NCBI RefSeq assembly: GCF_016613415.1
Contig: NZ_JACWCT010000042.1
Span: 25,697 to 89,696 of the forward strand
Reading direction: 5' to 3'
DNA length: 64,000 nucleotides
Source of the DNA: Methylobacterium ajmalii
GTDB lineage: Bacteria; Pseudomonadota; Alphaproteobacteria; Rhizobiales; Beijerinckiaceae
Shown: positions 1-64,000 of the stretch, in pieces
Numbering within the stretch: the first letter of the stretch is position 1
Layout: every line of letters starts with the position of its first letter
Translations under genes and position numbers: made by a program
Notes under the pieces: model-generated
Database searches by the model: none
Seen by the model: the letters and a program-made list of their open reading frames with translations, nothing else
Told to the model about the DNA's origin: nothing

Positions 1-7
1 GGTTTCC

Positions 8-200
8 CCTCTCCCCGCGGGCGGGGAGAGGCCTTCACCCCCCTTGTCGGGGGTGAAGGAAGCCCGCAGGGCGAGGGTGAGGGGGTGTTTCCGGAGGAGT
101 CTCTTCCGGGGCCACCCCCTCACCCTCGCTCCGGCTACGCCTGCGCTCACTTCATCGACGACAAGGTCGATGAAGTCCTCTCCCCGCCCGCGGGGAGAGG
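8..200. repeat. 193-bp palindromic intergenic element, copy 1
   Basis: The element begins and ends with 24-nt inverted arms (8-31 and 177-200), each nearly palindromic itself (CCTCTCCCCGC, two central bases, then its complement). Inside are three more hairpins: 32-59 (CCTTCACCCCC with GGGGGTGAAGG), 71-87 with 113-129 (a 17-bp perfect stem) and 149-159 with 166-176 (ACTTCATCGAC with GTCGATGAAGT). It lies directly upstream of the NodT-type gene and encodes nothing convincing. It resembles a non-autonomous REP/MITE-type element. A second copy in the same orientation sits just after the gene. Confidence 0.85.
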
Positions 201-255
201 AGATTTCTTGCGCCATACTTTTTTTCAAACAGCCCTTCGCAGAGGGGGGAGGGTC

Positions 256-1737
256 ATGGGCGGCGCCTCGCACTTTGCGGCGGCGATCGTTCTCCCCCTG
301 GCGCTCGCCGGCTGCCTCGTCGGCCCCGACTATGCCCGCCCCACCGTCGAGACCCCGCCCGCCTTCAAGGAGGGCGGCGCGCGGCCGATGCCGCCGCGCA
401 ACTGGCGGCCGATCCGGCCCCGGGACGAGGTCGATCGCGGCGACTGGTGGCGGGTGTTCCGCGATCCCACCCTCGACCGGCTGATCCGCCTGGTCGACGT
501 CGACAACCAGACCCTGCGCGGCCAGGTCGCCGCCTACCGGCAGGCCCGCGCCCTGGTGCAGGAGGCCCGTGCCCAGCTGTTTCCGACGGCGCTCGGCGCC
601 CCCTCGATCGGCCGCACCAGCACCGGCGGGGTCGAGCGCACGGTCCTGACGCTGCAGGGCTCGGCGACCTGGGAGCTCGACCTGTTCGGCCGCATCCGCC
701 GCACGATCGAGAGCGACGTCGCCGCCGCCCAGGCGAGCGCCGCCGACATCGCCTCGGTGCGCCTGGCGCTCCAGACCCAACTCGCCACCGCCTATTACCA
801 GCTGCGCTACCAGGAGGCGCTGCAGCGGCTGCTGGAGCGCACCGCCCAGGCCTACCAGCGCTCGCTCGACATCGCGCAGAACCAGTACGCGGCCGGCGTC
901 GCCGCCCGCTCCGACGTCATCACCGCCCAGACCCAGCTCCAGACCACCCAGGCCAACGCCATCGCGGTCGGGCTGCAGCGGGCGAACCTGGAGCACGCCA
1001 TCGCGACGCTGATCGGCCGTCCGCCCTCCGAGGTGTCGCTCGCCCGCGGCACCCTGCCGTCGAGCCCGCCGGCCGTGCCGGTCAAGCTGCCCTCCGACCT
1101 CCTGGAGCGCCGGCCCGACGTGGCGCTGGCCGAGCGGACCGTCCAGGCGCAGAGCGCCCAGATCGGGGTCGCGGTCGCGGCGTTCTATCCCACCGTCACC
1201 CTGTCGGCGAGCGGCGGCATCACGGGCGATCCGGCGCGCAACTTCTTTGCCGCCGCGAACTCGTTCTGGTCGGTGGCGGCCTCCGGCAGCCAGGTGCTGT
1301 TCGACGGCGGTGCCCGCACCGCCGCCCTCCAGGCCGTCGAGGCGGCCTACGACGCGGCGGTCGCCAACTACCGCCAGACGGTGCTCACCGCCTTCCAGCA
1401 GGTCGAGAACGGGCTCGCCGGCCAGCGCATCCTCGCCCGCCAGCAGGGCGCGCAGGACCTCGCGGTGCAATCCTCGCGCCGGGCGGTGGAGATCGCGCTC
1501 AACGAGTACCGGGCCGGCACACAGAACTACACCACCGTCGTCACCGCCCAGGCGCTGGAACTCAACAACGAGGTCACGGCGCTCCAGGTCCGGCTCAACC
1601 GCTTCACCAACGCGGTGTCGCTGATCGGTGCGATCGGCGGCGGCTGGGACACCCGGAGCCTGCCGAGCGGCGAGGAGCTGAAGCAGTTCCAGCCCCTGCC
1701 GATCGACAGCGGCCAGGCGCCGCGGGTGGATGAGTGA
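256..1737 (+). CDS. NodT-type efflux outer-membrane lipoprotein
   Basis: Predicted 493-residue outer-membrane channel of the TolC/OprM/NodT family, the exit duct of tripartite RND or MFS efflux pumps. The chosen ATG gives a lipoprotein signal ending in the lipobox LAGC, with the lipidated Cys at residue 20, followed by the family signature VGPDYARP. Two outer-membrane-efflux repeats follow, with typical stretches such as ATWELDLFGRIRR and, near residue 385, GSQVLFDGGARTAAL. An upstream in-frame start at 85 would run through the palindromic repeat and bury the signal peptide, so it is rejected. No periplasmic adaptor or inner-membrane pump gene is adjacent; the gene stands alone between two repeat copies. 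The family is clear, the substrate unknown. Confidence 0.93.
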   Translation: MGGASHFAAAIVLPLALAGCLVGPDYARPTVETPPAFKEGGARPMPPRNWRPIRPRDEVDRGDWWRVFRDPTLDRLIRLVDVDNQTLRGQVAAYRQARALVQEARAQLFPTALGAPSIGRTSTGGVERTVLTLQGSATWELDLFGRIRRTIESDVAAAQASAADIASVRLALQTQLATAYYQLRYQEALQRLLERTAQAYQRSLDIAQNQYAAGVAARSDVITAQTQLQTTQANAIAVGLQRANLEHAIATLIGRPPSEVSLARGTLPSSPPAVPVKLPSDLLERRPDVALAERTVQAQSAQIGVAVAAFYPTVTLSASGGITGDPARNFFAAANSFWSVAASGSQVLFDGGARTAALQAVEAAYDAAVANYRQTVLTAFQQVENGLAGQRILARQQGAQDLAVQSSRRAVEIALNEYRAGTQNYTTVVTAQALELNNEVTALQVRLNRFTNAVSLIGAIGGGWDTRSLPSGEELKQFQPLPIDSGQAPRVDE

Positions 1738-1785
1738 GAGGGGGTCCACCTGATCCGCGCCGAGACCAGTTAAACGCGGGGTTCT

Positions 1786-1978
1786 CCTCTCCCCGCGGGC
1801 GGGGAGAGGCCTTCGCCCCCCTCGTCGGGGGTGAAGGAAGCCCGAAGGGCGAGGGTGAGGGGGTGTTGCCGGAGGAGCCTCATCCTGAAACACCCCCTCA
1901 CCCTCGCTTCGGCTGCGCCTCCGCTCACTTCATCGACGACAAGGTCGATGAAGTCCTCTCCCCGCCCGCGGGGAGAGG
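1786..1978. repeat. 193-bp palindromic intergenic element, copy 2
   Basis: This copy has the same length, orientation and order of hairpins as the one at 8-200. Its 24-nt arms (1786-1809 and 1955-1978) are identical to those of copy 1. Interior differences cluster in hairpin loops and around the central spacer. The 1738-2086 gap otherwise holds only the 5' leader of the next gene. Copies 1 and 2 bracket the NodT-type gene as direct repeats. Confidence 0.85.
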
Positions 1979-2086
1979 GGTTTGCGGCGATTTACCTTTT
2001 CCGGACCGCTCCACCCCCCGGTTCCCGCCCGCGCGCGAATGACCTAAACCGGTCCACCGGCGCACCGCCGCCCTATCTCCGAGCCG

Positions 2087-4923
<2,837 letters not shown>

Positions 4924-4957
4924 GCCTCCGGGGAGACGCCGCCGGAGACGCCCGCCC

Positions 4958-6349
4958 GTGACCCTGACGTTCGCCGCAGAGGCCTACGCGCCGCCGGTGC
5001 CGGACCTCGCCGAGCGGGTCGGCTGGCTCGGGCTCCTCGGCGCGTTCCGGCGCAACACCCTGGAGGCGTTTCCCCGCGCCTGCCTCGACGCCCCCGTGGT
5101 GACGATCCCGCTGCCCGGCGGCCGGATGGTGCTGCTCTCGACGCCGGCCGGCGCCCGCCACGTCCTGCTCACCGCCGCCGACGACTTCGAGCGCCTGCCC
5201 GCCGGCCGGCGGGTGCTCGGGCCGATCGCCGGGCGCGGCCTCGTGCTGGCCGACGGCGAGGCCTGGCGCCACCAGCGCCGGGTGCTGGCCCCCGCCTTCA
5301 CGCCCCGCACCCTGCCGCTCATGCTGCGCTTCGTCGCCCGCAGCGCGGAGGAATCCTGCCGCCGGCTGGAGGCGGGCCTCGGCGCTCCCGTCGACCTGCG
5401 GGGCGAGATGCAGCAGGTCGCCCTCGACATCGCGACGACCTCGATGTTCTCCCTCGAGACCGGTCCCCTCGGGGCGGAGATCCGGGCGCTGATCTCGGGC
5501 TATCTCGGCCGGCTCGGCCGGCCGACCGTCGCCGACTTCCTGCTGCCGCCGGCCTGGCCGACCCCGTCGAGCCCGCGCCGGGCGCTGTTTCGCCGCCGCT
5601 GGCTGAAGACCGTGCGGGCGGTGCTGGCGGCGCGGCGCGGGCAAAGGCAGGGGCAAGGGCCAGGGCAGGAGGACGGGATGCGCCGCGACGCGCCGCGGGA
5701 CCTGTTCGACCTCCTCGACGCGGCCCATGGCGACGCTCCCGGCGGGCTGCTCGCCGACGAGATCGGCACCCTGATCGTCGCCGGCCACGAGACCACCGCC
5801 TCGACGCTGTTCTGGGCCTGCACGCTGCTCGCCCGCGCGCCTGCCGTGCAGGACGCGCTCGCCGCGGAGGCGCGGGGCCTCGACCTCACGGAGGCGGGCG
5901 CCGCCGACGCCCTGCCGCATCTTCGCCTCGCCCGGGCCGTGGCGCAGGAGGCGCTGCGGCTCTATCCGCCGGTCTACGTCATCGCGCGGCGCGCGGCGCG
6001 GACGAGCACGGTCGAGGGCGTCACGGTCCCGGCGGGCAGCATCGTGATGGTCCCGACCTGGATCCTGCACCGCAACCCGCGCTGGTGGGACCGGCCGGCG
6101 GCCTTCGATCCCGGCCGCTTCCTCGACCGCCCGGAGCCGGACCGCTTCCTCTACCTGCCGTTCGGCGCCGGCCCCCGGATCTGCATCGGGGCGCAGCTGG
6201 CGCTGGCCGAGGCGACCCTGGTGCTGGCGCGGCTCGCGCGCGACTTCCGCCTCGCCCTCGACGGCAACCGTCCGGTCCTGCCGGTGGCGACGACGACCGT
6301 GCGGCCGGACCACGTGCCGCGCTTCCATCTGGCCCGCCGCGCCGGTTGA
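4958..6349 (+). CDS. cytochrome P450
   Basis: A 463-residue soluble cytochrome P450. The oxygen-binding I-helix motif AGHETTAS lies near residue 274, the K-helix ExxR in EALRLYPP near 330, and the haem-binding FGAGPRICIG at 402-411 with proximal ligand Cys409. The ExxR-P-P context and lack of any fused reductase suggest a class needing separate redox partners, which are not in the window. Overall layout resembles the CYP4/CYP102 haem-domain group of fatty-acid or terpenoid hydroxylases, but the substrate cannot be told. The start is GTG. A Gln/Gly-rich insertion (about residues 228-237) lies before the I-helix. A TetR regulator follows after 19 bases and may control it. Confidence 0.92.
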   Translation: MTLTFAAEAYAPPVPDLAERVGWLGLLGAFRRNTLEAFPRACLDAPVVTIPLPGGRMVLLSTPAGARHVLLTAADDFERLPAGRRVLGPIAGRGLVLADGEAWRHQRRVLAPAFTPRTLPLMLRFVARSAEESCRRLEAGLGAPVDLRGEMQQVALDIATTSMFSLETGPLGAEIRALISGYLGRLGRPTVADFLLPPAWPTPSSPRRALFRRRWLKTVRAVLAARRGQRQGQGPGQEDGMRRDAPRDLFDLLDAAHGDAPGGLLADEIGTLIVAGHETTASTLFWACTLLARAPAVQDALAAEARGLDLTEAGAADALPHLRLARAVAQEALRLYPPVYVIARRAARTSTVEGVTVPAGSIVMVPTWILHRNPRWWDRPAAFDPGRFLDRPEPDRFLYLPFGAGPRICIGAQLALAEATLVLARLARDFRLALDGNRPVLPVATTTVRPDHVPRFHLARRAG

Positions 6350-6368
6350 GCCTGCCGCCGGCGCCAAA

Positions 6369-7064
6369 ATGCATTATGGCAGCGGGGACCGACCGGCCCG
6401 GCCCCGTGAAGAGACAGACATCACCGTGCGACCCTGGCGCAGCGACCCGTCCGACCGGCGCGGCTACCATCACGGCAACCTCAAGGAGGCCCTGATCGAG
6501 GCCGCGCGCCGCTTCATCGCGGAGCGGGGCATCGGCGGCTTCACCCTGGTCGACGCGGCCCGCCTCGTCGGCGTCTCGCCGGCGGCGCTCTACCGCCACT
6601 TCCGCGGCCGCGAGGCGCTCCTGGAGGAGGTCGCCGAGCGCGGCTTCACCGAGCTGGCCGAGCGGCTCGCCCGCGCGCTGCGCGGCCCCGGCACGCCGCT
6701 CGAACGCTTCACCCGCATGGGCGAGGCCTACCTGACCTTCGCCGAGGAGGAGCCGGGCTACTATGCGGCGATCTTCGAGGCCCGGCCCGTCGGCCCGGAC
6801 GGCTGCAAGCCGGTCCAGGCGGCGCGGGACCGGAACGCCTTCGAGCTCCTGGTCGAGGCCCTGCGGACGACCTTCCCGGACGGGTTCTCGGCCGGCGTCG
6901 ATCCGCGCTTCGTCGCCCTCGAGGTCTGGGCGCTCTCCCACGGCATCGCGACCCTCGCCGCCGCCGGCCGGCTGCCGACCGGGCCGGGCCTGCCGAGCAA
7001 GTACGACCTCCTGCGCGCCGGCGTCGTCGCCATGGTGCACGGGGCGACGGCGCGGGCGGGGTAG
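6369..7064 (+). CDS. TetR/AcrR-family regulator with WHG-type C-terminal domain
   Basis: A DNA-binding repressor-type protein of 231 residues from the ATG. The helix-turn-helix is clear in FTLVDAARLVGVSPAALYRHF after the typical lead-in RGYHHGNLKEALIEAA. The C-terminal half contains YYAAIFEAR and WALSHGIATL, as in the TetR_C_33/WHG group. The start could instead be the GTG at 6426, which removes a proline/arginine-rich lead and has a GAAGAGA stretch upstream. It is co-oriented with the P450 gene 19 bases upstream, so the two probably share a transcript and the regulator may sense a P450 substrate. Target and ligand are unknown. Confidence 0.88.
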   Translation: MHYGSGDRPARPREETDITVRPWRSDPSDRRGYHHGNLKEALIEAARRFIAERGIGGFTLVDAARLVGVSPAALYRHFRGREALLEEVAERGFTELAERLARALRGPGTPLERFTRMGEAYLTFAEEEPGYYAAIFEARPVGPDGCKPVQAARDRNAFELLVEALRTTFPDGFSAGVDPRFVALEVWALSHGIATLAAAGRLPTGPGLPSKYDLLRAGVVAMVHGATARAG

Positions 7065-7116
7065 GCGGCTCGGATCGCGGGGCATTTTCAGCCCATTCGG
7101 CGCTCATCCTGTCCTC

Positions 7117-7133
7117 CACCTCATCCTGAGGTG
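7117..7133. terminator. short hairpin between convergent genes
   Basis: CACCTCA and TGAGGTG form a 7-bp perfect stem with loop TCC. It lies between the convergent tetR and sulP genes and has no T-run, so it may be a weak bidirectional terminator or the remnant of a short palindromic repeat. The rest of 7065-7186 shows nothing else. Confidence 0.4.
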
Positions 7134-7186
7134 CGGGTGGGCGGAAACCAAACCTCCCACCACGCGCTGCCGGATCAAGCGGCCGC

Positions 7187-8662
7187 TCAATGCCCCGAGG
7201 CGAGCGCCGCCCCCGGCTTGTCGTGGGTCCCGAGCTTCTCGACCAGCGTCGCCGAGGCCGCGTTGAGGCCGACGATCTCTACCGGCACGTCGTGGTGGCG
7301 GAACTTCAGCACCACCCGGTCGAGGGCGTTGACGGCGGTGAGGTCCCAGAAATGGGCCTGCGTCAGGTCGATCGCGACGCGCCCCAGGTCGTCCTCGCGG
7401 AAGTCGAAGCCGGCGTGGAAGGCTTCTGCCGTGGCAAAGAAGATCTGGCCCGTCACCCGGTAGGTGCGGACGGCGCCCTCGCGCGACGAGGTGATGGCGA
7501 AGAACCGCGTGACCTTGTGGGCGAAGAACAGCCCGCTCAGCACCACGCCGAACAGCACGCCCTTGGCGAGGTCGTGGGTGGCGACCACCACCGCGACGGT
7601 CCCGAGCATGACGATGCTCGACGTGGTCGGATGGGTGAGGAGGGTCCGGATCGAGCGCCACTGGAAGGTGTTGATCGACACCATGATCATCACGGCGACG
7701 AGCGCCGCCATCGGGATCTGGGCCACGTAGGGGCCGAGCACCACGATCAGGAACAGCAGGAAGGCGCCGGCCCACAGGGTCGAGAGCCGGCCGCGGCCGC
7801 CCGACGAGACGTTGATCACCGACTGGCCGATCATCGCGCAGCCGGCCATGCCGCCGAACAGGCCGGCGGTGACGTTGGCGAGGCCCTGGCCGGCGCATTC
7901 GCGGTTCTTGTTCGAGGTCGTGTCGGTGCGCTCGTCGACGATCGCGGCGGTCATCAGGCTCTCGAGCAGGCCGACCATCGACAGCGTCAGCGCGTAGGGC
8001 AGGATGATCCGCAGGGTCTCGAGGGTGAGCGGCACCTGGGGCAGGGCGAAGCTCGGCAACTCGCTCGGCAGCGCGCCCATGTCGCCGACGGTGCGGATGC
8101 CGAGGCCGAGGCTCATCGACAGCGCGGTGAGGAGCACGATGGTGACGAGCGCCGAGGGTACGGCCTTGGTGAGGTAGGGCAGGCCGTAGATCAGCGCGAG
8201 GCCGGCGGCGGTCATCGCGTAGACGATCGGCCCGCGGCCGAGCAGCTCGGGCATCTGGGCCATGAAGATCAGGATGGCGAGCGCGTTGACGAAGCCGGTG
8301 ACGACCGAGCGCGAGACGAAGCGCATCAGGTTGCCGAGCCGGAGCGCGCCCGCGGCGAGCTGGATCAGGCCGGTCAGGATCGTCGCGGCGAAGAGGTAGC
8401 CGAGGCCGTGGTCCTTCACCAGCGTCGTCATCACCAGCGCCATCGCGCCGGTGGCGGCCGAGATCATCGCCGGGCGCCCGCCCGCGATGGCGGTGACGAC
8501 CGCGATGCAGAACGAGGCGTAGAGCCCGACCTTCGGGTCGACCCCGGCGATGATCGAGAAGGCGATCGCCTCGGGGATGAGGGCGAGCGCCACGACGGTG
8601 CCGGCCAGGATTTCGCGCGTGACGTCGGGCGCCCATTCGCGCCGGAGGCGGACGAGATTCAT
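7187..8662 (-). CDS. SulP-family anion transporter with STAS domain
   Basis: An inner-membrane SLC26/SulP transporter for sulfate, bicarbonate or similar anions, 491 residues from the chosen ATG. Ten or more hydrophobic segments fill the first 370 residues, beginning with [19 protein letters not shown], and the family stretch [19 protein letters not shown] lies near residue 225. A cytoplasmic STAS domain ends the protein ([19 protein letters not shown]). The longer reading frame to a GTG at 8734 adds 24 basic residues before [10 protein letters not shown]; the ATG at 8662 is preferred because the conserved region begins there. The gene is transcribed alone, with its stop facing tetR. Confidence 0.93.
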
Positions 8663-8927
8663 GGAGTGTGAGCTTTCGGGACGAGGCGCGACGAGGCGCG
8701 CGAGGACGACCCGCCGCGCAGGGCGGACGGGCACAGAGAACGGGCGTGGAGAGAGGACGCGGGAGAGCGGGGCGCTACGGCGGCGTGGGCCGCGAGACCA
8801 GTCTGGCTCGATCCTGCATCATGGGTTGTGCCCTAGCACGGAGTTTCGCTGCGCCGCAACCGGAGGGCGGGAATAAACTCACGGCCCGCGGACGAAGCAA
8901 CCGGGGCGATGATGGCGCGGGCCTTCG

Positions 8928-9117
8928 CCTCTCCCCGCGGGCGGGGAGAGGGCCGTGTCGCCGTGCAGGGGACACGGCAAGCGCAGGCGAAGCCGAAGCG
9001 AGGGTGAGGGGGTCTCTCCGAATGAGGCTCTTCCGGAAACACCCCCTCACCCACGGCTACCGCCTCGCTGTGTTCCTTGAACAGGAACACAGCCCTCTCC
9101 CCGCCCGCGGGGAGAGG
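8928..9117. repeat. 190-bp palindromic intergenic element, copy 3 (variant stems)
   Basis: The same 24-nt terminal arms (8928-8951 and 9094-9117) and central stem (9002-9013 with 9041-9052) as copies 1 and 2. Two inner hairpins keep their position but have unrelated sequences: GCCGTGTC/GACACGGC at 8952-8959 and 8971-8978, and GCTGTGTTCC/GGAACACAGC at 9067-9076 and 9084-9093. Structure is thus kept while sequence changes. It fills most of the 8663-9194 gap between the divergently placed ends of sulP (5') and hpnN (3'). The rest of that gap holds only the sulP leader and the hpnN terminator. Confidence 0.85.
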
Positions 9118-9136
9118 CGAAACCCGCGCCATCATG

Positions 9137-9167
9137 GAAAAGCCCGCCCCTCGGCGGAGGGACGGGC
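9137..9167 (-). terminator. rho-independent terminator after hpnN
   Basis: Arms 9142-9152 and 9157-9167 (11 bp, one G-T wobble) close on a GGCG loop. On the minus strand the hairpin is followed by TTTTCC. It stands about 28 bases beyond the hpnN stop. Confidence 0.75.
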
Positions 9168-9194
9168 CTTGTCGTTTGCTGAGCGGGCCGGCCC

Positions 9195-11840
9195 TCAGGC
9201 CGGGATCAGCGGATCCCGCCGCGCGGCATTCTCCGGCGCCCCGTCCTTGGCCTTCTGCTTCGGCGGCGGCCCGAGGAAGGCCGGGACGATGAAGAAGGCG
9301 GCCACCAGGGTGAAGAACAGCGACAGGGCGAGGAGCTTGCCCATGCTGGCGGTGCCCGGGTGGCTCGACAGGACCAGCGAGCCGAAGGCGGTGCCGGTGG
9401 TGAGCGCCGAGAAGAAGATCGCCCGGGTCAGGCTCGAGGCCAGCATGTCGGCGACGCCGGCCCGCCAGGCGATCACGTAGTAGATGTGGAACGCCACGCC
9501 CACCGCCAGCATCAGCGGCAGCGCGATGATGTTGGCGAAGTTGAGCGGCATGCCGATCAGGTAGAGCGCCTCCAGCGTCCACAGGGTGGCGAGCACCAGC
9601 GGGCCGAGCGCCATGGCGACGTCCCAGGGGCGGCGCAGGGCCACCGACAGGATGATGAAGATCGAGAGCAGGGCCAGGAGGCCGGCCTCGACGAAGGCGC
9701 CGAGGATCGTGTGGCTCGACCGCGTGGTGGCGACCGGCGCGCCGGTCGCGTGCGGGGCCACGCTCAGGACCTCCTTGGAGAACTGGCGCAGGACCGCGTT
9801 GTCGTTCGAGTTGCCCTTCGGCTGCACCTCGATCCGGGCCTTGCCGTCGGCGGCGATCCAGTCGGAGCGGATCTGCGCCGGCAGGTTCTCGAGCGTGACC
9901 TTCTCGGGCGAGAGCAGGCCGCGCAGGCGGGTGAGCAGCGCCTTGAGGTTCGGCACCGTCGCGGCGGCGGCGGCCTCGCGCACCGACGGCTCGGCGCCGG
10001 CGAGCCGGTCGAGGGTGTCGGTGAAGCCCTGGATGGTGGCGAGCGGACCGGAGGCGGCGGCGCCCTGCGGGGCGCCTTGCGTGATGCCGCGCAAAGCCGC
10101 GACCGCGTTGCGGATCGCCGTCACCACCTCGCGGTCGTTGGGGGCCGGGGCGACCCGGGGCGGGTTCAGCACCGGACCCATCACCTGGGCGGCGTCCTCG
10201 ATGGTCGCGAGCTTCTGGTCCTGGTCGGGCGGGACGAAGGTGTCGATGTCGATCACCCCGGAGACGCTCGGCAGCGCGGTGAGCCGCTTCACCATCGGGG
10301 CGATGGCGTCGCGGTTGGGCACGATCACGTCGATGGTGTTGGGGCTGGTCTTCGGGTCCTTGGTCAGGTCGAGATAGGTCGCGACCGATTCCACCTTGGC
10401 GCTGCGCAGGTGCATCGGGTTCGAGTCGAACGGCAGCCAGTAGAGCAGCGGCAGGCCCGCCACCGTGACGAGGCCGGTGAGCACCAGGACGAGCTTGCGG
10501 TTCGCGAGGATCCAGTGGTCGACCGAGGCCATGCCGGCGGTGCCGACCTCCTGCTTCTCGCCCGGCGGCCGCAGCACGGCGATCAGCGCCGGCAGCATGG
10601 TGAGGGAGAACAGGTAGGCGACGATCATGCCGGCGCCGGCGATCAGGCCGAGCTCGGACACGCCGCGGAAGTCGGTCGGGAGGAACGAGAAGAAGCCGGC
10701 GAGCAGCGACACCGCGGCGAGCGTCAGCGACCAGCCGACGCCGCGGGCGGCCGAGCGGATCGCCCGTTCGAGGTTCTCCTCGGTGAAGCGGTCGGCGCGG
10801 TAGCGCACCGCGAACTGGATGCCGAAATCGATGCCGAGGCCGACGAACAGGGCCGCGAAGGCGACCGAGATCGGGTTCAGCTCGCCGACCATCAGGAGGC
10901 CGAGCGCCGCCGTGACGATGAGCCCCGCGAAGGTGGTGATCAGCACCGCAACGACGAGGCTGCCGGAGCGCAGCGCCAGCCACAGGAACAGCACGATGGC
11001 GCCGCCGGTGACCGAGTAGTTCAGCGCCGCGTCGTCGGCGAGCGTCGCGAACTCGTCGTCCGCCACCGCGACCTGGCCGGTCAGGCGCACCCGCACGCCG
11101 TTGGCCTCTGTCAGGCCGAGGCTCCGGGCGGTCTCGCGGATCAGCTGGCTCGCCTTCTCGCCGGGCTGGAGGGCGTCGTAGTCGAGGACCGGCTGGGCGA
11201 TGACGAAGCGGCGCAGGTCGCCGGGCTCCGCCTTGCCGCCCGACAGGAGCAGCTGCCACGACAGCTGAGCCCGCTCGCCCTTGAGGACGCGGTCGAAGAC
11301 CTCCTTCATCTGGCCCATCGGGCCGACGAGGTCGTCGGGCTTGGCCTGGCCGGCCTTCACCCCCTGCGCCCCCATCACCATCGCCTGCATGATGCCGCGC
11401 AGGGACGGGTCGGCCGAGAGCGGCCCGAGCAGGCCCTGCTGCTGGATCAGCTTCTCGGTCGTCTGCTCCAGGTCCTTCTGGGGCATCAGCAGGAGGCCGT
11501 TCTTGTCGAAGAACGGGCCGCCGTCGGGCCGGTAGACGACCGGCAGCAGGTCCTTGTGGGTCGAGAGCGCCTTGGTCAGGCGGTTCGCCGCCTCCTCGGC
11601 CTGTTCCGGGGTCTGCCCGTCGACCACCGCCACGAGCAGGTTGCTGCGCTGCGGAAAGGTCTTCTCGAACTGGATCTCGTCCTGGCGCCAGGGCACGTCC
11701 GGCGTGATCAGGCGCTCGACGTCGGTGTTGATGCGGAAGAGGTGCGCCGCCGTGCCGGCGCTCGCGACGGTGAGCAGCAGCGCGGCCACGAGGACGAGCC
11801 AGCGCCGGTGTACGGAAAACGCCACGAGCCGTTCGATCAC
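9195..11840 (-). CDS. hpnN: hopanoid transporter HpnN (RND superfamily)
   Basis: An 881-residue RND-family inner-membrane protein of the HpnN/MmpL-like group, which moves hopanoids to the outer membrane. After the N-terminal membrane helix comes a large periplasmic loop (INTDVERLITPDVPWRQDE onward), then a block of helices containing FVGLGIDFGIQFAVRYR, the RND motif preceding a conserved Asp pair. A second periplasmic loop and a second helix block (MLAVGVAFHIYYVIAWRAG) follow, so the two-fold RND layout is complete. It is divergent from ispH-hpnH in a hopanoid neighbourhood, which supports HpnN over a generic exporter. It ends with PPPKQKAKD and a short polar tail. Confidence 0.93.
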   Translation of the reverse strand: MIERLVAFSVHRRWLVLVAALLLTVASAGTAAHLFRINTDVERLITPDVPWRQDEIQFEKTFPQRSNLLVAVVDGQTPEQAEEAANRLTKALSTHKDLLPVVYRPDGGPFFDKNGLLLMPQKDLEQTTEKLIQQQGLLGPLSADPSLRGIMQAMVMGAQGVKAGQAKPDDLVGPMGQMKEVFDRVLKGERAQLSWQLLLSGGKAEPGDLRRFVIAQPVLDYDALQPGEKASQLIRETARSLGLTEANGVRVRLTGQVAVADDEFATLADDAALNYSVTGGAIVLFLWLALRSGSLVVAVLITTFAGLIVTAALGLLMVGELNPISVAFAALFVGLGIDFGIQFAVRYRADRFTEENLERAIRSAARGVGWSLTLAAVSLLAGFFSFLPTDFRGVSELGLIAGAGMIVAYLFSLTMLPALIAVLRPPGEKQEVGTAGMASVDHWILANRKLVLVLTGLVTVAGLPLLYWLPFDSNPMHLRSAKVESVATYLDLTKDPKTSPNTIDVIVPNRDAIAPMVKRLTALPSVSGVIDIDTFVPPDQDQKLATIEDAAQVMGPVLNPPRVAPAPNDREVVTAIRNAVAALRGITQGAPQGAAASGPLATIQGFTDTLDRLAGAEPSVREAAAAATVPNLKALLTRLRGLLSPEKVTLENLPAQIRSDWIAADGKARIEVQPKGNSNDNAVLRQFSKEVLSVAPHATGAPVATTRSSHTILGAFVEAGLLALLSIFIILSVALRRPWDVAMALGPLVLATLWTLEALYLIGMPLNFANIIALPLMLAVGVAFHIYYVIAWRAGVADMLASSLTRAIFFSALTTGTAFGSLVLSSHPGTASMGKLLALSLFFTLVAAFFIVPAFLGPPPKQKAKDGAPENAARRDPLIPA

Positions 11841-12242
11841 GATGCGAAGCCTGCCTCTAGCTCGCGGGCCGCGCGGCGGAATGCGGCGGCCCGGTGGAAT
11901 CCCCTGGATCGGTCCGGCCCGTCGGCCGGTGCGGCGACGGTCCCCGCGGGCCCGCGCCGGCCGGGACCAGTATAGCGCGCAGGGCGGCGGCGCCCATGGT
12001 CACGGCCCACAACCCGCCTCGCTCCTGTACCGGAAGCGCGTCAGTGGGGCGCTAGGTAATGACCCGCAGGCCCGATTGCAACGCGTTGGGCGCAAACGCA
12101 TCCCCGGCCCGGACGGCCGTCCGGGCGCGCCGCCGCGGCGCGCCCGCGGCTTTACCGGGCCGCCGGCCCCACCCTACACCTCGGCGGGACGGCCGGGTTC
12201 CGCCCGGCGGGACAGGTCCCGGAACGGAGGCGCGGAGGGCGA
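11841..12242. other. gene-free divergent region between hpnN and ispH
   Basis: No gene is supported here. The stretch must hold both divergent promoters. It contains several perfect GC palindromes: CAACGCGTTG at 12079-12088, CCGGACGGCCGTCCGG at 12109-12124, and a GGGCGCGCC/GGCGCGCCC hairpin immediately after. The first, within TTGCAACGCGTTGGGCGCAA, is the best candidate operator; the others may be chance in such GC-rich DNA. No good -10/-35 pair was found. Confidence 0.4.
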
Positions 12243-13196
12243 GTGGCGGGGACGCGGGAGAACGGGATCGACCTCGTGCTGGCCCAGCCCAGGGGCTTCT
12301 GCGCCGGCGTGGTGCGGGCCGTGGAGGTGGTCGAGCGGGCGCTCGCCCAGGACGACGGCCGCCCGGTCTACGTGCGCCACGCGATCGTCCATAACGGCCG
12401 GGTCGTCGCCGACCTCGAGGCCAGGGGCGCCCGCTTCGTCGAGAGCCTCGACGAGGTGCCCGACGGCGCCGTCACGATCTTCTCGGCCCACGGCGTCGCG
12501 CGGGCGGTGGAGGCGGAAGCCGCCCGCCGCGGGCTCCCGGTGATCGACGCCACCTGTCCGCTGGTCGCCAAGGTGCACAGGCAAGGGCAGCTCTACGCCG
12601 CGCAGGGCCGCACCGTGGTGCTGATCGGCCATGCCGGCCACGCCGAGGTCGAGGGCACGCTCGGGCGGATCGACGGCGCGGTCCGCCTCGTCGGCAGCGT
12701 GGCGCAGGCCGAAGCCCTCGACCTGCCGGCCGACACGAAGCTCGCCTACGTCACCCAGACGACGCTCAGCGTCGACGACACACGGGCGATCGTCGCGGTC
12801 CTGCACCGGCGCTTCCCCGACCTCGTCGGGCCGGAGACCCGGGACATCTGCTACGCGACCCAGAACCGCCAGGCCGCCGTGCGGGCCCTCGCGGCGGTGG
12901 CCGACCTGATCCTGGTGGTGGGGGCGAGGACCTCCTCGAACTGCAACCGCCTGCGCGAGGTCGCCGCCGAGGCCGGGCGGCCGAGCCGCCTCGTCGAGGG
13001 GGCCGAGGACCTGGCGGAGGTCGACCTCGACGGGATCCGCACGCTCGGGCTGACCGCCGGCGCCTCGACGCCCGAGGCCTCGATCGCCGAGGTGATTGCT
13101 GCGCTGCAGCGTCGCACCCCCCTGCGGATCTCCAGTCTGCCGGGCATCGTCGAGGGCGTGAGCTTCCCGCTTCCGTCGAGTTTGGGCCACAGTTAG
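12243..13196 (+). CDS. ispH: 4-hydroxy-3-methylbut-2-enyl diphosphate reductase
   Basis: IspH/LytB, 317 residues, the last enzyme of the MEP pathway, making IPP and DMAPP with a [4Fe-4S] cluster. The three cluster cysteines are Cys20 (PRGFCAGV), Cys105 ([11 protein letters not shown]) and Cys203 ([10 protein letters not shown]). The substrate-binding [12 protein letters not shown] and GASTPEASI motifs are also present. The start is GTG, with GGAGGGCGA just upstream. Downstream lies hpnH and opposite lies hpnN, so this copy probably supplies isoprenoid precursors for hopanoids; whether another ispH exists in the genome cannot be judged. A 122-base spacer separates it from hpnH. Confidence 0.96.
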
Positions 13197-13318
13197 GCGC
13201 TTTGGCACCCAGCCTGGACCCTTTCGAACCTAGCTTGCTGGAAATCCGCCACTTTTCGGGCTAATCAGCCCGCTTGGCACAGCACCCGACACGAACCACG
13301 ACACAAGGAGCCTTGGTC

Positions 13319-14473
13319 TTGGGCATTCCTCTCCGGTACGTCGCGAAGATCGGCGGCTACATTCTCAAGCAGCACCTCACCGGCCGCAAGCGTTACCCGC
13401 TTGTCATGATGATGGAGCCGTTGTTCCGGTGCAATCTCGCCTGCGCAGGCTGCGGCAAGATCGACTATCCGGACGAGATCCTCAACAAGCGCCTGCCGGT
13501 CGACGAGGCGCTCGAGTCGGTCCGCGAGTGCGGCGCACCGGTGGTGGTCATCGCGGGCGGCGAGCCGCTCCTGCACAAGGACCTGCCGCAGATCGTTGAG
13601 GGCATCATCGCCCAGAAGAAGTTCGCGATCGTCTGCACCAACGCGCTCCTCCTCGAGAAGAAGATCGCGCAGTACAAGCCGAGCCCGTACTTCACCTGGT
13701 CGATCCATCTCGATGGCGACAAGGAGATGCACGACCAGTCGGTGTGCCAGCGCGGCGTCTACGACAAGGCGGTGGCGGCGATCCAGAAGGCCAAGGAGAT
13801 GGGCTTCCGGGTCACGATCAACTGCACCTTCTTCAACAACTCCTCGGCCGACAAGATCGCGGACTTCTTCGACAGCGTGACCCGGATGGGCATCGACGGC
13901 ATCACCGTCTCCCCCGGCTACGCCTACGAGCGCGCCCCCGACCAGCAGCACTTCCTCAACCGCCGGGCGACCAAGGACCTGTTCCGCGGCGTGTTCCGCC
14001 TCGGCAAGGAGAAGGGCCGCGAGAAGTGGACCTTCCAGCAGTCGGGCCTGTTCCTCGACTTCCTGGCCGGCAACCAGACCTACCACTGCACCCCGTGGGG
14101 CAACCCGACCCGGACGGTCTTCGGCTGGCAGAAGCCGTGCTACCTGCTCGGCGAAGGCTACGCCAAGACCTTCAAGGAGCTGATGGAGACCACGGACTGG
14201 GATTCCTACGGCACCGGCAACTACGAGAAGTGCGCCGACTGCATGGTGCATTCCGGCTACGAGGCCTCCTCGGTGGTCGACTCGGTGAAGAAGCCGTGGA
14301 AGCCGGTGATCTATGCGCTGCGCGGGATCAAGACCGAGGGCGAGATGGCTCCCGAGATCTCCCTCGAGAACCAGCGCCCGGCCGAGTTCGTGTTCTCACG
14401 CAACGTCGCGCAGAAGCTCTCCGAGATCCGGGACGCTAAGGCCGACGCCAAGAAGCGCGCGACAGCGGCCTAA
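13319..14473 (+). CDS. hpnH: radical SAM protein HpnH, adenosylhopane synthase
   Basis: HpnH, 384 residues, joins the adenosyl group of SAM to a C30 hopene to form adenosylhopane, the first step to C35 hopanoids. The radical-SAM CX3CX2C motif is FRCNLACAGC with Cys38, Cys42 and Cys45. A C-terminal cysteine set (YEKCADCMVHSGYEA) follows. The start is TTG at 13319, eight bases after a strong AAGGAG. An earlier in-frame TTG at 13274 lacks a ribosome site and would add 15 non-conserved residues. The last 78 bases overlap the 3' end of hpnG on the other strand. The preceding gap (13197-13318) shows no obvious promoter. Confidence 0.95.
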   Translation: MGIPLRYVAKIGGYILKQHLTGRKRYPLVMMMEPLFRCNLACAGCGKIDYPDEILNKRLPVDEALESVRECGAPVVVIAGGEPLLHKDLPQIVEGIIAQKKFAIVCTNALLLEKKIAQYKPSPYFTWSIHLDGDKEMHDQSVCQRGVYDKAVAAIQKAKEMGFRVTINCTFFNNSSADKIADFFDSVTRMGIDGITVSPGYAYERAPDQQHFLNRRATKDLFRGVFRLGKEKGREKWTFQQSGLFLDFLAGNQTYHCTPWGNPTRTVFGWQKPCYLLGEGYAKTFKELMETTDWDSYGTGNYEKCADCMVHSGYEASSVVDSVKKPWKPVIYALRGIKTEGEMAPEISLENQRPAEFVFSRNVAQKLSEIRDAKADAKKRATAA

Positions 14474-15136
14474 CGCGGCGAAGGCCGCCGACGAGTCGCG
14501 GGCGAGGCGCACCAGCCCGCCCACGCTCGCCCGGCGGCGCGCCAGCGCCGCCAGAACGGCGAGGATGTCGGGCTCGCCGTCCGGCTTGAGGGCCTTGGCG
14601 ATCGCCGCCGGAAGGGCGCGGTCGGCCGGGTCGCACACCACCCGCACGGCGCAGAACGGCAGCCCGTGCGCCTCCGCGAAGGCGGCCGCGACGTGGGATT
14701 CCATGTCGACCGCCGCCGCCCCGGTCTCCGCCCGCAAGGCCGCCTTGGCGTGCGGCGACAGGATGGCCGCCTCCACCCCCGCGACATCGGCGAGCACCAC
14801 CCGCACCGGCGCGTCCGCGAGCCGGCGGGCGAGGGCCGCGACGACCTGCGGGTGCGCCGGGTGCCGGACGCCGCCGGCGCTCACCCCCGTCGCCACCACG
14901 ACGTCGCCCGGCACGAGATCGGGCGCGAGCCCGCCGGCGATGCCGATGCTCATCACCGCCCGGCAGCCCGGGGCCGCGCGCCCCTTGAGCATCTCCCGCA
15001 GCCGCTCCGGGTTGCCCCCGGCCCCCACCGTCGCCACGCCGGGCCCCGCGGCGAGCCGCGCCTCGCGGGCGAGGCCCGTGACGGCGAGCACGGGATGGGG
15101 CCCGCGCGGGCCGGTGGTGTCCTCGACGACGGTCAT
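14396..15136 (-). CDS. hpnG: adenosylhopane nucleosidase/phosphorylase HpnG
   Basis: A 246-residue member of the nucleoside phosphorylase/MTA nucleosidase superfamily. HpnG removes adenine from adenosylhopane to give ribosylhopane, the step after HpnH. The N-terminal LAVTGLAREARLAAG and the SIGIAGGLAPDLVPGDVVVATGV phosphorylase motif are clear, and AAAVDMESHVAAAFAEA carries the conserved ME pair of the active site. Usually it is co-transcribed with hpnH; here it converges with it and their coding regions overlap by 78 bases. Both C-termini in the overlap are extended, basic and low in complexity. Confidence 0.9.
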   Translation of the reverse strand: MTVVEDTTGPRGPHPVLAVTGLAREARLAAGPGVATVGAGGNPERLREMLKGRAAPGCRAVMSIGIAGGLAPDLVPGDVVVATGVSAGGVRHPAHPQVVAALARRLADAPVRVVLADVAGVEAAILSPHAKAALRAETGAAAVDMESHVAAAFAEAHGLPFCAVRVVCDPADRALPAAIAKALKPDGEPDILAVLAALARRRASVGGLVRLARDSSAAFAALGRCRALLGVGLSVPDLGELLRDVA

Positions 15137-15340
15137 GCGGGGCTCGGGGAACGCTGTGGGGAGGAGGGGTCAAGCTCTCCCATACCAGAGCGGGCGAGGC
15201 GAGCATGTGGCGCCGGTGACACGGGGCGACGGCGGCGCCGTCGCACCCCGTTTCACGGAGCTATACTCCGGTTTCGCGCCCGTGCGGCGTCGCGAGCGGG
15301 GCGAGCCCTGCACGCGCAAGCGCCTTCCTGCAGGTGTCGG

Positions 15341-15883
15341 ATGACCGCGACGAACGATGACGCCGACCGGGCACTCGCCGCGCATGTAAGCGGCGTCTTG
15401 CGGCACATCTGGGACCCGATCGGCATGGGAATGGAGGGGCCGCCGGACGAGTATGACCGGTACATCCCGGGCATCGTCGCCCTGTTGCACGGCAGAACGG
15501 CCCACGACACCGCGATCGCCGAGCACCTCATTCGCATTGAGACCTTGGAGATGCGGCTTTCCCCTCGGACACGGGTGAGGTCGACTTCGACCCGGGCGGC
15601 CCGTGCCTTGCTCGGCCTGCGTGATGCCTGCCTCGACGCGCCCCACCTGCTCGTCGCTCAGATCATCAGCTGGAACGGGCTGCACTGCATCTGGATTTTC
15701 CGGCGGTCCGACGGACTGCACAATTACCAGCACGCCGTGTTCCGGAGCGAGAACGACGAGAACGGCGAATACGGCTGGTGGGCCGATGCCGGGGAGGGGC
15801 GACCGGGCCTTTTCTCGACCGCGACCGCCGCAGAGGCCGAAGCACGTGCGACGATAGGCTGGCTGCGGACGTGCGACGGCTGA
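15341..15883 (+). CDS. uncharacterised 180-residue protein
   Basis: No function is recognised. The protein is soluble and acidic. Its N-terminal third (RHIWDPIGMGMEGPPDEYD, then YIPGIVALLHG and AEHLIRIETLEM) looks like the small bacterial families with a W-(D/N)-P-I-G start and DEYD motif, often of the DUF1871 kind. The C-terminal half (LHNYQHAVFRSENDENGEYGWW) reads as a separate domain. The stretch between them (RLSPRTRVRSTSTRAARALLG) is unusually basic and may be a linker or a tolerated small frameshift. The ATG was chosen over longer upstream frames because that sequence is antisense to hpnG. A TATACT box at 15262-15267 may be its -10 element. Confidence 0.6.
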   Translation: MTATNDDADRALAAHVSGVLRHIWDPIGMGMEGPPDEYDRYIPGIVALLHGRTAHDTAIAEHLIRIETLEMRLSPRTRVRSTSTRAARALLGLRDACLDAPHLLVAQIISWNGLHCIWIFRRSDGLHNYQHAVFRSENDENGEYGWWADAGEGRPGLFSTATAAEAEARATIGWLRTCDG

Positions 15884-15926
15884 ATGGCGCGCCCGTCTCC
15901 GGATCGGCGAGGCGGCCGCCGTGCTC

Positions 15927-16865
15927 CTACGCCTCCGGATCCGCCCGGTTCGAGAACCGGTCCCGCGCCGTGAAGCGGTCGGCGGGCAGGCCGGAGGGCA
16001 GGGTGCCGCGGTAGATCTCGCGCGACAGGAAGGTGCGCTCGATCTCGATCTGCTCCTCGTCGAGGTCGACGTACCAGCAGCGGCGCCGGGGCGACCAGCG
16101 GTAGTTGCGGTCCTTGAGCCGGTCCTTGAGGGCGATCGGGGCGTCGGAGGCCCAGAGCCGCACGGTGGGGCGGCGCGCCGCCTCGAGCAGCGCCGTGAAG
16201 GCGAGGCGGCCGGAGGTGCGCAGGGGCCGGGCCAGGATGGCGAGCAGGGCCTCGCAATCGTCGATCGCCCGGTGGCCGTTGTGGAACCGGCCGTGGTCGG
16301 CGAGCAGGTGGCCGAGCCGCATCCCCTCGTGGCCCTCCGCCCGCCAGGGGATCTGGTGGCAGGAGCAGGCCCAGTTGCGCGAGACGAAGACCGGCCAGCG
16401 GCGCTCGCACATCTGCCGGTCGAAGCGGGCGTTGTGGGCGATGACGACCCGGGCCTCGGCGGCAAGCGCCTCGACCGCCGCGTCGTCGATGCGCTGGCCG
16501 GCGACGTCGGCATCGGTGATGCCGGTGAGGCGCACCACCGCCTCGGGGATCGGGATGGACGGCTGGTGGAGCTGGTTGAACCGCTCGAGCACCCGGTAGA
16601 TCCGCCCGCTGGCGCCGTACTCGAACTTGATGATGCCGAGCTCGATCACCTCGTCGGCGGTCACGTCGATGCCGGTGGTCTCGGTGTCGAGGATCAGGCC
16701 GACGAAGGTCGGCTCGTCGGGCTCCGCGGCCGGGGGCACGAAGGGGCCGAGGCGGCGCAGCACCCGGTAGTCGCCGGTGCGCTCCAGGATGGCGGCGATG
16801 TCGTCGAGCGCGTCGGTCAAGCGGCGGTCACCCCGAAGCCCAGCGGCCGCGCGGCGGCGGCGCAT
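15927..16865 (-). CDS. DnaQ-type 3'-5' exonuclease
   Basis: A 312-residue exonuclease of the DEDDh superfamily, like the proofreading epsilon subunit of DNA polymerase III. ExoI is LILDTETTGID near residue 57, ExoII is VVIAHNARFDRQM, and ExoIII is HRAIDDCEALL with the His-x4-Asp pattern. A C-terminal region (LKDRNYRWSPRRRCWYVDLDEEQ) matches the small extra domain seen in many standalone alphaproteobacterial DnaQ-like proteins rather than the clamp-binding tail of true DnaQ. It may act in repair rather than in the replisome. The ATG at 16865 is chosen; a longer frame reaches 16934 with no conserved content. It converges with the unknown gene upstream. Confidence 0.88.
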   Translation of the reverse strand: MRRRRAAAGLRGDRRLTDALDDIAAILERTGDYRVLRRLGPFVPPAAEPDEPTFVGLILDTETTGIDVTADEVIELGIIKFEYGASGRIYRVLERFNQLHQPSIPIPEAVVRLTGITDADVAGQRIDDAAVEALAAEARVVIAHNARFDRQMCERRWPVFVSRNWACSCHQIPWRAEGHEGMRLGHLLADHGRFHNGHRAIDDCEALLAILARPLRTSGRLAFTALLEAARRPTVRLWASDAPIALKDRLKDRNYRWSPRRRCWYVDLDEEQIEIERTFLSREIYRGTLPSGLPADRFTARDRFSNRADPEA

Positions 16866-17257
16866 GTCGTTGCTTGGGGCAAGGCTTACCCCCGGGCCGG
16901 CCATCCGGCCAAGAGCCCGGCCGCCACGCTCCACCGCAATCGCCGCCCGACAAACAAGACCCCGCGACCCTGTGGGCCACGGGGCAAGTGGAGGAGATCC
17001 GAGGAGCAGAAGCCCCCCGCCGGCCGGGGAGGACGCGTGGCGGGCGGGGGCGCCGGGCCCGCTCGCGCGGCCCGACCCACCCCCAACCGGCCGCCGCTTC
17101 CCCGGTTTCGGGGGCGGCAGAGAAAGCTCCGCGGGAGTAAACCTCGATCAAGCCGAGCCGTGCGAGACGCCGGAATTCGGCAGCAAGCGCCGGGATGCGG
17201 CGTGACGGCGACGAGGCCAGGATGACGCCATCGCCCGGACAGGAAGGCACGAGGCTG
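16866..17257. other. gene-free divergent region
   Basis: About 390 bases between the divergent exonuclease and ada genes. Apart from the two leaders nothing is supported. The region is GC-rich and the many short frames in it are compositional. An Ada box was looked for and not found with confidence. Confidence 0.4.
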
Positions 17258-18361
17258 ATGCGCAACCCGGACCCTGCCGCCGCTCCCCCGCCCCTCGACG
17301 ACGCCGCGCGCTTCGCCGCGGTGGCCCGGCGCGACCGGGCGGCGGACGGCCTGTTCGTCTACGCGGTGCGCACGACCGGGGTCTATTGCCGGCCAAGCTG
17401 CGCCGCCCGGCCGGCCCGGCCCGAGAACGTCAGCTTCCACCCGACCTGCGCGGCGGCGGAGGCCGCGGGCTTCCGGCCCTGCCGGCGCTGCCGCCCGAAC
17501 GAGGCGAGCCTGGCCGAGCGCCAGGCCGAGGCGGTGGCCCGGGCCTGCCGGCGGATCGAGGCGGCGGAGACACCGCCGGCGCTCGCCGACCTCGCGGCGG
17601 CGGCGGGCTTGAGCCCCTACCATTTCCATCGGGTGTTCAAGCAGGTCACCGGGGTGACGCCGCGGGCCTACGGCGCGGCCCGGCGGGCGGCGCGGGCGGC
17701 GGACGGGTTGCGGCAGGAGGACAAGACCGTGACGGATGCGATCTACGAGGCCGGCTACGGCGCGGCGAGCCGGTTCTACGACGCGGCGCCGGAGCGCCTC
17801 GGCATGACGCCGACCGCCTATCGCAGGGGCGGGGAGGGCGCGGCGATCCGCTTCGCGGTCGGCGCCTGCTCGCTCGGCCACGTCCTGGTGGCGGCGACCG
17901 AGCGCGGCGTCTGCGCGATCCTGCTCGGCGACGAGCCCGACGCGCTGCTGCGCGACCTCCAGGACCGCTTCCCGAAGGCGGCGCTGACGGGAGGCGACGC
18001 GGAGTTCGAGGCGACGGTGGCGCTGGCGATCGGCCTCGTCGAGGCCCCGGGCGCCGCCCCGGCCCTGCCGCTCGACATCGGCGGCACCGCCTTCCAGCAG
18101 CGGGTCTGGCAGGCCCTGCGGGCGATCCCGCCCGGGCGCACTGCGACCTACGCGGAGATCGCCCAGGCGATCGGCATGCCCAAAGCCGCCCGGGCGGTGG
18201 CGCTCGCGTGCGGCGCCAACCCGATCGCGGTCGCGGTGCCCTGCCACCGGGTGGTGCGCCAGGACGGCGGCCTGTCGGGCTATCGCTGGGGCGTCGCGCG
18301 CAAGCGGGCCCTGCTTGACCGGGAGCGCGACGCCGGGGACGGGCCGCGGGACAGGACCTAA
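17258..18361 (+). CDS. ada: Ada: methylated-DNA repair protein and transcription activator
   Basis: Bifunctional Ada of about 367 residues. The N-terminal zinc domain has Cys44 and Cys48 (VYCRPSC) and Cys75 and Cys78 (FRPCRRC); Cys44 is expected to accept methyl groups from phosphotriesters and switch the protein to an activator. An AraC-type HTH domain follows (SPYHFHRVFKQVTGVTPRAY). The C-terminal O6-methylguanine methyltransferase domain has the active site PCHRVVRQDGG with Cys329. All three parts are present as in E. coli Ada. In-frame ATGs also occur at 17195 and 17222; 17258 is preferred because AGGAAGG lies upstream and the family needs only a short lead. It is probably autoregulated by alkylation damage. 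Confidence 0.93.
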   Translation: MRNPDPAAAPPPLDDAARFAAVARRDRAADGLFVYAVRTTGVYCRPSCAARPARPENVSFHPTCAAAEAAGFRPCRRCRPNEASLAERQAEAVARACRRIEAAETPPALADLAAAAGLSPYHFHRVFKQVTGVTPRAYGAARRAARAADGLRQEDKTVTDAIYEAGYGAASRFYDAAPERLGMTPTAYRRGGEGAAIRFAVGACSLGHVLVAATERGVCAILLGDEPDALLRDLQDRFPKAALTGGDAEFEATVALAIGLVEAPGAAPALPLDIGGTAFQQRVWQALRAIPPGRTATYAEIAQAIGMPKAARAVALACGANPIAVAVPCHRVVRQDGGLSGYRWGVARKRALLDRERDAGDGPRDRT

Positions 18362-18381
18362 CGGCGCTTCACTCCCGCTGC

Positions 18382-18406
18382 GGAACTTTCCCGCAGGAGA
18401 CAGGTT
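18382..18406 (+). promoter_or_regulatory. EcfG-type general-stress promoter
   Basis: GGAAC (18382-18386), a 16-base spacer, then GGTT (18403-18406). The alphaproteobacterial general-stress sigma factor EcfG reads GGAAC-N16/17-CGTT, so one base differs. It lies about 80 bases before the DUF4142 gene, a typical member of such regulons. Confidence 0.6.
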
Positions 18407-18483
18407 GTGGCGGCGAAGGGGCGTCAGGCTTTCGCAGTGCGGTCGTCCGTACGGCAAAGCTATACACGAATGGACTCTATTCA

Positions 18484-19206
18484 ATGTCTCGCACTGCACT
18501 TCTGGCCGCGCTCACCGTGACGGTCGCCGGCAGCCTGCCGGCCGCGGCCCAGAACCTCGTGATCTTCCCGAACGACCGTCCGGCGGCCGAATCCACCGAG
18601 GCGTTCCGGGCCGAGGCCCTGCGCAGCGACGCCTACAACATCGAGGCGAGCCGCCTCGCGCTGCAGAAGTCGGGCAACCGCGCCGTGCGCGGCTACGCCG
18701 AGCAGACGATCGTCAACCGCCAGGCCACCACCGACGCGCTCCTGCCCCGCGGCACCTCGTTGAGCTCCTCCGGCACCGTGGTGGGCGATGCCGGCAACGG
18801 CGGCCTCCTCGGCTCGGGCGGCCTCCTGACGGCCCCGCTCGCCATCGCCACCGCGCCGATCGCGGTGGTCGGCAACGTGCTCCAGGGCCAGCCGGCCTTC
18901 GGCCGCTCGCTCGTCGACACCAACCCGGGCACCCCGGGCCGCCGCGTCGCCCTCGACCCGGCCCGCGAGCAGCGCCTGGCGCGCCTGCAGGCCGCTCCGA
19001 GCGGCAAGCGCTTCGACGCGCTCTACACCGCCGACCAGGCCCGGGCCCAGGGCGACAGCGTGCAGCTCTACGAGACCTACTCGCGCTTCGGCGACAGCCA
19101 GGTCGGCCGCACCTTCGCCAACGAGGCCAAGCCGATGCTGCGCGAGGATGCCGGCGAGGCCGACCGCCTGGCCGACCGCTACTCGAACGCCGACTCGCTG
19201 TTCTGA
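18484..19206 (+). CDS. DUF4142-family secreted protein
   Basis: A 240-residue exported protein. Residues 1-22 form a Sec signal peptide ending in AAAQ. The mature part begins with a ferritin-like DUF4142 helical segment (STEAFRAEALRSDAYNIEASRLALQKSGN, shown here in two overlapping pieces: residues 38-54 and 55-66), then a glycine-rich middle with a hydrophobic stretch (LLTAPLAIATAPIAVVGNV), then a second helical part resembling the first (YTADQARAQGDSVQLYETY). DUF4142 proteins are periplasmic and of unknown biochemical role, often induced by general stress. The EcfG-like promoter upstream agrees with that. The gene is monocistronic. Confidence 0.85.
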   Translation: MSRTALLAALTVTVAGSLPAAAQNLVIFPNDRPAAESTEAFRAEALRSDAYNIEASRLALQKSGNRAVRGYAEQTIVNRQATTDALLPRGTSLSSSGTVVGDAGNGGLLGSGGLLTAPLAIATAPIAVVGNVLQGQPAFGRSLVDTNPGTPGRRVALDPAREQRLARLQAAPSGKRFDALYTADQARAQGDSVQLYETYSRFGDSQVGRTFANEAKPMLREDAGEADRLADRYSNADSLF

Positions 19207-19227
19207 TCGCACCGGGTCGACGGGACC

Positions 19228-19253
19228 GGCCGGGCGGAGGTTTTCGCCCGGCC
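19228..19253 (+). terminator. hairpin after the DUF4142 gene
   Basis: GGCCGGGCG and CGCCCGGCC form a perfect 9-bp stem around an 8-base loop, 21 bases after the stop. There is no T-run, so it may need Rho or merely stabilise the 3' end. The remaining gap to 19468 shows nothing further. Confidence 0.45.
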
Positions 19254-19468
19254 CGGCCCGGGCCGCGCCCGGCCCTCCGGCGCCGCCCGTCCCCGGGGAG
19301 CATCACGGGAAAGATCCTGTCTCCGGGCGGGCCTCCGGGACCGAATTTACGCAGGGGACGGATCGTTGCGCGGAGATCGGCGTTCTCTCCCCGACCCCCT
19401 GCCGTCATCCTTCGGCGCCAGGCCCGATACCACTCCGTCGCGCGAGCTTCCCCGTGGAGCGCCAACCC

Positions 19469-19684
19469 ATGTCGTGCCGCCACAACGCCGTCGCTCCCCA
19501 GCCGCACCTGATCGCGACCGCGCCGTCGCACCTGCGCAAGTGGCGCCGCTTTCCGAGCGCGCTGCCGCAACCGGCGAACGACAACGGCCGCGCCGGCTAC
19601 AGTGCCGAGGCCGGCCTGTGGGCCGCGGCGCTCGGCGCCACCGCCACCATGGTGGCGGTGCTGATGGTCGGGATGATGCTGTAG
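19469..19684 (+). CDS. small single-pass membrane protein
   Basis: A 71-residue protein that I do not recognise as a family. A polar, basic N-terminal half (SHLRKWRRFP) leads into the motif LPQPANDNGRAG, a phrase common in small Methylobacterium-type proteins. A single hydrophobic helix of about 23 residues (AALGATATMVAVLMVGMML at its end) follows. The predicted topology is N-in with the C-terminus at the outer face. The ribosome site is weak (GTGGAGCG). It ends 13 bases from the convergent RraA-like gene. The tail anchor and the PANDN motif argue for a real gene. Confidence 0.55.
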   Translation: MSCRHNAVAPQPHLIATAPSHLRKWRRFPSALPQPANDNGRAGYSAEAGLWAAALGATATMVAVLMVGMML

Positions 19685-19697
19685 GCCGGATCCCGGC

Positions 19698-20414
19698 TCA
19701 GCGCCCCGTCTTCTGCCGCCAGGCCGCGAAGTCGGCCTTCGCCCGCTCGTCGATCAGCGGGTAGAGGCCGATCACGCCGCGGCCGTTCTGCACCTCCTCC
19801 AGCACGAAATCCTCGAACACCGTCATCTCGGCGGCCTCCGCGGCGATCTCGTCGGCGATCTCCGCCGGGATCACGATCACCCCCTCGGCGTCGCCCACCA
19901 CCACGTCGCCGGGAAACACCGCGACGTCGCCGCAGCCGATCGGCACGTTGATGTCGAGCGCCTGGTGCAGGGTCAGGTTGGTCGGGGCGGACGGGCGGTT
20001 GTGGTAGGCCGGGAAGGGCAGGGCGCCGATCTCGGGCGAGTCGCGAAAGCCCCCGTCGGTGACGACGCCGGCCGCGCCCCGCTTCATCAGCCGCGTCACC
20101 AGGATCGCCCCGGCGGAGGCCGCCCGCGGGTTCTTTCGGCTGTCCATCACCAGCACCGCGCCCTCCGGGCATCGGTCGACCGCGACGCGCTGCGGATGAC
20201 CGGGATCGCGAAAGACCGCGAGCGTGTTCAGGTCCTCCCGGGCCGGGATGTAGCGCAGGGTGTAGGCTTCGCCGACCATCGCCCCGGCCTGCGGGTTGAG
20301 GGGGCGCACGTCCTGGATGAACTGGTTGCGCAGGCCGCGCTTGAACAGGGCGGTGGCCAGGGTCGCGGTGCTGACGGTCTTCAGCGTCGCGCGGGTCTCG
20401 GGGCTCAGGGGCAT
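19698..20414 (-). CDS. RraA-like aldolase/dimethylmenaquinone methyltransferase-fold protein
   Basis: A 238-residue member of the RraA/HMG-aldolase family. Class II aldolases of this fold cleave 4-hydroxy-4-methyl-2-oxoglutarate or 4-carboxy-4-hydroxy-2-oxoadipate, or decarboxylate oxaloacetate; RraA itself inhibits RNase E. The metal and substrate site GVVTDGGFRDSPEI carries the conserved Arg-Asp pair, which favours an aldolase or decarboxylase over a pure RNase regulator. PIGCGDVAVFPGDVVVGDAEGVIVIP (residues 167-192) is the second family hallmark. A longer frame to 20558 is not conserved. An ACTAA/TTAGT dyad 140 bases upstream may be its operator. Confidence 0.85.
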   Translation of the reverse strand: MPLSPETRATLKTVSTATLATALFKRGLRNQFIQDVRPLNPQAGAMVGEAYTLRYIPAREDLNTLAVFRDPGHPQRVAVDRCPEGAVLVMDSRKNPRAASAGAILVTRLMKRGAAGVVTDGGFRDSPEIGALPFPAYHNRPSAPTNLTLHQALDINVPIGCGDVAVFPGDVVVGDAEGVIVIPAEIADEIAAEAAEMTVFEDFVLEEVQNGRGVIGLYPLIDERAKADFAAWRQKTGR

Positions 20415-20556
20415 CGGGGCTCTCCGGTCGGGCGCCGAGGCAGCGGGCGGGGGAAAGCCCGTGGGACGCCGTGCCGCCACCGATCCTCCCCGCCACCCGG
20501 ACGACTTCGCCGCTCCGCGGCCGCCGGTCCGGCAGCCTGTGAAGCGCCATTGAAGC

Positions 20557-20570
20557 ACTAATGTTTTAGT
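20557..20570. promoter_or_regulatory. dyad ACTAA-N4-TTAGT upstream of the RraA-like gene
   Basis: A perfect 5-4-5 inverted repeat in an AT-rich island inside very GC-rich DNA, about 140 bases before the RraA-like start. Such dyads are typical binding sites for GntR- or LysR-type regulators of catabolic genes. No regulator gene is adjacent. Confidence 0.45.
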
Positions 20571-20608
20571 ACATCAACCGGTTTGCCAGAGCATTGTCGC
20601 AGCCGAAG

Positions 20609-20631
20609 TCCTCCCCCGCTGGGGGGAGGAT
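20609..20631. repeat. short GC-rich palindrome, half-element or terminator
   Basis: TCCTCCCCC and GGGGGGAGGA fold around a short GCT loop. It resembles one terminal arm of the palindromic elements seen at 8, 1786 and 8928, but stands alone. It lies just past the stop of the small secreted protein gene and may act as its terminator. Confidence 0.5.
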
Positions 20632-20648
20632 CCGGGCAGGGGTACGTC

Positions 20649-21119
20649 TTACTTCTTGCGCGGCGCCGGGGGCGGGGGCGCCGGGGGCTCGTCGCCCCCT
20701 TCGTCGGCCTCGCCGCCGCCGATGGTGGTCTTGAGCGCGAAGGCGACCAGCGGGCTCGCGACGTCGACCACCTCGGCCTTGGTCAGGCCGTCCTTCGGGT
20801 CGTAGCTGCCGACCAGCATGACGGTGCGGTTCTCACTCTTGGCGAGGTCGAGACCGTCGCCGGAGACGGCCACCGGCTTGCCGGCGATCTCGTCGGCCTT
20901 GCGGTCGTTGGTGAACAGAACCGTGACCTTGCCGTCCTTGACCACGCCGACGTAGCAGATCTCCTCCGGCGTCCGGCACGGGAACAGCATCGCGGCGACG
21001 GGATCGGGCTGGGGTGCCTCCTTGGGCGGCGGGGGCTTGGGCGGGCCCTTCGGGGCAGGCTGGGCGGCGGCCGGGACGGCGGTGAGCGCGAGCAGCGTGA
21101 AGGCGAGCGCGGAGCGCAT
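20649..21119 (-). CDS. small secreted proline-rich protein
   Basis: A 156-residue exported protein of unknown function. The signal peptide is MRSALAFTLLALTAVPAAAQ. It is followed by a proline/lysine-rich linker (PKGPPKPPPPKEAPQPDP), a compact middle domain with two cysteines (LFPCRTPEEICYVG) that may form a disulfide, and an acidic, proline-rich tail. The middle part alternates beta-type strands (KVTVLFTNDRKADEIAGKPV) and could be a small binding domain. The ATG at 21119 has GGAGAAC upstream; the TTG one codon earlier is less likely. It is monocistronic. Confidence 0.75.
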   Translation of the reverse strand: MRSALAFTLLALTAVPAAAQPAPKGPPKPPPPKEAPQPDPVAAMLFPCRTPEEICYVGVVKDGKVTVLFTNDRKADEIAGKPVAVSGDGLDLAKSENRTVMLVGSYDPKDGLTKAEVVDVASPLVAFALKTTIGGGEADEGGDEPPAPPPPAPRKK

Positions 21120-21208
21120 CAATCTCGTTCTCCAGGTGTTGCCCTATCGGAAGGCGCGAAGTGGCGCGCGGCCCCCGGCGGTTCAAGGGCGGGGCGGTCC
21201 GGGGCGCC

Positions 21209-22807
21209 TCACGCCTGCGCGAGGCCGCCGTCGAGGTCGGCGGCCGCCACGAGGTCCCGCGTATAGGCCTCGCGCGGGCGGGCCAGCACCGCGTCGGTCG
21301 GGCCGCGCTCGACCTCGCGGCCGGCGCGCAGGACCAGCACGGTATCGGCGAGCGCGCGCACCACCGCGAGGTCGTGGGAGATGAACAGGTAGGCGAGGCC
21401 GTGCGCCGCCTGGAGGTCGCGCAGCAGGGCGACGATGTCGCGCTGCACCGTGCGGTCGAGGGCCGAGGTCGGCTCGTCGAGGACGACGAGGCGGGGCCGC
21501 AGGATCATCGCCCGAGCGATGGCGATGCGCTGGCGCTGCCCGCCCGAGAAGGCATGCGGGAAGCGGTGGCGCCAGGAGGGATCGAGGCGGACCTCCGCGA
21601 AGGCCTCCGCCGCCCGGGCGTCGCGCTCGGCGGCGGCGAGGTGGGGGGCGTGGACCCGCAGGCCCTCCGCCACGATCTCGCCGGCGGTGAGGCGCGGCGA
21701 GAGCGAGCCCATCGGGTCCTGGAACACCGGCTGGAAGCCGCGGCGCAGGGGGCGGAGCGCCGCCCGGTCGAGGGCCGTCAGGTCGCGGTCCTCGAACCGC
21801 ACCAGGCCGTGGGCGGCGGGTTCGAGGCGGATGAGCGCCCGGCCGAGGCTCGACTTGCCGGAGCCCGATTCGCCGACGACCCCGATCGTCTGGCCGGCCC
21901 GCAGGGTGAGATCGATGCCGCAGACCGCGAGCCGCGGCGGCTCTGCCCGGAGCAGGCGCCGCCGGCCGGGATAGCCGACCGACACGCCGCGCGCCTCCAG
22001 CACCACGGGGGCCTCCGCGGCCACCGGCGCCTTGCGGCCCGCCGGCTCGGCAGCCAGCAGATCGCGGGTCTCGGGCGCCCGCGGGTTCCGGAACAGCGCC
22101 CCGGTCGGCCCGGTCTCGACGAGGCGCCCGGCGCGCAGGACCGCGGTACGGTCGGCGATGCGCCGCACCAGCCGCAGGTCGTGGGTGATGAACAGGAGGG
22201 CGAGCCCGAGGCGCCGCTTGAGGTCGGCGAGCAGCGCCAGGATCTGGGCCTGGACGGTGACGTCGAGCGCCGTCGTCGGCTCGTCGGCGATGAGGAGATC
22301 GGGCTCGCCGGCGAGCGCCATGGCGATCATCACCCGCTGGCGCTCGCCGCCGGAGAGCTCGTGCGGATAGGCCGAGAGGCGCGCCGCTGCATCGCGGATG
22401 CCGACGAGGTCCAGGAGCTCGCGCGCCCGCGCCGCCGCCTGGCGCCGGCCCATGCCCTGATGGGCGCGCAACGGCAGGGCGATCTGGTGGCCGATGGTGA
22501 AGAGCGGGTCCAAAGCCGTCATCGGCTCCTGGAACACCAGGCCGATGCGGGCGCCGCGGATCCGGTCGAGGGCGGGGCGGTCCAGCGCCGTCAGCTCGGT
22601 CCCGTCGAAGCGCACGCTTCCCGAGACCCGCGCCGGGGACGGCAGCAGGCCGAGGATCGCGAGCGCGACCTGACTCTTGCCCGAACCGGATTCGCCGACG
22701 AGGGCCAGGGTCTCGCCGCGTGCGAGGTCGAGGTCGAGACCGTCGAGCGCCGTCACGCCGGCCTCGGGGTAGCGCACGGTCAGGCCGCGCAACTGCAGCA
22801 GGGTCAT
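21209..22807 (-). CDS. ABC importer, double ATPase (YejF type)
   Basis: A 532-residue fused ATPase for a peptide-type ABC importer. Domain 1 has Walker A GESGSGKS (near residue 38), LSGGERQR and [12 protein letters not shown]. Domain 2 has [17 protein letters not shown] and [11 protein letters not shown]. Each half ends with the oligopeptide-transporter extension. It is the last gene of a five-gene operon with its own permeases and binding protein, unlike the orphan paralogue at 2087. It starts four bases after the YejE-like permease gene ends. Substrates of YejABEF-type systems are peptides and microcin C, but here the context suggests haem or a small peptide. Confidence 0.93.
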
Positions 22808-22811
22808 GTGC

Positions 22812-23927
22812 TCACCCCCGCACGTCGAGGGCGTCGCGCAGGCGCTCGCCGAGCAGCGTCAGGGCGAGCAGGCTGGCGACGAGGAACGAGGCCGGCACGA
22901 TCAGCATCCACGGCGCGGTCTCGAGGGAGCGGGCGCCGTCGGCGATCAGGACGCCCCAGCTCGTCGCCGGCTCCTGCACGCCGAGGCCGAGGAACGACAG
23001 GAAGCTCTCGAGCAGGATCACCCGGGGCACCATCAGGGCCGCGAAGGCGACGACGGGGCCGAGCAGGTTGGGCACGACGTGCCGGCGCAGGATCGCGCCC
23101 GTCGAGAGGCCGAGCGCCTCGGCCGCCCGCACGTAGTCGCGCCGGCGGATGGCCTGCGCCTCCGCCCGGACGATGCGGGCCATGTCGAGCCACTCGACGG
23201 CGCCGACCGCGACGAAGATCAGCGCCACCGAGCGGCCGAAGAACACCACCAGCATGATGACGAAGAACACGAAGGGCAGGGAGTACAGGATGTCGACGAG
23301 GCGCATCATCGCCGCGTCGACCCGCCCGCCGAGCGTGCCGGCGAGCGCCCCGTAGACCACCCCGATGCCGAGCGCCACCGCGGTCGCCATCAGGCCGAGC
23401 GCCAGGGACAGGCGGCCCGCCGTGAGCGTGCGGGTGAGGAGGTCGCGCCCGAGCGCGTCGGTGCCGGCGAGGAACCGGAGCGCGCGCAACGGCGCCTCGA
23501 CGGTGAGCCGCCGCCCGTCCTCGGAGCGCCCGAGGAGGCGGGCCTCGCCGAAGGTGTCGGAGCGGGAGAAGAAGGTGAGCACCCGGTCGTCGATCGGCCG
23601 GTCGGAGGCGAGCGTCAGGCGCACCGCCTCCCCGGTGACCGCGACGTCCTCGGCCCGCACCCGCATGCGGAGGGCGAGCCGGTCGAGGGCCGGGCCCACG
23701 GCCTCGGGCTTGGGGTAGAGCGCGAGCGAGGGCGGGACGCCCGGATAATCGTAGTAGAGCCGGTCGTAGGGGTGGCCGGTGACGAAGGGCCCCAGCAGGC
23801 AGGCGAGCGCGACCACGGCGAGGAGCGCCGCGCAGGCCCGCGCGAGCCCATCGCCGAGGAGGCGGCGCCGGGCGCGGGCGAGGAGCGAGGCCTCGGCGAA
23901 GGCGAGGCCGGACGGGGACGGGCTCAC
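22812..23927 (-). CDS. ABC importer permease (YejE/OppC type)
   Basis: A 371-residue inner-membrane permease. After one N-terminal helix (LARACAALLAVVALACLLGPF) there is a long periplasmic insertion of about 130 residues. Five more helices follow, with the EAA loop in DYVRAAEALGLSTGAILRRHVVPN. The long loop is typical of YejE. The GTG start overlaps the TGA of the upstream permease (GTGA), so translation is coupled. A much longer frame to 24233 is out of place because it lies antiphase over the upstream permease gene. Confidence 0.92.
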   Translation of the reverse strand: MSPSPSGLAFAEASLLARARRRLLGDGLARACAALLAVVALACLLGPFVTGHPYDRLYYDYPGVPPSLALYPKPEAVGPALDRLALRMRVRAEDVAVTGEAVRLTLASDRPIDDRVLTFFSRSDTFGEARLLGRSEDGRRLTVEAPLRALRFLAGTDALGRDLLTRTLTAGRLSLALGLMATAVALGIGVVYGALAGTLGGRVDAAMMRLVDILYSLPFVFFVIMLVVFFGRSVALIFVAVGAVEWLDMARIVRAEAQAIRRRDYVRAAEALGLSTGAILRRHVVPNLLGPVVAFAALMVPRVILLESFLSFLGLGVQEPATSWGVLIADGARSLETAPWMLIVPASFLVASLLALTLLGERLRDALDVRG

Positions 23928-24847
23928 CCGAAATCCCTCAGGCGGGGATCGATGAGCGCGCAGGCGAGGTCGGACAGGAGGTTGAGCACGAGGACGAAGA
24001 CCGCGATCAGCACCACCGTGCCGAGCACCAGCGTGTAGTCCCGGTTGATCGCCCCGTCGACGAAGTAGCGCCCGACCCCGGGCAGGCCGAACACCGTCTC
24101 GACCACCACCGAGCCGGTGAGGAGCCCGGCCGCCGCCGGCCCGAGATAGGACACGACGGGGAGCGCCGCGCCGCGCAGGCCGTGGAGCGCCAGGGTGCGG
24201 GGCGGCAGCCCCAGCGCCCGCAGGGTGCGCCAATGCGGCCGGTCGAACACCTCGACGAGACCGGCCCGGAAGAGCCGCGCCACCACGGCGACCTGCGGCA
24301 GCGCCAGGGTGACGACCGGCAGGACGAGGTTCTTCGGGCTGCCGTCGTCCCAGCCGCCGACGGGGAGCCAGTGCAGGGTCAGCCCGAAGGCGATCTGAAG
24401 GAGCGGCGCGACCACGAAGCCCGGCACGGTGAGCGCGAAGGTGCCGAGCGTCGTCACCGCGTGGTCGAGGGCCGAGCCCCGCCGCAGGGCCGACAGCCCC
24501 CCGAGCAGCGTGCCGAGGACGAGCGAGACGAGGAGGGCGAGCCCACCCAGCGTCATCGAGACCGGCAGGCCGCGGGCGAACAATTCGGCCACCGAGAGGT
24601 CGCGCACCGAGAAGGACGGCCCGAGATCGCCGCGCGCCAACGCCGCGAGGTAGCGGCCGTACTGGACGAGCAGCGGCTGGTCGAGGCCGTAGACCCGGCG
24701 CAAATTCTCCATCGCGGCGGCCGGCAGCGGCCGCTCCAAGTCGAACGGGCCGCCCGGCGCCAGCCGCACCAGGAAGAACGACAGGGTGACGACGATGAAC
24801 AGCGTCGGGACGGCCTGGGCGAGGCGGCGCAGCACGTAAGGAATCAT
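23924..24847 (-). CDS. ABC importer permease (YejB/OppB type)
   Basis: A 307-residue permease with six hydrophobic segments, beginning with the classic OppB/DppB lead MIPYVLRRLAQAVPTLFIVV. The EAA motif lies in HWRTLRALGLPPRTLALHGLR, and the C-terminal signature VVVETVFGLPGVGRYFVDG is the standard OppB ending. It is the partner of the YejE-like permease that follows with a 4-base overlap and of the binding protein gene 10 bases upstream. Confidence 0.94.
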   Translation of the reverse strand: MIPYVLRRLAQAVPTLFIVVTLSFFLVRLAPGGPFDLERPLPAAAMENLRRVYGLDQPLLVQYGRYLAALARGDLGPSFSVRDLSVAELFARGLPVSMTLGGLALLVSLVLGTLLGGLSALRRGSALDHAVTTLGTFALTVPGFVVAPLLQIAFGLTLHWLPVGGWDDGSPKNLVLPVVTLALPQVAVVARLFRAGLVEVFDRPHWRTLRALGLPPRTLALHGLRGAALPVVSYLGPAAAGLLTGSVVVETVFGLPGVGRYFVDGAINRDYTLVLGTVVLIAVFVLVLNLLSDLACALIDPRLRDFG

Positions 24848-24857
24848 GCGCGGGGCA

Positions 24858-26462
24858 TCACGCGAGCGACAGCCAGCGCGTCGGCGAGACGCCGCGCAGG
24901 TTTGGCCGGAAGCCGCGCAGGCGCGGGCCGATCAGGTGCTTGTGCCGGTAATGCAGCAGCGGGATCCAGGGCAGGTCGGCGAGGAAGAGTTCTTCCGCAC
25001 GGTAGAGGATCCGGGCGCGCGCCGCGAGGTCGGTCTCGCGGGCGGCCTCGCGCATCAGGGCGTCGTAGGCCGGGTTGGCGTAGCGCCCGGAATTGAAGCC
25101 GTCGTTGCCGCTCTCGACCAGGAACAGGAAGTTCTGCGGGTCGGCGTAATCGGCGAGCCAGCTCATCCGGGCGATGTCGAACGGGCCGCCGTCGCGCAGG
25201 TAGGCGAAATGGGTCTTGGCGTCGGTGGCGGCGAAGGCCGTCGCGACGTTGAGCGGGCGCCACATGTCGGCGATCGCCACCATGGTGTTCCGGTTGTTGT
25301 CGGTGATGTTGTAGCGCAGCTCGACCGCGAGCGGCGTGCCGCCCGGGCCGTAGCCGGCCTCGCGCAGGAGCGCGACCGCCGCATCCTCGCGCTCGAGCGG
25401 CGAGAGGTCCCGGCCCGCCATCGTCGGCGGCGGGAGCGCGTTGTCGAGGCCGGCCGGCGTCAGCGAATAGGCCGGCAGCATCGTCTCGCCCCACACGGCG
25501 TCCGCCAGGAACTCGCGGTCGAGGGCGAGCGACAGGGCCCGGCGCACCCGGGCGTCGCCGAGGGGGCGCTTTCGCACGTTGACCATCAGCGCCAGCACGC
25601 CGAGGGCCGGATTGAGCACCACGCCCGCGCCGAAGCGGGCCTTGAGCGCCTTCACCTGATCGGCCGGCAGGTCCTCGAGGGAATCGATCTCGCCGGCGGC
25701 GAAGCGGCGCACCGCGGCGGCGAGGTCGGGGGTCGGGATGTACTCGACCCGGGGGATCGCGATGCCAGCGGCATCGCGGTGATGCGGGTTGCGGACCGCC
25801 GTGATCCGGTCGTTGGGCGAGAAATCCTTCAGCACGTAGGCGCCGTTCGACACGAGGTGGCCGGGCCGGGTGAAGGCGTCGCCGAAGCGGGCGAGCGACG
25901 GCCGGTGGAGCGGCGTGCTCGCCTGGTGCGCCATCAGCTCGACGAAGTAGGGGGTCGGCTGGGCGAGCCGGATCACCACCGTGAGCGGATCGGGCGCCGC
26001 GACCCCGACGGCGTCCACCGGCATCGCCCCGCGGTTGACCGCCTCGGCGTTCAGGATCGGCGCGAGCACGCTGGCGTACTTCGCCCCCGTCGCCGGGTCG
26101 AGCATGCGCCGGAAGCCGTGCACGACGTCGTCGGCGACGACCGGGTCGCCGTTCGACCAGCGCCCGTCGGGGCGCATCGCGAAGGTCCAGGTGAGGCCGT
26201 CGGCGGAGGTGGTCCAGCCCGCGGCCGCCCCCGGGACCAGGTCGCCGTCGGCGCCGTAGGTGCTCAGGCCCTCGTAGAGGTCGAGGAGGATCGTCGCCTC
26301 GGCCACGGTCGAGGTCTTGTGCGGGTCGAGGGTCTCGGGATCGGCGCCGTTGCCGCGCCGGTAGGCGGCGGGGCCGGCCGCGCGGGCGGGGGCCGCCGCG
26401 CCGAAGGGCACGGCGCCGAAGGATGCGGCGCCGAACCCCGCGAGGATGTCCCGGCGCCGCAC
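24858..26462 (-). CDS. extracellular solute-binding protein, family 5 (peptide/haem type)
   Basis: A 534-residue periplasmic binding protein of the SBP_bac_5 (OppA/DppA) family. A twin-arginine-type signal (RRRDILAGFGAASFGAVPFG, cleaved near ARA) precedes the mature start. Family marks are the early NGADPETLDPHKTSTVAEA, the GRWSNGDPVVADDVVHGFRR region and the C-terminal ILYRAEELFLADLPWIPLL. The start is GTG. It is the second gene of the operon, eight bases after the GlcG-like gene. A Tat signal is unusual for OppA-type proteins but is found in some alphaproteobacterial members. Ligand unknown. Confidence 0.92.
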   Translation of the reverse strand: MRRRDILAGFGAASFGAVPFGAAAPARAAGPAAYRRGNGADPETLDPHKTSTVAEATILLDLYEGLSTYGADGDLVPGAAAGWTTSADGLTWTFAMRPDGRWSNGDPVVADDVVHGFRRMLDPATGAKYASVLAPILNAEAVNRGAMPVDAVGVAAPDPLTVVIRLAQPTPYFVELMAHQASTPLHRPSLARFGDAFTRPGHLVSNGAYVLKDFSPNDRITAVRNPHHRDAAGIAIPRVEYIPTPDLAAAVRRFAAGEIDSLEDLPADQVKALKARFGAGVVLNPALGVLALMVNVRKRPLGDARVRRALSLALDREFLADAVWGETMLPAYSLTPAGLDNALPPPTMAGRDLSPLEREDAAVALLREAGYGPGGTPLAVELRYNITDNNRNTMVAIADMWRPLNVATAFAATDAKTHFAYLRDGGPFDIARMSWLADYADPQNFLFLVESGNDGFNSGRYANPAYDALMREAARETDLAARARILYRAEELFLADLPWIPLLHYRHKHLIGPRLRGFRPNLRGVSPTRWLSLA

Positions 26463-26470
26463 GGCGCGGC

Positions 26471-26905
26471 TCAGGCGCCGGCCTGGGCCTGGAGGCCGGC
26501 GGCCTCGATGCCGGCGAGCGCCGCCTTCTCGTCGTTGTCCGAGGTGTCGCCCGAGATGCCGACCGCGCCAAGGAGCACGCCGTCGCGCTTGATCAGCACG
26601 CCGCCCGGGACCGGGATCAGGCCGGCGGGGCCCGCCACATGGGTCACGGCGGCGATGAAGTAGGCCTGCTCCTCAGCCCGCTTGGCGATGGCGCGCGAGC
26701 CGAGGCCGAGCGCCAGGGCGCCGTTGGCCTTGCCGAGGGCGATCTCGGCCCGCTTGAGGCTGGTGCCGTCCTCGACGGAAGCCGCCTTGAGGGCGCCGCG
26801 GGCGTCGAGCACCACCACCGCCAGGGGCTTGAGCCCGAGGTCGCGGCCGGCCTTCAGGGCGGCGGTCACGAGGGTCGAGGCGGCGTCGAGGGTGAGGTCG
26901 GACAT
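26471..26905 (-). CDS. GlcG/HbpS-family protein
   Basis: A 144-residue protein of the GlcG/HbpS (DUF336) family. Family signatures are LGLKPLAVVVLDARGAL, the central AGPAGLIPVPGGVLI and the C-terminal LLGAVGISGDTSDNDEKAALAG. HbpS in Streptomyces binds haem and senses redox stress; other members sit in glycolate or diol operons. No signal peptide is seen, so it is predicted to be cytoplasmic. As the first gene of an operon with a peptide-type importer, it may bind or process the imported ligand, and haem is one candidate. That role is an inference from position. Confidence 0.88.
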   Translation of the reverse strand: MSDLTLDAASTLVTAALKAGRDLGLKPLAVVVLDARGALKAASVEDGTSLKRAEIALGKANGALALGLGSRAIAKRAEEQAYFIAAVTHVAGPAGLIPVPGGVLIKRDGVLLGAVGISGDTSDNDEKAALAGIEAAGLQAQAGA

Positions 26906-26992
26906 GGTGTCGGGAACTCCGGGTCGTCGGGTCGGCGGACCGCGCGGGCGGGCCGCCATCCTCGGGTCCCCGGGGCTTAACCTGCCGGGCCC

Positions 26993-27022
26993 GGGGATGC
27001 CAGGGCTAGGGGATGCCAGGGC
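26993..27022. repeat. 14-bp direct repeat
   Basis: GGGGATGCCAGGGC occurs twice, separated by TA, in the 202-base divergent gap between the GlcG-like gene and the methyltransferase gene. A pair of direct sites on about one and a half helical turns could bind a regulator, or could be replication slippage. Nothing else was seen in the gap. Confidence 0.5.
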
Positions 27023-27107
27023 CGGGGTGCCGGCCGCCGGGGCCCCGCGTTGCCGCAGCGGGACCGCCGTGATACCCGCCCCGCGCACCATCGGCGCCTT
27101 GAGGGAC

Positions 27108-27956
27108 ATGTCGGACCGCGACCCCGCTGCCGCGGGCCTCTCCGAGGGCCTGCACCTCACGCACACGATCGACCTGCCCGGCCACGGGACGCTCGCGGGC
27201 GAGATCGACCTGCGCGAGAATTTCTCGGCCTGCCTCGGCGACGTGCCGCTGCGCGGCCGGCGGGTGCTCGACGCCTGCGCGCTCAGCGGCTTCACCAGCT
27301 TCGCCATGGAGGCCCTGGGCGCCGAGGTGGTGTCCTACGACCGGGCCGGGGGCCGGCACTGGGACCTGGTGCCGTTCTGCGACGGCGCTCCGGCCTCCCA
27401 CCTCGTGCCGCTCCTCGACGAACACCAGGCCCGGATCGCCCGCGCCTACCGCCACTGCCACGCCGCCCTGGGCTCGCGGGCCGAGCGGATCGAGGGCGAC
27501 CTCTGCGCCGTGCCCGAGGCGATCGGCCCCGTCGACCTCGCGGTTCTGGGGGCGCTGGCGCATGTCCGCGACCCGTTCCGGGCGCTGCACAGCGCGCTGC
27601 GCCTCGTCCAGGAGACCGCCGTGGTCACCGGCATGCTGCCGCGCCGGCCGTGGTACGACCCGGGCCGGCTCGTCGACGACGGCTGGCTCGGCGACGCCCG
27701 GCACGGGACGTTCGCGCGCGAGCGGCTGGCGGACCGGCGCGCCGACGCCCCCCTGGCCTTCCTGCCCCGCAGCGGCCAGGGCAACCCGTTCGCGGCCTGG
27801 TGGCAGATCCCGCCGCGGACGGTCGTGCGCTGGCTTGAGGTCATCGGCTTCGGCGAGACGCGGATCGCCTATCACCGCCGCCCGCTCGCCGGCCGGATGC
27901 GCACGCTCTACGCGGTGGTCGGCCGCCGGACGCAGGCGAACCACGCGGCGATCTGA
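27108..27956 (+). CDS. class I SAM-dependent methyltransferase
   Basis: A 282-residue Rossmann-type methyltransferase. Motif I is VLDACALSGFTSFAMEALGA near residue 53, followed by the acidic VVSYD at motif II. Motif IV is in LAVLGALAHVRDPFRALHSA near residue 147, a phrase like the LGVLYHLRDP of CmoB-type and related enzymes. Unusual is Ala-Cys-Ala where most enzymes have Gly-x-Gly in motif I; SAM binding may be weakened or use a different geometry. It is followed after 11 bases by the AlgX-like gene, so the two probably act on the same product, perhaps a surface glycan. Substrate unknown. Confidence 0.75.
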   Translation: MSDRDPAAAGLSEGLHLTHTIDLPGHGTLAGEIDLRENFSACLGDVPLRGRRVLDACALSGFTSFAMEALGAEVVSYDRAGGRHWDLVPFCDGAPASHLVPLLDEHQARIARAYRHCHAALGSRAERIEGDLCAVPEAIGPVDLAVLGALAHVRDPFRALHSALRLVQETAVVTGMLPRRPWYDPGRLVDDGWLGDARHGTFARERLADRRADAPLAFLPRSGQGNPFAAWWQIPPRTVVRWLEVIGFGETRIAYHRRPLAGRMRTLYAVVGRRTQANHAAI

Positions 27957-27967
27957 GAAGGACGGCG

Positions 27968-28924
27968 ATGTTCCATATCGGGCAGGACGGCTGGCTGTTT
28001 CTGACCGTCGGCACCAACCGGGCGGCGGACCTCTACGCCGACACCCCGGAGGTCTGGCGCATGCTGCGGGGCTGGCGCCGGCTGCTGCTCGCCCGCGCCG
28101 ACAAGGCCGCGCGGCTCGACGCCTGCTACCTGCACCTGTCCTCGCCCGAGAAGCTGAGCGTATACGACCACAAGTTCTTCGGTCCGGGCCCGGTCCGGGC
28201 CTCGCGCTCGCCGACGCGCCGGCTGGGGCAGTTGCTACGTCTCACGCCCAGGGGGCGCCGGCTGTGGGTCGACGCGCTGACGCCGCTCCGGGCCGGGCGC
28301 GACGCGGCCGAGCTGTACTACCGGACCGACACGCACTGGACCTCGCAGGGCACCTTCGTCGCCTACCGGGCGATCTGCGTGGCCTGCGGCGCGACACCGA
28401 TCGCCGACCTCCTGGAGACGCGGCCGGCCCATGCCGCGACCCGCCGCATGGATCTCGGCGAGAAGCTGCAGTTTCCGGTGACCGAGACCTCGACCTACCG
28501 GGCGATCCGCCGCACCGCCTGGGTCGCGGAAGCAGGCCGCCTCTACGGGCTGGCGGAAGCCCACCCGGAGCTCGCGCTCCATACCGGCGTGCGGGTCGGA
28601 TTCCGCAACGGTGACCCGGCGGCGGATCCGCGCTCGCTGCTCGTGTTCGGCTCGTCCTATTCGGGCTACGGGGGCCTGGGGCTCACCAGCATGCTCGCCG
28701 AGACGTTCCGGCGCGTCGACTTCGTCTGGTCGGCGGAGGTCGACTGGGGCCTCGTCGCAAGGCTGCGCCCGGCGATCCTGCTCACGGAATCGGCCGAGCG
28801 CTACATGGCCCGGCTGCCCGACGACGATCGCTTCGACGTCGGGCGCTACGAGGACGAGAAGCTCGCCCGGCTCGCCGCCGAGCATCCGGGGCTCGACATC
28901 CTCCCGCGCGTGCGCTCGCGGTAG
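27968..28924 (+). CDS. AlgX/AlgJ-like SGNH-type protein
   Basis: A 318-residue protein like the AlgX/AlgJ SGNH domain, which acetylates exopolysaccharides. Marks are the N-terminal GQDGWLFL, the catalytic-type YYRTDTHWTSQGTFVAY near residue 118 with the Asp-x-His dyad, and the nucleophile region LLVFGSSYSGYG near residue 224. No signal peptide is visible, so unlike AlgX it may act in the cytosol or on a lipid-linked precursor. Similar cytosolic versions occur next to methyltransferases in glycan clusters. Its last 79 bases overlap the 3' end of the aminotransferase gene on the other strand. Confidence 0.75.
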   Translation: MFHIGQDGWLFLTVGTNRAADLYADTPEVWRMLRGWRRLLLARADKAARLDACYLHLSSPEKLSVYDHKFFGPGPVRASRSPTRRLGQLLRLTPRGRRLWVDALTPLRAGRDAAELYYRTDTHWTSQGTFVAYRAICVACGATPIADLLETRPAHAATRRMDLGEKLQFPVTETSTYRAIRRTAWVAEAGRLYGLAEAHPELALHTGVRVGFRNGDPAADPRSLLVFGSSYSGYGGLGLTSMLAETFRRVDFVWSAEVDWGLVARLRPAILLTESAERYMARLPDDDRFDVGRYEDEKLARLAAEHPGLDILPRVRSR

Positions 28925-29781
28925 GCGTCCCGCAGCGGCCCCAGGACACGGCGCAGGTCGCGGGAGCCGAGGTCGTAGCGATGCGCCCCGATGCGCGCCA
29001 CCGGGACGACCTCGTAGGCCGTGCCCGTTGCGAACGCGCCGTCGAACGCGGCGACCCCGGCGAGCGGCACCTTCGCGATCTCGACCCGGATCGACAGGGC
29101 CGAGGCCAGGGCGACGATCTCCTGCCGGGTCAGGCCGTCGAGGGCGGAATCCGCAGGCGGCGTCACGAGGCCGCCATCCCGCACGAAGAAGATGTTGGCG
29201 CCGGTCAGCTCGGCCACGTGCTCGCCGTCGGGCGCGCAGACGAGGGCGTCGTCGAAGCCCTCCGCCCGGGCCGCGGCGGCGTTCATCGACCCGATCGCGT
29301 AGAGCCCCGACAGCTTGGCCTGGAGCGGCCACATGGTCGGTGCCGGGCGCCGCCAGGGACCGAGGCCGAGCGACAACCCGGCCTCGGCGGCATCGGGATG
29401 AGGGCCAGACCACTCCCAGCCCGCCACGGCGAGGTGGCAATCGCCGGAGCGGCCGACGATTCCGAGCGCGTCGGCGCCCCGCCACGCGATGGGCCGGATG
29501 TAGGCGTCGCCGAACCGGCACGCTTCGGCATAGGCCTCGATCTCGGCGACGAGCTGATCCACGCCGTAGGGAAGCGCGATACCGACCGTCCGGCACGAAT
29601 AGGCCAGCCGCTCGCAATGCTCGCGCAGCTTGAACGGCCGCCCGTCATAGACCCGCACCCCCTCGAAGGCGGCAGTCCCGTAATGCAGCCCGTGGCTGAG
29701 GACGTGCAGCCTCGCCTCGGGCCAGGCGACGTGGCGCCCATCGAGCCAGATCGCGCCGTCGCGCAGGTGGAGGGGGATCAT
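28846..29781 (-). CDS. fold-type IV PLP aminotransferase of the bac-like operon
   Basis: A 311-residue class IV aminotransferase (branched-chain/D-amino-acid type). The PLP lysine is Lys156 in LQAKLSGLYAIG. HGLHYGTAAFEGVRVY near residue 30 and AELTGANIFFVRDG are family hallmarks, and AFATGTAYEVVPV closes the active site. It is the last gene of the operon and starts inside the exporter stop (ATGA). In bacilysin operons the amino donor step is done by BacF, a fold-type I enzyme; here a fold-type IV enzyme could make the same amino acid with L- or D-configuration. The alternative, a housekeeping IlvE, is less likely from context. The C-terminus is extended over the convergent gene. Confidence 0.85.
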   Translation of the reverse strand: MIPLHLRDGAIWLDGRHVAWPEARLHVLSHGLHYGTAAFEGVRVYDGRPFKLREHCERLAYSCRTVGIALPYGVDQLVAEIEAYAEACRFGDAYIRPIAWRGADALGIVGRSGDCHLAVAGWEWSGPHPDAAEAGLSLGLGPWRRPAPTMWPLQAKLSGLYAIGSMNAAAARAEGFDDALVCAPDGEHVAELTGANIFFVRDGGLVTPPADSALDGLTRQEIVALASALSIRVEIAKVPLAGVAAFDGAFATGTAYEVVPVARIGAHRYDLGSRDLRRVLGPLRDAYRERTRGRMSSPGCSAASRASFSSS

Positions 29782-30710
29782 CGCGAGGCCTGCCGTGAGA
29801 GGAGGGAGCGGTCGAACGTCGACATGGCGACGCCGCCGAGCGCCAGGCATCCACCCAGGATCTGCTGCGCCGTGGGCGCGTGGCCGAGGACGAGGGCCGC
29901 CAGGGCGACCGCGAAGGGCGGCATCAGGAAGGTGAAGATCCCCGTCCGCGACGCGCCGAGCGCCTTCACGGCCTGATTCCACCACAGATAGGCCAGCAGC
30001 GTCGCGAAGATCGCCAGGTAGGCGATCGACAGCCAGAAGGTCGTCGAGGCGTTCGCAAGGTCGACAGGCTCGCCGAGCAGGAACGGCATCGGGAGCAGAA
30101 AGACCATCCCGAACCCGAACGACAAGGTGGTCGTCTCGAGCGAGTCCAGCCGGTCCGGGGAGAACTTGGCGGAGACGGCGTAGCAGGAGAACGCGAAGGC
30201 GGACAGGACGATCAGGACGTTGGACGACAGGGCGACGGAACCGCCCGCATCGTGCGAGATGACGAGGATCGCCCCCACGAGGCCGAGGCCGAGGCCGAGC
30301 CACAGCTTCGCCGGCGGCCGCTCCCCGAGCACGGCTGCGCCCAGGAGGGCGGTGAAGACCGGCTGCGTCGTCGGGATCAGGAGCGCGGCGTTCGCCGCCG
30401 TGGAGTGGCGCAGTCCGAGATGCAGCAGGATCGTGTAGGCCGCCACGCCGAAGAACCCCATGGCGGCCAGCACGGCCCAGTCCCGCACCGGAAGATCCCG
30501 CAGGCGCGGCCACAGCGGCTCCCGCTGCCTTGCGGAGACCAGGCACAGCGCGACGTAGCACGCCGTCGTGACGACGAACCGCACGGCCGCCGTCGTCGCG
30601 GCGGGCTGCTCGTGAAGCGCGATCTCGCTCGCCACGAAGGTTCCCGCCCAGAAGATCTGCACCAGTACCAGCTTGAGAACAATGCTCGTTTTTTTGCCGA
30701 GATCCACCAT
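29778..30710 (-). CDS. DMT/EamA-family exporter
   Basis: A 310-residue inner-membrane protein of the drug/metabolite transporter superfamily with ten hydrophobic segments in two EamA repeats. The first begins VLVQIFWAGTFVASEIAL, the second SNVLIVLSAFAFSCYAVSAK. Such proteins export amino acids and metabolites, so it probably expels the product of the bac-like pathway, the part BacE (an MFS protein) plays in Bacillus. The ATG at 30710 has AGGA nine bases upstream; a TTG at 30740 would start inside the dyad operator. It overlaps the aminotransferase gene by four bases. Confidence 0.9.
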   Translation of the reverse strand: MVDLGKKTSIVLKLVLVQIFWAGTFVASEIALHEQPAATTAAVRFVVTTACYVALCLVSARQREPLWPRLRDLPVRDWAVLAAMGFFGVAAYTILLHLGLRHSTAANAALLIPTTQPVFTALLGAAVLGERPPAKLWLGLGLGLVGAILVISHDAGGSVALSSNVLIVLSAFAFSCYAVSAKFSPDRLDSLETTTLSFGFGMVFLLPMPFLLGEPVDLANASTTFWLSIAYLAIFATLLAYLWWNQAVKALGASRTGIFTFLMPPFAVALAALVLGHAPTAQQILGGCLALGGVAMSTFDRSLLSRQASR

Positions 30711-30739
30711 CTTATCGATCCTATGGCAATAACAACGCA

Positions 30740-30758
30740 ATATTACCTAGGGTAATAT
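30740..30758. promoter_or_regulatory. 19-bp dyad ATATTACC-TAG-GGTAATAT
   Basis: A perfect 8-3-8 inverted repeat in the 79-base gap between the bacC-like gene and the exporter gene. It is AT-rich in GC-rich surroundings and lies 30 bases before the exporter start, so it is a strong candidate operator for an internal promoter serving exporter and aminotransferase. No regulator gene is adjacent. Confidence 0.65.
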
Positions 30759-30789
30759 AAAATTGCCAGGGGATTTTCACAAATCATGT

Positions 30790-31543
30790 TCATGCCAGCA
30801 GGCCGCCATCGACGGATAGGCAGGCGCCGGTGGTGAAGGAGGCTCGCGCCGAGGCGAGGAAGTACACCGCCTCCGCAACCTCTCCGGCCTGCGCCAGGCG
30901 GCCGAGGGGATGAAGCCGCTCTCGCCGTCGCCGCCCCTCGACCGCGTCGGGCTCCACGGCCAGCGCGCGGTCGGTCATGGGCGTGTCGACGATGGCCGGC
31001 GCGACGGCATTCACGCGGATGCCGGAGGCCGCGAGTTCCGAGGCGAATGCCCTGGTCAGCGACAGCACGGCGGCCTTGGTCGCGCTGTAGACCCCGTCTC
31101 CGGGCCAGGTCCGGAACGACGCCACGGAGGCCAGGTTGACGATGCTGCCGCCGCCCGCCCGGACCAGATCCGGCACCGCAGCGCGCGAGCACAGGAACAC
31201 CGACCGGACGTTCACCGCGAACAGTCTCTCGTAATCCGCGAGGCTGAAGCCGGTCAGCGGGCCGGTGATCTCGATGCCGACATTGTTGACGAGCGTATCG
31301 ACGGGGCCGCAGGCCGACGCGATGCAGCCGAAGGCGCGTTGCACGCCGGCCTCGTCGGACACGTCGGCCGCGAATGCATCGGCGCGCCCGCCGTGGGCTT
31401 CGATCTCCGCGACGACCGCGGCGGCCGCGCCCTCGTCGATGTCGATGGCGGCGACCCTGGCGCCGCGTCCGGCGAAGCAGAGCGCAGTCGCGCGCCCGAT
31501 ACCGGATCCGGCACCCGTGACGATGACGGTCCGGGCGGGTCAT
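30790..31543 (-). pseudogene. BacC-like SDR dehydrogenase with an apparent 1-nt frameshift at the start
   Basis: A short-chain dehydrogenase of about 250 residues once one base is removed. The NAD site [16 protein letters not shown], the NNVGIEI motif, the catalytic Ser and YSATK, and the C-terminal SFTTGACLSVDGGLL are all intact. NNVGIEI-x-G-P and VDTP after the active site resemble Bacillus BacC, which oxidises dihydroanticapsin to anticapsin. The expected ATG at 31543 overlaps the bacB-like stop (ATGA), but after five codons the frame must shift by one base, near two GGG runs at 31533-31539, to enter the domain. No other start gives the Rossmann motif; a GTG at 31362 would delete it. It is therefore either truly broken or an assembly indel. 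Confidence 0.8.
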
Positions 31544-32238
31544 GCGCGCTCCCGCTTCGGGCGGAGGTTCCACCGGGGCGGGATGAAGACGTTCAGCGAG
31601 GTGGCGTCCCGGCTCTCGTCGTTCCAGCCCGAATGCGGCACGTATTCCGGCGCATGGTAGACCACCTCCGGCCCGAATGGCCGGATCTCCTCGCCAACCT
31701 GCATCGTGTAGGTGCCGCTCACGCCGATTCCGATCTGTATGCCGCGATGGGAGTGGAGCGGCATCCTGGCGCCGGGCTGCAGGCTGGAGAGCATGATCTC
31801 GAACCACGGGCCGACGAAGAAGCTGACCCCCAGGCCGCCCTTGACCGCGCGCATCTCGGTGAGCGACAGGGCGACGGCGCCCGGCGAGCTGCGGGTCAGC
31901 TGCCCCTCCTCGCCCGGGACCGGCTTGCGCCTGATGTCTACCGTCACGGCCGTCGCTCCGCTCTCGTTGCGCGCTGCATGCGGCGTGCCACCTGGCGCGA
32001 AGTAGGCCGTCTCGAGCGCGGGGATGGGATAGTCGCGCCCGTCGACCTCCATGATGAAGCCGCCGCGGAGACACAGGCCGATCTGGTGCTCGTCGTGGAC
32101 GTGCTGAGGCACGACGGCGCCCGGAGCGACCTCGTTGATCATGACGACGGTCCCGGCCGGATCGTCGAGCGCGTACAGAGACGTGCCCACTCCTGGAAAG
32201 GGCTGGATGTTTCGCCCCTCGGGAAAGTAGACGCTCAT
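31540..32238 (-). CDS. bacB: BacB-like bicupin
   Basis: A 232-residue double cupin. Each half carries the unusual metal set His-x-His-x3-Gln plus a later His: His46, His48, Gln52 and His87; then His162, His164, Gln168 and His202. BacB of Bacillus, which isomerises the BacA product dihydro-hydroxyphenylpyruvate, has the same HxHx3Q pair. Phrases such as [15 protein letters not shown] and PHAARNES, and [11 protein letters not shown] and FIPPRWN, follow BacB closely in my memory of that sequence. It overlaps the BacA-like gene by four bases upstream and the SDR gene by four downstream, matching bacABC order. A much longer upstream frame is rejected because it would run antiphase through the bacA-like gene. 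Confidence 0.88.
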
Positions 32239-32807
32239 GCCTTCCGCCCCCTCTGCGCGAAGACATTCCAAGTCATCTGAATGACGATGCCGGTCGTCGA
32301 GTGTTCGAGCCCGAGTTCCTCGATGGTCGCGAGGTTGCACAACGCCATGTCGGCCTCGCGCGTCAAGACGGCCCGCGCCGCGGCGGCGGTGGAACGGCGA
32401 TGCGCGACGCGGTATCGCGACCCCACCGGCAAGATCCGGGGAATCAGGTCGAACGGGGCGGGGTGGCTCGCGATGAGGGGGCCGCTCTCCGGCTGGGCCG
32501 ACCCGGAGCCGCCGAAGACACCACCCTCGCCGCTGCGCCACGCGAGGTGATAGGGCGGCGTGTCGTGACAGAAGCACCCGATCACTTCCAGGCGCGCATC
32601 CATGAAGAATGTGTTTGCGCCTGCAAATGCACTCGGGACGATGATGAGACGGCCACCATCGCGAGCGTCGCCCCGAAGCGCGTCTTGAAAGTCTTCGTGG
32701 AGGACGATCGGCATCTCACGGGACATGACCGCAAGAAAATGTTTAGCGGCAATGTGGCCGCTGGTCGATTCCGGTCCCAGCGTGTGCAGGGACTCGAATA
32801 ATCCCAT
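32235..32807 (-). CDS. bacA: BacA-like prephenate decarboxylase
   Basis: A 190-residue protein resembling the BacA/AerD/SalX non-aromatising prephenate decarboxylases, which turn prephenate into dihydro-hydroxyphenylpyruvate instead of phenylpyruvate. It keeps the prephenate-dehydratase-type opening HTLGPESTSGHIAAKHF, then LHEDFQDAL, IIVPSAFAGANTFFMDARL, CFCHDTPPYHLAWR, IASHPAPFDLI and a final MTWNVFAQRG. These align by eye with remembered BacA. The ACT domain and TRDT active site of true dehydratases (PheA) are absent, supporting decarboxylase over dehydratase. It is the first gene of the operon; the ribosome site is weak and the leader is AT-rich. Confidence 0.87.
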   Translation of the reverse strand: MGLFESLHTLGPESTSGHIAAKHFLAVMSREMPIVLHEDFQDALRGDARDGGRLIIVPSAFAGANTFFMDARLEVIGCFCHDTPPYHLAWRSGEGGVFGGSGSAQPESGPLIASHPAPFDLIPRILPVGSRYRVAHRRSTAAAARAVLTREADMALCNLATIEELGLEHSTTGIVIQMTWNVFAQRGRKA

Positions 32808-33380
32808 ATCCGTGCCGCCCTTACGCCGGCCGAACCCGACTTCGACGGGCTGCTACCTGAACAACATGCTTGTCGGCAATGATTCCCTTGAATTGTCATG
32901 CATCTCGTCAGAGCTTTCGAGCCAGGACTTGATGCAACCAACGATGTGATATCCATTATTAAGTGTCAAATTTAAATATTGGAAATCTGATTTTCTAAAA
33001 ATAAGATTATTTATGATTATTTTTTCAGCGCCAGCGCATAATTTATCGATATTCTGCCGCTTTTTTTCGCCGACCGCGAAGGATCTTCGATCGCAATCGG
33101 GATCTACCGCTGGGTCATCCGGGATGCTGACGCATCGGTTCGATCTCGGGCAGGCCCGAGATCGACGGAGCCGTCAACCCATCTCGAATGTTCGACACCA
33201 AGCCCCGAAGTCCGAGCCATTGGACTTGGCTAAGGGCTTGGCGAAAATTCGAGAACGGAACCAAAGGTCGTTTTCTTTTGACCGTTGGTATCAGTTGTTC
33301 ACCGGCTTCGCGGCCCCTGGCGAACGAAACCGTTTCGCGAGCCACGGCGGTAAATACCACCCTGGATAGCGAGTTTCTAT
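32808..33380. other. AT-rich gene-poor gap upstream of the bac-like operon
   Basis: About 570 bases between bacA and purU. The part at about 32940-33069 is dominated by A and T, sharply unlike the rest of the window. A TTGACA hexamer lies on the minus strand at 32964-32969, without a good -10 partner. A strong hairpin, CGATCTCGGG and CCCGAGATCG around CAGG, lies at 33141-33164. Frames of 118 plus-strand residues and a long minus-strand frame through here look degenerate. The composition suggests an insertion boundary or an acquired promoter region. Confidence 0.55.
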
Positions 33381-34244
33381 TTAGTCGGTGAACACCACGG
33401 TCTTGCGGCCGTTGGCGATCACCCGGTCCTCCAGCACGTAGCGCACCGCGCGGGCCAGCACCCGGCGCTCGATGTCCCGGCCCTTGCGCACGAGGTCGTC
33501 CGGGGTGTCGCGGTGCGAGATGCGCTCGACGTCCTGCTCGATGATCGGCCCCTCGTCGAGATCGCCGGTGACGAGGTGCGAGGTGGCGCCGATCAGCTTC
33601 ACGCCGCGCTCGTGCGCCTGGTGGTAGGGCCTGGCGCCCTTGAAGCCGGGCAGGAACGAGTGGTGGATGTTGATGCAGCGGCCCGCGAGCTTGTGCGAGA
33701 GGTCGTCCGACAGGATCTGCATGTAGCGGGCGAGGACCACGAGCTCGGCGCCGGTCTCCTCGACGAGGCGCCACAGGGCGGCCTCCTGCTGGGGCTTGGT
33801 GTCCGGCGTGATCGGCAGGTGGTGGAACGGCACCCCGGCGAGATCCGCCGCGCCGTAGATCTCCCGCGGGTAGTTCGAGACCACCGCGCAGACCTCCATC
33901 GGCAGTTCGCCGATGCGCCAGCGGTAGAGCAGGTCGTTGAGGCAATGGTCGAAGCGCGAGACGAGCAGCATCACGCGCCGCCGCTCGGCCCGGTCGCGTA
34001 AGCTCCAGTCCATGCCGAAGCGCTGGGCCACCGCCTCGAAGCCGGACGCCAGCGCGTCCCGCCCCGGCGCGCCCTGCACGGGGTTGAACACGATTCGCAT
34101 GAAGAAGCGGCCGGTCTCGACGTCGTCGAATTGCTGCGCGTCGAGGATGTTGCACCCGGCCTCGAACAGGTAGGCCGAGACGCCGGCCACGATCCCCGGG
34201 ACGTTGGTGCAGGAGAGGGAGAGGACGTAGGAGGGGGTGGTCAT
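33381..34244 (-). CDS. purU: formyltetrahydrofolate deformylase
   Basis: PurU, 287 residues, hydrolyses 10-formyl-THF to formate and THF, balancing one-carbon pools and feeding PurT; it is important in methylotrophs and in photorespiration-like metabolism. An N-terminal ACT domain ([24 protein letters not shown]) precedes the formyltransferase domain with its catalytic Asn-His in [15 protein letters not shown] and the Asp in [13 protein letters not shown]. Length is normal. It is the first feature beyond the AT-rich gap, monocistronic, with its stop at the gap edge. Confidence 0.96.
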
Positions 34245-34293
34245 GGGTGCCCGGGCCGGAAACGAGAATCGGCCTCCGCCCTAGGCGATCGTC

Positions 34294-34932
34294 TCAGGCG
34301 CGTGAAGCCCCCGGGCCCGCTTCCCTGACGAAAGCGACCCGGTCCCAGGTCACGCCGGGCCGGCCGAGCTGCGCATCCTCGTCCGTCCGGCACAGGACGC
34401 ACCGCAGGCCATGCACCCGCGCGAGGTCGATCGTCTCGGCCGCCGACACGTCGAACATCCGCCGCCCCTCCGGCACGGGGCCGTGGCGCAGCGACAAGGC
34501 CATCACGCCCCCGACCCGCATCAGGGCCACGAGACGCGGCATCGCGCGCCGCCGCTCGGCCTCGTCGAGATGCATCCAGACGGCGGTGAGCATCACGACG
34601 TCGACGCTGTCGCCGCGTCCGGAGAGGGCGGCGAGGTCCGGCAGGCCGTCATCCACCCAGTCGATCAGCGGGGACGGATGCAGGGCGACCGCCTGCCGGC
34701 GCAATTCGAGCGTGGGCTCGACGGCGGTGACGCGGTAGCCGAGGGCGGCGAAGCCCGCGGCATCCCGCCCGGTCCCGGCGCCGATGTCGAGGACGTGCGC
34801 CGGCGGCGCCGGCAGCAGCGGCAGGATCGCCGCGTGGATGTCCGCGAAGGCGATACTTTCGTATTGCGAGACCAGCCGCTCGGCCTCGGCGGCGTAGCCG
34901 GCCGTACCCCGGGGAGCGCTCCCGTCCGTCAC
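34294..34932 (-). CDS. class I SAM-dependent methyltransferase
   Basis: A 212-residue methyltransferase. Motif I is HVLDIGAGTGRDAAGFAALG near residue 48, motif II VTAVEPT, and motif IV VDVVMLTAVWMHLDEAERR. Motif I is canonical, so it should bind SAM. The GTG start overlaps the stop of the ABC-F gene (GTGA), which couples them. The pairing with a ribosome-associated ATPase suggests a translation-related substrate, but small molecules are equally possible. Substrate unknown. Confidence 0.85.
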   Translation of the reverse strand: MTDGSAPRGTAGYAAEAERLVSQYESIAFADIHAAILPLLPAPPAHVLDIGAGTGRDAAGFAALGYRVTAVEPTLELRRQAVALHPSPLIDWVDDGLPDLAALSGRGDSVDVVMLTAVWMHLDEAERRRAMPRLVALMRVGGVMALSLRHGPVPEGRRMFDVSAAETIDLARVHGLRCVLCRTDEDAQLGRPGVTWDRVAFVREAGPGASRA

Positions 34933-36797
34933 GCCTCCGCCTCCAGTTCCCCGCTCACCTCCAGCCACTCCTCCTCGGCGCTGCCGAGAGCCGCGGCGGC
35001 CTCGGCCCGCATGCGGGCGAGCTCGCCGGCCTTGGCGGCGTCGGTGCGGAAGGCGGTGCCGTCGGCGAGCGCCGTGTCGATCTTGGCGATGGCGGCCGAG
35101 AGCTTCGCCATCCTGGCCTCCACCGCCTCGAGCTTGCGGCGCAACGGCGCGAGCGCCGCCCGGCGCTCGGCGTTGGAGCGGCGCTCCACCGCCTTGGCGC
35201 CGCCGGTCGGCTCCTGGGCCTTGGCGGTCTCGGCCTCGGGGCCGGCCAGCACCAGGCGGCGGTAATCGTCCATGTCGCCGTCGAACGGCTTCACGGTGCC
35301 GTTGCGCACCAGCCACAGCCGGTCGGCGCAGGCCTCGACCAGGAAGCGGTCGTGGCTCACCAGGATGACGGCGCCCTCGTAGTCGTTGATCGCCTCGACC
35401 AGCGCTTGGCGGCTCTCGATGTCGAGGTGGTTGGTCGGCTCGTCGAGGATCAGGAGGTGGGGGCCGTGGAAGGCGGCGAGCCCCATCAACAGCCGCGCCT
35501 TCTCGCCGCCGGAGAGCTGCGAGACCGGGGTGTCGGCCTTGTGGCCGGGAAAACCGAGGCGCGCCGCCGCGGCACGCGCCTTCGCCTCCGGCACGTCCGG
35601 CATCAGGTCGCGGACATGGGCGTAGGCGCTCTCGGCCGGGCGCAATTCGTCGAGCTGGTGCTGGGCGAAGTAGGCGACGTTCATCTTGCCCCAGCGCCGC
35701 ACCTCGCCCGAGAGCGGATCGAGCCGGCCGCCGATGAGCTTGCAGAAGGTCGACTTGCCGTTGCCGTTGGCCCCGAGCAGGGCCACCCGGTCATCGGGGG
35801 CGAGGGTGAGGTTGAGGCCCGTCAGCACCGTGCGGTCGGGATAGCCGGCCTGGACCCGCTCCATCGCGACCAGCGGCGGGGACAGGGCGCGCTCCGGGCT
35901 CGGCAGGTGGATCACCGGCACGTCGTCCTCGATGAGCGCCGCGATCGGCTCCATCTTGGCGAGCCGCTTCATCCGCGACTGGGCCTGGCGCGCCTTGGTG
36001 GCCTTGGCCTTGAAGCGGTCGACGAAGCTCTGGAGGTGGGCGCGCTCGGCCTCCTGCTTCACCCGCGCCTTCGCTTGCAGCATGCGCTTCTCGGCGAGCT
36101 GGCGGGCGAACGAGGTGTAGCCGCCGCGATAGAGCGTGAGCTTGCCGCGATCGAGGTGGAGGATGTGGTCGACGGAGGTGTCGAGGAGGTCGCGGTCGTG
36201 GCTGATGATCACCGCGGTGCGCGGATAGCGCTCGAGGTAGTCGTAGAGCCAGAGCGTGCCCTCGATGTCGAGGTAGTTGGTCGGCTCGTCGAGGAGCAGG
36301 AGGTCGGGCTCGGAGAACAGCACGGCGGCGAGCGCCACCCGCATCCGCCAGCCGCCGGAGAAGTCGGAGCAGGGCCGGGCTTGCGCTTCCGCATCGAAGC
36401 CGAGGCCGTGCAGGATCGCGGCGGCCCGCGCCGGGGCCGAATGGGCGTCGATGTCGACGAGCCGGGTCTCGATCTCGGCCCGGCGCAACCCGTCGGCGGT
36501 CTCGGCCTCCGCCATGAGGCGCGTGCGCTCGGTATCGGCGGCGAGCACCACCGCGTGCAGGGTCTCGGGGCCGGCCGGGGCCTCCTGCGCCACGCCGCCG
36601 ATCCGCGTGCCCTTCGGCAGGCCGATCGAGCCGCCCTCGGTCGGGATCTCGCCCTGGATGATGCGGAACAGGGTGGTCTTGCCGGCGCCGTTGCGCCCGA
36701 CGATCCCGACCCGCGCCCGCTCGGGCAGGGCGAAGCTGGCTTGGTCGAGGATCAGGCGGTCGCCGATCCGGTAGGTGAGGTCGTTCACGCGGAGCAT
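34929..36797 (-). CDS. ABC-F family ATPase (YheS/Uup-like)
   Basis: A 622-residue soluble protein with two ABC domains and no membrane part. The first domain has GRNGAGKTT near residue 35, FSGGWRMRVALA and LLLDEPTNYLD. The second has GANGNGKST, LSGGEKARL and LILDEPTNHLD. The arginine/lysine-rich interdomain linker contains FVDRFKAKATKARQAQSRMKRL, the P-site tRNA interaction motif. A C-terminal coiled coil (RRKLEAVEARMAKLSAAIAKI) resembles YheS and Uup. Such proteins act on stalled ribosomes. The LSGGW in domain 1 is the usual ABC-F variant. It is divergent from the sugar dehydrogenase gene. Confidence 0.94.
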   Translation of the reverse strand: MLRVNDLTYRIGDRLILDQASFALPERARVGIVGRNGAGKTTLFRIIQGEIPTEGGSIGLPKGTRIGGVAQEAPAGPETLHAVVLAADTERTRLMAEAETADGLRRAEIETRLVDIDAHSAPARAAAILHGLGFDAEAQARPCSDFSGGWRMRVALAAVLFSEPDLLLLDEPTNYLDIEGTLWLYDYLERYPRTAVIISHDRDLLDTSVDHILHLDRGKLTLYRGGYTSFARQLAEKRMLQAKARVKQEAERAHLQSFVDRFKAKATKARQAQSRMKRLAKMEPIAALIEDDVPVIHLPSPERALSPPLVAMERVQAGYPDRTVLTGLNLTLAPDDRVALLGANGNGKSTFCKLIGGRLDPLSGEVRRWGKMNVAYFAQHQLDELRPAESAYAHVRDLMPDVPEAKARAAAARLGFPGHKADTPVSQLSGGEKARLLMGLAAFHGPHLLILDEPTNHLDIESRQALVEAINDYEGAVILVSHDRFLVEACADRLWLVRNGTVKPFDGDMDDYRRLVLAGPEAETAKAQEPTGGAKAVERRSNAERRAALAPLRRKLEAVEARMAKLSAAIAKIDTALADGTAFRTDAAKAGELARMRAEAAAALGSAEEEWLEVSGELEAEA

Positions 36798-36858
36798 GGC
36801 GGCGTTGTGGGGGCGGCGCGACCGGGTGGCAAGGGGCAGACCGGTGAGGGGCCCCGTG

Positions 36859-36888
36859 TTGACAGCGCCGCCCCGCGCACCGTGTAAG
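36859..36888 (+). promoter_or_regulatory. promoter giving a leaderless transcript
   Basis: A perfect -35 TTGACA (36859-36864) is followed after 18 bases by TGTAAG (36883-36888, 4 of 6 matches to TATAAT). The expected start point, 7 bases on, coincides with the ATG at 36896, so the mRNA may be leaderless or translation may begin at the later ATG at 36908. Confidence 0.5.
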
Positions 36889-36895
36889 CGGAGCC

Positions 36896-38281
36896 ATGAG
36901 AGCCGACATGACCGCCGAGCCCGGATCCGCGATGACGCTCCCCTCCGAGACGACGTCCCCCGCCGGGACCCTCGGCCGGCTCCTCGCCGAGCGCCGGGCC
37001 CTGATCGGGATCGTCGGCCTCGGCTATGTCGGGCTGCCGCTGGCGCTCGCCGCCCTCCGGGCCGGCTTCTCCGTGCTCGGCTTCGACGTCGATCCCGGCC
37101 GCGTCGCGGCGCTGAACCGGGGCGAGGGGGCGTTCCACCATATCCCGGGCGACGCGCTCGGCCCGGCGCTGGCCGCCGGCACCTTCGCGGCCACCGGCGA
37201 CATGGCGCGTTTGTCCGAGCCCGACGCGGTGCTGATCTGCGTGCCGACGCCGCTCACCCGCCACCGCGAGCCGGACCTGTCCTACGTCGAGGCCACGGCC
37301 CGGGCCATCGCCGCGCGCTTGCGGCCCGGCCAGCTCGTGGTGCTCGAATCGACCACCTATCCGGGCACCACCGAGGAGGTGATGCGGCCGATCCTCGAGA
37401 CGGGGGGCCTGCGCTCCGGCCACGACTTCTTCCTCGCCTACTCGCCGGAGCGCGAGGACCCGGGCAACGACCAATTCGACACCGCCCGCATCCCCAAGGT
37501 GGTGGGGGCCGACGACGATGCCGCGCGCACGCTCGCGGAGGCGCTCTACGGTGCGCTGGTGGTGCGCACGGTGCCGGTCTCCTCGGCGGCGGCGGCGGAG
37601 GCCGTGAAGCTCACGGAGAACATCTTCCGCTCGGTCAACATCGCCCTCGTGAACGAATTGAAGCTCGTCTACGACGCGATGGGCATCGATGTCTGGGAGG
37701 TGATCCAGGCCGCCGCCACGAAGCCCTTCGGCTTCATGCCGTTCCAGCCCGGACCGGGCCTGGGCGGCCACTGCATCCCGATCGACCCGTTCTACCTCGC
37801 CTGGAAGGCGCGGGAATTCGACGTGCCGGCCCGGTTCGTGGAGCTGGCCGGCGAGGTCAACACGCGGATGCCCTACCACGTGGTCGAGCGCCTGGCGGCG
37901 GCCGTCGACCGCACCGGGCGCGCCTTCTCGGGCGCGAGCGTGCTGGTCCTGGGCCTCGCCTACAAGCGCAACGTCGAGGATACCCGCGAGAGCCCGGCGC
38001 TGAAGCTCATCCGGCTGATCGAGGGGCGCGGCGCGACCGCGCTCTACCACGACCCCCTGGTGCCGGTGCTGCCGGCGACCCGCGAGCACCCGGAGCTCGC
38101 CGGGCGGGCCTCGCAGCCCCTGACGCCCGAGACCCTGCGGGCCGTCGACGCGGTGCTGATCGCCACCGACCACGACGGCGTCGATTACGGGCTGGTGGCG
38201 CGCGAAGCCCGCCTCGTCGTCGACACCCGCAACGTCATGGCGCGCCATGGTCTTACAGGTGCGACGATCGTGAAGGCGTAA
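36896..38281 (+). CDS. nucleotide-sugar dehydrogenase (UDP-N-acetylglucosamine 6-dehydrogenase/WbpA type)
   Basis: A 461-residue UDP-sugar dehydrogenase that oxidises a C6 hydroxyl to a uronic acid for surface polysaccharide. The NAD motif IGIVGLGYVGLPLA is at residue 38. The acceptor site has TENIFRSVNIALVNELK, and the catalytic cysteine is Cys293 in GPGLGGHCIPIDPFY. The C-terminal GLAYKRNVEDTRESPALKL identifies the UDP-GlcNAc/ManNAc branch (WbpA, WecC). The start at 36896 lies only 8 bases after a -10 box; ATGs at 36908 and 36932 are in frame. No glycosyltransferases are adjacent. A weak hairpin (CCGGG/CCCGG at about 38284) follows the stop. Confidence 0.93.
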   Translation: MRADMTAEPGSAMTLPSETTSPAGTLGRLLAERRALIGIVGLGYVGLPLALAALRAGFSVLGFDVDPGRVAALNRGEGAFHHIPGDALGPALAAGTFAATGDMARLSEPDAVLICVPTPLTRHREPDLSYVEATARAIAARLRPGQLVVLESTTYPGTTEEVMRPILETGGLRSGHDFFLAYSPEREDPGNDQFDTARIPKVVGADDDAARTLAEALYGALVVRTVPVSSAAAAEAVKLTENIFRSVNIALVNELKLVYDAMGIDVWEVIQAAATKPFGFMPFQPGPGLGGHCIPIDPFYLAWKAREFDVPARFVELAGEVNTRMPYHVVERLAAAVDRTGRAFSGASVLVLGLAYKRNVEDTRESPALKLIRLIEGRGATALYHDPLVPVLPATREHPELAGRASQPLTPETLRAVDAVLIATDHDGVDYGLVAREARLVVDTRNVMARHGLTGATIVKA

Positions 38282-38413
38282 TCCCGGGAAAAGCCCCGGC
38301 TTTATCGGCACATGACCCCGGTGCGAGCCCCCGCGCCCTGGCGAGCGCGGCCGGGCCGGGCTAAGAACGCGGGAGCAACACCCGCGACGCCTCCGCGGGG
38401 TCGAGGGCATGTG

Positions 38414-39100
38414 ATGGGTCGGCTCGCAGGGTTTCCGTTCTTCAAGGACGCGGGCGTCGACCTGACCTCCTACGAATCGCGCTGCATCTGGCGGCGGTTC
38501 GACGCCAACGAGATCCTAGTCGATTTCGACGACGCCTCGACCGACGTCTACCTGCTCGCCTCCGGCGAGGTGCGGATCCTCAACCGGACGCAGTCCGGCA
38601 AGGAGGTGATCCTCGGCGAGATGCGGGCCGGCGAGTTCTTCGGCGAGCTCGCCGCCATCGACGGGGTCAGCCGCTCGGCCAACGTCACGGCGCTGACCCG
38701 CGGCGAGCTCTGCGTGGTGCCGGCCGCGGTCTTCCGCGAGATCGTCTTCGCGGCGCCGCCGATCGCCGACAAGCTGCTGCGGCTGCTGGCCAAGCGCGTG
38801 CGGATGCTCAACGCCCGGCTGATGGAGCACGCGGTCCTCGACCTGCGCCACCGCCTCTACGCCGAATTGCTGCGCCTCTCGGCGCCCCGGCCCGGCACCG
38901 AGGGCGAGCGCGCGGTGAGTCCGCCGCCCTACCACCACGTGCTCGCCGCCCGCATCGGCTGCCGCCGCGAGCAGGTGACGCGGGAATTCACCGTGATGGC
39001 CCAGGAAGGTCTCGTCGACCGGACCCGCGGCGCGCTGATCCTGCGCCGGCCCGACATCCTGGAGGCGCGGGTGGCGGAGGCGCTGCGGGAGGATTCCTGA
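38414..39100 (+). CDS. Crp/Fnr-family regulator
   Basis: A 228-residue regulator. The cyclic-nucleotide-binding-type beta roll spans residues 12-125, with GEFFGELAAIDGVSRSANVTA near residue 76 like the phosphate-binding cassette of CRP (the Arg/Ser pair is kept). The C-terminal winged helix has AARIGCRREQVTREFTVMAQEGLV. No Fnr-type cysteine cluster is present, so it should not sense oxygen through Fe-S. cAMP binding is possible. The ATG at 38414 follows GAGGGC; upstream in-frame codons are proline/arginine-rich and not conserved. It is followed by the C45 gene after 24 bases. Confidence 0.88.
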   Translation: MGRLAGFPFFKDAGVDLTSYESRCIWRRFDANEILVDFDDASTDVYLLASGEVRILNRTQSGKEVILGEMRAGEFFGELAAIDGVSRSANVTALTRGELCVVPAAVFREIVFAAPPIADKLLRLLAKRVRMLNARLMEHAVLDLRHRLYAELLRLSAPRPGTEGERAVSPPPYHHVLAARIGCRREQVTREFTVMAQEGLVDRTRGALILRRPDILEARVAEALREDS

Positions 39101-39124
39101 GGCGCCCCCTTCACAAGACCGTCC

Positions 39125-40087
39125 ATGCATAAGACCTTCACGGCCCATCGCGAGGACCGCCCCGGCGCGGCGTGGCTCGCGCGCTTCCGGGCCGGGCGGG
39201 ACGAGGCCGCGCGGTGGTATCTCGGCGACACAGCCGCCCCGCTCCCGCCGGAGGCCTGCCGCGCCGCCCTCGTCCGGCACATGCCCGAGCTCGTCCGGCA
39301 TTACGATGCGGCCTGCGGGCTCGTCGGCGACGACGACCTCGCCCACAGCATCCTCAGCCATTACCGCCCCGCCGCCCACCGGCAGGGCTGCAGCCAGGCG
39401 GTGTGGCTCGGCGAGGACGGGCCGGCTTTGGTGCGCAACTACGACTACCCGCTGACCTCGATCACCGGCCGGATCGAGCGCACCGCCTGGTCGGGCCGGC
39501 AGGTGATCGGGATGGGGCAGCGCCCCTGGGGCGGCTGCCTCGACGGGATGAACGACGACGGGCTCGTCGTCAGCTGCACCCTCGGCGGCATCGCCCGGCG
39601 CGGGGAGGGCTTCGCCATCATCCTGATCCTGCGCTACCTCCTGGAGACCTGCGGCTCGGTGGCCGAGGCGACCGAGGCGTTGCGCGGCCTGCCGCCGACG
39701 CAGCTCCACAACGTCACGCTCCTCGACCGCACCGGCGACCACGCCACACTCTTCCTCGGGCCGCGGCGCGAGGCGGCGGTGACGCGCCAGCGCACCTGCA
39801 CCAACCACCAGGAGCGGGCCTCGCCCGCCTCGCGCTCGGCCCTGCGCCAGGGGGTGCTGGACGAGGCGCTCGCCGACCCCTCGACCACGCTCGCCGGCCT
39901 GACCGCGCGGTTCTTCGATCCGCCGCTCTACTCGCGCAAGGCGGCCTTCACCACCGCCTACACGGCGGTCTACCGGCCGGCCGAGGGGCGCGTGGACTAC
40001 CTCTGGCCCGGCCATCGCTGGAGCCAGAGCTTTTCCCGGTTCGAGGAGGGGGCCTACACGCACGATTACGGCGAGCTGGAGCCGTAG
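39125..40087 (+). CDS. C45-family N-terminal nucleophile acyltransferase/peptidase
   Basis: A 320-residue protein of the acyl-CoA:6-aminopenicillanate acyltransferase family (peptidase family C45). These NTN hydrolases cleave themselves before a Cys, here Cys89 in HRQGCSQAVW, which becomes the nucleophile. VRNYDYPLT (Asn-Tyr-Asp), GGCLDGMNDDGLVVS and CTNHQE (substrate Asn/His region) are typical. Bacterial homologues hydrolyse acylated amino acids, choloylglycines or penicillin-like amides. It may be co-transcribed with the Crp/Fnr gene. Substrate unknown. Confidence 0.85.
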   Translation: MHKTFTAHREDRPGAAWLARFRAGRDEAARWYLGDTAAPLPPEACRAALVRHMPELVRHYDAACGLVGDDDLAHSILSHYRPAAHRQGCSQAVWLGEDGPALVRNYDYPLTSITGRIERTAWSGRQVIGMGQRPWGGCLDGMNDDGLVVSCTLGGIARRGEGFAIILILRYLLETCGSVAEATEALRGLPPTQLHNVTLLDRTGDHATLFLGPRREAAVTRQRTCTNHQERASPASRSALRQGVLDEALADPSTTLAGLTARFFDPPLYSRKAAFTTAYTAVYRPAEGRVDYLWPGHRWSQSFSRFEEGAYTHDYGELEP

Positions 40088-40146
40088 CGGCGGACCCGCG
40101 CGGACGGGATCGGGGACCGGACGGTCCGGCGGATCGGGGACGGCGC

Positions 40147-41116
40147 ATGCGGATGCTGGTGCTCGGCGGCACGCAATTCCTGGGTCGGGCGGTCGCCGCG
40201 CGGGCGGTCGGGCGCGGCCACGCCGTCACCTGCGCGGCGCGAGGACGCTCCGGCGCCGCCCCGCCGGGCGCCCGCTTCGTCGCGATCGACCGCGACCGGG
40301 CGCACGGGCTCGACGCCCTGAGGGGGGAGACCTTCGACGCGGCGGTGGACGTGGCACGCGATCCGGGCCGGGTCCGGCGGGCGCTGGCGGCGCTCGCGGG
40401 CCGGGTCGGGCACTGGACCTTCGTGTCGACGACGAGCGTCTACGCCGACACGGCCACGCGCGGGCAGACGGCCCGCACCGCGCCGCTCCTGGCGCCGTCC
40501 GACGACGGACCCTACGGGGCCGCCAAGGTCGCCTCCGAGCGGGCCTTCGACCGCGACGCCCTGATCTGCCGGGCGGGCCTGATCGTCGGCCCCGGCGATC
40601 CGACCGGGCGGTTCTCGTACTGGATCGCGCAGCTCGCGCGGCGGGGAGGTGCTGGCGCCGGCAGAGCCCGACGATCCGGTCCAGTGGATCGACGTCCGCG
40701 ACCTCGCGGCCTGGATCGTCCACGCGGCGGAACGTGGTCTCGCCGGGCCGTTCGACGCGGTCGGGCCGCCTTGCACCCGTCGCGCCTTCATCGACACCTG
40801 CGCTAACGCCCTCGGCTCGGCCTGCACCTCTGCGTGGGTGGATCCGGCCTTCCTCGACCGCCACGGGGTAGGGCGCGAATCCGGCCCGTTCTCCCTGCCG
40901 CTGCCCCTGCCGGACACGATCGGCGACGCCTCGCGCGACGTCGCGGCGACGCTGGCGGCGGGCCTGAGCGTGCGGCCCCTGGGGGAGACCGCCCGCGACA
41001 CGCTTGGCTGGCTGGAGGCGACCGGCGGTCCCATCACGGGTCTGACGGCGGGCGAGGAGGCGGCCCTGCTGGCCGCCCGGCACGCGGAGCGGGGCTACCG
41101 CCCCTCCGGCCCGTAG
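40147..41116 (+). pseudogene. NAD-dependent epimerase/reductase with a 1-nt frameshift
   Basis: Two frames join to make one extended-SDR protein of about 322 residues. The first holds the NAD motif MRMLVLGGTQFLGRAVAARA and YGAAKVASERAF (the Tyr-x3-Lys pair) and runs to about residue 168 (YWIAQLARR). Then a GGGG run at 40643-40646 breaks the frame; the continuation EVLAPAEPDDPVQWIDVRDLA, GPFDAVGP and a normal C-terminus is in the other frame. Total length is 3n+1, as for the SDR at 30790, so a single inserted base explains it. The domain resembles the isoflavone-reductase-like or CsrA-type epimerases. Its end overlaps the TetR gene by 22 bases. Confidence 0.8.
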
Positions 41117-41757
41117 GCCGCGAGGAAGACCCGCACGGCTTCCGCCACCCAGTAGGTCGTCTCGGCCTCGGTCGGCGGGTCGCCGACGGCGAAGAGCAGG
41201 CGGCGCATCGTGGTGGCGGCGCAGAGGTCGAAGAAGTGGCGGGCGGCGAGGTCGGAATCCATCGCCCGCAGGCGGCCGGCGGCGACCTGGGCGTCGAGAT
41301 AGGCCCGCAGCCGCGTGCGGCCGAGCAGCGGCCCCGCCTCGTAGAAGGCCCGGCCGAAGCGCGGGAATTTTTCCGCCGCGCCGATCACCATCCGCACCGA
41401 GGCGATGTGGTCGGGCCGGACCATCGCCTCCATCAGGCTGGTGCCGAGGCGGCGCAGGACGGCGGCGATGTCGGGGTCGTCGTGGTCGAGCCGGCAGATG
41501 TTTTCCGCGAGGCTGCGCTTCTCCTCGATCGTCAGCGCCTCGAACAGCGATTCCTTGCTCTCGAAATAGACGTAGAGCGTTCCCTTCGAGACCCCGGCCG
41601 CCTTGGCGATCGCCCCCATGCTGGCGCCGTCGAAGCCGCTGGCGAGGAACACCTCGCGGGCGCCGTCCAGGATCTGGCGGCGCTTGTCGGTCTCGGCGGG
41701 GCCCGCCTCGGCGAGCGGGTCGGCGGTGGTGCGGTCGATGCTCATGGTCGGAGCCAT
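41095..41757 (-). CDS. TetR-family repressor of the adjacent efflux genes
   Basis: A repressor of about 220 residues. The HTH is GASMGAIAKAAGVSKGTLYVYFESKE (residues 45-70 approximately), and the C-terminal part has the AcrR-type TetR_C_39-like ligand domain (ARHFFDLCAATTMRRLLF). It is divergent from hlyD-emrB. A 21-bp perfect palindrome lies in the 150-base gap, so it most likely represses both itself and the pump. Starts at 41757 or 41745 (both ATG) are possible and neither has a good ribosome site. Confidence 0.88.
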   Translation of the reverse strand: MAPTMSIDRTTADPLAEAGPAETDKRRQILDGAREVFLASGFDGASMGAIAKAAGVSKGTLYVYFESKESLFEALTIEEKRSLAENICRLDHDDPDIAAVLRRLGTSLMEAMVRPDHIASVRMVIGAAEKFPRFGRAFYEAGPLLGRTRLRAYLDAQVAAGRLRAMDSDLAARHFFDLCAATTMRRLLFAVGDPPTEAETTYWVAEAVRVFLAAYGPEGR

Positions 41758-41789
41758 TGTGGGGGCGCGGCCGCCGCGGTCAACCGGGC

Positions 41790-41833
41790 GTGTGCGCTGC
41801 ACACGGCCTCGATTGACCGAACGGTTCGGTCAA
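41790..41833. promoter_or_regulatory. TetR operator region with two dyads
   Basis: A 21-bp perfect palindrome at 41813-41833, arms TTGACCGAAC and GTTCGGTCAA around a central G, lies between the divergent tetR and hlyD genes and overlaps a TTGACC -35-like hexamer. Just before it, GTGTGC-GCT-GCACAC (41790-41804) is a second dyad. The first is a textbook TetR site. Confidence 0.8.
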
Positions 41834-41906
41834 CGTAGTATCGTGACCGTTCGAGAGCCGTCAATCGATTCGAATCGGGCGATTCGGGTCGGTGCGGCTG
41901 GGACGG

Positions 41907-43154
41907 ATGACGACGATGGCGTTTCGAGACGATTACGCGCAGGGCCGGCCCGCCGGCGAGGCGCCCACCAAGGCGGCTCCCCAGGCCGAGGCCCCGGCGC
42001 CTATCCCGCCCGCGGGCGCGCCCGCCAAGGGCAAGCGTCCCTTACGCCGCCTGGTCCTGCTCGCGCTGCTGCTCGGCGGCGGCGCCTACGGCGCCTCGGC
42101 GGGCCACGAGTGGTGGACGACCGGCCGCTTCTTCGTCACCACCGACGACGCCTACGTCCAGGCCGACATCTCGACCCTGGCCGCCAAGGTCTCGGGCTAC
42201 CTCGAGGCGGTGCCGGTGGTGAACGGCCAGGCGGTCAAGGCCGGCGACGTCGTCGCGCGGATCGAGGACGGCGACTACCGCCTGGCTCTCAAGGCCGCCG
42301 AGGACAAGCTGGCGACGCAGGGCAGCGTGATCGCCCGCATCGCCCGCCAGGCCGAGGCCGCCCGGGCCCAGGTGCTGCAGGGACGGGCCCAGATCGACGC
42401 CGCCAAGGCCGACCAGGTCCGGGCCGCCGCCGACTACCAGCGCCAGACCCAGCTCGCCCTGTCCGAATTCGCCGCCAAGTCGCGCCTGGAGCAGTCGCGG
42501 GCCGACCGCGACCGCTCGGACGCCACCGTCAAGGGCGCCGAGGCCAACCTGATCGCGCTCCAGGCCAACGTCGCGGTGCTGGAGGCCCAGACCCTCGAGG
42601 CCGAGAACCTCGCCGCCGAACTGCGCACCGCCGTCGACCGGGCGAAGCGCGACCTGTCCTTCACGGTCCTGCGCGCGCCCTTCGACGGGGTGATCGGCAA
42701 CAAGGCGACGGAGGCCGGCGCCTATGTCGGGCCGGGCTCGCGCATCGCCGCGCTCGTGCCGCTCCAGAGCGCCCGGGTCGACGCCAACTTCAAGGAGACC
42801 CAGCTCGGCCGGGTCCGGGTCGGCCAGCCGGTCCACATCCGGGTCGATGCCTGGCCCGACCGCGACATCCTCGGTACCGTCGAGAGCCTGTCGCCGGCCT
42901 CCGGCTCGGTGTTCAGCCTGCTGCCGCCGGACAACGCCACCGGCAACTTCACCAAGATCGTCCAGCGCCTGCCCGTCCGGGTGCGGGTGCCCGAGGAGGT
43001 CGCCCGCGAGGGCCTGCTGCGGCCGGGCCTCTCGGTGGTGGTGCGGGTCGATACCCGCGGCCTCGACGAGACCAAGCCGCCGGCCCCGATCGACCCGCAC
43101 CGGGCGGTGTCGGAGGGTGGGGCGGCGGCGTCGGTGCGCACGGCGGGTCGTTGA
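41907..43154 (+). CDS. HlyD/EmrA-family membrane-fusion protein
   Basis: A periplasmic adaptor of about 415 residues for a DHA2-type pump. A cytoplasmic proline/alanine-rich tail precedes one membrane helix (RLVLLALLLGGGAYGASAG). Biotinyl-lipoyl-like strands (TTDDAYVQADISTLAAKVSGYL) are typical of EmrA; a long coiled coil follows (residues 130-235) and the second lipoyl strand is FTVLRAPFDGVIGNKATEAGAYV. The start could be the GTG at 41892 or the ATG at 41916; 41907 follows GGGACGG. It is followed by the MFS gene after a 254-base gap holding a palindromic repeat. Confidence 0.9.
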   Translation: MTTMAFRDDYAQGRPAGEAPTKAAPQAEAPAPIPPAGAPAKGKRPLRRLVLLALLLGGGAYGASAGHEWWTTGRFFVTTDDAYVQADISTLAAKVSGYLEAVPVVNGQAVKAGDVVARIEDGDYRLALKAAEDKLATQGSVIARIARQAEAARAQVLQGRAQIDAAKADQVRAAADYQRQTQLALSEFAAKSRLEQSRADRDRSDATVKGAEANLIALQANVAVLEAQTLEAENLAAELRTAVDRAKRDLSFTVLRAPFDGVIGNKATEAGAYVGPGSRIAALVPLQSARVDANFKETQLGRVRVGQPVHIRVDAWPDRDILGTVESLSPASGSVFSLLPPDNATGNFTKIVQRLPVRVRVPEEVAREGLLRPGLSVVVRVDTRGLDETKPPAPIDPHRAVSEGGAAASVRTAGR

Positions 43155-43206
43155 GGCGGAAACGCGCGCGCCCCGAGGCCCGTCCACCAGATGTGACACC
43201 CTCGGC

Positions 43207-43346
43207 GTCATCCTGGGGCTCGCCGAAGGCGAGAACCCGGGATCCGTAAACGCCGAGGGCGCCGAACGAGGCGGGACGCGATTTGCTCCATCCTGCAAGG
43301 GCGGCGGTTATGGATCCCGGGCTCCGCTGCGCGGCCCCGGGATGAC
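43207..43346. repeat. 140-bp palindromic repeat of a second family
   Basis: The ends are inverted: GTCATCC at 43207 and GGATGAC at 43340-43346, continuing inward with GGGGC/GCCCC and with GGGATCC/GGATCCC. A small hairpin CTCGCC-GAA-GGCGAG lies in the left half. The sequence is unrelated to the 193-bp elements. It sits inside the adaptor-pump operon and may lower or uncouple expression of the second gene. Confidence 0.65.
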
Positions 43347-43408
43347 CCTGTGAGGTGGAAACGCCTCCGCACACTCGATGATTTTCTCCCTTGGCAGGCT
43401 TATCCGAC

Positions 43409-44971
43409 ATGGTCGCGCCCCCCGCGCCCGCCGACGCGCCGATCGACCGCCGCCGCATGGTGGCGTTCGTCTGCATGGTGTTCGGGATGTTCATGGCGAT
43501 CCTGGACATCCAGATCGTCTCGGCCTCGCTCGCCGAGATCCAGGCCGGCCTCTCGGCCTCGGCCGACGAGATCCCGTGGGTGCAGACGAGCTACCTCATC
43601 GCCGAGGTGATCTCGATCCCGCTGTCGGGCACCCTGTCGCGGGTGCTCTCGACCCGCTGGATGTTCGTGATCTCGGCCGGCGGCTTCACCCTGATGAGCC
43701 TGATGTGCGCCACCTCGTCGACGATCGGCGAGATGATTTTCTGGCGCGCCCTGCAGGGGTTCATCGGCGGCGGCATGATCCCGACGGTGTTCGCCTCGGC
43801 CTTCACGATCTTCCCGGCGTCCAAACGCAGCATCGTCTCGCCGATGATCGGGCTGGTCGCGACGCTCGCCCCGACCATCGGCCCCACTGTCGGCGGCTAC
43901 CTCACCGACCTGTTCAACTGGCACTGGCTCTTCCTCGTCAACATCGTGCCGGGCATCTTCGTCACGGTCTCGACCTACCTGCTGGTCGATTTCGACAAGC
44001 CGAACTTCGACCTCCTCAAGCGCTTCGACTGGGCCGGCCTCGGCCTGATGGCGGCCTTCCTCGGCTGCCTCGAATACGTGCTGGAGGAGGGCCCGACCCA
44101 CGACTGGTTCCAGGAGGAGGCGATCTTCGCCGCGGCCATCGTCTGCGGCATCGCCTGCATCGGGTTCTTCTGGCGCGCGCTCACCGCCGAGCAGCCGATC
44201 GTGGACCTGCGCGCCTTCTCGGACCGCAACTTCGCCGGCGGCTGCCTGTTCAGCTTCGTCATGGGCATCGGCCTCTACGGCCTGACCTACCTCTATCCGG
44301 TGTATCTCGGCCGGGTGCGCGGCTACTCGGCGCTGCAGATCGGCGAGACAATGTTCGTCTCGGGGCTCTGCATGTTCGCCACCGCGCCGATCGCCGGGCG
44401 CCTCTCGGCCAAGGTCGATCCGCGGATCATGATGGCGATCGGGTTCTCAGGGTTTGCCGCCGGCACCTGGATCGTCACCGGCATCACCAAGGACTGGGAC
44501 TTCTACGAGCTGCTGTGGCCGCAGGTGCTGCGCGGCTGCTCGCTGATGCTGTGCATGATCCCGATCAACAACATCGCGCTCGGCACCCTGCCGCCGGCCC
44601 GGATGAAGAACGCGTCGGGGCTCTACAACCTCACCCGCAACCTCGGCGGCGCGGTGGGGCTGGCGCTGATCAACACCGCGCTCAACGACCGCTGGGACCT
44701 GCACCTCGCCCGCCTGCACGAGCGCTTCACCTGGACCAATCCGATGGTGCTGGAACGCCTCGACAGCATGGCCAAGGGCTTCTCGGGGCTCGCCGGCAAC
44801 CCGGACGCCATGGCGCTGAAAGCCATGATGAACACCGTGCGGCTGCAAGGCCTCCTGATGAGCTTCTCCGACGTTTTCCTGATCCTGACCGTGCTGTTCG
44901 TGCTGATGGCCTGCGCCACGCCGATGATCCGCCGGCCGCGCCCGGGCGGGGCGGGGGCCGACGCGCATTAG
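43409..44971 (+). CDS. DHA2-family MFS multidrug exporter (EmrB/QacA type)
   Basis: A 520-residue proton antiporter with 14 predicted helices. The N-terminal FGMFMAILDIQIVSASLAEIQ, the motif around ISIPLSGTLSRVLSTRW, and the antiporter motif C in LVATLAPTIGPTVGGYLTD are present; the later RMKNASGLYNLTRNLGGAVGLA is the EmrB hallmark. It pairs with the HlyD protein and an outer-membrane duct to expel drugs or acids. The ATG at 43409 has GGCAGG upstream. An earlier TTG at 43391 is possible. Confidence 0.93.
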   Translation: MVAPPAPADAPIDRRRMVAFVCMVFGMFMAILDIQIVSASLAEIQAGLSASADEIPWVQTSYLIAEVISIPLSGTLSRVLSTRWMFVISAGGFTLMSLMCATSSTIGEMIFWRALQGFIGGGMIPTVFASAFTIFPASKRSIVSPMIGLVATLAPTIGPTVGGYLTDLFNWHWLFLVNIVPGIFVTVSTYLLVDFDKPNFDLLKRFDWAGLGLMAAFLGCLEYVLEEGPTHDWFQEEAIFAAAIVCGIACIGFFWRALTAEQPIVDLRAFSDRNFAGGCLFSFVMGIGLYGLTYLYPVYLGRVRGYSALQIGETMFVSGLCMFATAPIAGRLSAKVDPRIMMAIGFSGFAAGTWIVTGITKDWDFYELLWPQVLRGCSLMLCMIPINNIALGTLPPARMKNASGLYNLTRNLGGAVGLALINTALNDRWDLHLARLHERFTWTNPMVLERLDSMAKGFSGLAGNPDAMALKAMMNTVRLQGLLMSFSDVFLILTVLFVLMACATPMIRRPRPGGAGADAH

Positions 44972-44994
44972 ACGCGGCACGGCACACGAGAAAA

Positions 44995-45027
44995 GGCGCC
45001 CCTGCCCGGGATCGGGGCAGGGGCGCC
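44995..45027. terminator. strong hairpin after the efflux operon
   Basis: Arms GGCGCCCCTGCCC and GGGCAGGGGCGCC (13 bp, perfect) enclose a 7-base loop. AAAA precedes it, so on the minus strand it is followed by TTTT, and on the plus strand by a weak AAGTCTATG. It is the best candidate stop for emrB transcription. The rest of the gap to 45378 has no gene and no good promoter. Confidence 0.7.
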
Positions 45028-45378
45028 AAGTCTATGACACGTCTCGGGAGGAGATGCGGAGGCCGCCCGGGTCGAAGGACGCGGCGGGCGGAATCAACGC
45101 GTGTCGGAGGCAAAGCTACACCCGGTTTTCCCGGTTCCACAAGTCTCCGCGGCCCTCGACCTTGGTCCGGGGCGGGTGACCGGGGGTTACTTCTGCGTCA
45201 ACCGGGCGCCGGGAACCGGCCGCGCGGCACCCGGGCAGGGCGCCAGGCCGTTGATTCCCGAAGCCTTTTCCACCCGCGGCCGGCCGTTTCGGCGACGGAG
45301 GCGACCGGCGGTCCTTCCCAGGCGGGCCCGACCCGCGATAAGTGTGGCGCTCCCGCCCGCCCGCGCCGCCCGGACGAC

Positions 45379-46476
45379 GTGACGACGCCTCATCCCTGCG
45401 CGATCCCGCCCGCCACCGGCCACCTCCGCTTCGAGGCGGTCACGAAGCGCTTCGGCGCCCATCCCGCCGTCGACGGCGTCGACCTCGACCTCGCGGCGGG
45501 CGGCGTGTTCTGCCTGCTCGGCCCGTCGGGCTGCGGCAAGTCCACGCTGCTGCGCCTGACCGCCGGCTTCGAGGAACCGAGCTCCGGAAAAATCCTCCTC
45601 GACGGGCGCGACCTCGCCGGGGTGCCGCCGCACCGCCGGCCGGTCAACATGATGTTCCAGTCCTACGCCCTGTTCCCGCACCGGGATGTGGCGGGCAACG
45701 TCGCCTACGGGCTGGAGCGGGAGGGCCTGGGTCGGTCCGAGATTACTGAACGGGTCGCCGAGATGCTGCGCCTCGTCCAGCTCGAGGCCTTCGGCGCCCG
45801 CCGGCCCGACCGGCTCTCCGGCGGCCAGCGCCAGCGGGTCGCGCTCGCCCGGGCGCTGGCCAAGCGGCCCCGGGTGCTGCTCCTCGACGAGCCGCTCGGC
45901 GCCCTCGACCGGGCCCTGCGGGAGGAGACGCAAGCCGAGCTGCGGGCGTTGCAGCGCCGGCTCGGCACCACCTTCGTGGTCGTCACCCACGATCCCGCCG
46001 AGGCGATGGTGCTCGCCGACCGCATCGGTGTGATGGCGGCGGGTCGGCTGGTCCAGGCCGGCGCGGCGGCCGACCTCTACGAGCGACCGGCCACCCGCTA
46101 CGTCGCGGGGCTCCTCGGCGACGTCAACCTGATCGAGGGACGCCTCGGGGCGGGCGGGGCCGGAACCGTGCGCGGCCTCGACACGCCGCTGGGACCGCTC
46201 CGGGCCTTCGACCATCACGGCGCCGGTGAGGCCGGATCTCCCGGCCTCCTGGCGCTCCGGCCCGAGCGGCTGGCGCTGGCGGCCGAGGGGCTGCCGGGCA
46301 CGCTCCTGGACACGACCTATCTCGGCGACCGGATCGTCTGCCGGGTCGGGATGGCGGACGGGCGGGTGCTGCGCGCCGCCCTGCCTCCCGGTGCCGGACC
46401 GGCCCCGGGTGCGGGCGTGCACCTCGCCTTCGCGCCCGAGGCGGCCTCGCTGCTGCCGGGCGGGCCGGCCTCGTGA
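45379..46476 (+). CDS. ABC importer ATPase (PotA/FbpC type)
   Basis: A 365-residue ATPase of the spermidine/putrescine-type importer family. Walker A is LGPSGCGKST near residue 53, the signature [14 protein letters not shown] near 151, Walker B VLLLDEPLGALD, and the switch His in VVVTHDPAEA. A C-terminal TOBE domain (LLALRPERLALAAEG) is present. The start is GTG, with no clear ribosome site. A far longer upstream in-frame extension is out of phase with the MFS gene and not real. It is the first gene of a five-gene block with two permeases, rutA and an amidase. Confidence 0.93.
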   Translation: MTTPHPCAIPPATGHLRFEAVTKRFGAHPAVDGVDLDLAAGGVFCLLGPSGCGKSTLLRLTAGFEEPSSGKILLDGRDLAGVPPHRRPVNMMFQSYALFPHRDVAGNVAYGLEREGLGRSEITERVAEMLRLVQLEAFGARRPDRLSGGQRQRVALARALAKRPRVLLLDEPLGALDRALREETQAELRALQRRLGTTFVVVTHDPAEAMVLADRIGVMAAGRLVQAGAAADLYERPATRYVAGLLGDVNLIEGRLGAGGAGTVRGLDTPLGPLRAFDHHGAGEAGSPGLLALRPERLALAAEGLPGTLLDTTYLGDRIVCRVGMADGRVLRAALPPGAGPAPGAGVHLAFAPEAASLLPGGPAS

Positions 46477-47402
46477 GCGGGCGGCTGCGCGCCTCCCTGC
46501 GGCGGCTGGCGCTGCCGGCGGCGCCGCTCCTGTGGCTCCTCGCCTTCTTCGGCCTGCCCTTCGCGGTGGTGGTGAAGATCAGCCTGTCCGATCCGGCCAC
46601 CGCCCTGCCGCCCTACACCCCGGTGCTCGACTGGGATGCGGGCCTGGCGGCCTGGGCCGACGTGCTCGCCGCCCTCGACTTCGAGAACTACCGCACGCTG
46701 ATCGCGGATCCGCTCTACCTCGACGCGGGGCTGACCTCGCTGAAGGTCGCGCTCGGCGCCACCCTGCTGCTGGCCCTCGTCGGATACCCGATCGCCTACG
46801 CGATGGCGCGGGCGCCGCGGGCCTGGCAGCCGCTCCTCGTCGCCCTGATGGTGATCCCGTTCTGGACGAGCTTCCTGATCCGGGTCTACGCCTGGATCGC
46901 GATCCTGAAGCCCGACGGGCTCCTCAACCAGGCGCTGATCGGGCTCGGGCTCGTCGCGACGCCGGTCGAGATCCTCAACACCCCGGCGGCGGTGATGATC
47001 GGGATGGTCTACGCCTACCTGCCGTTCATGGTGCTGCCGCTCTACGCGGTGCTGGAGCGCCTCGACCGCGGCCTCGTCGAGGCCGCCCGCGACCTCGGCG
47101 CGAGCCGGCTCGCGGCGTTCCGCACCGTGACCCTGCCGCTGTCGCTGCCCGGCCTCGTCGCGGGCGCGCTCCTGTGCTTCATCCCGATCACCGGCGAGTT
47201 CATCATCCCGGACCTGCTCGGCGGCACCGACACCCTGATGCTCGGGCGGGTCCTGTGGAGCGAGTTCTTCTCCAACCGCGACTGGCCGCTCGCGTCGGCG
47301 ATCGCGGTGGTGCTGCTCGCCGTCGTCGCCGGCCCGGTGGTCCTCTTTCGCGAGGCCGAGGCCCGGCGCCTGGAACGACCCGAGACGGGCGATCCGCGAT
47401 GA
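46473..47402 (+). CDS. ABC importer permease (PotB type)
   Basis: A 309-residue permease with six helices and the EAA loop [25 protein letters not shown] near residue 208. [17 protein letters not shown] is the typical PotB third/fourth helix boundary. The GTG start overlaps the ATPase stop (GTGA). It partners the PotC-type permease that follows with another 4-base overlap. No periplasmic binding protein gene is in the operon. Confidence 0.93.
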
Positions 47403-48175
47403 GCCGCCCGCATCCCCTCGCCTGGGCCGCGCTCGCCCTGGGGCTGGCCTTCCTGTACGGGCCGATCCTGCTGCTCGTCGCCTACTCGTTCAACGCCTCG
47501 CGGCTCGTCACGGTCTGGGCCGGGTTCTCGACCCGCTGGTACGCGGGCCTCCTCGACAACGGCCCCCTGGTCGACTCCGCCCTCGTCACCCTCAAGGTCG
47601 CCTTCGCGTCGGCGAGCCTCGCGACGTTGCTCGGCACGCTCGCGGCGCTCGCCCTCGACGGGCGCCGCCGCTTTCCCGGCCGGCCGCTGCTCACCGGCCT
47701 CGTCTACGCCCCGATGGTGATGCCGGAGGTGATCACCGGCCTGTCGCTGCTGCTGCTGTTCGTCGGCCTCGGCATCCCGCGCGGGTTCTGGACCATCGTG
47801 GTCGCGCACGCGACCTTCACGCTGTGCTTCGTCGCCGTCGTGGTGCAGGCCCGCCTGCGCCTCCTCGACCGCGCGCTCCTCGACGCCGCCGCGGATCTCG
47901 GCGCCGCGCCCGTCACGGTCTTCCGCACCGTGACCCTGCCGCTGATCGCGCCCGCGGTGATCGCCGGCTTCCTGCTGGCCTTCACCCTCTCGATGGACGA
48001 CCTCGTGATCGCGAGCTTCGTCTCGGGGCCGGGCGCCACCACCCTGCCGATGCGGCTCTACAGCCAGGTCCGCCTCGGCGTGACCCCGGAGATCAACGCC
48101 ATCTCGACGCTACTGATCGGGGCGGTGAGCCTCGCGGTGCTGGGGGCGTCCGTGCTGACGGCGCGGGGTCGTTAG
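47399..48175 (+). CDS. ABC importer permease (PotC type)
   Basis: A 258-residue permease. The N-terminal [18 protein letters not shown] and the EAA-type loop [25 protein letters not shown] are PotC hallmarks, and [18 protein letters not shown] follows. It starts inside the PotB-type stop (ATGA). The RutA gene follows after 95 bases, in the same direction. Confidence 0.93.
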
Positions 48176-48270
48176 CCGGGCGCGCCGAGCGTGACCCGAA
48201 AACGGCCCCGATCCTGCAACGCCCCGTCCGGACGGCCTCCCGCCGCCCACCGGAACCCGGAGCCTTGCGC

Positions 48271-49353
48271 ATGGATGTCGGCGTGTTCATCCCGATCGGC
48301 AACAACGGCTGGCTGATCTCGGAAGCGGCCCCGCAATACAAGCCAAGCTTTGCCCTCAACAAGGCGATCGTGCAGAAGGCGGAAGCGCATGGGCTCGATT
48401 TCGCCCTCTCGATGATCAAGCTGCACGGTTTCGGCGGCAAGACCGAGTTCTGGGACTACAACCTCGAATCCTTCACCCTGATGTCCGGCCTCGCGGCGGT
48501 GACCGAGCGGATCAGGCTGTTCGCCTCGACCGCGGTGCTGACCCTGCCGCCGGCCCTCGTCGCCCGGATGGCGACCACGATCGACTCGATCGCCCCCGGC
48601 CGCTTCGGGGTGAACATCGTCTCGGGGTGGCAGAAGGCCGAGTATTCCCAGATGGGCTTGTGGCCCGGCGACGACTATTTCGGCTACCGCTACGACTACT
48701 CCACCGAATACGTCAGGGTGATGAAGGAGCTGTGGGAGACCGGACATTCCGACTTCCAGGGCGAGCATTTCCGGATGGAGGGCTGCATGATGAAGCCCGC
48801 GCCCTCCGGCCCGATCCCGATCGTCGCCGCCGGCCAGAGCGGGCGCGGCATGGACTTCGCCGCGCGATATGCCGACTACAACTTCGTGCTGGGCACCGGC
48901 CTCAACACGCCGACGGCCTGCGCGCCGACCTGCGCCCGGCTGATCGAGGCCGCGGCGAAGACCGGGCGCGACGTCGGCTCCTACGTCCTGATGATGGTGA
49001 TCGCCGACGAGACCGACGCGGCGGCCGAAGACCGCTGGATGGCCTACCGCCAGGGCGCCGACGTCCAGGCGCTCGCCTGGATGCTCGACCAGAGCAACCA
49101 GGACAAGAACGCCTCCGCCGATTCGACCGCGACCTGGATGAACCTCCCCGAGGGCGCGGTGAACTTCAACATGGGCACGCTGGTCGGCTCCTACGCCAAG
49201 GTGGCGCGGCTGCTCGACGAGGCGGCCACCGTGCCGGGCGTGAAGGGCATCATGCTGACCTTCGACGACTTCCTCGCAGGCCTCGACGCGTTCGGCACCC
49301 GGATCCAGCCGCTCATGGCCTGCCGCCGGGATCGTCGGGAGATGGCCGCATGA
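48271..49353 (+). CDS. rutA: pyrimidine monooxygenase RutA
   Basis: A 360-residue FMN-dependent luciferase-like monooxygenase. RutA opens the uracil ring to (Z)-2-methylperoxy- or ureidoacrylate with O2 and FMNH2. The N-terminal [64 protein letters not shown] and [10 protein letters not shown] follow E. coli RutA closely by memory. The C-terminal [21 protein letters not shown] also matches. The other rut genes (B-F) are not in the window; an amidase follows instead with a 4-base overlap. Confidence 0.92.
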
Positions 49354-50933
49354 GCGTGTCCGACGCGCTCATCGCCCGCACCATCCTGGCCGGCACGGTG
49401 GCGGAAGGCGCCCCGGCCCGGGACCTGCCCTCGGCCTGGGACCGGGACGCGCCCGAGCCGGCCCAGGCCGAGCGGTGCCTGCGGCAGGCCGCCGAGGCGA
49501 CCGGGGCGGCGGCGCCCGCCCCGTCGCCCCTGCCGCCGGTCGAGGCGGGCCCGCTCCACGCCCTCGGGATCGGCGCCCTCCAGGCCGTCTTCGCGGCGGG
49601 GGCCACCGACCCGGTGGCGCTCGTCGCCGCCTTGCGGGAACGCATCGCCCGTCACCCCTCCGGCCGCGACGCGGTCCTGGCCCCGGTGCCCGGCGCGGAC
49701 GACGCGGCGGCGGAGAGCGCCCGCCGCATCCGGACCGGGGAGGCTCGCCCCCTCGAGGGAATCCCGTTCGGCATCAAGGACATCATCGACTGCGCCGGCG
49801 CGCCCGTGACCTGCGGCTCGCGCCTCACCGGGGACCGGGTGGCGGAGGCCGACGCGACCGTGGTGGCGCGGCTCAGGGCCGCCGGGGCCATTCCGCTCGC
49901 CATGCTCGCCACCACCGAGTTCGCCTGCGGCTCGGCCCACAACCCGCGCTACGGCGCGGTCGCCAACCCGTGGGACCGGACGCGGTGGACCGGCGGCTCC
50001 TCCACCGGCTCCGGCGCCGCGCTCGCGGCCCGGCTGATGCCGCTGGCGCTCGGCACCGACACGGGAGGGTCGATCCGGGTGCCGTCCGCCTGGTGCGGCG
50101 TCACCGGCCTCAAGGCCACCCGGGGGCTCGTGCCCCGCACCGGCGTCGCGCCCCTGTCCTGGACCCTCGACCATGTCGGCCCGACGGCCCGCTCGGCCGC
50201 GGACCTCGCCCGGGTGATGCCCTGGATCGCCGGCCCCGACGGGGCCGACCCGCACGCCGCCGGCCGCTACGACGCCTCACGCGCCCGGGACCTCGCGGGC
50301 CTGCGCGTCGGCGTGCCGGACGGCTGGTTCACGGCGATGCAGGACGACGCGGTGCTGGCCGCCTGGGAGGCGATGCTGCGGGTGCTGGAGCGCCGCGGCG
50401 CCCGCCTCGTGCCGGTCGATCTCGGCACCGTCGCGACCGCGCACCAGGACGGCTACACGATCGTGATGGCGGAACTGGCCTCGCTCCAGGAACCCGACCT
50501 CGACCGCGCCGCGGCGCTCGATCCCGGCACCCGCGCCCGGCTGGAGCAGGGCCGGCTCTTCTCCGCCACCGACTACCTGCGCGCGCTGCGCCGCCGCCCC
50601 GTGGTGCTGGCGCAGGTGCTCGACGCGCTCGCGGACGTCGACGTGCTGGTGACCCCGGGCCTCGGCGGCGAGGCGGCGGCGCTCGACACCCTGACGGTGG
50701 AGGTGAACGGCGCGGCTCACCCGCTCCAGGCGGTGCTGCCGCGCAACACGATGCTGTTCGACTATACCGGCCTCCCGGCCCTGATGCTGCCGACCGGACG
50801 CGGCCGCACCGGGCTGCCGGTCGCCGCGCAGGTGGTGGGGAAGCCCTACGACGACGCGTTGTGCCTCGCGGTGGGGGCGGTTTTCCAGCGCGAGACGGGG
50901 CATCATCTCGCGGCGCCGCCGGAGGCGGGGTGA
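49350..50933 (+). CDS. amidase-signature hydrolase coupled to rutA
   Basis: A 527-residue amidase-signature enzyme with a complete Ser-cisSer-Lys triad: Lys143 (PFGIKDIID), Ser217 (TGGSSTGSG) and nucleophile Ser241 ([12 protein letters not shown]). About 70 N-terminal residues before the domain ([17 protein letters not shown]) have an AtzE-like or unknown extra segment. It starts inside the rutA stop. The likely role is to hydrolyse the ureido or amide bond released by RutA, in place of the isochorismatase-like RutB; allophanate or carbamate hydrolysis is an alternative. Confidence 0.87.
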
Positions 50934-51089
50934 CGCGATTATCCGAGCATCGACCCTCACGGAGGGCTCGCTGTCCCCGAGAGCGCCAACCAATTCCAAC
51001 GGCATCCCAGCACCACACAACGGAGCTGGGGAGGGCGCGGATATATCGAATCCTGTTCGCACCAACCGAGCGAGCTTGGATAGGTGTTG

Positions 51090-52232
51090 TCACCCAGCCG
51101 CCTTCACCCGCTCTGCGATCCACCGCAGAGCGTCGATGACTTTCTCGGTCCCTCGTGGATCGGCAGCGATCCGCGCTAGGGGAATGGAGCCCCAGCCTTC
51201 GACGGCGGCCTCGGTCAAGCCTGAGGCTTCGACTTGCGCGAAGCGTTTCACGATCTCGCGTCGCTCTTCGACGCTGTTGAGAAAGGGCCTGGTCTCAAGG
51301 TGCCTTAGTTGCAACCACACCTTACCCTCGCCCTCAGTCGAGAGGTAAGCCGGGTTGATCGTGACGCCCTTCGCCCGCAGCAGCGGGTAGACCGATCCAC
51401 TGCTGCGGCCGGAACCAAAAACGATCGGCAGCCCGAGCCCTTTCATTCCATTGAGGATTGCTCGCGCGGCTGCAGCATCGGCCGCGGAGAACTTCGCGTC
51501 GCATTCCGCGAGAAGACGCTCCTCGGTCCAGCGCTCGCCCTTGATCGGCTCCTTGCGGCCTACCGCCTCCTGGGTCTGGCCGAACACCATCGGGACGATC
51601 GTCCGCAGGCCCTGGCCGGTGAATTGGCGCAGCTCGATCGCCAGGACTTCGACAGGCTGCATATACTTGTTCAAAAATTCGACAATACGGCGAAGCTCAG
51701 ATGGGATATCGTCGGCGACGAACAGCAGGCGCAACTTGCCGGAGCCGATGTTCTTGTCGACGTCGGCCCAGAATCGGTCGGCTGAGATCTCCGGGCCCAT
51801 GAACTCGGCCAACGTAGCGTCGCAATCAGCCTTGGCAGATGCGCAGGTCGCCTCGAACGCTGACCGCATGCTGTCAGCAGTCCAGGATGACTGAAAGTTC
51901 GAGGCATAGTCGAGCATCTGCCCGACCACCTCGCGGCGGAGCCGACCATCGGATTGCCGTTTCACCTCGACCAGGGTCGGTACGCCGTCCTGATCGAGAA
52001 ACAGGTGATCGAGCGACCATCGGCGGGTCGCGTCCTCGTGCCCGATCGGCAGTTCCTGCTGTACGAGCAGGAAACGGCGAGGATCGTCGGCATCGATCTG
52101 ATCGCCAACCAGCAGCGCGGGAAACTTCGAGAGCAGAGCCTGAAAATCGACTTCGGCCGCGAACTGCTCCGGCTGCATCGGTACCAGGGTATCTTTATCC
52201 TGCAACACGAACACGCCAGCTCTAAGCGTCAT
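51090..52232 (-). CDS. PD-(D/E)xK nuclease-like protein of unknown role
   Basis: A 380-residue protein. The N-terminal domain carries Asp75 (SLDHLFLD), Glu89-Val-Lys91 (TLVEVKRQSD) and Gln105 (VVGQMLDYA), a pattern of PD-(D/E)xK nucleases with a Q-x3-Y tail. The middle (KLRLLFVADDIPSELRRIVEFL, VEVLAIELRQFTG) matches the common DUF91-like partner. The C-terminal part is unassigned. Codon use and composition look less GC-rich than neighbours, suggesting transfer, possibly a stand-alone defence or repair protein. No methyltransferase or helicase partner is nearby. The 50934-51089 gap shows nothing. Confidence 0.65.
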   Translation of the reverse strand: MTLRAGVFVLQDKDTLVPMQPEQFAAEVDFQALLSKFPALLVGDQIDADDPRRFLLVQQELPIGHEDATRRWSLDHLFLDQDGVPTLVEVKRQSDGRLRREVVGQMLDYASNFQSSWTADSMRSAFEATCASAKADCDATLAEFMGPEISADRFWADVDKNIGSGKLRLLFVADDIPSELRRIVEFLNKYMQPVEVLAIELRQFTGQGLRTIVPMVFGQTQEAVGRKEPIKGERWTEERLLAECDAKFSAADAAAARAILNGMKGLGLPIVFGSGRSSGSVYPLLRAKGVTINPAYLSTEGEGKVWLQLRHLETRPFLNSVEERREIVKRFAQVEASGLTEAAVEGWGSIPLARIAADPRGTEKVIDALRWIAERVKAAG

Positions 52233-52280
52233 GTGTTCCTCGCCTGAAAGGTGCGCCAGCCGGAAAAAGCGGAAGCGCTA

Positions 52281-55200
52281 CTAATACTCCCACTCCGCAC
52301 CCACGCCCACGGCCGTCCGCCCGTCGGCCCCGGCCTCGCCCTGCACCTTGATCCGCCCGGTCACGTCGTACGTGATGGTCGCGGCGCTGTCCTCGGGCCG
52401 GGCGCCGGCGCGCACGCCGACATTGACCCGCTCGCCGAGCGCCCGCGACAGGCCGACCGCGGCGCCGCCCTTGGCGCCGGCCTGGATGTCGAGGCTGTCG
52501 AGGCCCAGGCCCTTGCGGGCGCTCTCGAACACGTCGGGGCCGCCGGCGCCGCCGGAGAGCTGGGCCACGGCCTGCGCCAGTTGCAGCGCCTGGAACGGCG
52601 AGAGGCCGCCGGACGCCTTCTTGAACAGGAGGCGCGACAGCACCTCGTCCTGCGGCAGCGGCGGCTCGGAGGAGAGCGCGAAGTCGGGCTGGTTGGCCGG
52701 GCCGGTGACGGCGATCTTGGCGGTCACGTCGCCGGCCTGGGACTGGGCCAGGAAATCGAGCTCCGGCGCCGTCAGGTCGCCCGCGAAGGTCAGGCGGCCG
52801 CGGGTGAAGTCGAGGCGCTGGCCGACGACCTGGATCCGGCCGCGGCGCATCGCGAAGGCGCCATTGGCCACCGGCGCCGCCGAGGTGCCGGTGAGCCGCA
52901 GGGACCCGCCGAGCTCGGCGTCGATGCCGCGGCCGCGCACGGTGATGCGGCCCGGCGCGTTCACCGTCAGGTCGAGGGCGGCGAGGAAGGGCGGCGCCTT
53001 GCGGCCGCGCCGCGCCGCCGCCGCGCGCTTGGCCCGCGCGTCGAGGCGCGCGCGCATCTGCGGCGGAGTGTTGACGTGGCGGATGCCCGGCAGCGGCTGG
53101 ACGGTCGCGGGCAGGCGGTCGGGCACCGAGACGTCGAGGGAGACGACGTCGACCTGGCCGCCGACCCGCGGCGTGCGGGCGAGCGGCCCGGTCAGCGACA
53201 GGTTGAGGCCGGAGACGAGGGTCATCAGCGGGCTCGCGACCAGCTCGGCCCGATCGGCCCGGATGGTCAGGTTGCCGGGGAAGCCGGCGGCCGGCTCGAC
53301 CGCGACGCGGCCCTGGACCTGGAGGGTGCCGCCGTTGCGGGTCGCCGCGGTCAGGCGCTCGATCACCAGGCTGTCGCCGCGGCCGGTGACGCGGCCCTGG
53401 ATGTCGGTGAGGCGCACGCCGTTCAGCGGGTCGGTGAAGCTGCCGCCGGTGAGGACCGCCGAGCCGTCGATCCGCGGCGCCTGGAGGGTGCCGGTGACGC
53501 CGGCATCGAGGGCGACCCGGCCGGTCACCCGCTGGCCGCCGGTCGCCAGCATCGAGTTGGCCAGAGCCGCGTCGAGGGTCCCGCGGGCGCGCAGGGCGAG
53601 CGCGCCGCCGGGCTCGACCGGCACCGTGCCGGAGAGCGCGAGCTGCACGCCCTTTCCCGCCGTCACCGTGCCGTCGAGGCCGGCGCGGCCGTCCTCGATC
53701 CGCCCCGAGGCCCTGGCGTCGATCGGCGGCAGGCCGGCGGAGCGGGTCTCGGGCGTCACGAGGCGCGACACGCTCAAGGAATAGCGGCCCTCCGGGCTCG
53801 CCGCCGGTCCGGCGAGCGCGGCCTCGCCGTCGAGGGTGCCGGAGAGCGCCAGACTCGGCGCAGCGATCCGGGCGAGCGACAGCGGCACGGCCTTGAGGCC
53901 GAGGCGCACGTCGAGGCGCTTGCCCAATGTCCCGTCGAGGCTGGCCCGGCCGGATCCGGCGGCGATGGCGAGCCCCGAGACGCTCACGCCGTCGTCGCCG
54001 AAGGTGATCCGGGCCGGACCGGCGAGCGCCAGCCGGTCGGCCCCGCGCACGGCCGTGAGGCGCGCGAGGTCGAGGCGCGGGGGCTCGGCCGGAACAAGCC
54101 GGGCGGCGCCGTCGAGGGCGAAGCCCCGGGCCCGGGCCTGGAGCACGAGGTCGCTGCCGTCGGAGGCCGGCTTGGCGTCGAGGCGGATCGCCTCGATCGT
54201 CTCCGAGCCGGCGACGAGCCGGTCGGCGTTGAGCCTGCCCGAGACCCGCGGGCTCGCCCACAGGTCGGTGCCGGCGAGGTCGGCGTCGAGGCGCGACAGC
54301 GCCAGGGAGGCGGCGCGCACGCCCTCGCCGGTCGCCCGCACCCGGGCGTCCTGGCGGCCGCCGGCGCGGCTCAGGGTGATCGCCGCGTCGAGGCGGCCGG
54401 AGAGGCGGGTCAGCGCCAGGGCCGAGAGGTCGTCGAGGTTGCCGGCCTTGAGCGCCACCTCGCCCTCGGCGAGGCGCGAGGCCGGATCGACGGTGGCGCG
54501 GCCGGTGAGCGCGACCGAGCCGAGGCCGAGATCGAGCCGGTCGAGCAGCCAGTCGGCGCCGCGTCGGGCGAGGTGGAGGTTGCCGGCGAGCGGCTTGCCG
54601 TCGACCCGGCCGGACAGGGTGAGCGTGCCATCCAGGGCGCCGGTGGCGTCGGTCACGCTCGCCTTGGCGAGAAGGTCGCGGACCGGACGGCCCATGGCGC
54701 GGGCCTCCGGCGCCGCGAGCGCCAGGGCGAGGTCGGGGTGCTCGAGCGAGCCGGTGAGGCGGGCGTCGAGGCCGGCCTTCCCGGCGAGCTCGGGGTCGAG
54801 GGTGGCGAGGTCCGTGAGATCGACCCGGCCGGTCATGTCGGCCTTGGTCTCGGTGGCGCGGCCGTCGAGCGTCGCGGTGAGGGCCTGCCCGGTGAGCCGC
54901 GCCGCCTGGACGGCGTAGCCGTCGGGCAGCCGCGTCAGGCGGCCGGCAAAGCGCAGGTCGCGCCCGAGCGTCCGGTCGAGGGCGGGGGTGCCGAGATAGA
55001 GCTTCTCGGTGCTCGCCTCGACGTCGGCGGTGACGCCGGCCCGCCCCGGATCGCCGGAGAGCAGCGCCTTGGCGGCGACGCGGCCGCCGAGCGGCCGCCC
55101 GGCAGCGAGCGAGAACGCCGCGAGGTCGGGCAGGTCCGCCGTGAGCGTGCCCGCTACCACGTCGCGGCCGATCCGGCCGGTGTAGCGGGCGCTGGCGGTG

Positions 55201-56597
55201 GGGGCCTCGATCGTCACCGCGTCGAGGTCGGCGACGCCGTTCGGGTCGAGGCGGCCGACGAGGCGGAACGACGCCTTCGGGCCGACCGCGCGGCGCAAGG
55301 CGGGGTCGACGAGGTGCAGGCCGTCGACCTCGGCCTCGGCGGCGAGCCGGAAGGCCTGGCCCTCCTTGGTGCGCGGCAGGGGCGCGACCGTGAGGTCGGC
55401 GCTCGCCCGGCCGAGGCGGCTGCCCGCGGCCGAGAGGCCGGCGGCCTTCAGGGTGCCGCGCACGGCCGGCGCGTCGAGCGGCCCCTTCAGGGTCGCGTCG
55501 AGCATCAGCGATTCGAGAGTCGACTCGCCGGCCTTGGTCACGCCGCCCTCGGTCGGCAGCGCCCGGGCCTGGAGGGTCAGGTCGGCGTTGCGGGCGGCGT
55601 CGACGGCGCCGGCGAGCGCCAGCCGGGCGGTGCGGGAGGTGAGGTCGAACCGGTCGACCCGCACCGCCCCGTCGTCGGCGAAGCGCAGGGAGCCGTCGAG
55701 GCGGGTGGTGCCGGAGAAGACCGCGGCGAGGGGGCCGGGCATCAGCCCCTCGACCCGCGAGGCGAGGTCGAGGGTCATGCGCCGCTCGGGGCCCGCCCGG
55801 TCGATGCGGGCCCGGCCGTCGGCGCCGATGCCCTCGCCGGCCTTGAAGGCCAGGGTGGCGTTCCAGGCGTCGAGGGTGCCGTTGCCGTCGAGGTCGAGGG
55901 TCACCGGCGGCAGGCCGGGCAGGTTCATCAGCCGCGCCGCGAGCCCGCCGGCCGGCTCGTCGTGGGCGAGCTTCAGCTCGAGGCGCGCGGTGTCCGGCAC
56001 GTAGGCGAGCTTGAGGGTGACGGTGCCGGGCTTGTCGAGACGGCGCAGGCCGAATCCGAGGTCGAGGCCCTCGCGCGGGTCGCCGAGGGTCGCCTGGCCG
56101 GCCCCGCCGATGCGGGCGGCCTCGCCGAGGACCGGCTCGCCGATGACGAGGTCGGTGAGCGCGAAGGCCTTCACCACCACCTTCACCGGCAGGTCGGGCA
56201 GCAGGGCCTCCTTGTCCTGCGCGGGCGGGGTGGCCGAGGGCACCGGCCGGCGCAGGACCTCCAGGCGCCCGATCTCCAGCCGGTCGATCTCGAGCCGGCG
56301 CGACAGGAGCGCCGTGCGCCGCCAGATCAGCCGCGCCCTGTCGAGCCGCAGCCAGACCCCGTCGCGGTCGGCGATGGCGACGTCGCGGATGGTCGCGTCG
56401 GACGACAGGGCCCCGTCGACGCCGCCGATCGAGACCCGCGAGGTCGGGGTCGAGAGGGCGCGCGACAGGAGGTCGCCGAGGATCGTGGTCTCGCCCTCGG
56501 CCGCCTCGCCGGTGGCGGCGTGGCCGAGCCAGGCCAGCGCCAGCAGGACGGTCGCGACGGCGGCGGTGAGGAGGCGCGAGGCCCGCATCTGCATCAT
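52281..56597 (-). CDS. tamB: TamB, inner-membrane translocation and lipid transport protein
   Basis: A 1,438-residue AsmA-like protein. An N-terminal signal anchor (LLTAAVATVLLALAWLGHAA) is followed by about 1,300 residues of repeated beta-strand segments with many repeated-looking DAT/GT-x-DG units, forming a long hydrophobic groove across the periplasm. The C-terminal DUF490/TamB domain (RIQVVGQRLDFTRGRLTFAGD, FALSSEPPLPQDEVLSRLLF, and ending VGVGAEWEY) is complete. It works with TamA in assembly of outer-membrane proteins and phospholipid transport. Its ATG directly follows the tamA TGA (TGAATGATG), so the two are coupled. Confidence 0.95.
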   Translation of the reverse strand: MMQMRASRLLTAAVATVLLALAWLGHAATGEAAEGETTILGDLLSRALSTPTSRVSIGGVDGALSSDATIRDVAIADRDGVWLRLDRARLIWRRTALLSRRLEIDRLEIGRLEVLRRPVPSATPPAQDKEALLPDLPVKVVVKAFALTDLVIGEPVLGEAARIGGAGQATLGDPREGLDLGFGLRRLDKPGTVTLKLAYVPDTARLELKLAHDEPAGGLAARLMNLPGLPPVTLDLDGNGTLDAWNATLAFKAGEGIGADGRARIDRAGPERRMTLDLASRVEGLMPGPLAAVFSGTTRLDGSLRFADDGAVRVDRFDLTSRTARLALAGAVDAARNADLTLQARALPTEGGVTKAGESTLESLMLDATLKGPLDAPAVRGTLKAAGLSAAGSRLGRASADLTVAPLPRTKEGQAFRLAAEAEVDGLHLVDPALRRAVGPKASFRLVGRLDPNGVADLDAVTIEAPTASARYTGRIGRDVVAGTLTADLPDLAAFSLAAGRPLGGRVAAKALLSGDPGRAGVTADVEASTEKLYLGTPALDRTLGRDLRFAGRLTRLPDGYAVQAARLTGQALTATLDGRATETKADMTGRVDLTDLATLDPELAGKAGLDARLTGSLEHPDLALALAAPEARAMGRPVRDLLAKASVTDATGALDGTLTLSGRVDGKPLAGNLHLARRGADWLLDRLDLGLGSVALTGRATVDPASRLAEGEVALKAGNLDDLSALALTRLSGRLDAAITLSRAGGRQDARVRATGEGVRAASLALSRLDADLAGTDLWASPRVSGRLNADRLVAGSETIEAIRLDAKPASDGSDLVLQARARGFALDGAARLVPAEPPRLDLARLTAVRGADRLALAGPARITFGDDGVSVSGLAIAAGSGRASLDGTLGKRLDVRLGLKAVPLSLARIAAPSLALSGTLDGEAALAGPAASPEGRYSLSVSRLVTPETRSAGLPPIDARASGRIEDGRAGLDGTVTAGKGVQLALSGTVPVEPGGALALRARGTLDAALANSMLATGGQRVTGRVALDAGVTGTLQAPRIDGSAVLTGGSFTDPLNGVRLTDIQGRVTGRGDSLVIERLTAATRNGGTLQVQGRVAVEPAAGFPGNLTIRADRAELVASPLMTLVSGLNLSLTGPLARTPRVGGQVDVVSLDVSVPDRLPATVQPLPGIRHVNTPPQMRARLDARAKRAAAARRGRKAPPFLAALDLTVNAPGRITVRGRGIDAELGGSLRLTGTSAAPVANGAFAMRRGRIQVVGQRLDFTRGRLTFAGDLTAPELDFLAQSQAGDVTAKIAVTGPANQPDFALSSEPPLPQDEVLSRLLFKKASGGLSPFQALQLAQAVAQLSGGAGGPDVFESARKGLGLDSLDIQAGAKGGAAVGLSRALGERVNVGVRAGARPEDSAATITYDVTGRIKVQGEAGADGRTAVGVGAEWEY

Positions 56598-58613
56598 TCA
56601 GAAGGCCTGGCCGAGGCTGATGTAGAGGGCGACCGGCGGCTGCTTGAGCTGCTTGTCGGGGTTGAGCGGCACCGCGAGATCGACCCGGATCGGGCCGATG
56701 CCGGTGTAGTAGCGGAGCCCCAGGCCCGCCGCGACGCGGATGCGCTCGTCGAAATCCGGCAGCGACCCGGCGAACGCCGTGCCGGCATCGACGAAGGGCA
56801 CGATGCCGATCGTGTCGGTGATCTTGATCCGGCCCTCGACGGAGCCCTCGAGCAGCGAGCGCCCGCCGATCGGCAGCTGGTAGGGGCCGATCGGCCCGAC
56901 GGTGCGGTAGGAGTAGCCGCGGATCGAGCCGCCGCCGCCGGCAAAGAAGCGCAGCGAGGCCGGCACGTCGGCGAGGTTGGCGCCGCTGATCGAGCCGAAG
57001 CCGAGGCGCGCGGCCAGGATGTAGCGGCCCGCGTCGTCGAACGAGTAGTAGGTCGAGCCTTGCGCCTTGGCGAGGAGCAGGTCCGGGCTGTTGCCGAGAC
57101 CCGCATAGGGCGTGAGCGAGGCGGTGACGCGAAACCCCTTTGTCGGGTCGAGGAGGCTGTCGGTCGAATCGTAGGTGACGCCGGCATTCAGGCCGACGAG
57201 GCCGTAATCGACACGGCCCAGCGCGTCCCGGTCCGAGCCGAAGCGGCCGTCGAGCCCGACCTGGGCCGAGAACGCGTCGGCGAAGCGGCGCCGGATCGCC
57301 ACCGTGCCGCCGGCGGCGTCGCTGAGATAGGATTGCTGCACCTCGCGGCCGACGAAGGCGCTGGCGAGCAGGTCGTTGCGGGTGCCGAACAGGGCGGGCT
57401 TGACGAAGGTGGCGGCGAGCCGGCCGCCCAGCCCGTTGGTCTCGATGCCCGCGAGCTTGCGGCGCCGGGCGTAATAGTCGGTGCCGAGCCCGAGATAGGA
57501 CAGGTCGGCGTCGATCCGCAGGGTCTCGCCGCCGCCGAACAGGTTGCGGTCGGCCCAGTAGGCGCGCACGCCCGGCCCGTCGACGGTGGAGTAGCGCGCC
57601 GAGACGCCGACGATGTGGCGCGCCCGCTCCGTCACGTCGACGAAGACCGGCAGCGTGCCGTCGGGGTCGAGCGCCGTGCCCTCGCGCACCCGCACGCCGC
57701 CCAGCGCCTCGATGCGCGAGACCGAGCGGCGGATGTCGGACAGCGCCTGCGGCGAATAGGGATCGCCCGGCTCGGCGTAGATGAACGAGCGCACCACCGC
57801 CGGATCGACGGTCTTGGTGCCCCGCACCGTCACGGCGCCGATCGCCGCCTTGGGGCCTGGATCGACCACGAAGGTCACGTCCATGACGTGGGCGGTGTCG
57901 TCGACCACCGGCTCGCGGCGCAGCACCTTGGCGAAGGGGTGGCCGTCGCGGCGGAAGGAATCGACCACGGCCGCCTCGCGGGCCAGCACCGTGGCGGAGC
58001 GGGCCGGCACCTCGCCGTCGATGCGGGTCAGGCGCTCCGGCACCGCCCCGGGGCCGAAGGGCAGGCCGGACGGATCGAGCACCGCGATCCGGCGCAGGTG
58101 GTAGAGCGGACCCTGGTCGACCGTGATCCGCACCGCCACGAGGCTGCGGTTGCGCGCGGCCTCGGCGGCCCGCACGGCGGAGCGCGCCGCCGCGTCGCCG
58201 CCCAGCACCACGTCCTCGATGCGGAAGGTCGCCGTGCCGGCATAGTAGCCGAAGCCCGAGAGCGCATCGACGAGGCGCGGCGCGTCGGCCTCGGCCCGGC
58301 GCAGCAGGCCCTCGCCGTCGGGCGGCGCGTCGTTGCGCAGGCGGTAGAGGCCCGACGTGTCCTTGAGCGCCTGGAGCAGGTCCTCGTCCTCGACGCCCTG
58401 GAAGCGGACGGAATAGGGCAGGGCGGCCGCGCTCGGGGCCGGCGGCGCCTCCTCGGCGCCGAACAGCCCGAACAGGTCGAAGGCCCGGGCGGGCTCCGCC
58501 GTCCCGAGGCCGAGCGCGAGCGCGATCCCCACCGCTCCGGTGCGACCCAGTTCGCGACCATACCTGGACGGGCGCTCCCGCAGAGCGCCACGACGTTCGA
58601 CCCGACTCCGCAT
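56598..58613 (-). CDS. tamA: TamA, outer-membrane beta-barrel protein of the Omp85 family
   Basis: A 671-residue BamA/Omp85-family protein. A signal peptide (residues 24-45, ending ARA) precedes three POTRA domains (starting LPYSVRFQGVEDEDLLQAL), and a 16-strand barrel fills the C-terminal 350 residues. VRAYWADRNLFGGGETLRI opens the barrel. FFAGGGGSIRGYSYRTVGP is the conserved L6 region with the (V/I)RG(Y/F) motif. The last residue is Phe (LYISLGQAF), as barrels need for BAM insertion. It is the first gene of the tamAB operon and is divergent from the deacetylase gene. Confidence 0.95.
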   Translation of the reverse strand: MRSRVERRGALRERPSRYGRELGRTGAVGIALALGLGTAEPARAFDLFGLFGAEEAPPAPSAAALPYSVRFQGVEDEDLLQALKDTSGLYRLRNDAPPDGEGLLRRAEADAPRLVDALSGFGYYAGTATFRIEDVVLGGDAAARSAVRAAEAARNRSLVAVRITVDQGPLYHLRRIAVLDPSGLPFGPGAVPERLTRIDGEVPARSATVLAREAAVVDSFRRDGHPFAKVLRREPVVDDTAHVMDVTFVVDPGPKAAIGAVTVRGTKTVDPAVVRSFIYAEPGDPYSPQALSDIRRSVSRIEALGGVRVREGTALDPDGTLPVFVDVTERARHIVGVSARYSTVDGPGVRAYWADRNLFGGGETLRIDADLSYLGLGTDYYARRRKLAGIETNGLGGRLAATFVKPALFGTRNDLLASAFVGREVQQSYLSDAAGGTVAIRRRFADAFSAQVGLDGRFGSDRDALGRVDYGLVGLNAGVTYDSTDSLLDPTKGFRVTASLTPYAGLGNSPDLLLAKAQGSTYYSFDDAGRYILAARLGFGSISGANLADVPASLRFFAGGGGSIRGYSYRTVGPIGPYQLPIGGRSLLEGSVEGRIKITDTIGIVPFVDAGTAFAGSLPDFDERIRVAAGLGLRYYTGIGPIRVDLAVPLNPDKQLKQPPVALYISLGQAF

Positions 58614-59038
58614 GCCCCCCGGCCGTGCTGCCGGCGCCGCCCGACGGGACGGTGCCGAAAAAAACCCACCTCACGCCCGCGGCGCGCCCGATTGAAAACC
58701 CACCCGTGGAATGCCACGATCGGCAGGTCCACTCCTCCGAAACACGGCCTTCCGCAAGGTCTCCCTGCCGCAACAACCACGCACGAGGGTCGGGGGAATT
58801 CGTGTCCAAACCGTGTCCGCTTCCGGACCCGATCCTGGGACAAGCTAGAGCATTCATGCGTCCGAGGGGAGGAGGCGGGGCCCGGAAGCGGGGTTCCGGC
58901 CGTGATCGCGGGGGGCGCCAACCCGCGGGGAGGACGGCAGGATCGCCGATGCCCGCGGCGCGCGGTCGCGCCCGCCCCCGGGCCGGCCGGCGCGTTGAGC
59001 GGGTCCGTGCCATCCCCGCTGTCCACAGGGCCGAAGTC
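58614..59038. other. gene-free divergent region between tamA and the deacetylase gene
   Basis: No gene is supported. GTGTCC occurs twice close together (58801-58818 region) and a short A-run (GAAAAAAACCC near 58659) breaks the GC-rich sequence. No palindrome of operator quality was found. It must contain both promoters. Confidence 0.35.
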
Positions 59039-59935
59039 ATGCTTCCCGTCGTGTTCCACCCGGCCTACGAGGCGCCGCTGCCGGAGGGGCATCGCTTCCC
59101 GATGGGCAAGTACGGGCGCCTGGCCGAGACCCTGCGGGAGCGCGGCCTCGTACCCGAGGGCTTCGTGACGCCGCAGCCCGCAGGCCCGGACCTGATCCGC
59201 CTCGCCCACGACGCGACCTACGTCGAGCAGGTCGTCACCGCGACCGTGCCGCGGGCGATCGAGCGGGCGATCGGCCTGCCGGTCGACGACGGGGTGGCGC
59301 GGCGCTCGCTGGCCTCGGCGGGCGGCACGCTGCTCGCCGCCCGGCTGGCGCTCGAGCACGGGCTCGCCGGGAGCACCGCGGGCGGCAGCCACCACGGCAG
59401 GCGGGCGGCGGGCGGGGGGTTCTGCGTCTTCAACGACGTGGCGGTGGCGGCGCTCGCCCTCAAGCGCGAGGGCACGATTCGCCGGGCGCTCGTCCTCGAC
59501 CTCGACGTCCACCAGGGAGACGGCACCGCCGACTGCCTGACGCACGAGCCCGACCTGTTCACCTTCTCGATGCACGCCGAGAAGAACTACCCGACCGACA
59601 AGGTGCCGGGGGACCTCGATGTCGGCCTGCCCGACGGGCTGGGCGACGACGACTACCTGGCGGCGCTCGCCCTCCACGTCCCGCGCCTCCTCGACGGCAT
59701 CCGGCCCGACCTGGTGTTCTACAATGCCGGGGTCGATCCCCACCGCGACGACCGCCTCGGCCGCCTGGCGCTGACCGACGAGGGCCTGCGCCGGCGCGAG
59801 GCCTATGTCGTCGGCGAGGTGCATCGCCGGGACATCCCGCTCGCCGCGGTGATCGGCGGCGGCTACGCCACCGACGTCGCGGCGCTGGCCGCCCGCCACG
59901 CCCTGGTGTTCGAGGCGATGGCCGAGCGGGCGTGA
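59039..59935 (+). CDS. histone-deacetylase-family hydrolase
   Basis: A 298-residue class II-like HDAC/acetoin-utilisation (AcuC/APAH) family enzyme. The catalytic His118-His119 is in GGSHHGRR. The zinc ligands are Asp156 and His158 (LDLDVHQGDGTA) and the third Asp in FYNAGVDPHRDDRLG. Bacterial members deacylate polyamines or lysines. Length fits a single catalytic domain. The ATG at 59039 follows AGGG; an upstream extension to 58625 has no conserved content. Substrate unknown. Confidence 0.9.
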   Translation: MLPVVFHPAYEAPLPEGHRFPMGKYGRLAETLRERGLVPEGFVTPQPAGPDLIRLAHDATYVEQVVTATVPRAIERAIGLPVDDGVARRSLASAGGTLLAARLALEHGLAGSTAGGSHHGRRAAGGGFCVFNDVAVAALALKREGTIRRALVLDLDVHQGDGTADCLTHEPDLFTFSMHAEKNYPTDKVPGDLDVGLPDGLGDDDYLAALALHVPRLLDGIRPDLVFYNAGVDPHRDDRLGRLALTDEGLRRREAYVVGEVHRRDIPLAAVIGGGYATDVAALAARHALVFEAMAERA

Positions 59936-59961
59936 CGACGGACACGAGCGCGTCCGGGCGC

Positions 59962-59987
59962 GGAACGGCCGAGGCTGTTCGGCCGTT
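59962..59987 (+). promoter_or_regulatory. EcfG-type promoter, full consensus
   Basis: GGAAC (59962-59966), a 17-base spacer, and CGTT (59984-59987) match the alphaproteobacterial general-stress sigma consensus exactly. It lies 27 bases after the deacetylase stop and about 40 bases before the small gene at 60030. Confidence 0.75.
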
Positions 59988-60029
59988 GATGCCCCGAGAC
60001 CGCAACGCCCTCACACCTCGGAGGATACG

Positions 60030-60182
60030 ATGAGCCTGATCGGCCGGATCGTCACCAAGATCCTGGGCAACGACGACCCCCGCATCCGCCCGGACGGACG
60101 CAGCCCCTACGACGACCGGGTCGCCTACAACGACTCGGGCAACCTCGTCGGCCGCCTGGTGACCAAGATCCTGCGTCGCTAG
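60030..60182 (+). CDS. 50-residue protein with duplicated LIGRIVTKIL-type motif
   Basis: A small gene with a strong GGAGGA ribosome site and ATG. The 50-residue product begins SLIGRIVTKILG and ends NLVGRLVTKILRR, so one motif of about 10 residues is repeated at both ends, flanking an acidic/polar centre (NDDPRIRPDGRSPYDDRVAYND). Each copy would form a short cationic, amphipathic helix. I know no family. The EcfG-consensus promoter before it and a rho-independent terminator after it make it an independent stress-induced unit. A membrane-binding or nucleic-acid-binding role is possible. Confidence 0.7.
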   Translation: MSLIGRIVTKILGNDDPRIRPDGRSPYDDRVAYNDSGNLVGRLVTKILRR

Positions 60183-60242
60183 CGCATCGCGTCGCGCGCA
60201 CCGGATCGCGCCGCTGACGTAACGCTCCTGGATGCGTCCCAC

Positions 60243-60272
60243 AGCACCCCCGCCGGTCCCGGCGGGGGTGCT
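60243..60272 (+). terminator. terminator of the 50-residue protein gene
   Basis: A 13-bp perfect stem (AGCACCCCCGCCG with CGGCGGGGGTGCT) around GTCC, 60 bases after the stop, followed by GCCGTTTC. Confidence 0.7.
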
Positions 60273-60331
60273 GCCGTTTCGGGGGGATCGGCCCGGCTTC
60301 ACGGAAAATCCACCAACGTGCGTTTTCGCAC

Positions 60332-60359
60332 TTGCGAAGGCCGCTCCGGTCCCTATTTT
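60332..60359 (+). promoter_or_regulatory. sigma-70-like promoter of the sRNA
   Basis: TTGCGA (60332-60337), a 16-base spacer, and TATTTT (60354-60359). The predicted start point is near 60366, at the base of the first sRNA hairpin. Confidence 0.5.
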
Positions 60360-60365
60360 CGGATG

Positions 60366-60455
60366 GGCAGGGACGCGATGGCGTCGCGGCCCTGCTGCCC
60401 TCTTTGGGCGTTTCCTCCCTAGACTTCGGGCCGCCTCGCAAGGGCGGCCTTTTTT
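60366..60455 (+). ncRNA. mmgR: MmgR/suhB-type (alpha-r8 family) small RNA
   Basis: A small RNA of about 90 bases. It begins with a hairpin (GGGCAGGG-x-CGCGA paired with TCGCG-x-CCC and TGCCC, 60365-60399), then a single-stranded stretch with the exact decamer TTTCCTCCCT (60411-60420), and ends in a rho-independent terminator: GGCCGCC (60429-60435), loop TCGCAAG, GGCGGCC (60443-60449) and six T. The MmgR family of Sinorhizobium and other Alphaproteobacteria is defined by this UUUCCUCCCU core, which binds ribosome-binding sites with Hfq; in S. meliloti it limits polyhydroxybutyrate storage. The family assignment rests on that motif and architecture. Confidence 0.8.
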
Positions 60456-60495
60456 CTTTGTCGTGGACCGTTCGCGACCGCGCTTTGGGGCCGCC

Positions 60496-61404
60496 TCAGG
60501 CCGAGGCCAGATGGCGCCGCTGGGCCCGTGCCACCCGCGCCACCGCCCGGGCCGCTCGCGTCCGCGGCACCACCGCCTCGCCGGCGAGGACCCGCCGCTT
60601 GAGCGCCACCAGCTCCGGATCGCCGAAGCGCGCCAGCAGCGCCTCGAACGCCGCGTGTCGCGCGAGGTCGTAGCCGCCCCCGTCGAGCGGGTGGGGCGGG
60701 TGGAGATGGATCACCGGGGCGAGGCCGGCGGGGATCGGCGCCGTGGCGGCGTGGAGCCGGCCGAGGCGCAGCAGCCGGTCGAACCACTGCGCCCGCGGGC
60801 CCGGACGGGCGTCGGGCAGAACGGCCTCCGAGACGACCTCCAAGACGACCTCCAAGACGACCTCGATGCGGTCGCGCCCGCTCTCCGCCACCAGCACGGC
60901 GCCGAGCCCCGGCAGGGCGGCCCAGAGGGCGGCGTCGGCCGGGCGGCCGCAGGCGGCGCGGAGCCGCGAGACCGCCTCCTCCCGCACCCGGGCCATGAGC
61001 CGGGCCTGGCGCAGCGGCAGGCCGAGGCAGAACAGCACGCCGTCGCGATCCCCGGCCCGCGCCGCCGCGTGGTCGCGGCCGCGCTCGCTCACGACCGGGG
61101 CGGGGCAGGGCGGCAGGAGGGGGAGCGGCCGGCACAGGGCGAGGGCCTGGCTCCAGGCCTCGCCGCCGAGCGCGGTCTCGTAGGCGACCGGCACGAGGGT
61201 GTCGGCCTCCCCCAGCACCAGGGCGCCGCGGGACGTGACGAGGCCGGGGCGCCCGCCGCAGGGCGGGGTCGCGGGCTCGCCGGGATCGCGCCGGAAGGTG
61301 GCCCCCGCCCCGTAGCCGCCGAGGCTCCAGCCCGTGGCCGGATCGGCGAGCGCCCGGTCGAGGACGGCGCGCAGCGCGGTGCCCGGTCCGGCGGGATCCG
61401 ACAA
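60496..61404 (-). CDS. uncharacterised protein with a 12-bp tandem repeat
   Basis: A protein of about 302 residues that I do not recognise. It is alanine/arginine-rich with short conserved-looking phrases (VPVAYETALGGEAWSQALAL, APVIHLHPPHPLDGGGYDLA, AFEALLARFGDPELVALKRR). No signal peptide or membrane helix is seen. A tandem 12-bp unit (60830-60865, three copies) encodes VLEV repeats. The TTG at 61404 follows GGGGAAG and is the best start. It faces the sRNA terminator and diverges from the DUF502 gene. Confidence 0.65.
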   Translation of the reverse strand: MSDPAGPGTALRAVLDRALADPATGWSLGGYGAGATFRRDPGEPATPPCGGRPGLVTSRGALVLGEADTLVPVAYETALGGEAWSQALALCRPLPLLPPCPAPVVSERGRDHAAARAGDRDGVLFCLGLPLRQARLMARVREEAVSRLRAACGRPADAALWAALPGLGAVLVAESGRDRIEVVLEVVLEVVSEAVLPDARPGPRAQWFDRLLRLGRLHAATAPIPAGLAPVIHLHPPHPLDGGGYDLARHAAFEALLARFGDPELVALKRRVLAGEAVVPRTRAARAVARVARAQRRHLASA

Positions 61405-61491
61405 AGGGTCTTCCCCGCCTTGAGCGCAACGCAGCAAACCGCTACCTCTTCACGGGCAGGGGGCGCCCGCCCGGGTCGAGAATCGCACATC

Positions 61492-62295
61492 GTGTCGGAA
61501 CCGTCGCCGCCGCTCGCCGATCCGGATTCCCCGCTCGCCCGCAAGAGGGTCAGCGTCCGGGGACGGCTGCGCAACTACTTCTTCACCGGCGTGATCGTCG
61601 CCGGCCCGCTCGCGATCACGATCTACATCACCTGGTGGTGCATCAGCCTGATCGACGGCTGGGTCAAGCCGCTGGTCCCCTCGGCCTACCTGCCGGACCA
61701 TTACCTGCCCTTCAGCGTGCCGGGCCTCGGCCTCGTCATCGCCTTCGTGGCGCTGACGACGCTCGGCGCGCTCACCGCCAACCTCGTCGGCCGCTCGGTG
61801 GTGGAGTTCGGCGAGGTGCTCCTCGCCCGCACGCCGGTGATCTCGGGCCTCTATCGCGGCCTGCGCCAGGTGTTCGAGACCCTGTTCTCGACCAGCGGCA
61901 CCTCGTTCCGCACCGTCGGCCTGGTCGAGTTCCCGGTGAAGGGCACCTGGTCGATCGTCTTCCTGTCGGCCCCGGCGGGCCCGGACGTGCAGGGCGCCCT
62001 CGGAGCCGGAAACGAGCATGTCGGGGTGTTCCTGCCCTGCGCCCCGAACCCGACCACCGGCTTCTTCTTCTACCTGCCCCGGTCCGAGGTGATCGAATTG
62101 TCGATCAGCGTCGACGACGCGGCCAAGCTCGTGATGTCGGCCGGCGTGATCCAGCCCGAGGACCCGCAGAGCCGGCTCCAGGCCATGGCGGCGGGCCTGC
62201 GCGTCGCGCAGGTGGGGCCGATCCAGCCCAGACCCTCGGCCAATTCCCCGGCAAGCCCCGCGGCGATGCCGGCGCGGGACCGGATGGACGCCTGA
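61492..62295 (+). CDS. DUF502 membrane protein
   Basis: A 267-residue integral membrane protein of the DUF502 family. Two long helices are visible: FTGVIVAGPLAITIYITWWCISLI (near residue 31) and GLGLVIAFVALTTLGALTANLVG (near residue 78). Between membrane and C-terminus is a conserved soluble domain (ARTPVISGLYRGLRQVFET, GTWSIVFLSAP, FFFYLPRSEVIEL). The function of DUF502 proteins is unknown. The start is GTG. A C-terminal proline/alanine tail is not conserved. Confidence 0.87.
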   Translation: MSEPSPPLADPDSPLARKRVSVRGRLRNYFFTGVIVAGPLAITIYITWWCISLIDGWVKPLVPSAYLPDHYLPFSVPGLGLVIAFVALTTLGALTANLVGRSVVEFGEVLLARTPVISGLYRGLRQVFETLFSTSGTSFRTVGLVEFPVKGTWSIVFLSAPAGPDVQGALGAGNEHVGVFLPCAPNPTTGFFFYLPRSEVIELSISVDDAAKLVMSAGVIQPEDPQSRLQAMAAGLRVAQVGPIQPRPSANSPASPAAMPARDRMDA

Positions 62296-62386
62296 CCGGA
62301 CGGGCCTCCCGCGCATCGACAACGCCCCGCTTCCGTGCTCCCTGTCGTCATCGGCCGGAGCAACAGGCCGGACACGGGGGGATGGG

Positions 62387-64000
62387 ATGCGGACCACGCG
62401 GATTCTGGCCGGGGCGCTCGGCTGGTCCCTCGGCGGCCTCGCGGTGGCGGCGCCGGCCGAGGCGCGCATCACGGCGATCGAGGTCACGGCGATCGAGCCC
62501 TTCGCCGAGGGTGCCGCCTGGGGCGAGGCGGGGGCCTACGAGCGCGTCGTCGGCACCGCCCGGGGCGAGCTCGACCCGGCCGATCCGGCCAATGCCGGCA
62601 TCGTCGACCTCGTGCTGGCGCCCCGCAATGCGGCCGGGATGGTCGAGTACGCGACCGACCTGTTCCTGCTGCGCCCGAAGGACCCGGCCCGCGGCAGCGG
62701 CACCCTGCTGTTCGAGGTGCCGAACCGCGGCCGCAAGTTCCTGTTCAACTGGATCATGGACGCCAGGCCGGCCGCCGGGCTGACGGCGATCAACGATCCG
62801 CGCAGCGCGGCGGATGCCGGCACCGGCCTGTCCCTGCGCCGCGGCGACACCCTGGTCTGGGCCGGCTGGGAGGCGAACGCCCTGCGCCAGCAGGGCGGCA
62901 TGGCGATCGACCTGCCGGTGGCGACCCGCAACGGCCGGCCGATCACCGAATGGGTGCGCGACGAACTGGTGAGCGCCACCCGCGGCCCGCCGGAGGCGCC
63001 GTTCTTCCTCGCCTTCGAGGCGACGCAGGACGTCGTTCCCGATCCGGACGACGCCCCCCGGCTCACCGTGAAGCGCCGCGAGCCCGACGCCGCCCGGCCG
63101 GTGCCGCCGCAGGCCTGGCGCCTCGCCGGCCCGCGCCAGGTCGAGCTGCTGCCCAAGGGCACCAAGCCCGGCCCGGGCACGATCTACCAGCTCACCTACC
63201 GCACCACCGGCCCGAAGGTGCAGGGCATCGGCTTTGCCGCCGTGCGGGACGTGGTGGCGCATCTGCGCACCGGGACCGAGGCGGGCACGATCCGCCACAC
63301 CGTCGCGCTCGGCATCTCGCAGAGCGGACGCTACCTGCGCGACTTTATCCACCAGGGCTTCAACCGCGACGAGAGCGGCCGGCGGGTCTTCGACGGGGTG
63401 CTGGCCCACATCGCCGGAGCGGGCGGGATCTTCCTCAACGCCCGCTTCGCCCAGCCCTCGCGCACCAACACCCAGCACGAGGACCACCTCTACCCCGAGA
63501 ACGCCTTCCCGTTCTCGGCCGCCGCGCAGCACGACCCGGTCACCGGCCGGCGGGGATCGCTCCTGCGCGGCGACGCCTCGGACCCGCTGCTGATCGAGGT
63601 CAACACCAGCACCGAGTACTGGCAGAAGGGCGCCTCGCTGCTCACCACCGATCCCCTCGGGCGCGCCGACGTGGCGCTGCCCGACAAGACCCGCGCCTAC
63701 CTGATCGCGAGCGGCTTCCACAACGGCCGCGCCCACCTGACCAACGCCAGGGGCGCCTGCCTGAACCCGCGCAGCACGCTCAGCTCCGGCCCGGCGCTCC
63801 GGGCGCTCCTCGTCGCCCTGGAGGAGTGGGTCGCCACCGGCCGGGCCCCGCCCGAGAGCCGGGTGCCGCGGGTCGCGGACGGCACCCTGGTCGCGCCGGA
63901 GGCGATCGGCTTTCCCTACGTCCCGGGCGTGCCGGTCCCGGGCGCCGTCAACGCGGTCGCGCGGTTTGCGACCTACCTCGATCCCCGCCCCGAAGCCGGG
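62387..64000 (+). CDS. secreted alpha/beta hydrolase-domain protein (3' end outside the window)
   Basis: The first 538 residues of a large exported protein; no stop occurs before the window ends. A signal peptide (TTRILAGALGWSLGG to AEA) precedes the Abhydrolase_10-type domain with an N-terminal beta domain (ITAIEVTAIEPFAEGAAWGE). The nucleophile region is GISQSGRYLRDFIHQGFNRDE at 309, followed by VFDGVLAHIAGAGG and FLNARFAQPSRT. Such proteins are periplasmic esterases of unknown substrate. The ATG at 62387 has GGGGGGAT upstream. Confidence 0.88.
   Translation, partial: MRTTRILAGALGWSLGGLAVAAPAEARITAIEVTAIEPFAEGAAWGEAGAYERVVGTARGELDPADPANAGIVDLVLAPRNAAGMVEYATDLFLLRPKDPARGSGTLLFEVPNRGRKFLFNWIMDARPAAGLTAINDPRSAADAGTGLSLRRGDTLVWAGWEANALRQQGGMAIDLPVATRNGRPITEWVRDELVSATRGPPEAPFFLAFEATQDVVPDPDDAPRLTVKRREPDAARPVPPQAWRLAGPRQVELLPKGTKPGPGTIYQLTYRTTGPKVQGIGFAAVRDVVAHLRTGTEAGTIRHTVALGISQSGRYLRDFIHQGFNRDESGRRVFDGVLAHIAGAGGIFLNARFAQPSRTNTQHEDHLYPENAFPFSAAAQHDPVTGRRGSLLRGDASDPLLIEVNTSTEYWQKGASLLTTDPLGRADVALPDKTRAYLIASGFHNGRAHLTNARGACLNPRSTLSSGPALRALLVALEEWVATGRAPPESRVPRVADGTLVAPEAIGFPYVPGVPVPGAVNAVARFATYLDPRPEAG

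Follow-up and report, generated by a model that had tools for sequence, protein, structure and literature searches.

A five-gene operon on the minus strand is probably best explained as a horizontally acquired, minimal BacA–BacB pathway without BacG and without a ligase, which would export a free amino acid of the dihydrotyrosine type. We propose more tentatively the fuller picture of such a pathway in an alphaproteobacterium, in which an EamA exporter and an aminotransferase of the IlvE type serve a new amino acid, released free and of dihydrotyrosine or epoxyketone type; the pathway would have been acquired as a small insert that separates the end of purU from a neighboring gene. Positions refer to the window, the whole stretch of 64,000 nucleotides that was analyzed.

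Organization of the operon

All five minus-strand genes were located in the order given by the first-pass annotation, and a BacA homologue appears, from homology and gene order, to adjoin BacB as in bac operons. The features of the region are listed below, with the basis of each in brackets.

32235..32807, minus strand: BacA-like protein of the prephenate decarboxylase family, 190 aa (blastp, AlphaFold fold match)
31540..32238, minus strand: BacB-like bicupin, 232 aa (PDB match, metal ligands, fold)
30790..31530, minus strand: BacC-like SDR of unproven orthology, 246 codons as read (identities, motifs, frame analysis)
29778..30710, minus strand: predicted EamA/DMT exporter, 310 aa (EamA profile)
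28846..29781, minus strand: fold-type IV aminotransferase of the branched-chain (IlvE) type, 311 aa (Aminotran_4 profile)
31531..31543, minus strand: displaced frame at the SDR 5' end (frame analysis)
30741..30757, no strand: perfect inverted repeat, possible operator (pattern count in the window)
32808..33380, minus strand: AT-rich bacA leader, GC 50% (base composition)
28902..33381, no strand: insertion of 4,480 bp, operon and leader (blastn against two genomes of the genus, GC)
33140..33293, no strand: repeat shared with genome L076 and the own genome (sequence matches)

Two of the proposed 4-base overlaps were present as ATGA, at bacA/bacB and at EamA/aminotransferase, but the third, between bacB and the SDR gene, did not stand: the ATG of the ATGA that overlaps the bacB stop at 31543 lies in a frame other than that of the SDR. 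The gap between the SDR and EamA genes (30711–30789) contains the inverted repeat TATTACC-NNN-GGTAATA at 30741–30757. This pattern, chosen after the sequence was seen, has one match in the window against 0.02 expected, and a promoter-like match, of which 0.6 would be expected by chance, overlaps it. The repeat lies upstream of the exporter gene and is a possible candidate operator.

BacB-like and BacA-like proteins

BacB was the firmest assignment of the operon. The protein showed 34% identity with Bacillus BacB, and its best PDB match was 3h7j (BacB) with a phmmer E value of 3e-30, against 4e-13 for AerE in the same search; blastp in a small search set gave an E value of 4e-36 to BacB. Both HxHx3Q metal sites were present, as had been read from the sequence, and all eight ligands were kept (H46, H48, Q52, H87; H162, H164, Q168, H202). 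The structure models were built with alignments of BacA and BacB kin, and the fold of the BacB model matched BacB with a Z score of 31.5, AerE (5zbe) with 29.0, and other cupins with at most 22.6. The kinship with BacB thus held against the quercetinase-type cupins that had been named as its possible refutation; that identity was rejected at an E value of 3e-5 and a Z score of 20.9.

Judged from its sequence, the BacA-like protein is very divergent but related to prephenate decarboxylases. Identity was 32% with B. spizizenii BacA by blastp and 29–35% with 12 aligned relatives. The suggested kinship with BacA was borne out far beyond chance by blastp (E = 9e-24 in a small search set), and an AlphaFold model (pLDDT 85.9) matched the prephenate dehydratase (PDT) fold with a Z score of 14.0; the protein is a lone PDT-like domain of the expected size, about 200 aa. 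PF00800 matched it with an E value of 0.008, below the cut-off (16.5 versus 25.2 bits), and matched all 13 aligned members of the BacA family at E values up to 1. A PDB search with the protein (P0001) gave no match at E = 0.001, and profile A2 gave one weak PDB match (E = 0.34). Identity as a prephenate dehydratase (PheA/PDT) was rejected on this PF00800 score and on NF008865 (11.8 versus 219). A search for related BacA in viral contigs gave three pattern matches, none of which was confirmed.

In the BacA tree, the window protein had a branch of 5.2 changes per site and an unplaced position. Three constrained placements, inside the BacAB group, together with L008 and the fold-IV group, and beside the two divergent alphaproteobacterial BacAs, gave p values of 0.36, 0.35, and 0.52, respectively, and none of them was rejected. 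Removal of L055, a duplicate of the window protein, left 39 rows, 27 of which entered the clade tests; the rows dropped were nine Bacillus, two Streptomyces, and L054. Because the branch is very long and unplaced, the substrate of the enzyme could have changed.

Reading frame and orthology of the SDR

The description of the SDR as BacC-like was weakened: by score it was closest to BacC, but it had few BacC-diagnostic residues, no clear placement in the tree, and a displaced frame. It showed 35.5% identity with B. spizizenii BacC and, among the matches listed, 42–46% with 11 actinobacterial BacCs and one Tumebacillus BacC, against which it scored 184–207 bits; among SDRs from 240 genomes of the class, the top score was 182.5. 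The SDR sequence motifs were intact. At the BacC-diagnostic columns it matched 7 of 30, and 32 other compared SDRs reached up to 12. In a tree of 61 rows (the window SDR and 60 chosen from 94 matches), 20 BacCs formed a cluster from which it was excluded (SH-aLRT 96), and the member of the set most identical to it (47%) was another SDR of its own genome (L081). A BacC clade including the window SDR was not rejected (p = 0.60; likelihood gain 4.9), nor was a group with L081 and four others (p = 0.795; gain 13.4), which was chosen after the tree was seen.

As assembled, the SDR frame starts directly after the bacB TGA and is the same as the bacB frame, with this one TGA between them. The first ATG, GTG, or TTG in frame is at 31362, beyond the TGAGSGIG motif. 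Such a frame hints at possible decay of the operon.

Exporter and aminotransferase

The exporter gene matched the EamA profile with an E value of 1.6e-43; TIGR00950 (E = 3.5e-29) and the model of the aromatic amino acid exporter YddG (E = 7e-10) matched below their cut-offs. The aminotransferase gene in the operon encodes an Aminotran_4 protein of fold IV (E = 5e-44), not a BacF of fold I. It showed 42–47% identity with the best class matches among those listed, and kin at an E value of 1e-45 were found in 167 of 240 class genomes; it looks, by sequence, like a relative of the housekeeping IlvE. An insertion edge falls inside this gene, with the junction at codon 294 and the last 17 codons in host DNA, and the PF01063 match stops at residue 264, ahead of this tail.

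The exporter and the aminotransferase had been described as foreign to the known clusters. This was correct for the BacA–BacB loci, none of 28 of which carried a homologue of either, but not for BacA as such: fold-IV aminotransferases adjoin BacA in BacB-free clusters (L003, L004, L005, L007, and L009), and in L008 and L010 there are EamA genes in the vicinity of BacA.

Comparison with known clusters

The 28 BacA–BacB loci used for comparison were fetched by one genome scan. BacA and BacB occurred together in all 28 fetched BacB loci, as in the window. A BacG homologue was also found in 28 of 28 and, in agreement with the first-pass annotation, there was none in the window operon. A BacG query had 48 matches in the own genome at E = 0.001, and the best match outside the operon to Rummeliibacillus BacG showed 31% identity, against 41–67% between B. 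spizizenii BacG and the BacGs of more distant bac loci. The reported lack of BacD was likewise seen, both in the operon and in the own genome (0 matches at E = 0.001 in a search run with no positive control), and is ordinary among BacA–BacB loci, 11 of the 28 being devoid of BacD. The organisms that carry all other BacA–BacB loci found presumably belong to Bacillota and Actinomycetota.

The Bacillus bacABCDEF-bacG cluster for bacilysin (e.g., L016 of B. spizizenii) shares with the window the order BacA–BacB–SDR and the eight BacB metal ligands. Unlike it, the window is devoid of BacG, BacD, BacE, and the fold-I BacF, and has the EamA exporter, the IlvE-type fold-IV aminotransferase, and an SDR of displaced frame. 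Actinobacterial BacA–BacB–BacG–BacC–BacF clusters without BacD (L006, L025, L030, L033, and others) resemble the window in the absence of a ligase, from which one would expect a free amino acid in both cases, and their 11 matched BacCs are those close to the window SDR; however, they keep BacG and BacF, and in 11 of their 12 BacBs two or more of the four site-1 ligands are missing, all of which the window BacB has. The BacB-free clusters named above, from Pantoea, Pseudomonas, Photobacterium, and Streptomyces, combine BacA with a fold-IV aminotransferase and AMP-ligase-like and ornithine-cyclodeaminase-like genes, and three of the five have a LysE exporter. They share with the window the BacA–aminotransferase adjacency and differ from it in having no matched BacB homologue and other accessory enzymes; their aminotransferases are 29–35% identical to that of the window.

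The steps of bacilysin synthesis were followed as given in PMC9147277, and prephenate decarboxylases are named for bacilysin, salinosporamide, and aeruginoside in PMC10157211. In Photorhabdus, a prephenate decarboxylase and a transaminase are said to give the antibiotic dihydrophenylalanine (PMC5897657); by this description, not by genes, the window shows the same minimal logic, which would lead to a free non-proteinogenic amino acid. AerD, AerE, and AerF, which make the Choi moiety of aeruginosin, supply an NRPS, unlike the window, whose BacB has AerE as second-best fold match and is nearer to BacB by sequence.

Insertion and distribution

By blastn, window positions 20607–28901 and 33382–36836 mapped in genome L075 to positions ending at 9799 and starting at 9797, and in L076 window positions 28895 and 33383 mapped to 13764 and 13773. 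These two genomes of the same genus share the locus and lack the 4,480-bp insertion at the same site. The GC content was 66.7% in the insertion and 74.5 and 73.1% in the flanks. The repeat at 33140–33293 also occurs in L076 (82%) and partly at two further sites of the own genome. BacA was found in one of 111 genomes of the genus, and BacB in one genome of a 398-genome sample of the phylum, in each case the own genome. The single sequence hint of the genus was a stretch with an 85.9% match to Methylobacterium bullatum, over 8% of the query. Plasmid DNA related to the insert had a coverage of at most 16% in the 10 listed rows out of 76 records. The best reading of these data is that the operon and its leader are a horizontally acquired insertion in one genome.

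Proposed pathway and alternatives

In the preferred pathway, BacA would decarboxylate prephenate without aromatization, and BacB would isomerize, and perhaps oxidize, the resulting dihydro-hydroxyphenylpyruvate. The IlvE-type aminotransferase would convert the keto acid to the amino acid, which the EamA protein would export. If made, the SDR could give a ring-oxidized or ring-reduced relative, anticapsin-like in type. Since the operon has no BacG and no ligase and the SDR frame is displaced, the likeliest product is an amino acid of the dihydrotyrosine type; its release in free form is plausible, and anticapsin is less likely. We counted for this explanation the homology and fold of BacA and BacB, the BacB ligands, the pairing of BacA with BacB here and in the 28 fetched loci, the negative BacD search and the want of a close BacG, the 4-base EamA–aminotransferase overlap, the clean insertion whose site is empty in two other members of the genus, and the Photorhabdus precedent. 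Against it stand the BacA branch length, the SDR frame, the housekeeping-like aminotransferase with its host-derived C-terminal tail, the missing positive control of the BacD search, the use of BacA and BacB kin in the model alignments, and the possibility that unrelated enzymes of the genome, which has 48 BacG matches, carry out a reduction or ligation in trans.

A complete anticapsin pathway would require the displaced frame to be an assembly error and the SDR a working equivalent of BacC, with the BacG step performed by this SDR or another in the genome and free anticapsin as the product. The bit scores of the SDR, its intact motifs, the unrejected BacC clade, the two conserved BacB metal sites, and the existence of actinobacterial clusters without a ligase speak for it. 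However, the 7 of 30 diagnostic columns, the clustering of 20 BacCs without the SDR, its top identity to L081, the larger likelihood gain of the L081 grouping (picked post hoc), and the constant presence of BacG in the other loci make this pathway unlikely. Somewhat less likely still is a foreign cluster undergoing loss and making no product, its SDR already broken and the end of its aminotransferase replaced. The missing in-frame SDR start, the insertion edge within the aminotransferase gene, and the single BacA-bearing genome of the genus would fit such decay, but the four other frames are open, BacB keeps its eight ligands, and the PF01063 match ends before the replaced tail. Because bacB and the SDR are in the same frame, separated by a single TGA, they might also be read through as one protein; with BacB a separate ORF in the 28 fetched loci and a displaced start the simpler account, we regard this as very improbable.

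If the minimal BacA–BacB pathway is confirmed, BacAB chemistry would extend beyond Bacillota and Actinomycetota to what is probably a Methylobacterium, and the aminotransferase fold, exporter, and reductase would be shown to be exchangeable parts of the anticapsin route. A natural BacG-free BacAB cluster would allow a direct test of the products released by BacA and BacB, including oxidative chemistry at the two metal sites of BacB, and a broken or misassembled SDR would warn against inferring pathways from gene names alone. The titles and abstract openings searched, with most subscription literature outside their scope, held no description of a BacAB cluster in Methylobacterium. In the parts seen, PMC10100984 and PMC12551452 name bacilysin for Bacillus strains only, and PMC10598611 was one paper with both "anticapsin" and "Methylobacterium".

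Gene order and reading frames

The operon is best read as a horizontally gained BacAB variant with a displaced SDR, and it falls short of a full bacilysin or anticapsin operon. Its position in the window (GC content, 72.7%) was as follows.

32807-28846, minus strand: five-gene operon encoding a 190-aa BacA-like protein, a 232-aa bicupin, an SDR, an EamA exporter, and a fold-type IV aminotransferase

The first-pass annotation described the genes as joined by 4-base overlaps except at one gap, which was correct for the bacA/bacB and EamA/aminotransferase junctions (ATGA) but not for bacB/SDR, where the ATG overlapping the bacB stop codon was in another frame than the SDR. The SDR frame opened directly after the bacB TGA, and ATG, GTG, and TTG were all missing upstream of 31362; therefore, the whole SDR could not be made by ordinary initiation from the sequence as assembled. 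This displacement, missed in the annotation, which lacked a check of the SDR frame, represents either a mutation or an error in the source assembly of 192 contigs. A perfect inverted repeat, a possible operator, was located at 30741-30757, 5' of the exporter gene, and no regulator gene was detected by Pfam among the five genes.

Identity of the BacA-like, BacB-like, and SDR proteins

The window BacA showed 32% identity with Bacillus spizizenii BacA and was equally distant (29-35%) from the BacA relatives of BacB-less loci. Its branch, 5.2 changes per site long, took no firm position in the tree. Its PDT Pfam score (16.5 bits) was below the cut-off (25.2 bits), PF00800 was matched at E values up to 1 by all 13 aligned members (best, 2e-11), and phmmer found no PDB match at E 0.001. 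The structural model (pLDDT 85.9) had the PDT fold, with Z = 14.0 to 3mwb over 172 residues and 10.3 for the first non-PDT entry. The assignment as BacA-like was upheld by this fold and the identity with B. spizizenii BacA.

Among sequences of solved structures, the window BacB matched Bacillus BacB best (E 3e-30), followed by AerE (4e-13) and the quercetinases (3e-5), and a quercetinase-type cupin was rejected on these values. All eight metal ligands aligned; all eight were likewise retained in 17/17 Bacillota BacBs and in one of 12 actinobacterial BacBs (locus L025). In the other 11 actinobacterial proteins (L006 and L029-L038), two or more of the four ligands of site 1 were missing, and site 2 was retained. 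The model (pLDDT 86.1) gave Z = 31.5 to BacB over 217 residues, 29.0 to AerE, and at most 22.6 to other cupins, its alignment having been built from BacBs, which favours a fold match to BacB. Sequence and model agreed with the earlier designation as a BacB-like bicupin.

The SDR was much nearer to B. spizizenii BacC (172 bits) than to BacG (73 bits), and its top-scoring relatives were actinobacterial and Tumebacillus BacCs (184-207 bits), with the best SDR of 240 class genomes slightly lower (182.5 bits). In the SDR tree, 20 BacCs clustered without the window SDR, the highest identity of which was 47%, to another SDR of its own genome. Placement neither with BacC (p 0.60) nor with alphaproteobacterial SDRs (p 0.795; a group chosen after seeing the tree) was rejected. 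The window SDR had seven of 30 BacC-diagnostic residues, compared with up to 12 in 32 other SDRs and a median of 4 over the whole set. The residues, the tree, and the displaced frame weakened its designation as BacC, and the SDR is a candidate BacC. Of the proposed bacilysin/anticapsin-like operon, the relatedness of BacA and BacB stood, but not the call of the third enzyme as BacC.

Insertion and distribution

In two of 30 relatives searched, purU (TIGR00655) was found at 97% identity with the same neighbours and nothing between. Window positions 28901 and 33382 mapped to 9799 and 9797 of one empty site (L075), and 28895 and 33383 to 13764 and 13773 of the other (L076). The 4,480-bp insert had a GC content of 66.7% (leader, 50%), compared with 73.1-74.5% in the flanks. 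Its left edge was at codon 294 of the aminotransferase gene, the final 17 codons of which were neighbour-gene DNA, and its five genes included no mobile-element genes. A repeat at 33140-33293, ending in an inverted repeat, was also present in L076 and partly at two further sites in the window genome.

Counting the window genome, BacA was found in 1/111 genus and 2/385 class genomes, and by profile in 3/397 order genomes. The BacB profile at E 1e-10 matched the window genome alone among 398 phylum genomes. At E 0.001, BacB matched 14/110 genus genomes, all except the window genome at E 5e-7 or weaker and with 28-38% identity.

Comparison with other BacA-BacB loci and the predicted product

When 84,980 genomes were scanned with two peptide patterns of BacB, 46 stretches were obtained, of which 28 loci were confirmed; these came from Bacillus, Tumebacillus, Rummeliibacillus, Streptomyces, Actinomadura, and one Thermomonosporaceae bin. 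Because the patterns were strict, more distant loci escaped the scan, which did not return the window genome either. Within the fetched stretches, some of which end at contig ends, BacA and BacG were each present in 28 loci, BacC in 27, BacF in 26, BacD in 17, and detectable BacE in nine. The 11 loci without BacD were all actinobacterial; thus, a missing ligase is ordinary, and what distinguishes the window is the absence of BacG combined with its exporter and its aminotransferase.

The exporter belonged to EamA and showed similarity to amino-acid exporters below the model cut-offs. The aminotransferase was of the branched-chain type, with matches at E 1e-45 in 167/240 class genomes (best, 42-47% identity), a second match in its own genome (41%), and 29-35% identity with fold-type IV aminotransferases of other BacA clusters. 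Both genes had been considered foreign to known clusters. This held for the BacA-BacB loci (homologues in 0/28), but not for BacA clusters in general, since a fold-type IV aminotransferase adjoined BacA in L003, L004, L005, L007, and L009, all of them without a BacB match, and EamA genes were near BacA in L008 and L010.

In the bacilysin route given in PMC9147277, prephenate is decarboxylated but not aromatised by BacA, and the compound formed is isomerised by BacB, to which an oxidation is also attributed. BacG performs the reduction, BacF the transamination, BacC the oxidation of the ring alcohol, and BacD the alanine ligation. As the BacA, BacB, aminotransferase, and exporter genes are open frames, we infer that the simplest product would be a free dihydrotyrosine-type amino acid, formed by the predicted reactions of BacA, BacB, and the aminotransferase and released by the exporter. 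The passages of PMC5897657 drawn on here describe dihydrophenylalanine formation in Photorhabdus by a decarboxylase and a transaminase, which indicates that these two can suffice for a free amino-acid antibiotic.

The five BacA clusters with a fold-type IV aminotransferase (Streptomyces, Pantoea, Pseudomonas, and Photobacterium) shared AMP-ligase-like, aminotransferase, BacA, and ornithine-cyclodeaminase-like genes; four of the five also had an annotated Dabb protein, and three had LysE. In L010 (9696-13773; genome G125, another alphaproteobacterial family), a BacA-like gene preceded genes for DUF6421, EamA, and an ATP-grasp protein with an LAL_C2 (L-amino acid ligase) domain; this looks like a separate BacA-plus-ligase cluster. 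Divergent BacA-like genes were found in L053 (7719-10013; G1132) and L054 (G1154), from the same order as the window genome, and that of L053 adjoined 4HBT thioesterase and acyl-CoA dehydrogenase genes.
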